In this document: positions 1 to 45,098 of the stretch, in pieces | Layout of the letters: each line of letters begins with the position of its first letter | Numbering within the stretch: the first letter of the stretch is position 1 | IMG/VR virus record: IMGVR_UViG_3300047564_005052 | Location: 1-45,098 of that record | DNA from: a virus | Direction: 5' to 3' (one strand) | DNA length: 45,098 nucleotides | The notes under the pieces: model-generated | What the model was told of the DNA's origin: nothing | The model's input: only the letters and a program-made list of their open reading frames with translations | Databases searched by the model: none | Made by a program: the position numbers and the translations under genes

Positions 1-3000
1 TACCAGAAGAACCATCTGTACCTGATGAACCACTTGTACCAGAACTTCCGCTTGTACCAGAGGAACCACTTGTTCCAGAAGAACCATCAGTTCCTGATGA
101 ACCAGATGTTCCTGAACTTCCACTCGTACCTGAAGAACCATCAGTTCCTGATGAGCCACTCGTACCAGAAGAACCATCTGTACCTGATGAACCACTTGTA
201 CCAGAACTTCCGCTTGTACCAGAGGAACCACTTGTTCCAGAAGAACCATCAGTTCCTGATGAACCAGATGTTCCTGAACTTCCACTCGTGCCCGAAGAAC
301 CATCAGTTCCTGATGAACCGGATGTACCCGAACTACCACTTGTTCCAGAAGAACCATCAATTCCTGATGAGCCAGATGTACCTGAAGAGCCATTTATACC
401 TGAACTTCCGCTTGTACCAGATGAACCATCAGTTCCTGATGAGCCACTCGTACCAGAAGAACCATCAGTACCTGATGAACCACTTGTACCAGAACTTCCG
501 CTTGTACCAGAACTTCCTGATGAGCCGCTTGTGCCAGAACTTCCTGATGAGCCACTTGTACCAGAACTACCACTAGTTCCAGAAGAACCATCAGTTCCTG
601 ATGAACCAGATGTTCCTGAACTTCCGCTAGTACCAGAGGAACCACTTGTTCCAGAAGAACCAGATGTTCCTGAACTTCCGCTTGTACCAGAGGAACCACT
701 TGTTCCAGAGGAACCACTTGTTCCAGAAGAACCATCAGTTCCTGATGAACCACTAGTTCCAGAAGAACCATCAGTTCCTGATGAACCACTTGTTCCTGAA
801 CTACCACTTGTGCCTGAACTACCACTTGTACCTGAAGAACCAGATGTTCCTGAACTACCACTTGTTCCTGAAGAACCACTTGTTCCTGAAGAACCATCAG
901 TTCCCGATGAACCAGACGTACCTGAGCTACCGCTCGTACCACTTGAACCAGATGTTCCTGAGCTACCGCTCGTACCACTTGAACCAGATGTTCCTGAGCT
1001 TCCTGATGTTCCAGAAGAACCTGATGTTCCTGAAGAACCACTTGTACCAGAACTTCCACTTATTCCTGATGAGCCAGAACTACCTGATGAACCACTTGTT
1101 CCTGAAGAACCATTAGTACCAGAACTTCCACTCGTACCTGAAGAACCACTTGTTCCAGAAGAACCATTAGTACCAGAACTTCCACTCGTACCTGAAGAAC
1201 CACTTGTTCCAGAGCTTCCACTAATTCCTGAGGAGCCGGAGCTCCCTGATGAACCAGAACTTCCAAATATTGTTGCAAAAATACATATATCACTACCAAC
1301 GAGAGGATTTGTATTCGGACCGCTACTTGAAATATACAATACTGATAGATTGTATATTGTACCATTAATTGATTTATTTGTTATTCGGTAAGTATATTGA
1401 TTTGTTCCTCCTAAGAGTGTTATATACGAACCTATAGTAAGGCTATTCAAATATGATGATACGTTGACTCCGTATTTATCAATCTCATTAATATAAACTG
1501 TATTTACTGCTGGTCCTAATGCTCCACTATTTGTACTTAATCTTCCGTTTGAAGGATTTGATGTAAATGCCGCCCACAAATAACAAGTTTGTGCTGGTGT
1601 AATTCCTGATGTTCCCGAAGAACCTGAGTTTCCTGAACTTCCACTTGTACCAGAAGAACCATCAGTTCCTGATGAACCAGATGTTCCTGAACTTCCACTT
1701 GTTCCAGAAGAACCACTAGTACCGGAAGAACCACTAGTACCGGAAGAACCACTAGTACCGGAAGAACCACTAGTTCCAGAAGAACCATCAGTTCCTGATG
1801 AACCACTCGTACCAGAAGAACCATCAGTTCCTGATGAACCAGATGTTCCAGAAGAACCACTAGTACCGGAAGAACCATCTGTTCCTGAACTTCCACTTGT
1901 GCCCGAAGAACCATCAGTTCCTGAGCTTCCACTTGTGCCCGAAGAACCATCAGTTCCTGATGAACCAGATGTTCCTGAACTTCCACTTGTTCCAGAAGAA
2001 CCAGATGTACCAGAAGAACCATCAGTTCCTGATGAACCACTTGTACCAGAAGAACCATCTGTTCCCGATGAACCACTAGAACCCGATGTACCAGAACTTC
2101 CACTTGTTCCAGAAGAACCATCAGTTCCTGAAGAACCACTAGTACCAGAAGAACCACTTGTACCAGAAGAGCCATCAGTTCCTGATGAACCACTTGTACC
2201 AGAAGAACCATCAGTTCCTGATGAACCACTTGTACCAGAAGAACCATCTGTTCCCGATGAACCACTAGTTCCAGAAGAACCATCAGTTCCCGATGAACCA
2301 CTAGTTCCAGAAGAACCATCAGTTCCTGATGAGCCTGACGTACCTGATGAACCATCTGTTCCTGAAGAACCACTAGTTCCAGAAGAACCATCAGTTCCTG
2401 ATGAACCAGATGTGCCTGAACTTCCACTTGTACCTGAAGAACCATCAATTCCTGAACTTCCGCTTGTTCCTGATGAGCCAGACGTACCTGAAGAACCATC
2501 AATTCCTGAGCTTCCACTTGTACCTGAAGAACCATCAGTTCCTGATGAACCAGAACTTCCTGAGGAACCACTTATACCCGTTCCACCTGCCAAAGAAATT
2601 AAATTCCAACCTGTTTCTAAAGTTGTTCCTGTATTAATTGAATCTGAAGAAAAATCCGCAATAATTGTTGGGTCAGTAACATCCCATCCAATAACGACAG
2701 GTATAAAACCGACACTATTGGGGGATTGAAACCCGTCTTTTGAAGTTATGAATCCATTGCTCTCCGCGGCGTTCCATTTAGAAGCATAATCTGTAATATG
2801 AAAAACATAAAATTCATTTGTCTCTATGACTCTTACTAACATTCCCACTTTTCTTCTTCCTGAAGTTAGTTGGTCTGATTGTGTTATGAGAATTTCTCCT
2901 GAGAATTCGAGAGGAATGTTTGTTAAATTCAAGTCAGTTATACTATAGACAGACATATAACCACCAGCAATATATACATCATATGTTAGAGGCTCAACTG

Positions 3001-3115
3001 AATTTATTTGTATTCCTGTTGCAGGAGACACAGGTGCCTGAAAACTTGGTGAGTCTCCTTGGTTGTACCAAGCAAATTCACCGTCAACTAAAGGTAATGT
3101 ATAATTAAATGGCAT
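1..3115 (-). CDS. Collagen-like tail fibre protein, partial (C-terminus beyond left edge)
   Basis: Reading the minus strand from the ATG at 3115 gives an uninterrupted frame to the window edge (at least 1038 residues); I walked the non-repeat part and found no stop. Layout: residues 1-179 form a globular N-terminal domain starting MPFNYTLPLVDGEFAWYNQG, probably the virion attachment part; residues 180-506 are 109 Gly-X-Y triplets; residues 507-617 are a globular insert (positions 1265-1597) with Trp, Tyr and Asn-rich beta-like sequence; residues 618-1038 are about 140 more Gly-X-Y triplets. X and Y are nearly all Ser, Thr or Asp, with rare Ile and Asn, and no Pro. Collagen-like repeats are common in phage tail fibres, so a trimeric fibre is inferred. 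It starts 21 nt after the preceding adhesin gene stops, so it is likely in the same operon. The receptor-binding tip, if any, is off the window. Confidence 0.88.
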   Translation of the reverse strand, partial: MPFNYTLPLVDGEFAWYNQGDSPSFQAPVSPATGIQINSVEPLTYDVYIAGGYMSVYSITDLNLTNIPLEFSGEILITQSDQLTSGRRKVGMLVRVIETNEFYVFHITDYASKWNAAESNGFITSKDGFQSPNSVGFIPVVIGWDVTDPTIIADFSSDSINTGTTLETGWNLISLAGGTGISGSSGSSGSSGTDGSSGTSGSSGIDGSSGTSGSSGTSGSSGIDGSSGTSGSSGTSGSSGTDGSSGTSGSSGTDGSSGTSGSSGTDGSSGTSGSSGTDGSSGTSGSSGTDGSSGTSGSSGTDGSSGTSGSSGTDGSSGTSGSSGTSGSSGTDGSSGTSGSSGTSGSSGSSGTDGSSGTSGSSGTDGSSGTSGSSGTSGSSGTSGSSGTDGSSGTSGSSGTDGSSGTSGSSGTDGSSGTSGSSGTSGSSGTDGSSGTSGSSGTDGSSGTSGSSGTSGSSGTSGSSGTSGSSGTSGSSGTSGSSGTDGSSGTSGSSGNSGSSGTSGITPAQTCYLWAAFTSNPSNGRLSTNSGALGPAVNTVYINEIDKYGVNVSSYLNSLTIGSYITLLGGTNQYTYRITNKSINGTIYNLSVLYISSSGPNTNPLVGSDICIFATIFGSSGSSGSSGSSGISGSSGTSGSSGTSGSSGTNGSSGTSGSSGTSGSSGTNGSSGTSGSSGSSGSSGISGSSGTSGSSGTSGSSGTSGSSGTSGSSGTSGSSGTSGSSGTSGSSGTSGSSGTDGSSGTSGSSGTSGSSGTSGSSGTSGSSGTSGSSGTSGSSGTDGSSGTSGSSGTDGSSGTSGSSGTSGSSGTSGSSGTSGSSGTSGSSGTSGSSGTSGSSGTDGSSGTSGSSGTSGSSGSSGTSGSSGSSGTSGSSGTSGSSGTDGSSGTSGSSGTDGSSGTSGSSGINGSSGTSGSSGIDGSSGTSGSSGTSGSSGTDGSSGTSGSSGTSGSSGTDGSSGTSGSSGTSGSSGTSGSSGTDGSSGTSGSSGTDGSSGTSGSSGTSGSSGTDGSSGTSGSSGTSGSSGTSGSSGTDGSSG
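2..1264 (-). repeat. Gly-X-Y collagen-like repeat tract II
   Basis: A 9-nt periodic tract coding on the minus strand for Gly-Ser-Ser, Gly-Thr-Ser, Gly-Thr-Asp and similar triplets; every third codon is GGN. It continues past the left edge. DNA copies are very similar, so the tract may vary in length by slippage or recombination. Confidence 0.9.
1598..2578 (-). repeat. Gly-X-Y collagen-like repeat tract I
   Basis: The first collagen-like tract, 109 triplets, in the same frame as tract II and separated from it by a 111-residue non-repeat domain at 1265-1597. The composition is again Ser/Thr/Asp at X and Y with no proline. Confidence 0.9.
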
Positions 3116-3136
3116 ATCCTATAATTATAATAATCA

Positions 3137-4483
3137 TCAAATTAATGTACCTCCGCGGAAGAAAATATTATTATTATTTTGTGTAATTCTTGACCCTGTA
3201 TTTGTGAAACTAGAATAAACTCTATATACACCATTCGGTATATTTGTTCCTCCAGTATAATTGAATATTATTGATGACATGTTTGCCCTTTGCGTGACTG
3301 TAGTGTTAAGGTTAGGATTATTAATATTTGTCACTAAAGTCGCATATCTTCTCGTCTCTGTTGCAGCAGTAGGAATAATCCATGTATACCAACCTGCAAC
3401 CCCATTTGGAGTCGTTGTTCCAGAAAGAATTCTTGTTGTTGTCATGGTATTTGCGGTGATAGGTATGTTGTATGCATCAACACCTCTTGTTATGTTATAT
3501 GTTGCCCCTGTCTTAATAGATGGTTCTGTAACACCCCACCCTGAATACCTCACATATGAGTTCATTTCTATATTAAAAGTATCCGAATTATTTAAGTTTG
3601 GAGAATTGATGTTAAAACCTCTAAATACACTTCCTTGAGATGTCATATAGTTGTCTAATTCTGTTCTTACTTCCAGCTGGTTAGAATCTATAAATAAGAA
3701 AGAAACAAATTCAACCGCAGGTGTTAGACTTGGGGTTACTGTATTTGTAGGAGTTACTGTTGGAGTTGGAGTTGTAGTTTCTGTGACTGATGGTGTTGGG
3801 GTTGGCGAAGGAGTCTCTGTCGGGGTCGTAGTCTGTGTAGGAGTAGTTGTTTCAGTAACAGACGGAGTTGGTGTTCCAGTTTCAGTAGGGGTCGTAGTTT
3901 CTGTTGGAGTGACCGTGGGTGTTTCAGTATTAGTTGGCGTATTGGTTGGGGTTGTTGTTGGTGTTTCTGTATTTGTAGGTGTGTTCGTAGGAGTTACTGT
4001 TGGTGTTTCAGTAACAGATGGAGTTGGTGTAGAACTAGCTCCAAATGAAATAGTGACAGTTGGTGTTGGTGTCATAGTTGGTGTTTGGGATGGTGATTCG
4101 CAAGGTGGTAGTGGGGTTTGTGCCGGAGTTCTTGAGGGTGTAGGCACAGGAGGTGTTTTTGTAGGGGTAGGGGTTATTGTAGATGTTGGTGTTTCACTTG
4201 TTGTTGGTGTATTTGTAGGTGTATCTGATGGGGTTAAGAAAGGGGTGTTTGTTGTTGTAGGTGTTGGTGACGGTAAAATATAAACGTATTCTTCAATCGT
4301 ACAATTTTTTGAATCAGTAATTTTAACAATAAAGTTGTTATTGTCATATGGAGAAGGAACGTCAAATGAATATGGAAATATGGTCACACTTGCAACAAAT
4401 ACACAATTAGCACTCATAGAGTCACAATAATAAACTTGTGCTGGTGTATTACCCGTAAAACTTATTATTTCTACTCTTGTCAT
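3137..4483 (-). CDS. Thr/Pro-rich stalk adhesin, putative tail fibre component
   Basis: A 448-residue protein of three parts. Residues 1-70 are a small domain with Cys at 20, 27 and 61 that ends in an ITDSKNCT motif like the end of a SprB repeat. Residues 71 to about 255 are a mucin-like linker of PTPT, TPTNTPTNTETPT and TPSVTET units. Residues from about 255 to 448 form a Ser/Asn/Thr-rich globular end, possibly beta-structured. The start overlaps the stop of the upstream SprB-like gene by ATGA, indicating translational coupling, and the collagen-like gene follows 21 nt later. Location and composition suggest a stalk that displays its C-terminal domain away from the baseplate, but no family was recognised for that domain. 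No signal peptide was seen, as expected for a virion protein. Confidence 0.75.
   Translation of the reverse strand: MTRVEIISFTGNTPAQVYYCDSMSANCVFVASVTIFPYSFDVPSPYDNNNFIVKITDSKNCTIEEYVYILPSPTPTTTNTPFLTPSDTPTNTPTTSETPTSTITPTPTKTPPVPTPSRTPAQTPLPPCESPSQTPTMTPTPTVTISFGASSTPTPSVTETPTVTPTNTPTNTETPTTTPTNTPTNTETPTVTPTETTTPTETGTPTPSVTETTTPTQTTTPTETPSPTPTPSVTETTTPTPTVTPTNTVTPSLTPAVEFVSFLFIDSNQLEVRTELDNYMTSQGSVFRGFNINSPNLNNSDTFNIEMNSYVRYSGWGVTEPSIKTGATYNITRGVDAYNIPITANTMTTTRILSGTTTPNGVAGWYTWIIPTAATETRRYATLVTNINNPNLNTTVTQRANMSSIIFNYTGGTNIPNGVYRVYSSFTNTGSRITQNNNNIFFRGGTLI
3720..4273 (-). repeat. Thr/Pro/Ser mucin-like linker repeats
   Basis: An imperfect repeat tract on the minus strand coding for TPT, TETPT and TPSVTET units, about 185 residues. 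Its complement gives the misleading plus-strand Val/Gly open frame at 3651-4283. Confidence 0.85.
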
Positions 4484-6612
4484 TGTTCACAAATTATATC
4501 GTAACTAATCAACAAATCGACTGTGAGCTGTTGACTGTTTAATGGACCATCAGGTGCCGCTTGTATAGTGATTTGATTCGAAAATTCGTTTACTGTAACT
4601 GTCTGAATACCAGGAATTGTTAATATCAAACCCCTTACTGTATTAATCCAAAGATTATCTGAGGGAGGTGACAGAAGAGAATTAGTTGTATAAAATTCGC
4701 TTTCATAAGTATCACCTGCCGGTTCAACCATTACTCTCGCAGTAAAAGTTGCGGAACTCAAAATACATCCACTGTTAGTTTCCGTTAAATCATAAAAACC
4801 TTGATTCAACATTTGCAAAAGTCCACATTTTGTCCCATCAGTAATTTGGAATTCCTCACTACCCATGGAATAAATCTGATAAGAAACATAACTCGAACCA
4901 CACGTTATTTGAGTAGTTCTTTGTAAAGTACATCCACTACTATCTATTATAGAAACTGAATATGTTCCAGCCGTAAGTCCTGTGACCGTAATTGTTTGAG
5001 GATTATTTGGTACATTTGCCGACCAACTAAACGTAAAAGGTGGCACACCAGATGAAATGAAAGCAGTTATTGTTCCTTCACTACCACTACCACAACTCGA
5101 AGAATAAAGACTATATGAAATTGGCTCTGAATAATCAACATAAAATTGTTCCGAAATTGTACATCCGTCCGCATCAACGACCGATACTGAATGTAGACCA
5201 GAAGAAACATTTGTGAATGTGACTGCTGATTGCGTTGTATCGAGTATCTGTATAGTATTGTCTAAAATATAATCAAAAGGTGATGTACCTCCCGAGGTTT
5301 TTGTGACTCTTACAATCGCATTAGAATTACCACAAGTAGTACCAGTAATTTGTGTTGATATATTAAATTTGTTCGTCGCTATAATGGTCTCTTCTTCTTG
5401 ATATGAACAGCCTGAGCTGTCTGAAACCACTACAGTATATGTACCTGCCGTTAAGTTTGTAAAATCATATGATGTACTTAATGTTGAAACCGAAGTTGTA
5501 TTTGATGTTGGATAAATTAATGTATAGGTATATGGAGTTGTTCCTCCAACAACATCTATCGAAATTACTCCGTTATTTTGAGAACAGTTTGAATTTGTAC
5601 TATTAATTGAAACTGAGCTCATACCATTTGGTGTGAGTAGTTGTGCGGTTTCAGTTATACTACAAAATCCTGAATCAGTAACCTTGATAGTTACGGCACC
5701 TGCAGTTAGTCCTGTTACTGTGAAAGTTTTAGCATAAGATATTTGAAATGCACCTGTAGATGCCGAATAAAAATAAGGGACGGTTCCTCCCGTGATTACC
5801 ATCGTGAGTGACCCATTATTTTGAAAACATGTTGGTTGGGATACTATAAAATTTCCAAATCCAATAGGGTCTACTTTCGGTACTGTAAAGCTTTTACTTA
5901 AAGTACATCCAACATAATCTGTCACTGTAACACTATAAACTCCTTCAGTCAATCCTGTAATTGTATCCCCTGTCTGACCATTATTCCAAAGATATGTGTA
6001 GGGATAATAACCAGTTTGTCCTGTAATGTATATTTTGCCAATTGCAGAACCTCCACAAGAAGAATTAGGAACTATGTACGCATCATAATCAAATGGTGTT
6101 GAATTACCAATTACCATGGTTTGACTTTGTCCCGTGCACCCCCCTAAATCAAGTACAGTAATATAGTACGTTCCAGCACTTAAACTGTCAAAATTTACAA
6201 AATTTGTATTTGTAGTTGCAGAGTTTACGAGTGTACCCGCCGAAGTGTAAAGATAAAAATTTGTAGATGAATAATCTGAACTAGAGCTTGCACTTATAGA
6301 ACCATTTTGTAAATCACAAGTGGTATTATAAACATTAGTTATATTTGTACATACTCCACTTGATACTGGAATACTAGCCAAAAATTGTAGATTGGTAGGT
6401 AATGTACTATCACTCAATCTAACCGCATAAGCCTGAGCACTTAATCCTGTTCTTACCGATGGAAAAGTTGTAATTGTATCATATCCCAAATCAGGTGATT
6501 CCCAAGTAACTATGTATGGTGGTGTACCACCGAAAGGTAGAATACTTATACTACCTGATGAATTACTTTCACAGTCTCCTGTGATTAATATGGTATAATT
6601 AAATTCAGCCAT
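4480..6612 (-). CDS. SprB-repeat adhesin-like phage protein
   Basis: A 710-residue protein made of about seven tandem domains of roughly 80 residues. The pattern is Cys, G-x-I, GGTxPY(T/F)(Y/F), a variable loop, then L-x-AGTY-x-V-x-V-x-D-x-x-GC, which is the signature of SprB repeats (the Flavobacterium gliding adhesin). Strongest copies are repeats 3-5 and 7; repeat 1 is degenerate. The last 140 or so residues (from about 4895 down) are a different domain. I chose ATG at 6612, which overlaps the stop of the upstream baseplate gene; a GTG at 6615 is possible. It lies between a large baseplate protein and the stalk and collagen fibres, so a role in host surface contact is inferred. The repeats show the family; function in the virion is inference. 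Confidence 0.82.
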   Translation of the reverse strand: MAEFNYTILITGDCESNSSGSISILPFGGTPPYIVTWESPDLGYDTITTFPSVRTGLSAQAYAVRLSDSTLPTNLQFLASIPVSSGVCTNITNVYNTTCDLQNGSISASSSSDYSSTNFYLYTSAGTLVNSATTNTNFVNFDSLSAGTYYITVLDLGGCTGQSQTMVIGNSTPFDYDAYIVPNSSCGGSAIGKIYITGQTGYYPYTYLWNNGQTGDTITGLTEGVYSVTVTDYVGCTLSKSFTVPKVDPIGFGNFIVSQPTCFQNNGSLTMVITGGTVPYFYSASTGAFQISYAKTFTVTGLTAGAVTIKVTDSGFCSITETAQLLTPNGMSSVSINSTNSNCSQNNGVISIDVVGGTTPYTYTLIYPTSNTTSVSTLSTSYDFTNLTAGTYTVVVSDSSGCSYQEEETIIATNKFNISTQITGTTCGNSNAIVRVTKTSGGTSPFDYILDNTIQILDTTQSAVTFTNVSSGLHSVSVVDADGCTISEQFYVDYSEPISYSLYSSSCGSGSEGTITAFISSGVPPFTFSWSANVPNNPQTITVTGLTAGTYSVSIIDSSGCTLQRTTQITCGSSYVSYQIYSMGSEEFQITDGTKCGLLQMLNQGFYDLTETNSGCILSSATFTARVMVEPAGDTYESEFYTTNSLLSPPSDNLWINTVRGLILTIPGIQTVTVNEFSNQITIQAAPDGPLNSQQLTVDLLISYDIICEQ
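4896..6357 (-). repeat. Tandem SprB-like protein repeats (copies 2-7)
   Basis: Six clear copies of an approximately 80-residue unit, each with a leading Cys, a GG-x-x-P-(Y/F) core and a closing D-x-x-GC. They diverge enough at DNA level that this is a protein repeat, not a recent DNA duplication. Confidence 0.8.
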
Positions 6613-9583
6613 CACAACTTATTTCTATATTTATACCAACATTTAAAAACAGGTTCTCTCCGATGTTAATTGGTGTCATAGTCAAATTATATACAGTCAA
6701 ATCATTACCATTTAAAAAATATCCCAAATTATATGATGTTAGTTGTGGTAAATTATTTATAAGAGCAGTTCTCCAAGCAGTATTTGTAGGAACGTCAGTA
6801 GAACCGTAGCCCGTATAGAATTGTTCTTGAATTATTATTTGGTCATTCAATCTTAAATCTACAAACCATTCTGATTTTAAAGAATCTAATAAACAATCGG
6901 TAATTAATAAACCTTGTGATGTTAGAAAATTATTCAATCTGTTGTTCAAAATACTACTGAAGTTTGAAACAGTAATATCCCCGTTTAACCAAGGATAGAT
7001 TGAAAAGTCTACAAACTCTTTGCTGCAGGTATAATCAAAAATATTCGAAACAATATAACAAGATTGTACCGGTACAGGTACAAATTCACACCCTCTCTGT
7101 CTTCTATATACAAATTTTTGTCTGTGGAAAATAGAATTTTCATATTTTATTCCTGATGTCCATATTGTTGTTGCTGGAACCATTTGTTCAATCAGTTTCA
7201 TCCAATAAGGACCAAGTCCCTCAACATAATCAATTAACTTTTGATAGGTATACTTGTTATTTGGAATACCTACGGTTTGTTGTGATTCTATGTATTTCCA
7301 AAATATTGATTGTAGAGTTGGATAGCCTCCTGTTTTTCCATCGGTAATAAATTGTCTATTTCTCGTGTTGATTGTATTTTGCCAGAAAGTCTGTAAAAAT
7401 TCAAAAAATGTTTTCTTTTTCGGTTCAGGATTTATGTAGGTTATATCTATACCACCTGGTACTACGAATGTCGCACTAAAACCAGATTCAGGTATTGGAT
7501 AATCAAAATTTACAGATTCGTCCCAAACATCATAAGCCAAACCTTGTCCAGGATTCAAAGCAATTTCAACATTCTTCGCATTCAAAACTAACTTCTCATT
7601 ATCTACGAAATAATAAGCGTTATAGTTTCCCTGTTTAGATATTCTTATTTTATCGTCGTCCGCCAACCATGATTTATTATTATCAATAACCTTTCTAAGT
7701 TTGAATCCCTCGGTCATAAAAGGAAATTGTCTATATAAATCCAAATAGATTTGACCATAGGTGAAAGGTTGTAATTGTGTTTGTATATCATAATTTTGTC
7801 CAGTATAGATTGCGCCGTTCAAAACTACTTCATCAGGACTTCTGTGTTGTGGGGTTACTTGGTACCAGCCAGCGCCTTTTTGAAAGAACATATTTTCGTT
7901 AGGTGTTGGAGCTTTGGGGAAACCCTCATCGTCAACAGGATAATCTGCTCTATCAACATTAACTTCTTGATACTCATCAGTCACAGTAAAAGCTGTGTAC
8001 AGTTGACCCTTTATTTTATATGTGTCTCCAGGTAGTAGTGATGGTAATTCTTGTACGTAAGTACCTCCTGATATGGCTGCGTATTGAGAGTCAAAGACCT
8101 CCATATTTATTTTTTGGTCAGCCAAGTATATGTGTTCGTTAAATTCTACCAAGGAATCAGGAGCACCTATTAATCTCAAGAGAAATTCTATAGACCTTCT
8201 TGTTCCTTTGGATTTGAAAAGATAAGCAGAATTTAAAATTAAATTTCTGTAGAATTGGTAATTGAGTTCTGTTGGTGTCAATGTTCTAGAGAAACCAGGA
8301 TACTCATTCACCGCTTGATTTCCAAAAACACTTTGTAAAAAGTTCTCATCTGCAATTGGCGAAAAGTTAGAAGACCATCCTAAAGTTCTTGCTAAGTTAT
8401 ACAATAATTGAGATGGTATGTCATTTGCCGGTACGTAATCGACTGAGGTCATGTACGCCAAACCGTCAATAAAAATTTTTATTTCATCAAAACTTCTACC
8501 ATAAAGTTGAAATACTTTTTCAACCTTTTGTCCCAAAGTATCGAATTCTTTTAATGAACCTGAAACCAAGAATCTCGACAATAGATTAGTTTTAAACTCG
8601 TCCATGTTTACTGCAACGGATTCTAGTCTCTCCAAATAATTGTCAAAACCAACTGACCTTATATCTAAGTTCCATGTACCATCTTTCGGCCAAGTCACCA
8701 ATACATTCGAAAGATAAAATTGACCAAAATCATCCTGTTGAGGAACTTTAAAATCTGCAGTGTATTCGGGAGATACTAATCTGTTCAGAAGATATTTTTC
8801 TATTACATCAAAATTTTCTTCGAACACTTTATCGACGGTCATGTTATTTGGTCTAATAACAAAATCTTGATAATAAGTTGTTGCAGTTGTACCAAAAGGT
8901 GCTCCTGAAACATAAAATGAAATTGTACCTGTACTTAGTGAGGGTGAAGGTGTAAAGGATTCTATCTTATATTCTATATCATCGATATGAATTGCATAAT
9001 CCAAATAAGTTTTGGATAAGTTCCTATACTTAGAAACTTCCATTTCTCTAACACTAAGATTAGTTGTTGCGTTTGTTGAATAATCTATTTCAAAAGGATT
9101 ATTAATCCTATTAACATTAACCTCGAAATAAGTCTCATTATTAACTGAGTCGAAAGAAATATTTGTTGCGGTTGCTCCCGTTGTAAAATTTAATTGTGAA
9201 TAGAGTACATCCAATCCAGCAGGAAAGAAATTAATAATCTTTGTGATAGATACACTAAATCTTTTAGCCAGAGAACCATACATCGAAAAATTACCAACTT
9301 GTGAAACATCAAAATTTGGTACTACTCTGAATTGTGTCTGTAAGATTCTATCACCTTCTAAGGTTGAATTTATTTGTAAGTTTTCTAAACTAATAGGTGA
9401 AGAAAATGCCCCAACATTAAAAGTTCTATTAACTTTTTCAGCAACAGACGTTGTAAATTCAAAATTACCTTGGGTAAGACCTCCTCCATTAACCGTTTGT
9501 AATCCTACGATTTCATCCGAGAATGTTCCAGCTCCACTGCCTGGCCTCGGAGGATAAAAATATTTTTGCCTTGTTGACGCCAT
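6605..9583 (-). CDS. Large baseplate protein, tail protein I / gp7-like (tentative)
   Basis: A 992-residue protein. Around residues 440-480 it carries a stretch with FYRNLILNSAYLFKSKGT followed by RRSIEFLLRLIGAP, which resembles the KGT-RR-S-x-x-FLL segment of phage tail protein I-type baseplate wedge proteins; this is the only recognisable element. The N-terminus (MASTRQKYFYPPRPGSGAG) is flexible and Gly/Pro-rich. The ATG shares its A with the stop of the upstream gene (TAATG), indicating coupled translation. Position just downstream of gp25, gp6 and other baseplate genes and upstream of the adhesins suggests a peripheral wedge or fibre-attachment role, by analogy with T4 gp7/gp10 or P2 gpI. 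That assignment is inference. Confidence 0.6.
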   Translation of the reverse strand: MASTRQKYFYPPRPGSGAGTFSDEIVGLQTVNGGGLTQGNFEFTTSVAEKVNRTFNVGAFSSPISLENLQINSTLEGDRILQTQFRVVPNFDVSQVGNFSMYGSLAKRFSVSITKIINFFPAGLDVLYSQLNFTTGATATNISFDSVNNETYFEVNVNRINNPFEIDYSTNATTNLSVREMEVSKYRNLSKTYLDYAIHIDDIEYKIESFTPSPSLSTGTISFYVSGAPFGTTATTYYQDFVIRPNNMTVDKVFEENFDVIEKYLLNRLVSPEYTADFKVPQQDDFGQFYLSNVLVTWPKDGTWNLDIRSVGFDNYLERLESVAVNMDEFKTNLLSRFLVSGSLKEFDTLGQKVEKVFQLYGRSFDEIKIFIDGLAYMTSVDYVPANDIPSQLLYNLARTLGWSSNFSPIADENFLQSVFGNQAVNEYPGFSRTLTPTELNYQFYRNLILNSAYLFKSKGTRRSIEFLLRLIGAPDSLVEFNEHIYLADQKINMEVFDSQYAAISGGTYVQELPSLLPGDTYKIKGQLYTAFTVTDEYQEVNVDRADYPVDDEGFPKAPTPNENMFFQKGAGWYQVTPQHRSPDEVVLNGAIYTGQNYDIQTQLQPFTYGQIYLDLYRQFPFMTEGFKLRKVIDNNKSWLADDDKIRISKQGNYNAYYFVDNEKLVLNAKNVEIALNPGQGLAYDVWDESVNFDYPIPESGFSATFVVPGGIDITYINPEPKKKTFFEFLQTFWQNTINTRNRQFITDGKTGGYPTLQSIFWKYIESQQTVGIPNNKYTYQKLIDYVEGLGPYWMKLIEQMVPATTIWTSGIKYENSIFHRQKFVYRRQRGCEFVPVPVQSCYIVSNIFDYTCSKEFVDFSIYPWLNGDITVSNFSSILNNRLNNFLTSQGLLITDCLLDSLKSEWFVDLRLNDQIIIQEQFYTGYGSTDVPTNTAWRTALINNLPQLTSYNLGYFLNGNDLTVYNLTMTPINIGENLFLNVGINIEISCDG

Positions 9584-10491
9584 TAGCTCGTTATTGTGTT
9601 AAAGTTCTTACTGAAATCTATATTGTTGCCCCTACTTTCTCTAACCTCGTACAACAACGCGTTGAATTGGTCTCTAATCTCATATAAGTTGTATTGTCTG
9701 TAAATGTTATTTGCAGAATCGTATATTGTGTAAATTCCATCATCAATTGATTTAGTTTGATTTCCATAAAGAGCTATCGCCAGTGATGAAATATCATACT
9801 CTACCATTTCAACTTCTATACTTACAGGATTGAAATATGTGTTGCTTATAATAATATCTTGGTCTGGTTGTCCTATAAATGGTGTCGCATTTGGTTTGTT
9901 TGTTGGTGATGAAGAGGGTGAAACAGTTAAAAAAAGTAAATTTGTCTGCCCATCAACATACCTATACCTAATCGCTTTTTGAGATGTGTTTACTTGATTT
10001 GTTATGATTGGTTCGCAATAGAAACATGAAGTTATAATTCTGAAGAAGTTCGGAATTTTTGAACCGTCAGCATTTAAGTATTCAATTCTAAATCCGACTA
10101 GACCTTGTGGAACAAATTTATTTAAAAAATTCGAGGGTACATTAGTTAAATCAATAACTAAACCTTTAACATTTGGAAGAGCACTTAATATACCGCAATC
10201 CGTTATTGTTGTTCTAATCTGAGCAGCTCTCAAATAAAGAGTGTAAATTCCAAGTTGGTTAAACTCATCTGCCGGTAATGTTAAATTATATAATCCACCT
10301 AAAATTTCTACACCATTATTTCCTCCCGTTTCGGAGTTATTAAAATAAGGTCTCAAAATTGTTGATGCATCTAATCTTTTCAACACGAAAGAATTTGTAA
10401 CATCCCTTGATGGTGTATAATTAAGAATTATCTCCACATCATCTGGAGAAACATCACTTGGTCTCAGTGTTCCATATGTTCCTATTGCCAT
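9583..10491 (-). CDS. Putative baseplate/tail protein, 302 aa
   Basis: A 302-residue protein not recognised as a known family. It starts MAIGTYGTLRPSDVSPDDVE and has alternating beta-rich segments, with a CFYC pair near residue 157-160 that could bind metal or form a disulfide. The ATG at 10491 is preceded on the coding strand by CTATTTAT, 18 nt upstream, a motif shared with several other gene starts here. Its stop overlaps the start of the 992-residue baseplate gene. Context (between wedge proteins) makes it a structural tail protein; a precise role cannot be given. Confidence 0.55.
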   Translation of the reverse strand: MAIGTYGTLRPSDVSPDDVEIILNYTPSRDVTNSFVLKRLDASTILRPYFNNSETGGNNGVEILGGLYNLTLPADEFNQLGIYTLYLRAAQIRTTITDCGILSALPNVKGLVIDLTNVPSNFLNKFVPQGLVGFRIEYLNADGSKIPNFFRIITSCFYCEPIITNQVNTSQKAIRYRYVDGQTNLLFLTVSPSSSPTNKPNATPFIGQPDQDIIISNTYFNPVSIEVEMVEYDISSLAIALYGNQTKSIDDGIYTIYDSANNIYRQYNLYEIRDQFNALLYEVRESRGNNIDFSKNFNTITS

Positions 10492-10509
10492 TTTATTGTA
10501 TTATATTTT

Positions 10510-10517
10510 ATAAATAG
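10510..10517 (-). promoter_or_regulatory. CTATTTAT motif, candidate late promoter element
   Basis: Coding-strand CTATTTAT, 18 nt before the ATG at 10491, one of four exact copies found in front of late-gene starts. It is the complement of ATAAATAG, reminiscent of but reversed relative to T4 late TATAAATA. Confidence 0.35.
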
Positions 10518-10518
10518 T

Positions 10519-11601
10519 TTATGTCCTTTTTTCAACGTTGAAAAATCCATATCCATAATTTAATAAATCCCCTAAATTATCTACCTCTCCCAATCTTTGT
10601 ACTCTTTCAAACGCACTATTTTTTCCTCTCTCAACAAATATGTCTGTCTGAATCTGTCCTTGGTCTATAACTTTTATTAAAGATTCGTCTTTTGTAATTG
10701 GTTCTGCAGTTATATTATTTTCAGTTAAACCTGAAGATTGTGCAAAACTTAAAGTGAATCCTTCTTTATAATCATAATAATCAACATTTTGTATAGTATA
10801 TGCCGTAAATATTGGATTCATATCTGTAATCGCACCGTATATTTCACCATTCTTTATTACAGGTGCACCAACAACATATGTCTTCAATCCGTATTGTGCT
10901 AATTCTGTAACTCTAGATTTTGTTTCAGACGAAACTGTAAATGGGACTGTTGTGTAGTTGGAACTTATTTGTGAATTAACTGTGTTGACCGCATCTCCAC
11001 TAAATATATAATCATAACTTATGGGAGTTGCAGACCAACTTCCAACATTAGATGTAAAGAAAACTCTACCCTTTGGGTTATAAATTACTTCATTTTTAAA
11101 TGGAACTTTTATTTTTTTGTAAACATCAACGACACCCCATGGATTTACTTGTTTCAATCTTATTGTGTATGAGTTTACTCCTGTTGGATATGTATGTGAA
11201 ATGTAATTAGGTGTATAAGTAGTTATTACTTCTATTTGTGAGCCATCACCCCAATCTACTGAATAAGTAGAGAGTTCAATAAACTTTTGATAATTTTGCG
11301 ATGTGTTGTAAAAATAATATGTATATGGTGATGAAGTTGTTGCTGAGAATAAAAAATTTGTTACGATGTCTTGTTGTAAGATTTCTCCATCGAAAGGAGT
11401 ATAATATCCTGCATCATATGTTGTTTGTGTCAATAAAATAGGAACTGTAAGTCCTGTCAGAGTAGAAGTACCATTTGGTCCTGAACTTATTAATTTTTGC
11501 ATTGATTCATAATATCCAACACTAACACCATCAACTGTTGTGGTTTTGATGTCGCTAGTTACTGTTTCAGGAGATATAATAAATTTATAAGAATTACTCA
11601 T
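10519..11601 (-). CDS. PKD-like domain structural protein
   Basis: A 360-residue protein. Residues around 105-150 contain YSVDWGDGS followed by ISHTYP and a beta-strand, the hallmark of a PKD-type immunoglobulin-like fold (xxWxFGDG...HxYxxxG). Such folds often decorate phage tails and mediate carbohydrate or protein contacts. I chose ATG at 11601, which overlaps the upstream stop as ATGA; an in-frame ATG ten codons earlier (11631) would overlap the upstream gene by 34 nt and is less likely. The remainder is beta-rich with no recognised family. A baseplate or fibre-network role is inferred from neighbours. Confidence 0.6.
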   Translation of the reverse strand: MSNSYKFIISPETVTSDIKTTTVDGVSVGYYESMQKLISSGPNGTSTLTGLTVPILLTQTTYDAGYYTPFDGEILQQDIVTNFLFSATTSSPYTYYFYNTSQNYQKFIELSTYSVDWGDGSQIEVITTYTPNYISHTYPTGVNSYTIRLKQVNPWGVVDVYKKIKVPFKNEVIYNPKGRVFFTSNVGSWSATPISYDYIFSGDAVNTVNSQISSNYTTVPFTVSSETKSRVTELAQYGLKTYVVGAPVIKNGEIYGAITDMNPIFTAYTIQNVDYYDYKEGFTLSFAQSSGLTENNITAEPITKDESLIKVIDQGQIQTDIFVERGKNSAFERVQRLGEVDNLGDLLNYGYGFFNVEKRT

Positions 11602-12404
11602 GGTCTTGGAGGATTTACGTACTCGAACCATTTAATAGGAGTTGTGGTCCCTATTCTTGTTCCTGTTTTTATGTCGAATATTTTGTAATTTAAATCTATA
11701 TAATCTAAAACTACTCTATAATAAAAATAAATTGTGCTGTCAAAAGCATAAACATTATTACCAAACGAAGAGGTTGCTAAAGATGATTGAGGCTCGTTCA
11801 TCATTTTAGTGAATTGCCCTGTACTAGCATTGTAAAATTTTGCAGTCATGTAGAAAGTATTGATGGGTAAGAACTTCAAACTTTTTAACCAATAAATAAA
11901 AAAACCTTCTTTATCCCCAATATAATCTAATTTATATTTGGGTTTCCTTATTTTAACAGGGGTTCGTGCCATATTGATGTCCATAAATTCTCCCTGTTGT
12001 GTGGGTATAATAATTGTGAAATAATTTTTTTGTCTTTTCTCGTCAACACTATCATAAAAATCCAATTTGAAAAAAGAATTTGAAAATCTGTTTCGGTAAT
12101 AAAATATATCTTGCGAGGTAAATCCTTCTCCCAAATAACTATTTTGCCAATTTGTAGATGAAGTTAAACTACCACCAGAATAAAAATAAAACTCATAATT
12201 TATTTCCGTTTTCCCGTTCGTGTCGGCAGCGTGTGGAAATCTGTTGACCTCAAAATCATACCCAACACCAACAACGTCTTTTACCGATTTTATTTCATAT
12301 TGGTCAATAGCATCGTCAAGTCCCTCATAATCCCATTTCAACTCAATTGGTATGTTGATGTTTTTATTAGGTGCAATATTCCTTAAAAAATTGAATTTAT
12401 TCAC
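11598..12404 (-). CDS. Putative baseplate/tail protein, 268 aa
   Basis: A 268-residue protein, Tyr, Phe and Asn-rich, with no recognised family. It begins with GTG (MNKFNFLRNI) in an eight-base overlap with the upstream stop, the same GTGAATA arrangement that starts the 569-residue gene. The closing residues FEYVNPPRP are Pro-rich. It sits in a run of four mid-size genes of unknown function between the 1575-residue and 992-residue baseplate proteins, so it is probably a structural tail component. Confidence 0.5.
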   Translation of the reverse strand: MNKFNFLRNIAPNKNINIPIELKWDYEGLDDAIDQYEIKSVKDVVGVGYDFEVNRFPHAADTNGKTEINYEFYFYSGGSLTSSTNWQNSYLGEGFTSQDIFYYRNRFSNSFFKLDFYDSVDEKRQKNYFTIIIPTQQGEFMDINMARTPVKIRKPKYKLDYIGDKEGFFIYWLKSLKFLPINTFYMTAKFYNASTGQFTKMMNEPQSSLATSSFGNNVYAFDSTIYFYYRVVLDYIDLNYKIFDIKTGTRIGTTTPIKWFEYVNPPRP

Positions 12405-14106
12405 ACTTATCTATTAAAGGTTTATAAGGTACTTCAAGTCCTGTCAATCCGTCGTTGAAGTCGAAGTCTCTATCGTCAGGTATTAATTTAAATATTGTAT
12501 TTGAATAAGGATATTGAGCTCCATTGAAAAAAGGATAATCTACCCCTCTTCCTAAATTATCAATAAACCCATAGGTGTACAAATCTCTCCATCTAAAACT
12601 TTCATCGGACACAGAATAAAATGAATAACTCGGTACTGAGTCTACTTCATTTATTTTTGCAGTTTCGATATAATCAGAAAAAACTCTTATTGTAATTGAG
12701 TGGTGTGGTTGATAATAATAACCTGAAGGATTACTCGATATGGATGTTTGAAACACGTTTTGATTGAATTTCAGTTTGTGATAATATTTCGATATTACTC
12801 GTTCTATTTGAAAATACTCATTCCATTCACAAAAATCCCCATCAATTATATCTCCTACTTTTAAGTTTTGATTATAATAAAAAGTTTTGGTTACTCCGTT
12901 TGTTTGGGTGTAAGAACTTACACCTATACTCGAGTTTGAATTTATATTTGTAGAAGACCACCAAGAGTTATTTGTTTTGGTTATATTGAATAACCATCCC
13001 TGTTTTAACGCAACACCGTTTGTTGGTGCATTAAAATATCCCGAATAACCTCGATTAATAATCGTTAAGAATAGTTCTGATAAAGGTCTTTGTTGATTAT
13101 CTAATAGATTTGCCAAATTCAAGTCTCTCGCAGGTGTAATTGTGTAGGTGTTTGAACTATTTTTTTGTGAGATTCTTGTTATTTTGTTTGGAGTTATTGA
13201 ACTCAACTCAATTTTCTTTTCGTCATTAAATGAGTTTTTTTCAAATCCTGTTTTGGTCACTATAACATCGTCGATATTAGAAATTATTTTATGTTGTCTG
13301 ATATAATATTTCGATTTGGTTTCTTCAATATTATCAAAATTAACAACTCTTTTAAAAGTACCAACAACTGAATTAGCAAAAGTATTTCCTGTAAATCCTA
13401 TATCATAGATACTGAATATATAAACTTCACTTCCAAGTAGGCCATTACCTAAATCGAATACTTCAAATAAAGTTTGTGTTCTATAACTAACAATTTGATT
13501 GTTTACTTTGAGTTCAACAGATTCACCTACGGTTAGTCCATGTGGTGATATACATTCAAATGATATAATTGGATTTCCATTTACCGTCGATTTTTTTATA
13601 ACGAAGGGGATTCCATCTTTTGCAACCCAATCGAATGTTGTATTATTCAAAGTTGCAGATAAATTTACATCAAAATTATTTTTAAACGGATATGAGTAAT
13701 AATACGTCCAGTTATATGTAAAAGCACTCTTGGACTTATAATTTATGTGAGTGTTTGTTATGTCGTCTCTGAAAAAATCAAATTCATAATATTGTGGGTA
13801 GCCTTTCCATACTTTTGTGAAGACTGAACTTTGTCCATCAACCAAATATAAATTATACTGAAATGGAAGGTATTCGGTTGTTCCTGTAAATAAATTTTCA
13901 TACAAGTAACTTACTTTAAAAGTGGGTCTGAATATTGTTGATGCTTGTCTTTCTTCATCGAATACTTGAGCTAAACTAACATTCGCAGTCCTATCATATT
14001 CAACCAACGTTTGACTTTGTTCTTGTAAACTTATTTGCAATTGTTGGTCCTCGGAAGGTGCCGACTTGTATTGTTGAGAACTTGGTATGATTGTAAATCT
14101 ATTCAC
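12397..14106 (-). CDS. Putative baseplate/tail protein, 569 aa
   Basis: A 569-residue protein, rich in Tyr, Asn and Ser, not recognised. The N-terminal 40 residues are Gln-rich (PSEDQQLQISLQEQSQ). It starts with GTG overlapping the upstream stop by eight bases, which points to re-initiation rather than independent ribosome loading. A small segment near residues 170-200 (FECISPHGLTVGESVEL) resembles beta-barrel modules in tail proteins in which SPHGL or similar precedes G-x-x-V. Context makes it structural. Confidence 0.5.
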   Translation of the reverse strand: MNRFTIIPSSQQYKSAPSEDQQLQISLQEQSQTLVEYDRTANVSLAQVFDEERQASTIFRPTFKVSYLYENLFTGTTEYLPFQYNLYLVDGQSSVFTKVWKGYPQYYEFDFFRDDITNTHINYKSKSAFTYNWTYYYSYPFKNNFDVNLSATLNNTTFDWVAKDGIPFVIKKSTVNGNPIISFECISPHGLTVGESVELKVNNQIVSYRTQTLFEVFDLGNGLLGSEVYIFSIYDIGFTGNTFANSVVGTFKRVVNFDNIEETKSKYYIRQHKIISNIDDVIVTKTGFEKNSFNDEKKIELSSITPNKITRISQKNSSNTYTITPARDLNLANLLDNQQRPLSELFLTIINRGYSGYFNAPTNGVALKQGWLFNITKTNNSWWSSTNINSNSSIGVSSYTQTNGVTKTFYYNQNLKVGDIIDGDFCEWNEYFQIERVISKYYHKLKFNQNVFQTSISSNPSGYYYQPHHSITIRVFSDYIETAKINEVDSVPSYSFYSVSDESFRWRDLYTYGFIDNLGRGVDYPFFNGAQYPYSNTIFKLIPDDRDFDFNDGLTGLEVPYKPLIDKCE

Positions 14107-17100
14107 TTAACCCGTATTTTTCTTTGAATTTTTCTAATGCCGTTGCACCAACTATTGTTCCGAAATAAAAATGGAATGGTGCACCTACTAAAAATTTATT
14201 ATTTATTGGAGGTCCCTTTGGTTTAAATTCTGTTCCAGAATTCGGGACAGTATCATTTAGAACATTGAATATGTACCCTCTCATATTCAAGTCATTAACA
14301 ATCCCACTGCCTTTAAAATATTGATTAAGCACTCTATCGACAGATTGGTAGCCCTCTTGCACAATATCAATTTCATTTGTAGCCCAATTATTTATTTGAG
14401 TACCAAAAATGTTTGAATCATTTTGCAAACTCCATCGATAGAATGGTACTATTTGTGTTTTAATACCATAATAATACGGTGTGGCATTTGCCGTAGGTGA
14501 ACTTCTGAAATTTATTCTACCTGGTGTAATAAAATCTTTAAACTGGAGATTTTCACTTGTCGATGAGAAAAATATACCTATGGTAGGATTGCTTGGAGTT
14601 CCGTAAATTCCAACAGGACTATTGTCGGTGTTTGTATCATAAAACTCAGGACTGAATTTTATCAATCCTTCCTCTGAATTTATTGACAACATTTGCACTA
14701 AATCACCGTCAACTCTTCTACTCCTACCACTATTTCTACTAAATAAATTTTGAATTGCATCTCCTTGTAAAAAGGATGAATTCAATATTCTTGAAATTAC
14801 AAATAAATTTATTATATCAGACGTGTCAGAATAACTTGTTGGGTTTAGACCATCTAATATAAATGCATTAGTTGCTGGGTCCAACGTTATTTCGTCGTAA
14901 AAACTATCTTTATATCCCAAATCAATTATTGTCGTTGGAAATAAAAGATTTTTTTGGTTTACGGCTGATGACTCGGTCGCATTTTTACCAATAAATTTAT
15001 TTCGAAGGAGACTGTATGGGCTACTTCTATAATAAAAATTAGAAGTATCGTCATCGAAAAAAACTAAATCTTTACAAAACCTGACATCTGATGGTTTATT
15101 TTGTCTATCATAATAAGTGTCAACTTGTATGGGGAATGCAAAAAGTGTACCGTTTACCCAATTGTTTGTAAATGTTTGTGAAAGAACACCCCTACAAATT
15201 CCATAGAAAAATTTATATCTAATACCCCATTCATTGAATTTTTGTATATCTTTTGCGAGACCAAAAAGTGGTCTTGTAAATAAGACATAACATCCGCTTT
15301 CAACTTGGTCATTTTTAGCGCACGCGGTACTAATACCAAAATTATTACTGAACCCTGTATAACAATCTAAAGAAACCATGTTTTCACAATTGAAACTTTC
15401 CAAAACATTAGCTGCATAAATTTGGTCTTCAATATCTGGTTGTATTTGGTCCGCACCTACAGGATATTGGGAAGATATTGAATTTGTTGTTGGGTCTACA
15501 ATCTCATAAAATGCAAAATTTATATTTTGTTGTAAGACTGCAACATTTGGTGAACTCCACTTTAACCCATCCAAAGCGTCTGATGATGGTAAAGCATCAG
15601 TCCTCATAATAATTTTATTTTTATCTGAAATAGGTAATGGATTTTGAAGTAAATCAGGATATAGATTTGGAGAGTAATAATAGTATTCTACTTCATTATA
15701 TGCAATGTTGGTACTGTCTAAAATTGCGGTTACAGGATTCAAAAAAGAAAGCCACCCTTTAACCCTTGTAACTTCTCCAAATATAACTGCGTTCCCTGAA
15801 ACGTCTTCTGAATTATCGTACTTTCCAACACTAATGTTATTACTATGAAAATCGTTAGTACTTTGACTAATTAATCCGACAGCACCAAATAAAGGTACAG
15901 GTCCAGCAAAAAGAGATGTAGTTGGTATTCCAGGAAAAACTTCTGGTTCAGGAAAAACCCTATTTCCTAACTTACCATAGTACCCGACAGAAGATGATGT
16001 AAAAGCAGAAAACTGTGAACCTGGAGTAAAGAAATATGAATTATAAAATAAATTATTTTGATTATTAAATTGTTGTACTGTTGAGGTTGGATTAACCTTT
16101 TGTATTGGTATATTCAATCTCGAATTAATTGTGAAAGAAAATCTACTATCATCTATATTATATCCAAAAATTCTACCTAAATTATATTTGTTTGGTAATA
16201 ATGGTGAATATGGGTCGACTCCTCTTTGTAATATCAAAACATACTCTTCTCCAAAATTTTCATAAAAATCCTTATAAGCAAATGCGTTTGTTGGAACACT
16301 TCTTTCTCTGTATTCAACACCATTGTTATGTTCCATCCACCTTAGAGTTGTTTTGGAAGATATAACATTTGGAAATGTGTGTAATTCTGAACTGTTAGAT
16401 AGTGTTAAAAACTCCGAAACTGTTATTGCGGTTACTACTTGAAAATATTCTCTATCCATAGGAAAACCTTGTCTATTGAAAGTAGTTCCTGTACTTAAAT
16501 TATATGTAGTGGTTTTTTCTAACGTTTGGTTATTTTCATTACAATATCTTAAGGTAATTTGTTGTGGTCCTGTCACTGGTGTTCCTGTGATTCCAAAAAA
16601 TTCACCATTATTAGTTACTTCTACGTATGTTGCATTTACATCTGAAGTAGTACCAGGATTAACGGTGGTGAGAAGTTGTCCCGTACTATAACTTCTAGTT
16701 GATAAAACTGTGATTGTATTATCAAGATGGTTTGAGCCTACATTATTTGGATTATCGAAGCTAACCCTAATTCTATTTATTCCTGTAAAATATGAAGTTC
16801 TTTGATTGAAAATATTAATTCTTTCTCCCAATGGTAGGTCCATACTCCAAACAAACATCTTATCTTCATCCTCAGAAACTTCTCTCTGCACATTTGATTT
16901 TGGAACTTTGTAAACAGTAGCATCTCCAGAGTCTATATTACCACCCATACCTTGTGAGTAAAGGTCTGCTATTATACTTACATCCTCTTCAGGTTGATAA
17001 TTTCTACCATACAAATACTGAGTAAAATTTTCGTAGTATTTGAAAGGACTCGATACTGGTGTTAGAACTCCATTTCCAAATGCATCAATCAGTGATGTTG

Positions 17101-18826
17101 TTGTATCTGCAGGTTTACAATCACAACTCTGACATTCAGGATAAGTAATCATAGGTAATCTTATAGGTATACCACCAGTCTTTGGTTTTATGCCTATTAG
17201 ACGACCTAAAAAATTTATAATTTGATATATTGTTCCAACAATTACGTGAGCCAAAATCAATAGATAAGAACCAATATATTGGAAAAGTGTGACTAATAAT
17301 GAAAACACAAAAAATAGTGTATCAAAATTCCTATATCCCTCATTGACAGGGAATTTATTCACAGTTGCTGCACAATCGTTATTACCTATTTCTTTAATCC
17401 CTATAAACCTAGCCCTGTTTCCTTTCTTATATTGGTCTATAAGTCCTGAGATGGTGTATACCTTATTGAATTTAAATTCAAAAAAAGTATCTTCACAATT
17501 GATTATACTATCTAATACTTGGTTAGTTGAATCCCCGAATCCATTTGTATAACCGGACCAATCCAAACCAAAATAATACGAACTTCTTAGTTGTTTATAT
17601 TCAGAGGAAGTACTTAATGTAGTTAAGTATGGGTCCGCCGAAGTTCTCCATCCATACTCTCTTACATTAGGAACAAGAAAATCAGCTCTTCTTGTTTGTT
17701 GTGTCAACCCTTTAGCCTGTTGCCATTTTATTTTAAATCTATATCTTGCCTTTGTAGGAATACCAACTTCAGGGTCAGGTGATAATATTCTATCACCAAA
17801 TTCATTAGTCACAATATAATCTAAATTCATGGGTAGTTCAGTGACCCACGTTCCATCTTCGTCAATTACATTTCCTGATTGTTCCAATTGATATTGTTCC
17901 AATATAGGATTACCGTCTTCGTCTTGTTGAATTGTTTGTCTTATTGCTAAAATTTGACCTGGCCCTGACTGAAGACTACAAAGTTCTCCCGTATTGTCCC
18001 TCGGTCTGCAATTTTTTCTTACCCTATATTCATCCGAGTTAGAAAATATAGAGCCTATAAAAACAGAAGTTGGTTGTATGTCAATATTTGCATCTTCTCT
18101 CAAATCAAAATCGACTCTGTTGATTGCAATTTGGCATATCTCAGGTTCACCCCAAAGAGGTGCAATTTCAACTGTTTTAGTTATATTAACAATTTGCGGT
18201 AATGTACTTAAATCCGAAGATGTTCTGAAACTACCACCTGAAACTTGTGCTTCTGTTGCCCTCCCTATTCTTATTAAATCTTGTGGTGTTAAAGAAAACT
18301 CCCCAATATCTGAAAGGTCAACATCCATTACAATTGTTTGGAAACCCAAAGGAATCCCCATTATCATGTAATCACCACTATCGTTTGTTTTTACCGTAAA
18401 CTTGAAATATTTGTCATATATTTCTGCTGCGGTTGCATTTGTTAATACGTCTAATCTTGTTGGGAAAGTGCCTGTTGCCGCATGTTTACTATATGACTTT
18501 TCATAAGGTAATAGATTATATCTATAACCGTCTTCATTCACATCATCAGTTGATGTGTACGGATATATCGAACGTAACTCTTGATTTAGTAAGTCTTGTT
18601 CTGATACAGGAATAAAAACAGAAACTTTAGCATTTGGAATTCCCGTTCCGTTATTTGCAGTGACTCTTCCGACTACAACACCATAATCCGCACAATATCT
18701 TGTGTATACGTCAGCTTGTTGAATTTTTAAAGATAGTATTTCTAAAAATTCAAAGTCTTGGTCTAATTGTAAATTAATTGTTTTGTCAACACCAACTTCA
18801 GTTCTAATTCTATAACTTTGACCCAT
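14099..18826 (-). CDS. Giant baseplate-associated protein with carboxypeptidase-regulatory-like domain and a membrane segment
   Basis: A 1575-residue protein. Residues about 45-180 read as a carboxypeptidase regulatory-like (CarboxypepD_reg/CNA-B type) beta sandwich: VVGRVTANNGTGIPNAKVSV, then later a T-N-D-S-G-D-Y and I-P-x-G pattern. At about residues 500-545 there is an unusually long hydrophobic stretch (FFVFSLLVTLFQYIGSYLLI and on), strongly predicted as one or two membrane helices, followed near 560-572 by a cluster PECQSCDC. The rest is Asn/Ser/Tyr-rich beta sequence. The gene starts 89 nt after gp6, with a CTATTTAT motif 13 nt before ATG, so it may open its own transcript. Position next to gp6 supports a baseplate role; the membrane segment suggests interaction with the host membrane. 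Function is inferred. Confidence 0.65.
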   Translation of the reverse strand: MGQSYRIRTEVGVDKTINLQLDQDFEFLEILSLKIQQADVYTRYCADYGVVVGRVTANNGTGIPNAKVSVFIPVSEQDLLNQELRSIYPYTSTDDVNEDGYRYNLLPYEKSYSKHAATGTFPTRLDVLTNATAAEIYDKYFKFTVKTNDSGDYMIMGIPLGFQTIVMDVDLSDIGEFSLTPQDLIRIGRATEAQVSGGSFRTSSDLSTLPQIVNITKTVEIAPLWGEPEICQIAINRVDFDLREDANIDIQPTSVFIGSIFSNSDEYRVRKNCRPRDNTGELCSLQSGPGQILAIRQTIQQDEDGNPILEQYQLEQSGNVIDEDGTWVTELPMNLDYIVTNEFGDRILSPDPEVGIPTKARYRFKIKWQQAKGLTQQTRRADFLVPNVREYGWRTSADPYLTTLSTSSEYKQLRSSYYFGLDWSGYTNGFGDSTNQVLDSIINCEDTFFEFKFNKVYTISGLIDQYKKGNRARFIGIKEIGNNDCAATVNKFPVNEGYRNFDTLFFVFSLLVTLFQYIGSYLLILAHVIVGTIYQIINFLGRLIGIKPKTGGIPIRLPMITYPECQSCDCKPADTTTSLIDAFGNGVLTPVSSPFKYYENFTQYLYGRNYQPEEDVSIIADLYSQGMGGNIDSGDATVYKVPKSNVQREVSEDEDKMFVWSMDLPLGERINIFNQRTSYFTGINRIRVSFDNPNNVGSNHLDNTITVLSTRSYSTGQLLTTVNPGTTSDVNATYVEVTNNGEFFGITGTPVTGPQQITLRYCNENNQTLEKTTTYNLSTGTTFNRQGFPMDREYFQVVTAITVSEFLTLSNSSELHTFPNVISSKTTLRWMEHNNGVEYRERSVPTNAFAYKDFYENFGEEYVLILQRGVDPYSPLLPNKYNLGRIFGYNIDDSRFSFTINSRLNIPIQKVNPTSTVQQFNNQNNLFYNSYFFTPGSQFSAFTSSSVGYYGKLGNRVFPEPEVFPGIPTTSLFAGPVPLFGAVGLISQSTNDFHSNNISVGKYDNSEDVSGNAVIFGEVTRVKGWLSFLNPVTAILDSTNIAYNEVEYYYYSPNLYPDLLQNPLPISDKNKIIMRTDALPSSDALDGLKWSSPNVAVLQQNINFAFYEIVDPTTNSISSQYPVGADQIQPDIEDQIYAANVLESFNCENMVSLDCYTGFSNNFGISTACAKNDQVESGCYVLFTRPLFGLAKDIQKFNEWGIRYKFFYGICRGVLSQTFTNNWVNGTLFAFPIQVDTYYDRQNKPSDVRFCKDLVFFDDDTSNFYYRSSPYSLLRNKFIGKNATESSAVNQKNLLFPTTIIDLGYKDSFYDEITLDPATNAFILDGLNPTSYSDTSDIINLFVISRILNSSFLQGDAIQNLFSRNSGRSRRVDGDLVQMLSINSEEGLIKFSPEFYDTNTDNSPVGIYGTPSNPTIGIFFSSTSENLQFKDFITPGRINFRSSPTANATPYYYGIKTQIVPFYRWSLQNDSNIFGTQINNWATNEIDIVQEGYQSVDRVLNQYFKGSGIVNDLNMRGYIFNVLNDTVPNSGTEFKPKGPPINNKFLVGAPFHFYFGTIVGATALEKFKEKYGLSE

Positions 18827-18839
18827 AGAGTCTTTTATG

Positions 18840-18847
18840 ATAAATAG
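18840..18847 (-). promoter_or_regulatory. CTATTTAT motif, candidate late promoter element
   Basis: Coding-strand CTATTTAT in the 89-nt gap after gp6, 13 nt before the ATG at 18826. The same 13-nt spacing occurs at 41647-41654. Confidence 0.4.
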
Positions 18848-18915
18848 TTTACCCCAAAATTTTAATGGAAGATGGGTAATTGAAATTTAGAAATAGAACT
18901 AAATAAATAAATCTA

Positions 18916-20754
18916 TTAAGAAAGTGTCGTGTTTTGGAAATTTTTGACACTAACTCTTATGTCTCTTGTTGGGTACCTAATTTGATATACCTGACTAGGT
19001 TCTGCAAAAATTGTATCGTCTACAGGTCTTATTTGTCTAGTCTCACTATTTGAATAAGCCATAGATGTTTCGAAAGAAGAATACTGTCCTCCTACATTAT
19101 TGAAGACATCTAACCCTGCAACAGTTATGACACCATTTTGATTTTGAATAATACTTCTTATCTCGGATAGATAAACGTTTTGTCCCAATTCTCTGAATAG
19201 TGGATTGAAATATTCAGAGACTTTATTAACAATATCTGTTATAATTTGTCCTGAATTTTGTGTTGTAGTTAATACAACGGATACTTCCACACTCAAATCA
19301 ACTACTTTAGCTGTCTCTACTGAGATGTAGTCATTCATCATTCTATAGTTTGATAAATAATTTGCAATATTTTGTCTAAGTGTATTAGAAACAATACTTG
19401 TAAGTTTCCCTTGTGTATCGTAAGATAATATTTGAATTAAAATTTTATTGTTATTCTCAGTGATTGCAACTTTAGCTGGAGCCCCGAATTCGGCCGGCAT
19501 TGTTCTTATCAATGACTCATAATCGGATACAGTAACTGCTCTTTTTTGTGCGGAAAAGTTGAACGAAACATAATTTCTAATTTCCTCTGTTGTAGGTTGA
19601 TTTGCCCCTCCAATCGCTGCTGTTACGTTCACACATCTCAATGAATTAATTACGGAATTATTTGTTGCCTCCGAAGGACCATTTACATAAAATGTTACGT
19701 TTCCAACTTGGTTAATAACATTTGTACCTAAGTTTGTTCCCAATCCACCACCTACCCTGTATTGAACAAATAATGTAGAATTAGGTACTAGCGCAGAACC
19801 TAAAGAAAAATTATTAAGATAGTTTTGTATATTGAGTGGACCTCCTAAGTTTGTAAATAAATTCAATTGTTCCTGTGATGAAGTTGTTCCACCTCCAAAT
19901 GTCATTTTTTTAAAACCTTCAGGAGTGAATTCAGAAATAAATCTGTTATTAGTTTGAATGTATCTTCCTACTTTGATTCCTGGTTGGTCAGATACTTTTG
20001 TTGGGTCTTCTATAAAAATTCTATCTTCCGCCAAAGCATCTACTTCATACCATCTGTTTGCTAATCCCAAAAACTCCGCCGCTGTAGGTATGTTTGTATA
20101 ATCTGTTCCATTTTTCAAAAGAACACTTGTTATACCCAAAACATTTTTTTCAGGTAAGAATAATTCAAAGAAAGGTCTAACATCGTTAGGAGAAATTACT
20201 CTCTTAAAAACTTTCGTTATACCGTTTACAACAAGTTCTCTTTTTGTAATTGTATAATTTATAATTACGTTGTTAGAATTAAAGTTTGGAATTTTCAATC
20301 TATTTGGGTACCCTTGAGCATTGTAAGGAGATGCGAAGTCAATATCATATACATTTTCAAATACTATTCCCGCTCCTGTAATCTGCGAACCTCTTACTAA
20401 TTGACCCAAATATCTTTCATCTTCTTTATCACCGAAAGCAGGAACCGTAATAGAAAAGTCAACAAGTGATACTGAAGGTCTCTGACCCGGTATTTTAAGA
20501 CCGTATGTTCTAGCAATATTATATATAGATGACCTCTGTTGCGCATATTGCAAAACAGTTTCTTGAATACTTCTATCTATATGATAATGTAAATTGTCTG
20601 CAACGGCAGCATTCAAATCCAAGAATACAGAGAAAACTGATGCATCGTTAAAATCCTGAATTAAATCAGGATAATAAGTTTTGACATAATTGAGTAGTTC
20701 GGCTCTGATTCCTTGGTAATCTCGGACCGTATAAGAAATTTTATTATTTGCCAT
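18916..20754 (-). CDS. gp6: Baseplate wedge protein gp6-like (Baseplate_J family)
   Basis: A 612-residue protein close in length to T4 gp6 (660). The N-terminus has YTVRDYQGIRAELLNYVKTY, then NDASVFSVFLDLNAAVADNL and YHIDRSIQETVL, the pattern typical of gp6/gpJ-like wedge proteins. The C-terminal part has the repeating beta-alpha segments (TVSDYESLIRTMPAEFG and later REIxSIIQ-type helices) seen in the ring-forming region. It forms the wedge core together with gp25, encoded six bases upstream. In T4, gp6 dimers make the inner ring of the baseplate that links wedges. Start codon ATG at 20754. Confidence 0.9.
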   Translation of the reverse strand: MANNKISYTVRDYQGIRAELLNYVKTYYPDLIQDFNDASVFSVFLDLNAAVADNLHYHIDRSIQETVLQYAQQRSSIYNIARTYGLKIPGQRPSVSLVDFSITVPAFGDKEDERYLGQLVRGSQITGAGIVFENVYDIDFASPYNAQGYPNRLKIPNFNSNNVIINYTITKRELVVNGITKVFKRVISPNDVRPFFELFLPEKNVLGITSVLLKNGTDYTNIPTAAEFLGLANRWYEVDALAEDRIFIEDPTKVSDQPGIKVGRYIQTNNRFISEFTPEGFKKMTFGGGTTSSQEQLNLFTNLGGPLNIQNYLNNFSLGSALVPNSTLFVQYRVGGGLGTNLGTNVINQVGNVTFYVNGPSEATNNSVINSLRCVNVTAAIGGANQPTTEEIRNYVSFNFSAQKRAVTVSDYESLIRTMPAEFGAPAKVAITENNNKILIQILSYDTQGKLTSIVSNTLRQNIANYLSNYRMMNDYISVETAKVVDLSVEVSVVLTTTQNSGQIITDIVNKVSEYFNPLFRELGQNVYLSEIRSIIQNQNGVITVAGLDVFNNVGGQYSSFETSMAYSNSETRQIRPVDDTIFAEPSQVYQIRYPTRDIRVSVKNFQNTTLS

Positions 20755-20760
20755 CTTATA

Positions 20761-21231
20761 TTAAATATTGATTATAACAAAATCAGATTGTGCGAAAACT
20801 GAATTACTCGATGAATAATCTATCCTCACTTTAGCGGTATATTCGCTTGTATTTTTTCCTGGGACTCTATAAACATCGAAAACTTGATTACCTCCCGCAG
20901 TTGTGACGTAGTCTCCATCAACCTCATCTTCGGGAGTAATTGGTTCGATAGAGATATTATTTATTGTAAGGTTAGGTAAATACGTAGAAATTGAATCTCG
21001 TATGTCAGCCTCAAGAGCCGAGAATGTAAGTCCGTCGAATGGTTCAAATATATATTCATACAAACGAGTTCCAAAATCAGGTAAAAAGTATCTAGAACCC
21101 TTTCTTGTTAAAAGTAGATGAATTAAATCGGACCTTATCTCCTGTGGTTCGTATTCAGTAAGTGCCAAATAATCCCCTCTACGAGAATCTTGGAATGGAA
21201 AAAAGAGTCCATAAGTAATACCATTTGCCAT
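20761..21231 (-). CDS. gp25: Baseplate wedge protein gp25-like (gpW/gp25 family)
   Basis: A 156-residue protein whose residues about 35-70 match the gpW/gp25 core: DLIHLLLTRKGSRYFLPDFG followed by TRLYEYIFEP, then a long helix ALEADIRDSI. gp25 sits at the sheath-proximal face of the wedge and nucleates sheath assembly in T4. The protein is longer than T4 gp25 (132 aa), with an acidic loop near residues 100-112 (EPITPEDEVDGD). ATG at 21231 is preceded closely by TATTTAT. Followed directly by gp6, the conserved order. Confidence 0.92.
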   Translation of the reverse strand: MANGITYGLFFPFQDSRRGDYLALTEYEPQEIRSDLIHLLLTRKGSRYFLPDFGTRLYEYIFEPFDGLTFSALEADIRDSISTYLPNLTINNISIEPITPEDEVDGDYVTTAGGNQVFDVYRVPGKNTSEYTAKVRIDYSSSNSVFAQSDFVIINI

Positions 21232-21251
21232 ACTACATAAATATACAAATT

Positions 21252-21449
21252 CTATTTTTCAACTAAAGTAGTATTTCCTTTAACTCCTTTTGGTTGGTAC
21301 GGACAATGCCTACATCCTCCATGTGAACCACAACAATGACCTCTTCTTATGTGGTATTCTTCAGTAAACACCACTCGATTGTTTTCAACGTAATAATCAG
21401 AAGGGAGAATCTGATTTTGATTCTCCCTTTCTTTATTTGTATTTTCCAT
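21252..21449 (-). CDS. DUF5522-type Cys-rich miniprotein
   Basis: A 65-residue protein. The C-terminal part has HIRRGHCCGSHGGCRHCPY, the CC...C-R-H-C-P-Y signature of DUF5522, a small family frequent in Bacteroidota genomes; four or five Cys plus His could bind a metal. The N-terminal 15 residues are charged and polar. I chose ATG at 21449, five bases after the RNR stop; a longer frame to 21485 would overlap the RNR C-terminus. A perfect 9-bp inverted repeat lies within the gene at 21403-21427. Function unknown for the family; here it follows the ribonucleotide reductase and precedes gp25, and could have been captured from a host. Confidence 0.8.
   Translation of the reverse strand: MENTNKERENQNQILPSDYYVENNRVVFTEEYHIRRGHCCGSHGGCRHCPYQPKGVKGNTTLVEK
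21403..21427. other. Perfect inverted repeat inside the DUF5522 gene
   Basis: GGGAGAATC at 21403-21411 pairs with GATTCTCCC at 21419-21427 around a 7-nt loop. On the minus (coding) strand it is not followed by a U-run. On the plus strand it is followed by a pyrimidine-rich TTTCTTTATTT, so it resembles a weak terminator for plus-strand (antisense) transcripts. Confidence 0.5.
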
Positions 21450-21454
21450 AGGTT

Positions 21455-23311
21455 TTAAACTAAAACACATGCTCCGCCAGCACAAGCTAACTCTCCACTC
21501 AAATCAGTTTCATCATCCAATTCTACAATTTTAGATAAATCAACCTCATGTAATGTTTCCATTAACTCTTCGTACTTTTCTTTGGTACAATCCTCGAAAG
21601 GAGCTTGAATATATGTACCTCCATCATAAGGAAGTACGGATAATCCGTTATAGTGGTCTCTGTTTTCCCACATCCACTCACCTACCGCAGGCCATTCGTG
21701 TTCACGAATAGAAACTGTTGCAGATACGTTGTGAGAGTTACTACCGCTTCTATGTCCAGGTTTAATCCAATCTACGTGTACTTTTTTAACTCTTTCTAAG
21801 AGTTGAATTGGTGATTCGTTTCTCAAAATTGAACCTTCAGGAGCTTTCTGAGGAATACCAATAACCGCAGTATCGTGTGGTCTGAAATATTCATCTTCAA
21901 CCAACTCAGGGTGATTCTCCTTCAAGTAAGTATAGATTGCTTCGTTCTTACCAACTCTAACTCTTCTGATATAATAATCATTGTGCCAAGCATGGATTCC
22001 AGAAGAAGTTCCTAATGTAAGTGAAGTAGTTCCTGCAGGTTTTACAGTAGTTGTTCTCGCCGCTGGGTTAATTCCAAGTAGTTCAGCGACTCTTTTATTT
22101 TCCTCTTTAACAATTTTAGATGCGGCTTTCATATCTAATTTTAATACTGCGCCTGAACCAATCCCTGTCATTGATACTCCGATAAGTGCATCTTTCTCAG
22201 TAGTTCTTTGCCATATAGGTCTCAGGTAATGGAAGTTAGTGTAACCAGCTTGTAGCGTACCACAAAAAGCCGCAGCTCTAACTCTATCTTCATAGTCTTC
22301 TTGAGAAACAACATTAGACACGTTTACCTCTGTTAAATTACAGAATTGGAATGGTCTAAGTGCAATTTCACAACAAGGATTGGTTCCCCAATCTTTATCA
22401 TTGGTTAAATAAATTCCGGGTTCACCAGCTCCGCTTGCTTCAATTCTCTTCCAAAGGTCCATGAAGTACTCTTTAGTTATTTTGTGTCGGAGCAACACAG
22501 CTGAGTTATTTGCTCTACCTCTTTGTGGATTTGTTTCCCACCACGCACCTGACTTACATCCAATCATCTCATCATCAGTTGCAGAGAACAATGATATAAG
22601 AGCAGCTCTTCTAATACCACCCGCCAATACTGCATCTGCAATATGACAAACCATATCGTGAACTTCAATTGGTCTTAACTTCTCTCCGTTTTCTTTTGAA
22701 TCTAAAATACCTTCGAGTTTAATGAGACACTCTTTTAATGGCTGAGGGCCTGGAGCCTTTCCACCGGAAGTAACAAGTCTCGCACCTTTTGGTCTGATGT
22801 CACTGAAATCAAATTCAATTTGCGAACCACCAAAGAAGTATGACTTTACTAAAATTTTGACTGCGTCTGCCCATCCTTCAATAGAGTCAGCAACTAACCA
22901 TCTTCTTTTTCTTTCCTTATTTGGTTTAAGGATTTCAGGTAAAGCCTCAACATGATGCTTTTGAACAGAATATCCAACACCTGTACCACCGAGTAACAAG
23001 AACATTACTTCAGAAAAAACTCTCCAATCATCAATTGGTGCAAAAGCACAGTTATAAATTCTGTTTGGAGAAATCTCAATTGGTTTTCCTGCAAATTGCA
23101 TTGACCTCATTGATGGGAGAACTTGTTTTTTAAAAACATACATGTAGTTCTCTCTAATTTCTTTTTCTAATTTAGGGAATTGCTTGATATGCATTTCCAT
23201 GTTTCTTGTGACTAATTCTTGCCACGTTTCTCTTCTGTTCAACTCAGGAATAAACTTAGCGTACTTCATGTACACTGTAATATCACTGAGTATTCTGTTC
23301 GAAATGTCCAT
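21455..23311 (-). CDS. nrdJ: Adenosylcobalamin-dependent (class II) ribonucleotide reductase
   Basis: A 618-residue reductase that makes deoxyribonucleotides for phage replication. Active-site parts are all visible: Cys88 in NCAF (first redox Cys), N311-P-C313-C-E315 (radical Cys and catalytic Asn/Glu), C324 in CNLTEVN (second redox Cys; the C313-C324 spacing of 11 equals the C408-C419 spacing of the Lactobacillus leichmannii enzyme), and a C-terminal C610-AGGA-C615 pair like that of the same enzyme. No NrdB or glycyl-radical neighbour was seen, so class II with coenzyme B12 is the best call. It is about 120 residues shorter than the roughly 740-residue Lactobacillus enzyme, which suggests a reduced regulatory region. 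It follows the helicase gene after a 129-nt gap and precedes the DUF5522 gene. Confidence 0.88.
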   Translation of the reverse strand: MDISNRILSDITVYMKYAKFIPELNRRETWQELVTRNMEMHIKQFPKLEKEIRENYMYVFKKQVLPSMRSMQFAGKPIEISPNRIYNCAFAPIDDWRVFSEVMFLLLGGTGVGYSVQKHHVEALPEILKPNKERKRRWLVADSIEGWADAVKILVKSYFFGGSQIEFDFSDIRPKGARLVTSGGKAPGPQPLKECLIKLEGILDSKENGEKLRPIEVHDMVCHIADAVLAGGIRRAALISLFSATDDEMIGCKSGAWWETNPQRGRANNSAVLLRHKITKEYFMDLWKRIEASGAGEPGIYLTNDKDWGTNPCCEIALRPFQFCNLTEVNVSNVVSQEDYEDRVRAAAFCGTLQAGYTNFHYLRPIWQRTTEKDALIGVSMTGIGSGAVLKLDMKAASKIVKEENKRVAELLGINPAARTTTVKPAGTTSLTLGTSSGIHAWHNDYYIRRVRVGKNEAIYTYLKENHPELVEDEYFRPHDTAVIGIPQKAPEGSILRNESPIQLLERVKKVHVDWIKPGHRSGSNSHNVSATVSIREHEWPAVGEWMWENRDHYNGLSVLPYDGGTYIQAPFEDCTKEKYEELMETLHEVDLSKIVELDDETDLSGELACAGGACVLV

Positions 23312-23440
23312 TTTTTAATTTTTATTGTTGTTATTTTTTATAAAAAAATCGTCGATTTTTCAAATAAATATAGTGTTGCTCTGAAAGCGGACTACATTTT
23401 ACAAGAAAAAAAATAAGTTTTTTTGAAAAAAAGTAGATAT
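23312..23440 (-). promoter_or_regulatory. AT-rich leader upstream of the RNR gene, possible weak promoter
   Basis: The longest gap within the replication module. On the coding strand it holds TATATTTATTTG, close to the Bacteroidota TAnnTTTG box, but with no convincing TTTG about 20 nt upstream, plus an AT-rich hairpin (AAAAATCG/CGATTTTT around 23347-23363). Separate regulation of the reductase is possible but not demonstrated. Confidence 0.25.
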
Positions 23441-24823
23441 TTAGTTTGGTGTATTTTTTTGTTCCTTTTGTTTTCTTTTCTCCAAAAGTTCCCTAACTCT
23501 ATCTCTATTCTTTTCTTCTTTCTGTTCTTCAAATCCTAAGAAAGTCACAGACGATTCTGTGTCTATCTCAAGTAATTCATTATTGAACTTGCAGTTTTCG
23601 AATATTACTCCGTCTTTTCCAAGTCTAGATTTTGTAATTGCTATTGTTGCCAAGTTCATTTCTTTTTGTTGTAGTGTTTTTGCTATTGATATAATAACGT
23701 GACCAACCTGTGCCTTCTTGATTGAACCTCCCATTTGGTCTGTAGTTACGACTTCTGAAGATATAGATGACCTGTTTCCTTGGGTTGCCGTCCAACCAAC
23801 AAGATTTAGTTCATGGCACATTGCCTCAAATTGTCTCATAACTGAACCTTCACTCTTCCACTCATCTTTGTTAGGGTTTTCGGGTAGAACACAATCGATA
23901 TAGTCAATCAAAATTAAATCGACTCTGATTCCGTCTGCAATCATTTTCCTAACCTGATTCTTAATTTGTAACATAGTCAATGAGTCCGAAGGGAGCTTCT
24001 TCAAGATTAATCTGTTGGACATAGTCTCTTTGATATTCTTGATTTTGTCCATAACAATATCCTTACTCAAGACTAAATTATCAGGCTCAATACCAGTCCA
24101 AAGAGTAAAATGTTTTCTTTGTACTATTTTCGGGTTGTCTTCAAAAAATATTTGAAGAACATTATATCCCATATTAAATGCTGTGTTAGAAATCTTTGTT
24201 AGGATTGTGGTTTTACCGACACCAGTAGGGGCCAATATAACACCTATCTCTCCTTTTGCCAAACCTCCCTTGAGTAGTCTATCAATACCGGCAATACCCA
24301 TAGGAATTGGGTGACGGAAATCTTCATCAAGAACCGTTTCCAAATCACTGAACACATCTGACATTCCATCTTGAGACTGACCAACTTGTAGTGCATCTCT
24401 TATTAATCCCTCCACTTTATCGTAAGACTCAAAATCACCTTCGTTGATAATTTTTTGAGCCTTTTCCATTGCCTTTTGAAGTTCTTGTTGCTTACAGAAT
24501 TTCAACCCTTTTTCCTGAACGAAAAAGGAACCTTCGAGTGGGGCAGATTTTATTTGTTTGATAGTATCCAATACTATTTTAGAAACTAACTCTTGTTGAA
24601 TTTCTGACTTGACAATTTGTTCCAGGGTTTCAAATGAGGGTGAGGATTCATACTTTTTATGATACTCTTTAATCATCTGAGTTATTATCTTGAAATACTT
24701 ATTGTCAAAATAAGAACTTTCTAGAACATCTATAATTGTTGTGGAAAAGGTCTTGTCTAAGATTAACTGGTTGAGTAATTGTAGTTGGAATGTATTTCCA
24801 AGATAATCGAAATTTTTATTCAT
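23441..24823 (-). CDS. gp41: Replicative DNA helicase, DnaB / T4 gp41-like
   Basis: A 460-residue RecA-fold helicase that unwinds DNA ahead of the replisome. Walker A APTGVGKTT lies at about residues 197-206, Walker B LILIDYID at about 301-310, and TATQGNRSS at about 341 corresponds to motif H4/sensor region. An N-terminal helical domain (about 1-150) fits the DnaB N-domain, which in T4 contacts primase. The last 40 residues are Lys/Glu-rich and probably flexible. Genes for UvsX, exonuclease and SSB lie upstream in the same operon; no primase was found in the window. Length matches T4 gp41 (475 aa). Confidence 0.9.
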   Translation of the reverse strand: MNKNFDYLGNTFQLQLLNQLILDKTFSTTIIDVLESSYFDNKYFKIITQMIKEYHKKYESSPSFETLEQIVKSEIQQELVSKIVLDTIKQIKSAPLEGSFFVQEKGLKFCKQQELQKAMEKAQKIINEGDFESYDKVEGLIRDALQVGQSQDGMSDVFSDLETVLDEDFRHPIPMGIAGIDRLLKGGLAKGEIGVILAPTGVGKTTILTKISNTAFNMGYNVLQIFFEDNPKIVQRKHFTLWTGIEPDNLVLSKDIVMDKIKNIKETMSNRLILKKLPSDSLTMLQIKNQVRKMIADGIRVDLILIDYIDCVLPENPNKDEWKSEGSVMRQFEAMCHELNLVGWTATQGNRSSISSEVVTTDQMGGSIKKAQVGHVIISIAKTLQQKEMNLATIAITKSRLGKDGVIFENCKFNNELLEIDTESSVTFLGFEEQKEEKNRDRVRELLEKRKQKEQKNTPN

Positions 24824-24849
24824 AATTAAAGACCCTCTTTATTAAATAC

Positions 24850-25302
24850 TTACTTAGACAGCTCGTATTCTAAAAATTCAAAATTTAATACAGTTTCTGA
24901 AAAGATGTCAGTCAGACCTTTAAGTATATCTTTCAAATATGGTCTTACATCAACAGTATACCTAACTTTTGGTGGAAACTTTTTTCCATCAAAAATTCTA
25001 TGACAAATTGTCTGGTCTCCTAACTTGATATAAATGTTAAAATATTCAGGTCCGTCTGTAAAAGATGTTTCCATTACTGATGGGTCGTGCATGATACTCT
25101 CTTTGTTGTCCAACATATAAACCACAGTTTTCATTTTCAAATCATACTGAAGTGTCTCTGCAGTATTTTTTAAAAATTCGTAGAGGTCATAAGAGTTTCT
25201 TGCCCTTGGATTGAATCCCTTCACATTGAAGAATCTTTGAACTACAATATTGTCGTTCAGTGTCAAAAGGAATTCCAGTTTCGTGATGTCTTGTTCTTTC
25301 AT
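24850..25302 (-). CDS. Unknown protein with an internal tandem duplication
   Basis: A 150-residue protein not recognised by family. The two halves align: residues about 13-48 and 92-127 share L-x-D/N...(V/I)-x-x-R-x-F-(N/D)-x-K-x-F-x-P-(R/K)-x-R-x-(S/T)-x-D-(L/V)-x-x-(F/Y)-LK, and both are followed by a helix. This implies a duplicated domain that may form a pseudo-dimer. It lies between exonuclease and helicase genes, separated by 18 and 26 nt, so a role in the replisome is likely (for example a helicase accessory or loader position), but I see no motif proving this. Confidence 0.6.
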   Translation of the reverse strand: MKEQDITKLEFLLTLNDNIVVQRFFNVKGFNPRARNSYDLYEFLKNTAETLQYDLKMKTVVYMLDNKESIMHDPSVMETSFTDGPEYFNIYIKLGDQTICHRIFDGKKFPPKVRYTVDVRPYLKDILKGLTDIFSETVLNFEFLEYELSK

Positions 25303-25320
25303 TTTTTATTTTTTTGGTTA

Positions 25321-26313
25321 TTATATTTTTCTTTTTTCTTTTCTAGTTAATTTCATAAATGGTTTAAGAAAATTCACCCAAGCTTCGTCATTCTTTGGTA
25401 GAAATTTAAACATACCATCTTCAATCATCATCTTCATAAGATTTTTGTATCCCCTGTCTGTAGGGTCAAAAACATCTGAATATATACTCGTCACAAGTTC
25501 TTTACCATCATCAGTAATCAGCGGATTTGTCAAATCAACAATTTTTTTGTTTAGTTCAAATAACTGTTCACCAAGTATACCATTTTTAGACTTACCAGTC
25601 AAAATATTAGTAAGAACTTTTGACTTTTTTTCTTGCATGATATTTCGAGCGTAGTCGAAGAATTCTTCGATTGTGCAGGACTTTTCAGTCATTTCAGGAA
25701 ATATTTTGGTAATTGTTTTTTCACCTAATCCTTCTACACCATCTATGTTGTCTGATTTGTCCCCCGTCAATATCTTGAAAAGGAGTACATTTTGGTGGGG
25801 TATTTCAATGTCCCCCATTTTTATCTTATCACCGTTTTTATAATACTTTTTTTGGATTGGTGAAAAGATTGTAACTTTTTCTGAAATTAATTGTGTTAAA
25901 TCTTTATCTGCTGAGAATATTATAATTTTCTCGTCTATAGCGATTTTACAATAATATGCAATTAAGTCATCTGCCTCATTATCTTTAATTTCAACCTGTC
26001 TGACAAAAACCTCTTCTAAGTATTGTTTCACTCTAACCTTTTGTTGCAGGTAAGCTTCGTACTTGTACTCAGCCATGGATTGTCTTCGATTAGCCTTGTA
26101 TTGGGGGTACAGTGACTTTCTGGTTGATGAATTAGTATCACCATCCCAAAATACAACTACCTTATCGTGGTTATGCTCTTCTAGAAACTTTTTGAGAGTG
26201 TTGATAAAATGAAATACTCCCCCAACGTGTTGATTCTCGTTAAAGTAATCCTTTGCACCGTGAAATCCAATCTTAAATAAATTATCTCCGTCTACTAATA
26301 GTGTTTTTGTCAC
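25321..26313 (-). CDS. 5'-3' exonuclease / flap endonuclease (T4 RNase H-like)
   Basis: A 330-residue PIN-like/FEN nuclease that removes RNA primers and 5' flaps. Metal-binding acidic residues are visible: LLVDGDNLF at residues 5-13, VVFWDGD near 50, EADDL near 112, SADKDLTQL near 134-142, and GDKSDN near 184-189 followed by the helix-hairpin-helix-like GVEGLGEKT. Length is near T4 Rnh (305 aa). The gene lies directly after uvsX with a 20-nt gap. The highly basic C-terminus (RKEKRKI) may contact DNA. Confidence 0.9.
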   Translation of the reverse strand: MTKTLLVDGDNLFKIGFHGAKDYFNENQHVGGVFHFINTLKKFLEEHNHDKVVVFWDGDTNSSTRKSLYPQYKANRRQSMAEYKYEAYLQQKVRVKQYLEEVFVRQVEIKDNEADDLIAYYCKIAIDEKIIIFSADKDLTQLISEKVTIFSPIQKKYYKNGDKIKMGDIEIPHQNVLLFKILTGDKSDNIDGVEGLGEKTITKIFPEMTEKSCTIEEFFDYARNIMQEKKSKVLTNILTGKSKNGILGEQLFELNKKIVDLTNPLITDDGKELVTSIYSDVFDPTDRGYKNLMKMMIEDGMFKFLPKNDEAWVNFLKPFMKLTRKEKRKI

Positions 26314-26333
26314 ATACCTTTTTTAAAGGGTTC

Positions 26334-27335
26334 TCAATCTTCTTTTTCTTCTGTTAAAGTGAAATCACCATCAGAACCGATAATGTCTTTCCAATAATCA
26401 GCATACTCTTTTTTGTATTCTTCGATAGAGGTTTTTTCTTCTGCAGAATCTTTACCCGCCAAGAATCCGTGAGGAGTTACAATTATTTTACCATCATCAT
26501 ATCCTAAACCATTGATGTGATTTTTCAAAACAGATATTTTACTTCTTATCGCAAACTTAACTGAACGTTTGTCTTTGGTTGCTGTAATCTTGGTAGTTCC
26601 TGCTCCTTTTTGATTTCCAAATAGGAAAACTAAAGAAGAATTTAACCAAACAGATTCACCACCTTTCGCCTTAATTTTGGGTTGACCAAATGGATTATCA
26701 GGAAGTTCTACCCATGGTTGATTAATAATAATCAAAGTATTTTCATATTCAGTATCAGCCTTTCTAGAACCTGATATTCTTTGGTTGATTCCCATACCAA
26801 TTTTATCTGATAGTACAGATGCGTTATGTTGTTTACCACCCTTACCCTCATAAGTCATCTTACACGGAACAGAACCAACTGAATCCCAAATAAAACATAA
26901 ACTATAGGTTAGTTCTCCTTTTTCTTGAGCGTCAAGTAATTGATTAATGTACTCAGTTATTTGTTCTATATAACTAAAATTGTTGTTGAAAAGGAAAAAT
27001 CCATCCCAATCCATCTCACCTGTTTCTTTATCAGGAACTTCCTCACATTCAAAACCCATAAGTCGGGCATGGTCAAAACTCCATTTTTGTTCTGTAATAA
27101 TGAACACAGGTAAAATACCCTTTTTCTGCGCATCGACTGCTGATTTAATTGCTGCTGTGGTTTTACCTGTGTCTGAGTGACCTAAGAACATGTTAATATG
27201 CCCAATTGCCGGACCAGGTATTCCAACCGCATCCAAAAAATCTTGACCCAAATCAAAAAATCTTTGTGGTTTATATTTTGCCGAAGTAGAAAACTTTTTC
27301 TTTAAACTACTGAATTCATTTTTCTTTATTGCCAT
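26334..27335 (-). CDS. uvsX: UvsX-like RecA recombinase
   Basis: A 333-residue RecA-family ATPase. Walker A GHSDTGKTT is at about residues 51-59, the catalytic-Glu strand with FIITEQKW near 77-84, Walker B CFIWDSVGSVP near 147-158, and a DNA-binding-loop-like INQP segment near 205-208. UvsX catalyses strand exchange for recombination-dependent replication and repair in T4-type phages. N- and C-terminal ends are short, and the length is slightly below T4 UvsX (391 aa). It overlaps none of its neighbours, with seven bases to the upstream small gene. Confidence 0.9.
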   Translation of the reverse strand: MAIKKNEFSSLKKKFSTSAKYKPQRFFDLGQDFLDAVGIPGPAIGHINMFLGHSDTGKTTAAIKSAVDAQKKGILPVFIITEQKWSFDHARLMGFECEEVPDKETGEMDWDGFFLFNNNFSYIEQITEYINQLLDAQEKGELTYSLCFIWDSVGSVPCKMTYEGKGGKQHNASVLSDKIGMGINQRISGSRKADTEYENTLIIINQPWVELPDNPFGQPKIKAKGGESVWLNSSLVFLFGNQKGAGTTKITATKDKRSVKFAIRSKISVLKNHINGLGYDDGKIIVTPHGFLAGKDSAEEKTSIEEYKKEYADYWKDIIGSDGDFTLTEEKED

Positions 27336-27341
27336 TATAAA

Positions 27342-27629
27342 TTATTTTAATTTCTTCAAGACTGGTATATCCATACCTATTTTCTCTTTTGTCATTTGCT
27401 CATCTTGTACATACACTGTACCAATTTCATCTTCGTGAAACGATATTATAGTAACCGGTAATTTACTTACAGGGTCAGATTCCATTATAAAACCAACTAA
27501 TACTTTATCACCAACCTCTATTTTTCTTCCTGAAGAATATCTTTGATTTGGATTCTTCATGGCTTCTTCCTCAGTCAGAACTATTTTAGTATTGTTAATC
27601 TGAAATTGTAAAAATTCTTCGAGTTTCAT
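27342..27629 (-). CDS. Small protein of unknown function, 95 aa
   Basis: A 95-residue protein with a beta-rich middle (KIEVGDKVLVGFIMESDP, then TIISFHEDEIGTVYV) that could form a small barrel similar to SH3/KOW-type folds; this is only a resemblance. The ATG sits about 12 nt after the U-run of the terminator that closes the gp32-like gene, and the stop is six bases before uvsX, so expression needs read-through or a promoter not visible here. Position between SSB and recombinase recalls T4 UvsY as a mediator, but the sequence does not show that. Confidence 0.55.
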   Translation of the reverse strand: MKLEEFLQFQINNTKIVLTEEEAMKNPNQRYSSGRKIEVGDKVLVGFIMESDPVSKLPVTIISFHEDEIGTVYVQDEQMTKEKIGMDIPVLKKLK

Positions 27630-27640
27630 GTTTCTATATT

Positions 27641-27673
27641 AAAAAAAAATTGTGGGTGGCATTTACCACCCAC
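27641..27673 (-). terminator. Intrinsic terminator after the gp32-like gene
   Basis: On the minus strand GTGGGTGG pairs with CCACCCAC (27652-27659 with 27666-27673) around a 6-nt loop, followed by nine Ts (27649-27641). It lies 10 nt after the stop of the SSB gene. It probably sets a higher level of SSB mRNA than of the downstream genes. Confidence 0.85.
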
Positions 27674-27683
27674 TTATTAAAAA

Positions 27684-28526
27684 TTAAAACGGTAAGTCTT
27701 CGTCTGGTTCAGATTCTGCCTGTGGGTCACTATATTTTTTACTACCACCAATCGATGTTTCTCCCTCGGTACTATCTCCGTAGATATATTTACCTAATTC
27801 TGAATCCCATCTTGGTGTCTCACCTCTAGCAATTGCTTCCAAATAGTCTACAGGTTTTTTAGAATACACATCGTTCCAAGTCAACTCATCTTTAACCCAC
27901 TCAGAAGCCTGTTCTTTTTCAGAATGTACTGGAGTTGGGTCATCGTACATAATTGTTGATACAGTTGTATATTCTTTACCTTTTGGAGTTTTAGATTTTG
28001 TTAATTCGATAATCAAATCTCTACCTTTTTCAGCATCTGTAATATCACCTTTAGCTCTCCAAATAGGAATAATCTTATCGAGAATGCCCTCGTTTTTATA
28101 ATTGTGTTTGAATCTCCAAAACTTAGGTCCGTCTTGTTCGTTGTCTCTATCTATTACCTTAACAATATAGAATTTACGAGATTTGTATTGTTTTGCTAAC
28201 TCTTTGTCAGATTCTTTACCTGTTGACATAAGTTCTTCATAAACTTCATTCAGAGGTGAACGTTCGTTGTCATTTTTTCCTGGGTCATAGAATTTTTGCC
28301 ATTTACCTCCAACTTGGATTTCGTGGTACCAAGCTTCTTTAAATGGTGATGAACCATCTGGTGTAGGGAGAATTCTTATTCTCCTTTGTCCTGAACTTTC
28401 TTTATCACCCAAAATGAGAGCAAAATACTTTTTCATTCTTTCGTCTTGAGACATTTTTCCTTGGGCCCCGCCCCCTGAAATTTTCGATTTTTCGTACTGT
28501 GCCAATACGGCGTCTAATGTATTCAT
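27684..28526 (-). CDS. gp32: gp32-like single-stranded DNA-binding protein
   Basis: A 280-residue T4 gp32-type SSB that coats ssDNA and organises replication and recombination. Matching features are RRIRILPTPDG near 48-58, WYHEIQ, FWRFKHNYKN near 136-145, and a long acidic C-terminus. It contains no cysteine at all, so the gp32 zinc finger is absent. It ends in DEDLPF, like the acidic tip of bacterial SSB proteins (DDDIPF type) that recruits partners. It has its own Bacteroidota-type promoter (28545-28576) and terminator (27641-27673), fitting the need for high expression. Confidence 0.85.
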   Translation of the reverse strand: MNTLDAVLAQYEKSKISGGGAQGKMSQDERMKKYFALILGDKESSGQRRIRILPTPDGSSPFKEAWYHEIQVGGKWQKFYDPGKNDNERSPLNEVYEELMSTGKESDKELAKQYKSRKFYIVKVIDRDNEQDGPKFWRFKHNYKNEGILDKIIPIWRAKGDITDAEKGRDLIIELTKSKTPKGKEYTTVSTIMYDDPTPVHSEKEQASEWVKDELTWNDVYSKKPVDYLEAIARGETPRWDSELGKYIYGDSTEGETSIGGSKKYSDPQAESEPDEDLPF

Positions 28527-28544
28527 GTTATAAAATTTATATTA

Positions 28545-28576
28545 CAAATATAGTTCAAATAAACAACTTTGTCAAA
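28545..28576 (-). promoter_or_regulatory. Bacteroidota-type promoter for the gp32-like gene
   Basis: On the coding strand TTTG (28576-28573), a 20-nt spacer and TATATTTG (28552-28545) fit the Bacteroidota housekeeping consensus TTTG / TAnnTTTG with its usual spacing. It lies just after the upstream terminator and about 18 nt before the ATG at 28526, giving a short leader. It supports transcription by unmodified host polymerase early in infection. Confidence 0.75.
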
Positions 28577-28577
28577 T

Positions 28578-28600
28578 TAAAAAGGTCCCGTAAGGGACCT
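28578..28600 (-). terminator. Intrinsic terminator closing the hub gene block
   Basis: On the minus strand AGGTCCC (28600-28594) pairs with GGGACCT (28589-28583), with loop TTAC, followed by five Ts. It lies five bases after the 28605 stop and just ahead of the gp32 promoter, so it insulates the structural block from the replication block. Confidence 0.8.
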
Positions 28601-28604
28601 CTCA

Positions 28605-29225
28605 TTAATATTCTGGGTTGAAGTGTGGTTGGAAACTATCTTTCATTTCCTTATCACTAACATCAGTTATTTGGTCAGAAGTCAAAACATAATCATGTTT
28701 TCCCGTCTTTTCCATTTCTTCCTTTTTATCTTCGAAGAAGTCTGAAAGTTTTTGATTAAATGGATACGAATCATAAGTTCTTAATTCCAATTTTTCTTCA
28801 GGTGTCTTTTCTCTGTATTTTTCTATTTTACCTTCTAAAGAATTCAGTTTATTTAACACAGCATCCATCTGAGAAAGTTTTTGCTCTAAATTAGAAACTT
28901 GAGAAAATAATGAGTTAAAATACTCCTCTTGTTTTCTTTCTATGTTCTCTTGAGATTTTACTAAATCTGTTACTTCCAATTCTTCTTTACCAGTATCTTC
29001 TTCTGAAGTTCCTTGGTCATCTATTTTTTCAACATCAGTATCAGTTTCTACATCAATCTTTTCGGGTTGTGTATCCATTGCAGTTTCCTCGGGTTGAGGA
29101 GCATCCTCTGGCGTAGGTGGTGGAGCTGGAGGTAGAGCTTCAGGTGCTCCGGCCTGTTCATTTATATACTTGTTAATAAAATGATACCTCTCAATTTCAC
29201 TTAAAATTTTTTTATCTATACCCAT
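28605..29225 (-). CDS. Acidic Pro-rich coiled-coil protein, unknown function
   Basis: A 206-residue protein. The first 25 residues are helical (SEIERYHFINKYINEQAG); residues about 26-85 are Pro/Glu/Asp-rich and disordered; residues about 90-140 are a predicted coiled coil (NIERKQEEYFNSLFSQVSNL and following heptads). The C-terminal part is charged. No family recognised. It is the last gene of the hub block, two bases after the 74-residue gene and before the terminator. A virion or scaffold-like structural role is plausible but unproven. Confidence 0.6.
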   Translation of the reverse strand: MGIDKKILSEIERYHFINKYINEQAGAPEALPPAPPPTPEDAPQPEETAMDTQPEKIDVETDTDVEKIDDQGTSEEDTGKEELEVTDLVKSQENIERKQEEYFNSLFSQVSNLEQKLSQMDAVLNKLNSLEGKIEKYREKTPEEKLELRTYDSYPFNQKLSDFFEDKKEEMEKTGKHDYVLTSDQITDVSDKEMKDSFQPHFNPEY

Positions 29226-29227
29226 TT

Positions 29228-29452
29228 TTAGCCATTTAATAATTGTTTTATTCCACCTACTGTTTCTACTTTTACTTTTCTATTTGCAAAAACTTGGTGC
29301 CCTGCTCTTTCGATTAATCCATCTCTTTCTCTCACAACGTAACATTCTCCTGTATCCAAATCACAAACTTCTTTGGAGCCATCTCCATTATCTGATTCAC
29401 TAAATCTTACTTTTTTTCCTAAATAGTTGTTCAAGATATTATTAATACTCAT
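29228..29452 (-). CDS. Small conserved-looking protein, 74 aa
   Basis: A 74-residue protein starting MSINNILNNYLGKKVRFSES, with a beta-hairpin-like VCDLDTGECYVVRERDG near residues 30-46. No family recognised. I chose the ATG at 29452, preceded by AAGAAAAGA and a TATTTAT motif, rather than the longer frame from 29602, which would overlap the hub gene stop by almost 100 nt and has an unlike composition. It is followed two bases later by the coiled-coil protein gene. Confidence 0.55.
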   Translation of the reverse strand: MSINNILNNYLGKKVRFSESDNGDGSKEVCDLDTGECYVVRERDGLIERAGHQVFANRKVKVETVGGIKQLLNG

Positions 29453-29504
29453 AAAATCTTTTCTTATAAATATATGCAAAAGAACAAATTGTTTATTTAT
29501 GTTT

Positions 29505-32500
29505 CTAAGGTAGGAAAGTAAAATCCGTTGTTGACTGAGCTTCTCCACCCGTAGTAACAACTTTAATTTTCCCTCCAGATTTATATTGAGGAACAAATAC
29601 AATTTTTGTTTGTGTATTTTCGTTTATTGTTGTACCTGACCCATTTAAATAAACCATAGTTTTACCGATTAAATTAGTACCTGAAAGTGTAATTGGTACA
29701 ATTTCTGTTGAGCCTGTTGGATTAAAGTTAATTATCGTTGGTTTTTCACAAGTTTCCTTGGTGTCGTCTTGAGTATTCAAATTGTTTTGTGGGTTGGTTC
29801 CTGTACTTGTGTTTGCGGTTGTTATTGTTCCATCAACAATTTTGTTGATTTCTTCTGTGGTCATTTGTGATATATTCAAATTGGTTATTGTTGCCAACTT
29901 ATTCATATCATTCAAAGCTTCTTTCATTCTATCAGAATCAATTTTGACTGAAGATGTATTACTCGAAAGTAATGTATTGTATGTGTTTACAGAAGTTCCT
30001 GATGGGTTAAAGAAACAATAAAAATACTTATTCAATCCTTCCTGAACTATTCTTTTTTTATTTTTTTCCATTCGAGAATTTAAAAAATCAAAATATCTGA
30101 AAGTAGAATCAAAGTTTGCAAATGGTACTGTATTATCAGCCACATCAACACAACAATAGGTTTTATCAAAGAAAGATTTATAATTTGATTTGTAATCGTT
30201 TGTCAAATTAATTTTATTACAATAGTTGTTGTTGTACCCAACTATCTGCCCGTTGTCAATTTGAGATGAAATATAACTATAAACATAGAAAGCTCTTTGT
30301 AATATTGGGTCAACTGAGCCCGTCCTTTCTGTCAATACAGAATTGATGACTTTAATCATTTCTTCCTTGGTAATTTTTGTCACGACAGTCGGAATGTTTA
30401 CAAATCCGTCTTGTAAATAAAGTTGATTTACAGTCAAGTCACATGCACCCAAAGTAGAAGAAGTGTTATTGTTATTCGAAGAATTATTTGTTGCGGTTTG
30501 ATTATTCGTCGTAGATATTGGTGGTGTTTTTTGTACTTTATTTCTAATTACTGTTTCAATTCTTGTCAATAAATTTTGATTTATACTTTGTAGATACTTG
30601 TCTATTTGTGGTAAATCAAATATACCTTGCCTAACTCCTGTAAATTGTGTTTGGAATACACCAGGACTTATAGTGTGTTCAACATCTGTTATGAGATATG
30701 GTCCGTAGAACATAGGGACATTTCTCAAATTGAAATACATTGCAGGTTGTATCATAGCATTACCCAGTGACTCAACAGTGCAAGGATAGGTTCTTTGTAG
30801 ATAGAAATTGTAGAGACTTGTGTTTTGAGTTGCTGTTTGAGTACCTGAGTTAATATTAATTGTGTTTAACGTTTGTTGTACAGATTCTGATGTTGCCTTA
30901 CCATTATCTTGTCCAACTTGGAATGAATAAAAGACGTTTTGATTTTTAATTCCGATGTCTACATTGAATCCGACACATCTGTTAGATTTTGCATAATCAG
31001 CTTCTGACTTATTCGACAAATTTTCTCTAAGTGGAACTTGTGGAGGTATTCCAAAATCAAAACCATCGTTTCTATATCTAAAATATTTGTTTTTTGGTAA
31101 TGCCGGATAATTTGATGGTTTACCAACAAAGAACCCTACTAGTTTTGGAGAACTTTCTCTGTAATCAACATTTAAAAATGTTCCCCAAAGATTATTCGCA
31201 AAATCTAGACTTCCTTCTGGTTTCCTAGTGGTGACTCCATCAACATCTTGGACATTGTAAAAATTAACATAGGCGGGAAGATTCATCACGTTGAACTTAT
31301 TTTTCAACATCAGTGATGTTATTAAATCTTGTACAGTCTTATTATCATTTTCTTTTGCTGATGTAAGCATTGTTTTTAAATCGAAAATATCAACAAGTAG
31401 TATATCTCCTATGTTTCTCGAAGCTCTATCTAAAAATAGAATATCTTCAAAAAGAGTTTTAGTTTCAAAATCGTACCCGGCAACCCATTTATCGTTCAAA
31501 CTTTTGAACATTTCATAAAAATTAATTTTAGATTGTTGTCCATCGATTATACTTGGTTTTACCGTTTCACTTACTTGGCTTTGATTTGGTAATTTTTTTC
31601 TTATTAAATTTAAAACCCCATCAATAAATAAATCTTGTATACCTTTACATGCCGCAAAATATTCTTCTAATTGTCTTTTAACCCCTAAAACTGTACTAGA
31701 CTTTTGAAGTTTTTGTGTTGCGTAAATTTTAATAAGTGGAGAAAGAAGCTGAATATTTTCAACTGTGAATTTTATATTATTGTCAATAAAGAAATCAGTA
31801 ATGAATGAACCATTATCTTTGTATACCAATTGAGGTATTGTAGAAAATCCTACTTCTAATTCCAATTCGAGCCACTCTTTCGGGTAATTTGTTTTAGATT
31901 GTTGTAAAGTCGTTGTTCCTCCTTGAGAGGGTAAACTACCTTCTACATATGGTTCAAATTTTATCGGGTCAATAAATGTCTGACCTAATCCTTGAGGGTA
32001 TAAGTAAGAATCAAAAATTCTTTTGTTATAGTTCGTTGGATTACCATATCTAAAAATAACATCATACTCTAAAAATGATGCTAATTTGCTCTGAATGTTT
32101 TCATACTGAGTATTGATTGTATTAAGAAAATATGTTTGATTTGGAACGTTGGAAGTGTTAAAAGGTACTTTCATCATGTTACTGAAGAACGCTTGAAAGT
32201 TTCTATATATTGAATTATTGTCAACCCCATTTGAGTCTAAACCATAAAGTTGAAATCCTGTAGTAAGGTCAGTTGCGGGTTTCGAAAAATTCAAGAACTC
32301 TGTTTCGAAAGTATCCAAAATCTTTTTTTCGAACACAGAAAATATATCATCAATTTTCATGTAGTTTTCTACCTCAGAAAATCTGAAAGGCGATAATTCT
32401 CCAGGTTCCATTTTGAACACATTAATGTATTCATCATACTTTGGTTTTTTTATTTTTTCGAAATCAAAATATCCGAAATTAGGTGCCGCCCAAAATAGTC

Positions 32501-35500
32501 TGACTGAACCGTTAAACACGCTAGGATTTCCAGCAAATGCGTATCCTTGAGTTAGTGTATTTCCATTGACAAGAGCTTGTTCTGACTCATTAACGTATGT
32601 ACCGAATGACGGCATCACATACATTTCTTGTATTGATTTGGTTTCTGTTTTACAATCTAATGTGGTCGATGAAAACTCGATATTTGCCGGAATTAAAACT
32701 GACCAAGTTTTCACATTGAATGAATTACTACCGTTTTGCACATTAGATATATTAGAGGTGGGGAAGTTATAAACGTTCATACCTCTATTCACAGCACTTT
32801 GGATTTCATCATCAGTATAGTCCTTGAATAAATCATACCCGTTATAGAATACATTAAAGTCATTTATTGTTTTGGGATAAAATCCCACTTCTATATTATT
32901 AATTTGACTATATCCTGATTGTAATTGAATTTTTTGTTCTTGACCATTTTTTACATAACTATAAGTTTTGGCAACATTTCTAGTTATTGGGTCATATTGG
33001 TCAACAAAGTTGAAACTACTCCAAACATCAGATAAGATGTCTCCACCTGTTTGTTTGAATGTTTTATATCGGTGCCAAATTGAACCCATTTTTAAAATCC
33101 ATGCATAAGGAAGTTTGTGTATTGCACCATATTTTTTTAGTGATGCAAACATGTAATTCAAATCGTCAATTGGATTTTGTAAACCTATTTCTATATCAGC
33201 GGTGGTTGTCACCGTTGATGTTGATTTAAGTTTCTCTCTAAGACTTATTAGTGGTAATGAATTCAAGAAAAGGTAAGCCGCCGCTTTAAATGGGTTTTGT
33301 GATGACCTTCTCAAATTATCAACCCCTTTGGATATTGAATTTATAAAGAAGGGGGTATTCAACATTGATGTTGTTGTCACAATGGGTAATTGTCTTTGTC
33401 CTGCAGCAGTTCTTGCTGGCGAGTCTGTAAAAGTATATCCTACTGTTGGAGGAAAGTCTGAAGGGAAAGTTGAGTTATAAAACTCATTTATCAACAAAGA
33501 ATTTGTTACTATTTTGTTCGGATTATTAGAATACAAATAACAAAAATTTGTGACAGGTCTTTTTACATTATAATTGTCCAAATCGTTAAAATTCGAAATG
33601 ACATTTCTTTGTTCAAAAACTTCTAATACAGCATTAGTATTATATCTTTTATTTGCTTTGTTTTGGTCATACCCCACCAAATTTGTTTCACACCATGTAT
33701 CGTTGATAAACGGATAAGTGTCCATGATATTTGGTTCCGTATCTATTTCGATTACTGAACGTAATTGTTCGTTTGTATTTGGTAGGTTTTTTTGTGGCTC
33801 AGGTCCTAACTCACTCACTTCGAGTATTGAGAAAGATTTGTCAGTAAGTGTCCTAAGATAAGGAGTGACAAAAAAATCTCTTATAAAATCTTGCCAAGAC
33901 CTACCTGTACCTTGGTTAGAAAACCCTTTCAAAAGATTCAAATAATTATTGGCAGTAATGTCATAATTCTTCAATTTATAATTTAAGTATGGAGTACTTA
34001 CCCCCAAACTTAATTCTATGTTTTGACTTTCTAAGTCTTGTAAAAGAGTTGTCAGATATGTTTTTCTGTTCTCGGGTGTTCTACCTAATCCAGTATAATA
34101 AGCCGTAACAAATTGTCTCTCCCAAATTTCATAGAAAAATTTGAGTTCATCTTTATTTCTATATGCAATATCTAACTGAGGATATTCTATTGCGTTAATA
34201 TTAATTAAATTTGTTTGTTCTGATGTGTCTAATGGTGGTTGAGAAACCGGTATATCAAACTTTTGAGTAAGTCCCTTACAATATTCCTCAACAAACTCAA
34301 CCTCAGGCCATTTGTCATACTCATCCGCCTTTGTCAACCCAACAACTGATGGGTCAGCTAAATAGGTTAATTGAAATCTACCTTCAACATCTTTGTTTGT
34401 TTCAACAAAAAATTGTGGCCACGGATAAACAAGTTCTTTAGCATCATCCAATGGTGTACTATCAATAGTACTTATCTGAACTTCATCACCTTTTAAATCT
34501 GAACTTTTTACTGAAAATTGATTAGTGTAAACACTTTTCCTTATCGGGTCGTTTCTCAAAGACCATGCTTTAGTATGAACATCGTCAAGTAATCTCAAAA
34601 ATCCCTCGGTAGTTGCCATTATAATTCCAACAATATTTCTTATTGAAGGTCTAAAACCAATACCTTGTTTAGGGTCTTCTATTTTTTTGGAAAGTTCTGT
34701 AGTTATTAGAGATTCATAATCCGCCTGTTTTCTATTGGCACTAGTTTCCATTACTTGTAGTTTTTGTAAAAAACCATCAAAATCGAAAACTGGTCCGAAT
34801 ATTATAGATTCTTTACCACTAGAGTCGACTTGTTTGTATCCTGTAAATAGATTTTTTCTTTGTTGTTTATAATTCTCTACTTCAGGTGAGTCTACTGACT
34901 GCGCAAATATCCCTTTCTCTTGAGCACTTTTTAGTAAGTCTACCGTTGCAGTATCAAAATTACTAATCACGATAGTATCAAATTTTATCGGATTAATAAT
35001 TGGGAACTTTCCTCTTTTACCTAATGTACCAGCATTTGCCAAAGTTTCTGTATATTCACCTATAATTCTTTTTAATTCCTCAAGAGCGGTATTTTTTTCA
35101 GTGACATTGAAACTATTTTCTTTGAATGTGTATACCCTACCTCCGTTTTTCAAAATAATTGGGACAGGGTCGACCCATTGGATAAACCAAGAATCGTTTG
35201 CCAACAAAACTTGGTCGGCATATTTTTTCAAATTTCCTTTATAATCTCTACAATCTGTTAAAGGTTGGACATCAGCCTCTGTAAAAGATTCTAATATTCT
35301 AGTTTCAAAAGTTTGTATAATGTCAATTAATTGGTAGAACGTTATTTCAGGAAAATCTTTTGGTAATAATTTTTTTGCTTTGTATTCACTGTAAACCTCA
35401 ACAATTTTCTCATAACCTTTTTCTGTCACTAATGAACTAACGACTTGATTATTGTTTGTATTGAGTGGTTGTGGTGCGTTATTACCTGTGGCGATAGCCG

Positions 35501-36347
35501 CATTTTGTACGTTTTCTGTCGGGTTCGAACTTCTTGTAATGTTATATATAGTTGAGTACATGTGAGGTGCCGCAAGCAAATGTTGCATTTGTACCTCATT
35601 CAATATTCCAAATTTAAATCCTTGGAATTCCAAATTGACTTGATAGTTCCCACTGAATGTGTTGAACCTTGCATTGAAACTTTTAAGATTTAGTTGGTAC
35701 CTAATTGCCTTACCAAAATATCCTTTTAATGTTAAGTAGAAAGGAGGGTATGGCATATTGAAAAATGCCGCATAAGGCGATTGGTCTCCCAAAGAAAATA
35801 ATGCCTTTCCTTGTACATCTTCCATTGTTATTGAAACAGTGGGTATGAACGAGCTCGTTATTTTTACCAAGATACTTGTTATACCTAACAGTCCATTATC
35901 AACACTACCATCTATTCCGTTGGATTTGATTCCCGATTTATTGTACGACTCTTTTCGATTTGGTGATTGAATTAGGGTTTCTGTCTTTTGATTAGCACCC
36001 ATTCCGTATTTACCATTAGGGTCTTTCGAGGTAGTATCTTTACCTGTCAATTCATCATAATATGTTGTGGCAAAGTAGTCTTTTTTGTTTGGCCCTAAAA
36101 AATTAATTTTTGCAATGGAAATTGTTCTACTTGTATCTTGTGGACTTCCTCCGACAGCAAGTTTTGTTCTTGGTAAGACCTCTGCTTCCAAGTTTGCATA
36201 CATAACCAAATTCTCATGGTCGACTAATCTTTCTTTAATATTACCTTGATAATCAATGGTTTTATTTGGGTCAACGATGATGATATTATCATAATCAAAT
36301 TCAACCAAAATATTTCCAGAATTATCAGGTTGTAAATTACCTACCAT
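29505..36347 (-). CDS. Giant baseplate hub-like protein with C-terminal IPT/TIG domain
   Basis: A 2280-residue protein. Residues about 150-260 hold PTVSITMEDVQGKALFSLGD, FYLTLKGYFGK and YQVNLEFQGFKFGIL, beta segments like those at the start of tail hub proteins. Residues about 1850-1905 (LGNAMIQPAMYFNLRNVPMF, YGPYLITDVEHTI, then TQFTGVRQ) match the closing beta domain of gp27/gpD-like hub proteins. Residues about 1965-2120 are a separate Cys-containing domain, unassigned. Residues about 2196-2280 form an IPT/TIG immunoglobulin-like domain (PTIINFNPTGS, ITLSGTNLIG). The length is several times that of T4 gp27 (391 aa), so several hub functions may be fused. Its ATG overlaps the LysM/gp53-like stop by 11 bases. 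Confidence 0.7.
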   Translation of the reverse strand: MVGNLQPDNSGNILVEFDYDNIIIVDPNKTIDYQGNIKERLVDHENLVMYANLEAEVLPRTKLAVGGSPQDTSRTISIAKINFLGPNKKDYFATTYYDELTGKDTTSKDPNGKYGMGANQKTETLIQSPNRKESYNKSGIKSNGIDGSVDNGLLGITSILVKITSSFIPTVSITMEDVQGKALFSLGDQSPYAAFFNMPYPPFYLTLKGYFGKAIRYQLNLKSFNARFNTFSGNYQVNLEFQGFKFGILNEVQMQHLLAAPHMYSTIYNITRSSNPTENVQNAAIATGNNAPQPLNTNNNQVVSSLVTEKGYEKIVEVYSEYKAKKLLPKDFPEITFYQLIDIIQTFETRILESFTEADVQPLTDCRDYKGNLKKYADQVLLANDSWFIQWVDPVPIILKNGGRVYTFKENSFNVTEKNTALEELKRIIGEYTETLANAGTLGKRGKFPIINPIKFDTIVISNFDTATVDLLKSAQEKGIFAQSVDSPEVENYKQQRKNLFTGYKQVDSSGKESIIFGPVFDFDGFLQKLQVMETSANRKQADYESLITTELSKKIEDPKQGIGFRPSIRNIVGIIMATTEGFLRLLDDVHTKAWSLRNDPIRKSVYTNQFSVKSSDLKGDEVQISTIDSTPLDDAKELVYPWPQFFVETNKDVEGRFQLTYLADPSVVGLTKADEYDKWPEVEFVEEYCKGLTQKFDIPVSQPPLDTSEQTNLININAIEYPQLDIAYRNKDELKFFYEIWERQFVTAYYTGLGRTPENRKTYLTTLLQDLESQNIELSLGVSTPYLNYKLKNYDITANNYLNLLKGFSNQGTGRSWQDFIRDFFVTPYLRTLTDKSFSILEVSELGPEPQKNLPNTNEQLRSVIEIDTEPNIMDTYPFINDTWCETNLVGYDQNKANKRYNTNAVLEVFEQRNVISNFNDLDNYNVKRPVTNFCYLYSNNPNKIVTNSLLINEFYNSTFPSDFPPTVGYTFTDSPARTAAGQRQLPIVTTTSMLNTPFFINSISKGVDNLRRSSQNPFKAAAYLFLNSLPLISLREKLKSTSTVTTTADIEIGLQNPIDDLNYMFASLKKYGAIHKLPYAWILKMGSIWHRYKTFKQTGGDILSDVWSSFNFVDQYDPITRNVAKTYSYVKNGQEQKIQLQSGYSQINNIEVGFYPKTINDFNVFYNGYDLFKDYTDDEIQSAVNRGMNVYNFPTSNISNVQNGSNSFNVKTWSVLIPANIEFSSTTLDCKTETKSIQEMYVMPSFGTYVNESEQALVNGNTLTQGYAFAGNPSVFNGSVRLFWAAPNFGYFDFEKIKKPKYDEYINVFKMEPGELSPFRFSEVENYMKIDDIFSVFEKKILDTFETEFLNFSKPATDLTTGFQLYGLDSNGVDNNSIYRNFQAFFSNMMKVPFNTSNVPNQTYFLNTINTQYENIQSKLASFLEYDVIFRYGNPTNYNKRIFDSYLYPQGLGQTFIDPIKFEPYVEGSLPSQGGTTTLQQSKTNYPKEWLELELEVGFSTIPQLVYKDNGSFITDFFIDNNIKFTVENIQLLSPLIKIYATQKLQKSSTVLGVKRQLEEYFAACKGIQDLFIDGVLNLIRKKLPNQSQVSETVKPSIIDGQQSKINFYEMFKSLNDKWVAGYDFETKTLFEDILFLDRASRNIGDILLVDIFDLKTMLTSAKENDNKTVQDLITSLMLKNKFNVMNLPAYVNFYNVQDVDGVTTRKPEGSLDFANNLWGTFLNVDYRESSPKLVGFFVGKPSNYPALPKNKYFRYRNDGFDFGIPPQVPLRENLSNKSEADYAKSNRCVGFNVDIGIKNQNVFYSFQVGQDNGKATSESVQQTLNTININSGTQTATQNTSLYNFYLQRTYPCTVESLGNAMIQPAMYFNLRNVPMFYGPYLITDVEHTISPGVFQTQFTGVRQGIFDLPQIDKYLQSINQNLLTRIETVIRNKVQKTPPISTTNNQTATNNSSNNNNTSSTLGACDLTVNQLYLQDGFVNIPTVVTKITKEEMIKVINSVLTERTGSVDPILQRAFYVYSYISSQIDNGQIVGYNNNYCNKINLTNDYKSNYKSFFDKTYCCVDVADNTVPFANFDSTFRYFDFLNSRMEKNKKRIVQEGLNKYFYCFFNPSGTSVNTYNTLLSSNTSSVKIDSDRMKEALNDMNKLATITNLNISQMTTEEINKIVDGTITTANTSTGTNPQNNLNTQDDTKETCEKPTIINFNPTGSTEIVPITLSGTNLIGKTMVYLNGSGTTINENTQTKIVFVPQYKSGGKIKVVTTGGEAQSTTDFTFLP

Positions 36348-36660
36348 AATAATAAAAATAATTTTCTAACGCACCTTTATATTCTTGTAAGGATGCTACT
36401 AAAGGATATGGAATTGTCAATATAGCCCCGTCATATATATTTGTTTCCAATCCACCAAACTCAGGATTTGCTTGTAATATTAACCAACCAAAATACGGTG
36501 TCCCGTAAAATTCCTGTGAAACTTTATCAAGCCTACTTCTAGCAACTTTATATATATAACTTTTGTCCGAAGTCTTTCTAGGAAGAAAAACAAAAGGTAC
36601 TACGGTTTGTTGTCCGTTTATCAAAAATTCATCATATCTATTGTAATATCCGAATGCCAT
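36337..36660 (-). CDS. LysM-like baseplate protein, gp53-like
   Basis: A 107-residue protein. Residues about 38-88 (ARSRLDKVSQEFYGTPYFGW, ILQANPEF, then GAILTIP) follow the LysM-type pattern D-x-(I/V)-x-x-x-(F/Y)-YG...W..I...NP....G..L.IP seen in gp53/gpX-like baseplate proteins. In phages this fold binds other tail proteins more often than peptidoglycan. The ATG shares its A with the upstream stop (TAATG), and the next gene overlaps it by 11 bases, so all three baseplate genes are coupled. Confidence 0.8.
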   Translation of the reverse strand: MAFGYYNRYDEFLINGQQTVVPFVFLPRKTSDKSYIYKVARSRLDKVSQEFYGTPYFGWLILQANPEFGGLETNIYDGAILTIPYPLVASLQEYKGALENYFYYYGR

Positions 36661-39600
36661 TAGTTAAGTTTTGATTTACTTATATATATTGAGCCCGAAG
36701 GTCCTGATGCAGCATCATTAAAGGTTTCTGTGTTTGTGTTGTTATTTGTGCTTCCTCCGAGTGATACTATGTAATCATTACGGGCTTCTTTATATGTGTC
36801 CTCTGTTGCATCAGGTAAATTTGAATATTTCAATTTTCTTTCCGTTGTTTTGTTTATTGCCGTATAGTTAAGATAATCTCTTAACTGTCCTCTTTCAATA
36901 CTATCCAAGAATGATTGGGCATCTTTATTTTCGGTTACAAATATAGGCTTACAATATCCAATCCAATAATCGTCAACTATTTTAGAAAGCTCAGGATTAC
37001 TGTTTTCCATTAAAGATGGGTTAGACAATACATCTGCAATCAAAGAATCTTTGAAAGACTGATATTTTTTATCATCAACTATATCTTGATTCAGAATCAT
37101 ATACTGAAATTTCACCGAGAGTTCATCAGGAAAATTGCTTTGAGAAACGGGTGTGAAAGGTGTTGTAACTGAAAATTTGTTATTCGCTGGTTGAACCAAT
37201 ATATTTTTTGATTCTTTTCCTGAAGAAGTTGTGAAATTTAATTCTTTAGTAGTTTCTATATAATACTTTTTTAAATTTTCTTCAGTTTTATTTTTGTCTT
37301 CAATCAACGTGTTTAGGCTATTTCCTGTTGTATAATAAACAAATGTTTCTCCTTTTTTGTTTTGCAATCCATCTGTTCCAGAATTATTTCCAAAAGTTAT
37401 AATCAAAAGTCGTTGTAAATCTTTGTAATATTTTTGTTGAACAAGAACCACATCTTGGACAATTTTGGATAGAGAGTTTTCAAATCCATTTTGTTTTTGA
37501 GTTATTAAGTTAAGATAATTTTGTTTGATTTGTCTTATAGCCTTAACCGAGATGTTTTTGTTATTCATTATAAAATTCAAAAACTTGTCTATGTCATTTA
37601 CTATTTGATAGTTATATTCTGAGAATATCTCTTTTATATTCTGTTGATATTGTAGAGGTTTACCAATAAAATATTCAGTGTCCGTTCCATTTGGAGGAAT
37701 ACTACCTTTAGTGTATCCTCTTCCATATGTCCAAAGTTGTCTAATACCTTCATTGTATTGAGAAAGTACTTCTTTGTTTTTATTAAACACACTATTAAAA
37801 TAAGTTTGAGTTTCATCAACAAATGAAGATATAAATGTATTATATGAAACTTCTCCTGTTGTTCCGCTTTCTGCATTTACAGATGTCAATACCTCACCAA
37901 TAAATGAATTATTGTTTTGACCATTATTATTTTGTGTTTTATTATCTGCAGGAGTTTCAGTGATTGGATTTAGTTCTTGAAAATCTTTATCATATTTATT
38001 CAGACTGAAATCTGTTACATCTGCTCTATCATCATATACTTCGGTATTTGCATAGTAATTGAAAGACAGAGCGTTCTGAATTCTATCAATCGCTTCTTTA
38101 ATACCACTTCCTCCAACAAATTTGAATGAAAGAGTAACATTCGCAATCATTGGTTGTATACCTACACCTTCAGGATTCAAATCCAAATTTTCATACTGAA
38201 TCTGTAAACTATCGGGAATTATCTTTGTGTTGAAAAAGTCACCAACTCTAAGAACAAGTACTGGTGGTGCACCAAATGATGTGTTCACTGCGTTGTTGTA
38301 TTCTAATGTTTCGGTTCCGTTGACTGACCTTACGGTGGGTATTGTTTCACCAGGTCTCATACATTGTTGTAAAAAAGTAAGTCTTGAGTTCAAACCTTCA
38401 GGTGTTGTTGAGTGAAAGGCCGGATTAAAAAATTTAAGTTTGTCTCTAAGGTTGTCATACACCATTGGTGTATCTTCCTTTATAGACTCGAAGTAATCAC
38501 ACTCTGTCATCATAAGTCTCAAAACTCTTTTGGTTATATTGTTTCTAAATCGTGTTCTGTCGACAAATGCAGTTACTGGAATTTGTGTTTGCTGAAATTG
38601 TTGGACAAAAACGGGTTCTTCAGATGCTGTTGAGTTTGCAGATAAATTTGCTTTCAAGTCGATAGATTTGATTCTAACACTTCTACAAGCCATAGCATTC
38701 ACGGTGTTCACTTCATTCGAAGGAGCTTCTGAGTCTTTCTGCCCACATGTATATGTATCTCCAAATTTTGTTCCTTCTTTGACTTGGGCGGTACTTTCAC
38801 CTTCTGCTTGTTCTTTGAAATTTACTGTGAAATTTGGAATTTTACTCAATTTAGGCTTTGCAGTTATATTTGGTATATAATTATTGATATATTCTTTGAC
38901 AGATTCTACTCTATTTTGAGATAAAGCCTGATTAGTATTTTGACCGCCGAGAGCCGAAGTTGTTCCAACTAAATTAAAATTTACTGATGAAATAGTACCA
39001 TTAACCGCTAATTCATATATCTTATTTAGTTGTTGATTAATAAAAGAAAAATTTTGTTCAATTACATTATTAAAAAATACCGCAACTTGGTCCCTACTAC
39101 TGCTTGGGTTGGTTGTTGTTGGTGCATTATTAATGACATCGTTCTTCTCGTTTATGTACTGATTGTAGTAAATACTGTATGGTGAGATAGATGAGCCTTG
39201 AGGTGAATTATTGTTAAAGTAAAACCCTAATCCCGCAATATCATTTTTTATTGCATCCAAACTTAAATTAGGTGATTCTGCCACATTTTTATCTGCATTT
39301 GTTGTTGAGTCGTTTCCAGATGCTAATTCTTTTTGTGTCCATACAACTTGTTCCACATTTAGTTGCCCAAGTTCAATTTCTTTTTGAATTATATATAAAT
39401 CATTTGGGTTAGCTAATGGATATTTTTTTACCAACTCGTACAAGTCATATTTCAAACATCCAGCAAAAAATGAATCGATTGTGGAGTTTATTTTTTCTCT
39501 ACTTTCTCCGTCGTTAATAACTTTATTAACAATTAAATTCAAAACCGATGGATGGTCGACAACTATTTTCCAAGAAAGTGAACCTGTTCTACTTGTATTA

Positions 39601-41633
39601 CTATACGTATAAATTGGTTCAGGTCTTCCAATAAAATTTGAGTCTTTCCATGATGCGCTTGTATTTTCACTAAATGTTAGTCCATAGGGAGGAAACCACA
39701 TAACTCTACCTTTGTTCGGTCCTCTTTCGCATATTGGTAAATCAGCCCAAGTGAATCCAGGTTTGCTAGATGTCCTCCATGCCAAATTTTCCAATGAAAA
39801 CATGTATTTTTTAGCATATCCGTCTGTGTCAGGATTGCCAACTAAATTTGTAGAATCAGCTGTACTATTCTTTTTGTTTGGATATATGTTTAAGTTGTAT
39901 GTGCTATCCAAAACTGAAGAAGATATTCTTCTATTTTGGGTGGTCATACCTTGTGATTTTTGTAAATCATTGTATTGCAAATAGGGTAAATCTTTAGAAA
40001 ATACTCTGCAATATTCCACACCACCCTCAACAGTTTTGTTTTCAGTGTTATATGTGTAACTTAATACTCTTGAACCTTTGGTTAGTTCTTTATATCCATC
40101 ATTAAAAACTTTGGATACTTGGTCAATCGCATTTCCAACATGTTGTAATCTCCTACCTCCAGATTTAGGTGCACTATCTATTAACCTTTGTGTGTTGTCA
40201 AGTATCGAGTTGTTTTTGAATTGTATTTTTGTAGAGGTTGTTGTTCCAAACGATGATGGTGATTGTACTGGTTCAGAAGATGAAGTTTGTCCTCCTATAC
40301 CGACTTTTTTCCCTGCATTCGATTCTGTACCAGGAGAAATCCATGTAAGTCCTCCCTCAATACCTCCTCCGTTGGTATATGCAAGACCGTTTGCACCTAA
40401 TCTTACCTCTCTACTTGGTCCTTCATAAAGTTGTGCCAACTCACTTGGTCCATAAACCGCACTTTGTTGTTCTTGTCCGAAGCTATTGTTTGGTAGGTCT
40501 CCCGAAGGTGAGAATACTCTTGATGGTTCTGAAGTTGTGGAACCTATATAGAAATTACTATTGTTTTCATTTGTACCGACAATAGCTCCTAATAATCTAT
40601 CAAACACACCACGAGAATATCCTGGTTTGTATCTGTTGTAGTCCAAATTACCAAATAATCTAGACTTTTGTCCTCCTCCTGTATTATCTAAAAATAGTTG
40701 TGAACCCGACCTATTCGTGCCCAAAAGAGAATTAACAAACTTACCAACCGCACTTTTTCTAAAAGCGTTATTTAGTTGTTGAATAGTTACAGGTTGTCCT
40801 GAGTTGATTGATGGGTCAAAATAAGAACCTGGTATGGTTGATACAGGTATTATTGTGCCGGCCAGTCTTAATGCAAAATCTGTCGCAGCAAGAATTGGAT
40901 TGGCCGGGGAAGTAATTCTGTAATTTGGTTCTATGAGAGGTACTCTGCCTGTTGCTAAACTCAATATATCAGTACCCCCTCTAACATTGAAAGCGTTAAT
41001 TCTTCCTATCGTATTGATTCTGATTTCCGCGGCTATTCTTTCTTCGAACCCTTTTCTTAAAAGGTCTGCGCCCAATCTAGCAATATATGAATCTTGACTA
41101 AGTAATCCATCACTACCTACAGGGTCTCTCGACAAAAGAATACTTACGTTTCTATAGTAGGATGGTACAAATTGTAGTGGGTAATATGGTTGTCCATTAG
41201 GTAATCTATTACCGTCTCTTATTACAGTTTCAAGAGAAGAAACCGCTTCTGCGCCATCAAATATATTAACTCCATCTGCATAAGGGTTGAGTGGTCTGTA
41301 TTTCCTAGCTTCTTGTTTTCCTTCCTCAACAATATTGGCATCTTGGTAGCCATATTCGCCTTCATTAGATTTAGTATTTAGTAAAGCACCAGGGTCGGGG
41401 ACTTGTTTGTATCCTCCTTCCGCACCGTACTGATTAACCTTGTATAAATCTTTTGAAAATAAGGGTTCGTCTATAAGAGTGTCGGGCGAATCAACTACAG
41501 AATAGTTTGATATAGGTGCATCATAATCTATGGGTGCACTAACTTTGCTAGGTGATTTGGGATAAGGAACCAAATTCCTAACAATAAGTTTTTTCCTAAA
41601 ACTTTCTGATGATACTAGTAGTGGGCTAGCCAT
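36660..41633 (-). CDS. Giant baseplate protein with an OmpA-like patch
   Basis: A 1657-residue protein. The first 130 residues are Pro/Tyr-rich and extended. Residues about 250-300 include a hydrophobic helix (LAATDFALRLAGTIIPVST). Around residues 640-700 there is WFPPYGLTFSENTSASWK and YTYSNTSRTGSLSWKIVVDH, a tail-core-like beta segment. Residues about 880-915 (VNFNLVGTTSALGGQNTNQALSQNRVESVKEYI region) resemble an OmpA-C motif. Residues near 1140-1220 (VLRVGDFFNTKIIPDSLQIQ, MIANVTLSFKFVGGSG) look like a tail-tube or hub beta domain. The C-terminal 400 residues are mostly helical. A CTATTTAT motif is 13 nt before ATG. Function as baseplate hub or tube initiator is inferred. Confidence 0.6.
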   Translation of the reverse strand: MASPLLVSSESFRKKLIVRNLVPYPKSPSKVSAPIDYDAPISNYSVVDSPDTLIDEPLFSKDLYKVNQYGAEGGYKQVPDPGALLNTKSNEGEYGYQDANIVEEGKQEARKYRPLNPYADGVNIFDGAEAVSSLETVIRDGNRLPNGQPYYPLQFVPSYYRNVSILLSRDPVGSDGLLSQDSYIARLGADLLRKGFEERIAAEIRINTIGRINAFNVRGGTDILSLATGRVPLIEPNYRITSPANPILAATDFALRLAGTIIPVSTIPGSYFDPSINSGQPVTIQQLNNAFRKSAVGKFVNSLLGTNRSGSQLFLDNTGGGQKSRLFGNLDYNRYKPGYSRGVFDRLLGAIVGTNENNSNFYIGSTTSEPSRVFSPSGDLPNNSFGQEQQSAVYGPSELAQLYEGPSREVRLGANGLAYTNGGGIEGGLTWISPGTESNAGKKVGIGGQTSSSEPVQSPSSFGTTTSTKIQFKNNSILDNTQRLIDSAPKSGGRRLQHVGNAIDQVSKVFNDGYKELTKGSRVLSYTYNTENKTVEGGVEYCRVFSKDLPYLQYNDLQKSQGMTTQNRRISSSVLDSTYNLNIYPNKKNSTADSTNLVGNPDTDGYAKKYMFSLENLAWRTSSKPGFTWADLPICERGPNKGRVMWFPPYGLTFSENTSASWKDSNFIGRPEPIYTYSNTSRTGSLSWKIVVDHPSVLNLIVNKVINDGESREKINSTIDSFFAGCLKYDLYELVKKYPLANPNDLYIIQKEIELGQLNVEQVVWTQKELASGNDSTTNADKNVAESPNLSLDAIKNDIAGLGFYFNNNSPQGSSISPYSIYYNQYINEKNDVINNAPTTTNPSSSRDQVAVFFNNVIEQNFSFINQQLNKIYELAVNGTISSVNFNLVGTTSALGGQNTNQALSQNRVESVKEYINNYIPNITAKPKLSKIPNFTVNFKEQAEGESTAQVKEGTKFGDTYTCGQKDSEAPSNEVNTVNAMACRSVRIKSIDLKANLSANSTASEEPVFVQQFQQTQIPVTAFVDRTRFRNNITKRVLRLMMTECDYFESIKEDTPMVYDNLRDKLKFFNPAFHSTTPEGLNSRLTFLQQCMRPGETIPTVRSVNGTETLEYNNAVNTSFGAPPVLVLRVGDFFNTKIIPDSLQIQYENLDLNPEGVGIQPMIANVTLSFKFVGGSGIKEAIDRIQNALSFNYYANTEVYDDRADVTDFSLNKYDKDFQELNPITETPADNKTQNNNGQNNNSFIGEVLTSVNAESGTTGEVSYNTFISSFVDETQTYFNSVFNKNKEVLSQYNEGIRQLWTYGRGYTKGSIPPNGTDTEYFIGKPLQYQQNIKEIFSEYNYQIVNDIDKFLNFIMNNKNISVKAIRQIKQNYLNLITQKQNGFENSLSKIVQDVVLVQQKYYKDLQRLLIITFGNNSGTDGLQNKKGETFVYYTTGNSLNTLIEDKNKTEENLKKYYIETTKELNFTTSSGKESKNILVQPANNKFSVTTPFTPVSQSNFPDELSVKFQYMILNQDIVDDKKYQSFKDSLIADVLSNPSLMENSNPELSKIVDDYWIGYCKPIFVTENKDAQSFLDSIERGQLRDYLNYTAINKTTERKLKYSNLPDATEDTYKEARNDYIVSLGGSTNNNTNTETFNDAASGPSGSIYISKSKLN

Positions 41634-41646
41634 TTATACTTTTTTA

Positions 41647-41654
41647 ATAAATAG
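41647..41654 (-). promoter_or_regulatory. CTATTTAT motif, candidate late promoter element
   Basis: Coding-strand CTATTTAT in the 36-nt gap before the 1657-residue baseplate gene, 13 nt from its ATG, in AT-rich sequence. Confidence 0.4.
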
Positions 41655-41669
41655 CCTATTGTAATTTTT

Positions 41670-43589
41670 TTATCTTTTCGGCATATAATCACCGTCTACC
41701 TTATTTACCCCTTGTTTGATAATTTTGAACAATTCCTCATCAAATTGAGCAACAAATTTTTTCCTGTCCATTTCTGGCATGGTTGACAACATTTTTACAA
41801 GTTCAGGACTTCCTGTGAGTTCTATCTTTGTTATTTGTCCTCCAGTTACATTTACATCTATTTTGTTTGGCATCAATCCCTGTTGTGTAAACTGTCTTCC
41901 TTGAATTCCAGTTGAATAATATTGAGTTAATGACTGATTATTTATTATCTGACTTATCCTTTGTTCCGCTTGTTTAAGTTCTCGTTGAGCTCTTCTTTGT
42001 TCTTGGTTTCTTTTTTTCATCTCATCGGTCATTTCCGCACCCGAAATCATTGGTTGATTTTTCATTAACTCATTAATTTTTGCCGCCTCATCTTTTATCA
42101 TATTTAACATTTTGGGAAAATCAGTAGCGCTAGTTGGGATTCCTCCTGCTCTTTCTTTGGCTTCTTTTGCAACCTGTTCACCCAAAGTTTCGAGTGATTT
42201 TTCCAAGTCTTTTATAGCATTATCGTCACCTTTAATTAAACTTTCAACGCTTTCTTTAACCCCACGAAACAACGCATTTGACTTTTCTCTAGAACCCTCT
42301 GTTGTGATTCCTGTTTGGTCAGCGGCAGTTTTGGTTACTGCATATCCTAATCTTCTTAATGTTTCCTGAAGTTCTATTACAGTTTTTCCTGAGGCAAGAC
42401 CAAGTGTTAATCTATCCTTTATTGATGCAATATTTGTATTCATCAATGTTTGTGTATCTAATTGACTTCTCTGAATTTCCTCCAAAGTTTTGGGTGCTCC
42501 TTTCTGTAATTCAATAAGTGTTTCAATTTGGTCGTTAGACAGTTTTTGTAATTCAACCGATTTTCTACTTCCGTCGTCTTGAAGCATATCAATTACATAC
42601 TTTCCTTCTTTATCCATCCTCGCTAAGTTGGCAAGTAACATTTTGTCTTCCTCGGATTCGAATTGGAAATCAGGTTTTATCATCTCTAATTTCCTTTGAA
42701 CGTCTGCAGCATTAAGTGATAATTTCATAAGTTCTTCACTACTCATACCTGCTTGGTCCGCAATTTCTCTCAACATTAACTTACCGTAAGGTGTAATTTC
42801 AAATCTTTTTGTTTGCTCATTGAATTCACTATATTGTGCGGTCATTTCAACCAAAGCATCTTGTAGTCCTTCAGGGTCCATAAGTGATTTATACATTAAC
42901 TCAAATGGGTCTGTTAAAGTTCCAACTGACACACCTAATCTTTGGAACGCGCTCGAAAGTTCTATTGCCTTCTCAGGTTTAAGTGCGTTTTCCGCTAATT
43001 GGAAGACTTGGTTCATGTCGAATTTGAGGACTGTGGCTTTAGTAGCCATCCTTGTCAATCCTTCAACACCATCTTGAAAATTAAATTGATTCATTTTGCT
43101 CATGTATTGAAACGTGGTGTCCATAACTTGTACAAGGTTTGCACCTACGTTTCTAACATAACCTATGGCATTTTCTAATTCGGGTCCTATTCTTGAGAAT
43201 TGTACTCCTATTGATTGAAAATCTTCTACCATACTATCCACTGTCCTACCCATAACTTGGCTTGCGGATAATAAACTTTTAATATCATCTGTGCTTGCTA
43301 TTACATTTCTTCTTGTGGCAACGGAAATTGCTTCAAAAGCCTGTGCAGCATCTTCGAATTTTAAACCTAAGAGAGCCGCTTCGGGTGTTGCATCTGCAAG
43401 AGCAACTTTGAGCTCTGCAACTCTTTCTCTGGTCATTCCAAACAGGTAATTAACACTTCTAGCCCTACCCTCTAATTCCTTCATTACATGTTTGACACCA
43501 TCTAGTCCAAGACCTTGGCCTTCTTTATTTTCATTATCTACTGTACCTTTAGTTGTGAAGGCTTTTATAAAACTTTCTAAAACATCCAT
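41670..43589 (-). CDS. Tail tape-measure-like protein
   Basis: A 639-residue, largely helical protein. Residues about 60-200 have the alternation typical of phage tape measure N-terminal regions (ATRRNVIASTDDIKSLLSAS, VMGRTVDSMVEDFQSIGVQF). The middle is helical and charged; residues about 500-550 are a predicted coiled coil (EMTDEMKKRNQEQRRAQREL). Length is near T4 gp29 (590 aa); at about 1.5 angstroms per residue it would set a tail of about 95 nm. It lies after tail tube and gp26-like/chaperone genes, the expected place for a tape measure gene. It starts 18 nt after the concealed frameshift ORF. Confidence 0.78.
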   Translation of the reverse strand: MDVLESFIKAFTTKGTVDNENKEGQGLGLDGVKHVMKELEGRARSVNYLFGMTRERVAELKVALADATPEAALLGLKFEDAAQAFEAISVATRRNVIASTDDIKSLLSASQVMGRTVDSMVEDFQSIGVQFSRIGPELENAIGYVRNVGANLVQVMDTTFQYMSKMNQFNFQDGVEGLTRMATKATVLKFDMNQVFQLAENALKPEKAIELSSAFQRLGVSVGTLTDPFELMYKSLMDPEGLQDALVEMTAQYSEFNEQTKRFEITPYGKLMLREIADQAGMSSEELMKLSLNAADVQRKLEMIKPDFQFESEEDKMLLANLARMDKEGKYVIDMLQDDGSRKSVELQKLSNDQIETLIELQKGAPKTLEEIQRSQLDTQTLMNTNIASIKDRLTLGLASGKTVIELQETLRRLGYAVTKTAADQTGITTEGSREKSNALFRGVKESVESLIKGDDNAIKDLEKSLETLGEQVAKEAKERAGGIPTSATDFPKMLNMIKDEAAKINELMKNQPMISGAEMTDEMKKRNQEQRRAQRELKQAEQRISQIINNQSLTQYYSTGIQGRQFTQQGLMPNKIDVNVTGGQITKIELTGSPELVKMLSTMPEMDRKKFVAQFDEELFKIIKQGVNKVDGDYMPKR

Positions 43590-43593
43590 AAAA

Positions 43594-43601
43594 ATAAATA
43601 G
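43594..43601 (-). promoter_or_regulatory. CTATTTAT motif, candidate late promoter element
   Basis: Coding-strand CTATTTAT in the short gap before the tape measure ATG (43589), only four nt away, so if it is a promoter the transcript would be leaderless; a translation role is equally possible. Confidence 0.3.
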
Positions 43602-43607
43602 GGTGAA

Positions 43608-43760
43608 TTATACTTTCTTATTGAGTTCTATCCACTTGTCGAGCAAATATTTCCTAACGAAAATTGGCATTTTCATAAAGTCTTCCCATGAGACTTTTAA
43701 TAGAGTAGATAAATAATAAAATTCGTCTAGTTGTCCAACCCTATAATCAGAAGAAAGGAC
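43608..43760 (-). CDS. Out-of-frame extension of the gp26-like gene (tail assembly chaperone T-like), probably made by +1 frameshift
   Basis: After the slippery TTT TTT C, the +1 frame continues for 50 codons to a TAA at 43608: it contains GQLDEFYYLSTLLKVSWEDF and then MPIFVRKYLLDKWIELN. This pattern (a helix, a Trp/Glu, then MP-x-x-x-R-x-x-L-x-x-x-W) resembles the T part of frameshifted tail assembly chaperones. The frame has no ATG or GTG upstream of this region; only TTG codons at 43771 and further are available. The fused product would be about 293 residues (243 plus 50). The frame ends 18 nt before the tape measure ATG, the place where G/GT-type chaperones sit. A sequencing indel or a TTG start are the alternatives. 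Confidence 0.6.
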   Translation of the reverse strand, partial: VLSSDYRVGQLDEFYYLSTLLKVSWEDFMKMPIFVRKYLLDKWIELNKKV

Positions 43761-44490
43761 GAAAAAATTCAACCCCAAACCCAACGTTGATTGTGAGTTT
43801 TTCTCCTGATGGGGTTGTGATTGTTTTTCTTAAATCTAACCTTGGAGTATTTTCATCCAAGAATTTTTTAATTAATTTAGAATCCGAAATCGGAAGTTGT
43901 TCTATGAATTTTGCAATATATCCTTTGTCTGTATTTCCCCCAACATCTACTATTTGTTTTTGAAGTTTGGTTGTTACTGAAGGTGAAATTCTACCTTGCG
44001 GATAGCTGTCTAATATTTTACTTATTTCACTAGAGTCACCTAAAGTGAGTGGTTTAAGTTTCACACTTACTTTACTTTTAGGCAGTTCTAAAGAGAAAGT
44101 ACCATCAGCATTAGGTTCTTGCCCTTTAACAATTGGTAATTCATCTAACCTAACAGTTGTACTGAATTGTTTACTTGTTTTTGGGTCAGTGGCATTTATG
44201 TTAATATCCGGTCCAAAAGATGAGTTCCTTAGGAATATGAGTATTGCCTCTACATCACCCTCTAAAAGTTCTTCCACTTTTAAATCTGGCTCATACAATT
44301 TATTTCTTATTAAATTAAGTGTTAAATTATCAGAACCTCCCATTATAATGTTCTCATCCGCGGCAGTTAAATATCCAACTTTAACCGACCTTTTTTTATT
44401 CTTGTAAAAGAATCCCTCTGAAGGTAGAGGTACTACATCATGTGGTAATGTTAAATTTTCTTGTCCGTATTGTCTTGATTGGTCATCCAT
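43747..44490 (-). CDS. gp26-like baseplate hub assembly / tail chaperone protein
   Basis: A 247-residue protein. It has the T4_baseplate (gp26-type) pattern: LPSEGFFYKNKKRSVKVGYL, TAADENIIMG, NLIRNKLYEPDLKVEELLEG, then DVEAILIFLRNSSFGPDINI. The zero frame ends in EFFRPFF. It lies between tail tube and tape measure genes, where other phages encode the tail assembly chaperone. The codons TTT TTT C near its end overlap a +1 frame extension described separately. The ATG at 44490 comes directly after the terminator U-run, so the gene is probably transcribed by read-through or from the same late promoter. Confidence 0.8.
   Translation of the reverse strand: MDDQSRQYGQENLTLPHDVVPLPSEGFFYKNKKRSVKVGYLTAADENIIMGGSDNLTLNLIRNKLYEPDLKVEELLEGDVEAILIFLRNSSFGPDININATDPKTSKQFSTTVRLDELPIVKGQEPNADGTFSLELPKSKVSVKLKPLTLGDSSEISKILDSYPQGRISPSVTTKLQKQIVDVGGNTDKGYIAKFIEQLPISDSKLIKKFLDENTPRLDLRKTITTPSGEKLTINVGFGVEFFRPFF
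43761..43767 (-). other. Candidate +1 ribosomal frameshift site (TTT TTT C)
   Basis: In the zero frame the codons GAA TTT TTT CGT are read. A Phe tRNA on the second TTT can re-pair perfectly one base on, on TTC, the best match for its anticodon GAA, entering the chaperone-like frame. This fits +1 slippage; a -1 slip would give a different frame and a mismatched P-site. Confidence 0.5.
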
Positions 44491-44530
44491 ATAAAAAAAT
44501 TAACCCTAAAGTTTATGCCTTTAGGGTTAA
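44491..44530 (-). terminator. Intrinsic terminator after the tail tube gene
   Basis: A perfect 12-bp stem (TTAACCCTAAAG at 44500-44511 with its complement at 44519-44530) and 7-nt loop, followed on the minus strand by seven Ts. It lies 32 nt after the tail tube stop and ends right at the ATG of the next gene, so it probably reduces read-through and raises the dose of tail tube over downstream proteins. Confidence 0.88.
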
Positions 44531-44562
44531 ATATAATACCAATTAATTTTAAATAAATAATA

Positions 44563-45051
44563 TTAATAAACTAATACACAACGGTCCATTCTCATAGTAG
44601 CAGTTATAGTTGCTAAACCATCTTGGTTATAAGCCAAAGAATTAAAGTTTACGTCAGTCAAGAATGTTCCGTAAAGAATCCACTTTTCTACAACTACACC
44701 TGTTGGGTCCAACATTTCCAAGTCTACGTCTTTTTTGTAACCTGCAGCATAACCCATACGACCTGTTACAGATTCTGCATGTAAACGTACCCACTCCATC
44801 AAAGCTTGTGAAGCTGAAGGACCGATTGGGTCTCTAAATGTTACGTTAAGTGTTTGCCAGTTAAATCTTCCTGCAACCCATACAGATGTATTAAGGAAAG
44901 GAATCTCAGTTGCAGCGATTTGTATATGAGGTCTAGCAGTACTTTCTACAAACCATTCATTGATACCCAAACTCGACGGAAACCTCAAAATGAAACGATT
45001 CTGACGTTTCGGTTCATAGGGTATTGGCATTTTCATTAGTAAGTCAGCCAT
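44563..45051 (-). CDS. gp19: Tail tube protein, T4 gp19-like
   Basis: A 162-residue protein, the same length as T4 gp19 (163). It polymerises around the tape measure as the inner tube of the contractile tail. Diagnostic features are MPIPYEPKRQNRFILRFPSS near the N-terminus, FNWQTLNVTFRDPIGPSASQ near residues 62-82, and the closing beta strands with GLATITATMRMDRCVLVY. The start is ATG at 45051, preceded by AAAAAGTAAAAAAATTTTAAC. A strong terminator follows. The sheath gene is expected beyond the right edge. Confidence 0.93.
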   Translation of the reverse strand: MADLLMKMPIPYEPKRQNRFILRFPSSLGINEWFVESTARPHIQIAATEIPFLNTSVWVAGRFNWQTLNVTFRDPIGPSASQALMEWVRLHAESVTGRMGYAAGYKKDVDLEMLDPTGVVVEKWILYGTFLTDVNFNSLAYNQDGLATITATMRMDRCVLVY

Positions 45052-45098
45052 GTTAAAATTTTTTTACTTTTTCGTTTATATGATATAAATATATGATG

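Follow-up and report, generated by a model that had tools for sequence, protein, structure and literature searches.

A gp26-like phage gene with a conserved +1-frame extension: a probable two-form tail assembly chaperone with a putative upstream RNA stem

Frameshifted tail assembly chaperones are known with −1, −2 or +1 shifts, and have been described as conserved 'except T4'; a +1 shift is considered probable for HSTV-2, and phage Mu shifts by −2 (part of PMC5009743). In phage lambda, a −1 shift yields a short product, gpG, and a rarer long product with a C-terminal domain, gpGT, encoded just before the tape measure gene. T4 instead has two separate genes, 26 and 51, with the products gp26 and gp51. 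Both are listed as hub assembly chaperones in a review of the T4 tail (part of PMC3004832). According to the PRFect paper (part of PMC10885494), a short and a long TAC gene occur together in some T4-like phages, and poly-T −1 signals are reported in TAC-N genes of T4-like phages in a paper of 2025 (part of PMC12846349), each citing Vladimirov 2022. The link from gp26 to the G/GT chaperones is therefore not a proposal of ours, being already published. Vladimirov, Gautam and Davidson (2022) reportedly name genes 26 and 51, as well as frameshifting in other T4-like groups.

Two further systems bear on the direction of the shift. In the release factor gene RF2 (prfB), a +1 slip takes place in the P site while an A-site codon waits, with a G-rich element upstream. 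A designed 12-bp hairpin on the RF2 site, which refolds upstream, has been found to stimulate +1 and to weaken −1 shifting in a bacterial 70S system (Huang, Cho and Chang, 2018; part of PMC6321510). The same source describes an internal Shine-Dalgarno sequence 8–11 nt upstream as a stimulator of −1 shifting.

The locus described here lies in the viral record IMGVR_UViG_3300047564_005052, the whole of which (45,098 nucleotides) is called the window. The features concerned are as follows:

44563..45051, minus strand: tail tube protein, gp19-like (phrog_4542 tail tube, E 8.1e-23; 42% identical to the Mel-JY01 tube)
43747..44490, minus strand: putative TAC-N, the T4 gp26-like short form, 247 aa (PF12322, phrog_150, AlphaFold model match to 2OB9)
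43761..43767, minus strand: proposed slip site TTT TTT C (conserved codons in relatives, and a stop codon in relative L109)
43608..43760, minus strand: putative TAC-C extension in the +1 frame, 50 codons plus TAA (open frame, pN/pS, AlphaFold, motif)
41670..43589, minus strand: tape-measure-like gene, 639 aa (assigned mostly from position)

The gp26-like protein matches PF12322 (T4_baseplate; E 9.1e-11, 42.3 bits, above the curated cutoff of 24.5) and the baseplate hub family phrog_150 (E 2.3e-14). Along the minus strand, the tail tube gene is followed by the gp26-like gene, the tape-measure-like gene and then more large genes. This is the order expected of TAC-N/TAC-NC pairs of the G/GT type and the one put forward in an earlier, sequence-only reading of this DNA, with the tube identified by phrog_4542 and the tape measure mostly by position. 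In HTVC008M, gp26 and a gp51-like ORF precede a putative tape measure gene. The 639-aa protein itself gave nothing above cutoff against Pfam and no meaningful similarity to the tape measure of phage immuto; a single comparison gave weak similarity (E 1e-8) to the ORF behind the gp26-like gene of contig L197. Elsewhere on the same strand, a ribonucleotide reductase, a DnaB-like helicase and a weak RecA-like match lie amid tail and baseplate genes (21455-27335).

In place of the two genes of T4, the window has one gp26-like gene with an extension in the +1 frame. The gp26-like ORF (44490..43747) ends in GAA TTT TTT CGT CCT TTC TTC TGA, with the T6 run at 43767-43762 and the following C at 43761. 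After TTTTTTC the +1 frame stays open for 50 codons (43760..43611) to a TAA at 43610-43608, which leaves 18 nt before the ATG of the next gene (43589), exactly as first read. The −1 frame of the window is closed 20 nt from the gp26 stop, and a canonical −1 heptamer (X XXY YYZ) is not in register, the zero frame being GAA TTT TTT C; the shift proposed at the outset, +1 rather than the usual −1, fits the frames.

To what extent this frame is coding can be judged from its relatives. A first set was collected with peptide patterns that left out the C-terminus, and comprised the best 80 of 109 matches, one of which (L081) is the window itself. In all 79 of these with a readable gp26 stop (L062 was left out for want of one), the +1 frame runs on without a stop of its own for another 133 to 142 nt. 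A second scan (best 80 of at least 590) brought the total to 153 loci, 101 of them distinct, with seven loci from annotated phage records kept apart from the 101; its patterns contained the FFR motif, so that this protein motif is not independent evidence, while its codons are. The extension is open in 101/101 distinct relatives, 99 of which reach a stop at 47 to 52 codons, the remaining two being cut by the contig end. Across 94 distinct sequences of 43 codons, taken from 151 of the 153 loci (two were too short), no extension frame contains a stop (0/94), as opposed to 94/94 in each of the other frames, and pN/pS is 0.232 in the extension frame against 0.790 and 1.758 in the other two. The extension frame is therefore real and not noise, and comparative sequence analysis confirms it as a coding region, far beyond chance, with purifying selection acting on this frame only. 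Searched alone against Pfam and PHROGs, the extension matched no family.

The codons around the T run are likewise conserved, as are the split frames, in all 101 distinct relatives, which had been suggested as a check. These sites were located by a search for TTYTTTCG, which missed none of the 101. From 5′ to 3′, the codons are GGG (101), GTN or GCN (mostly free), GAN (free), TTT (95) or TTC (6), TTT (101), CGN (101; CGC 53, CGT 39, CGG 7, CGA 2), CCT (85) or GTT (16), TTC TTC (101) and finally TGA (87), TAA (11) or GGA (3). The slip codon proposed for the P site is TTT at 43764-43762, with +1 re-pairing on TTC at 43763-43761 and CGT at 43761-43759 in the A site. A tRNA at a slip codon is generally held to need a codon with which it can re-pair, and perfect re-pairing one base forward, a feature of the RF2 type, is available in all 101 (TTT then C). 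The codon that would wait in the A site is CGN throughout, although CGN makes up only about 10% of the Arg codons elsewhere in these genes (AGA 79%, CGC 0.8%); such rarity is no more than a proxy for slow decoding. RF2 itself differs in having a stop codon in the A site, where the window has none.

The position of the shift can be bracketed. Relative L109 carries GGGGTAGAA, which places a TAG of the +1 frame directly ahead of the T run, between GGGG and the run, so that there the +1 frame can be entered no earlier than TTYTTTC and no later than the gp26 stop. The same placement is also indicated by the synonymous freedom of GAN and the fixation of the doubly coding TTC TTC. The spot within this bracket that lets a single tRNA re-pair perfectly after moving one base forward is TTT followed by C. 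An in-frame TTTC occurs just once in the gp26-like gene of the window; one or two extra are present in 27 of the 101 relatives. A slip on GGG_G (GGG to GGG) was considered and rejected, as the TAG within GGGGTAGAA lies in the +1 frame beyond GGGG.

Two peculiarities of codon use were seen nearby. In the three relatives with GGA in place of the gp26 stop (L028, L032 and L096), the short form of the first two ends at a TAG 6 nt further on, which indicates that the usual stop position is dispensable for the arrangement. The codon after GGG (43773-43771 in the window) is GTA in only 1/101, yet GTA accounts for 28% of Val codons elsewhere; it is perhaps scarce here because it would close the extension frame.

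We consider it very probable, judging by these sequence patterns, that the locus makes a tail assembly chaperone together with a frameshifted long form, in the manner of lambda G/GT, by a +1 slip. Other routes to the same domain can be envisaged. One is that the extension is a separate small protein started inside gp26, either alone or beside the fused form. The absence of an upstream in-frame ATG or GTG, to which the sequence-only reading had pointed, holds for the window, where only TTG codons occur before the conserved domain (from 43784 on), but not for its clade: in 85/101 distinct relatives, an in-frame ATG inside gp26 precedes the conserved part. In 77 of these 85 it lies 20 nt before the T run, and a conserved AGGAG stands 15 nt before it. 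Eleven of the 101, the window included, have TTG as the only possible start. Among sequences outside the 101, an upstream ATG in the extension frame is present in L174, L083, SP-15, LIS04 and GXN1, and TTG only in L180, immuto and Mel-JY01; an ATG for the extension alone stands just past the gp26 stop in the distant L173, L179 and L088. Against such a start, the common ATG derives from an Asn-Val codon pair of gp26 (AAT-GTN), is not conserved, and is replaced by ACG in the window (43787-43785); AGGAG lies rather far from it, and Shine-Dalgarno pairing is little used in Bacteroidia (part of PMC8710568). Moreover, no start codon at all precedes the domain in five of the 101 (L051, L054, L109, L132 and L136), nor, outside them, in L164, L169, L171, L185 and Streptomyces phage BRock. 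It is because of the five start-less relatives and the L109 stop that the frameshift reading is kept. A free second extension protein is possible in relatives with the in-frame ATG, and independent initiation may occur in many of them, yet on these sequences it cannot be the conserved route to the domain; as the explanation of the locus, alone or beside the fused form, we regard it as unlikely.

A −2 slip, from UUU to UUU inside the T6 run, would open the same frame with one extra residue. The T6 run is present in 95/101 distinct relatives, phage Mu uses −2 for the same kind of gene (part of PMC5009743), and LIS04, with TTT TTT AGT, would suit −2 as well as +1. In the other six of the 101, however, the run reads TTC TTT C, and more distant sequences depart further: TTC TTT TGG in L164-L172 and L174-L178, CTG TTT CGC in BRock and AGC TTT CTT in immuto. 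With TTC, CTG or AGC before TTT, the codon reached by −2 cannot pair with tRNA-Phe, which favours +1, and a −2 slip is to be thought very unlikely. RNA polymerase is known to slip as well, and slippage on the T run would give a mixed mRNA with no need for a ribosomal shift. The same 95 uninterrupted runs speak for it; the six runs broken to TTCTTTC, and the three T only of BRock and immuto, speak against it and make it highly improbable. A decayed frame or an assembly error, finally, can be dismissed, since 153 viral contigs of the clade and several isolated phages conserve the same two-frame layout under purifying selection; this also rules out a sequencing indel that might have split one frame into two, raised from the start as a case to be checked in the raw reads.

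The +1 slip on UUU thus remains our preferred reading, and the RNA upstream of it offers a candidate stimulator. The elements concerned are the following:

43810..43815, minus strand: proposed stem S1, 5′ arm ACCCCA (pairs with 43772-43777; CCCC in 87/87)
43772..43777, minus strand: proposed stem S1, 3′ arm TGGGGT (GGGG in 87/87; ends 7 nt before the slip codon)
43800..43809, minus strand: speculative helix S2, 5′ arm TCAGGAGAAA (10 bp including one G-U, to 43747-43756)
43747..43756, minus strand: speculative helix S2, 3′ arm TTTCTTCTGA (also the doubly coding end of gp26)

In a consensus folding of 63 sequences, (A/G)CCCC(A/G/T) at 43815-43810 pairs with (T/C)GGGG(T/C) at 43777-43772. The four C-G pairs are invariant in 87/87 distinct sequences, and the flanking pairs form in 84 and 76. 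This fixation extends to the synonymous third base of the Thr/Ala codon in CCCC (ACC 13.5% and GCC 8.8% elsewhere) and to the third base of GGG, which elsewhere accounts for 8.4% of Gly codons. Overall, 97.7% of S1 cells are paired and two pairs have changed on both sides, with the limits that the loop is 32 nt long, that the 7 nt to the slip codon exceed the 3 nt of RF2, and that four of the six pairs never vary; in the outer two, AU, GU and GC all occur over 51 sequences. Synonymous constraint is concentrated in this part of gp26: seven of the eight fully invariant synonymous columns in 67 representatives fall in the last 22 codons, and the last stretch of 17 codons ranks first of 236 (0.455, against at most 0.416 elsewhere). 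That GGGG acts as a plain Shine-Dalgarno element is disfavoured, since the CCCC with which it would pair is kept even at a synonymous third base. RF2 differs here too: its Shine-Dalgarno-like sequence lies 3 nt upstream (part of PMC8710568), a position at which the window has none, while GGGG ends 8 nt upstream and is paired with the conserved CCCC. The likeness to the hairpin of Huang, Cho and Chang (part of PMC6321510) is that of an upstream mRNA stem near a +1 site, with the difference that theirs is a designed 12-bp hairpin and the window's a natural, putative stem of 6 bp with a long loop.

Helix S2 has 96.1% of its cells paired and no pair changed on both sides; the conservation of its 3′ arm is explicable by coding in two frames. 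A pseudoknot is kept as speculation for these two reasons. The complementarity of TCAGGAGAAA and TTTCTTCTGA could reflect such a pseudoknot, a ribosome-binding element for the upstream ATG, or chance combined with double coding. The 5′ arm sits in the loop of S1, and its GGA codon is fixed in 67/67 representatives.

Statistics on stem and folding were sought after the stem had been seen and are exploratory. For S1 and S2 together (51 sequences), covariation is 0.103 against 0.077 and the number of cells changed on both sides 21 against 9.4, each reached in 0/500 shuffles, which ignore relatedness; pairs changed on both sides (252/500) and pair types (500/500) are not raised, so that two of five measures fail to exceed shuffles. 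Folding of the 53 nt upstream of the slip codon was compared with that at the gene's other codons. It is better at the slip codon in nine +1 phages (Fisher 1.5e-5 on ranks and 0.0027 on shuffles); a set of six −1 phages shows no such rise (0.43 on ranks, 0.19 on shuffles). Single cases run across this division: XacN1, a −1 phage, alone among these shows upstream folding (z −2.04), and of the +1 phages, immuto (z 0.13), BRock (0.48) and L180 (−0.72) do not stand out clearly from their shuffles. A more direct measure, the pairing of bases −12 to −3, gives only a slight rise at +1 sites (Fisher 0.011 for the nine, 0.015 minus the window; 15 cases, some of them close relatives, have a mean rank of 0.244) and is no lower at −1 sites. 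Downstream of the slip site, consensus folding gave no stimulatory structure (MFE 0.00 for 0..80 and 7..77), although single sequences do fold there.

Taken together, these features suggest the following course. Most ribosomes would terminate at the end of gp26 and produce the 247-aa short form, TAC-N. In the others, once the second UUU of UUU UUU CGN has been decoded, tRNA-Phe would re-pair from UUU to UUC, one base forward, with the rare CGN codon still unread in the A site; the CCCC/GGGG stem may re-form behind the ribosome, 7 nt upstream of the slip codon, and push it forward. Slipped ribosomes would read 50 more codons, and their product, TAC-NC, would have 293 aa and end in a helical domain. 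If the two forms work as lambda G and GT do, TAC-N would cover the tape measure while TAC-NC brings in the tube protein, and the two would come off before tail completion. The shifting itself, its frequency, the role of the stem and the functions of the proteins are what we infer from the conserved sequences.

The chaperone-like helix pattern noted at first in the extension agrees with an AlphaFold model of three helices (pLDDT 89.7); the model of the gp26-like part has pLDDT 87.6. With the latter, the top two Foldseek matches in the PDB are HK97 tail assembly chaperone chains (2OB9) at a level that is not significant (E 0.24, probability 0.89), which agrees with the proposed tie between the gp26 family and the G/GT chaperones. 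In a VIA-align comparison with 984 chains, the best were 2OB9 (Z 5.4 over 87 residues, rmsd 3.7), 3FGX (5.4) and YqbN (3KLU, 5.3), with the next at 2.8, where a Z under 8 can reflect a common arrangement. YqbN-like proteins are also tail chaperones. The extension model had no match in a fold search of the PDB; in the BFVD its first viral match is a tail assembly chaperone (E 1.4, probability 0.87; not significant), among 39 matches that are mostly uncharacterised. PF12322 recognises both gp26 (E 8.8e-64) and gp51 (E 3.9e-52) of T4, and gp51 also carries a C-terminal piece (phrog_634). In our alignment A3, a pattern of helix, S/T-x-x-D/E, M-P-x-x-x-R and helix is common to the window's extension, SP-15, cyanophage gp51 and the C-terminus of T4 gp51, and hhalign gives a weak match between extension and gp51 C-terminus (probability 0.5%, E 0.11).

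The virus probably infects Bacteroidota, as suggested by a 711-aa protein with SprB repeats (4480-6615, minus strand; PF13573, E 5.1e-22), which also has weak similarity to a Por secretion tail. Bacteroidia ribosomes hide their anti-Shine-Dalgarno sequence, and a survey of Bacteroidia found the RF2 frameshift site kept in 523/726 genomes (part of PMC8710568). The S1 hairpin may be a stand-in for an internal Shine-Dalgarno element; given how widely the RF2 site is kept, +1 shifts of the Shine-Dalgarno type likewise seem possible in such hosts.

The +1 arrangement extends beyond the clade. It is found in SP-15 (L184), LIS04, GXN1, the 484-kb phage LR756508, Flavobacterium phage immuto, Mel-JY01 and Streptomyces phage BRock, as well as in L164-L172, L174-L178, L180, L181 (cut by the contig end) and L185; L182 and L183 were left out, with only part of gp26 present. 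A different register of the same U run occurs in cyanophage-type relatives. In all ten phages picked from lists of 9, 424 and 538 records (S-SM2, S-PM2, Mosig, Milchi, phiN3, nt-1, HTVC008M, S-SSM7, syn9 and XacN1), the zero frame reads T TTT TTY and the −1 frame is open; several of their small ORFs also have their own ATG. Erwinia SNUABM_47 is like them; XacN1 and SNUABM_47 are counted by frame arrangement, not by homology of the extension. These relatives would accordingly shift −1 at the same heptamer, displaced by one base from the window's. Relatives that lack the extension, or start it from their own ATG, had been named as a possible refutation of the frameshift reading: both occur in distant relatives, yet within the window's clade the extension is never absent (0/101). 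A scan of genome contigs gave five weak relatives (L194-L198). In L196 and L197, contigs of Bacteroidaceae and Prevotellaceae MAGs, a gp26-like gene is followed by a long tape-measure-like ORF (~6690-9790) with no extension domain between the two; L195 and L198 have no extension of the window's kind, and in L194 the +1 frame is open to the contig end, 58 nt on.

On these comparisons, a large group of uncultured aquatic phages would join those in which the gp26/gp51 family supplies a two-form tail chaperone. They also suggest that shift direction can change at one site. More tentatively, we propose that a re-forming hairpin replaces the internal Shine-Dalgarno element as a natural +1 stimulator in these phages of probably Bacteroidota hosts, and that one homologous U run is used both ways, −1 in the cyanophage type and +1 here, with direction set by register and upstream stem; this wider proposal is possible, though we hold it more doubtful than not. 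The open-access papers searched, with Vladimirov 2022 itself outside that scope, yielded no description of a +1 direction or of a CCCC/GGGG stem in the gp26 family, and the forward skip and the conserved RNA fold ahead of the slip codon look new. The locus offers a test of natural +1 frameshifting by an upstream stem, and the isolated phage immuto has the same arrangement.

For annotators, the rule would be that a short ORF listed as 'hypothetical' behind gp26 probably encodes the C-terminus of a long chaperone form. Likely TAC-C domains have been annotated as separate hypothetical genes in L084 (SP15_046), L199 (immuto35A_232), L200 (3716-3952) and L087 (SSM2_011), and a separate 57-aa ORF of S-SM2 matches phrog_634, 'baseplate hub assembly catalyst' (E 1.7e-26).
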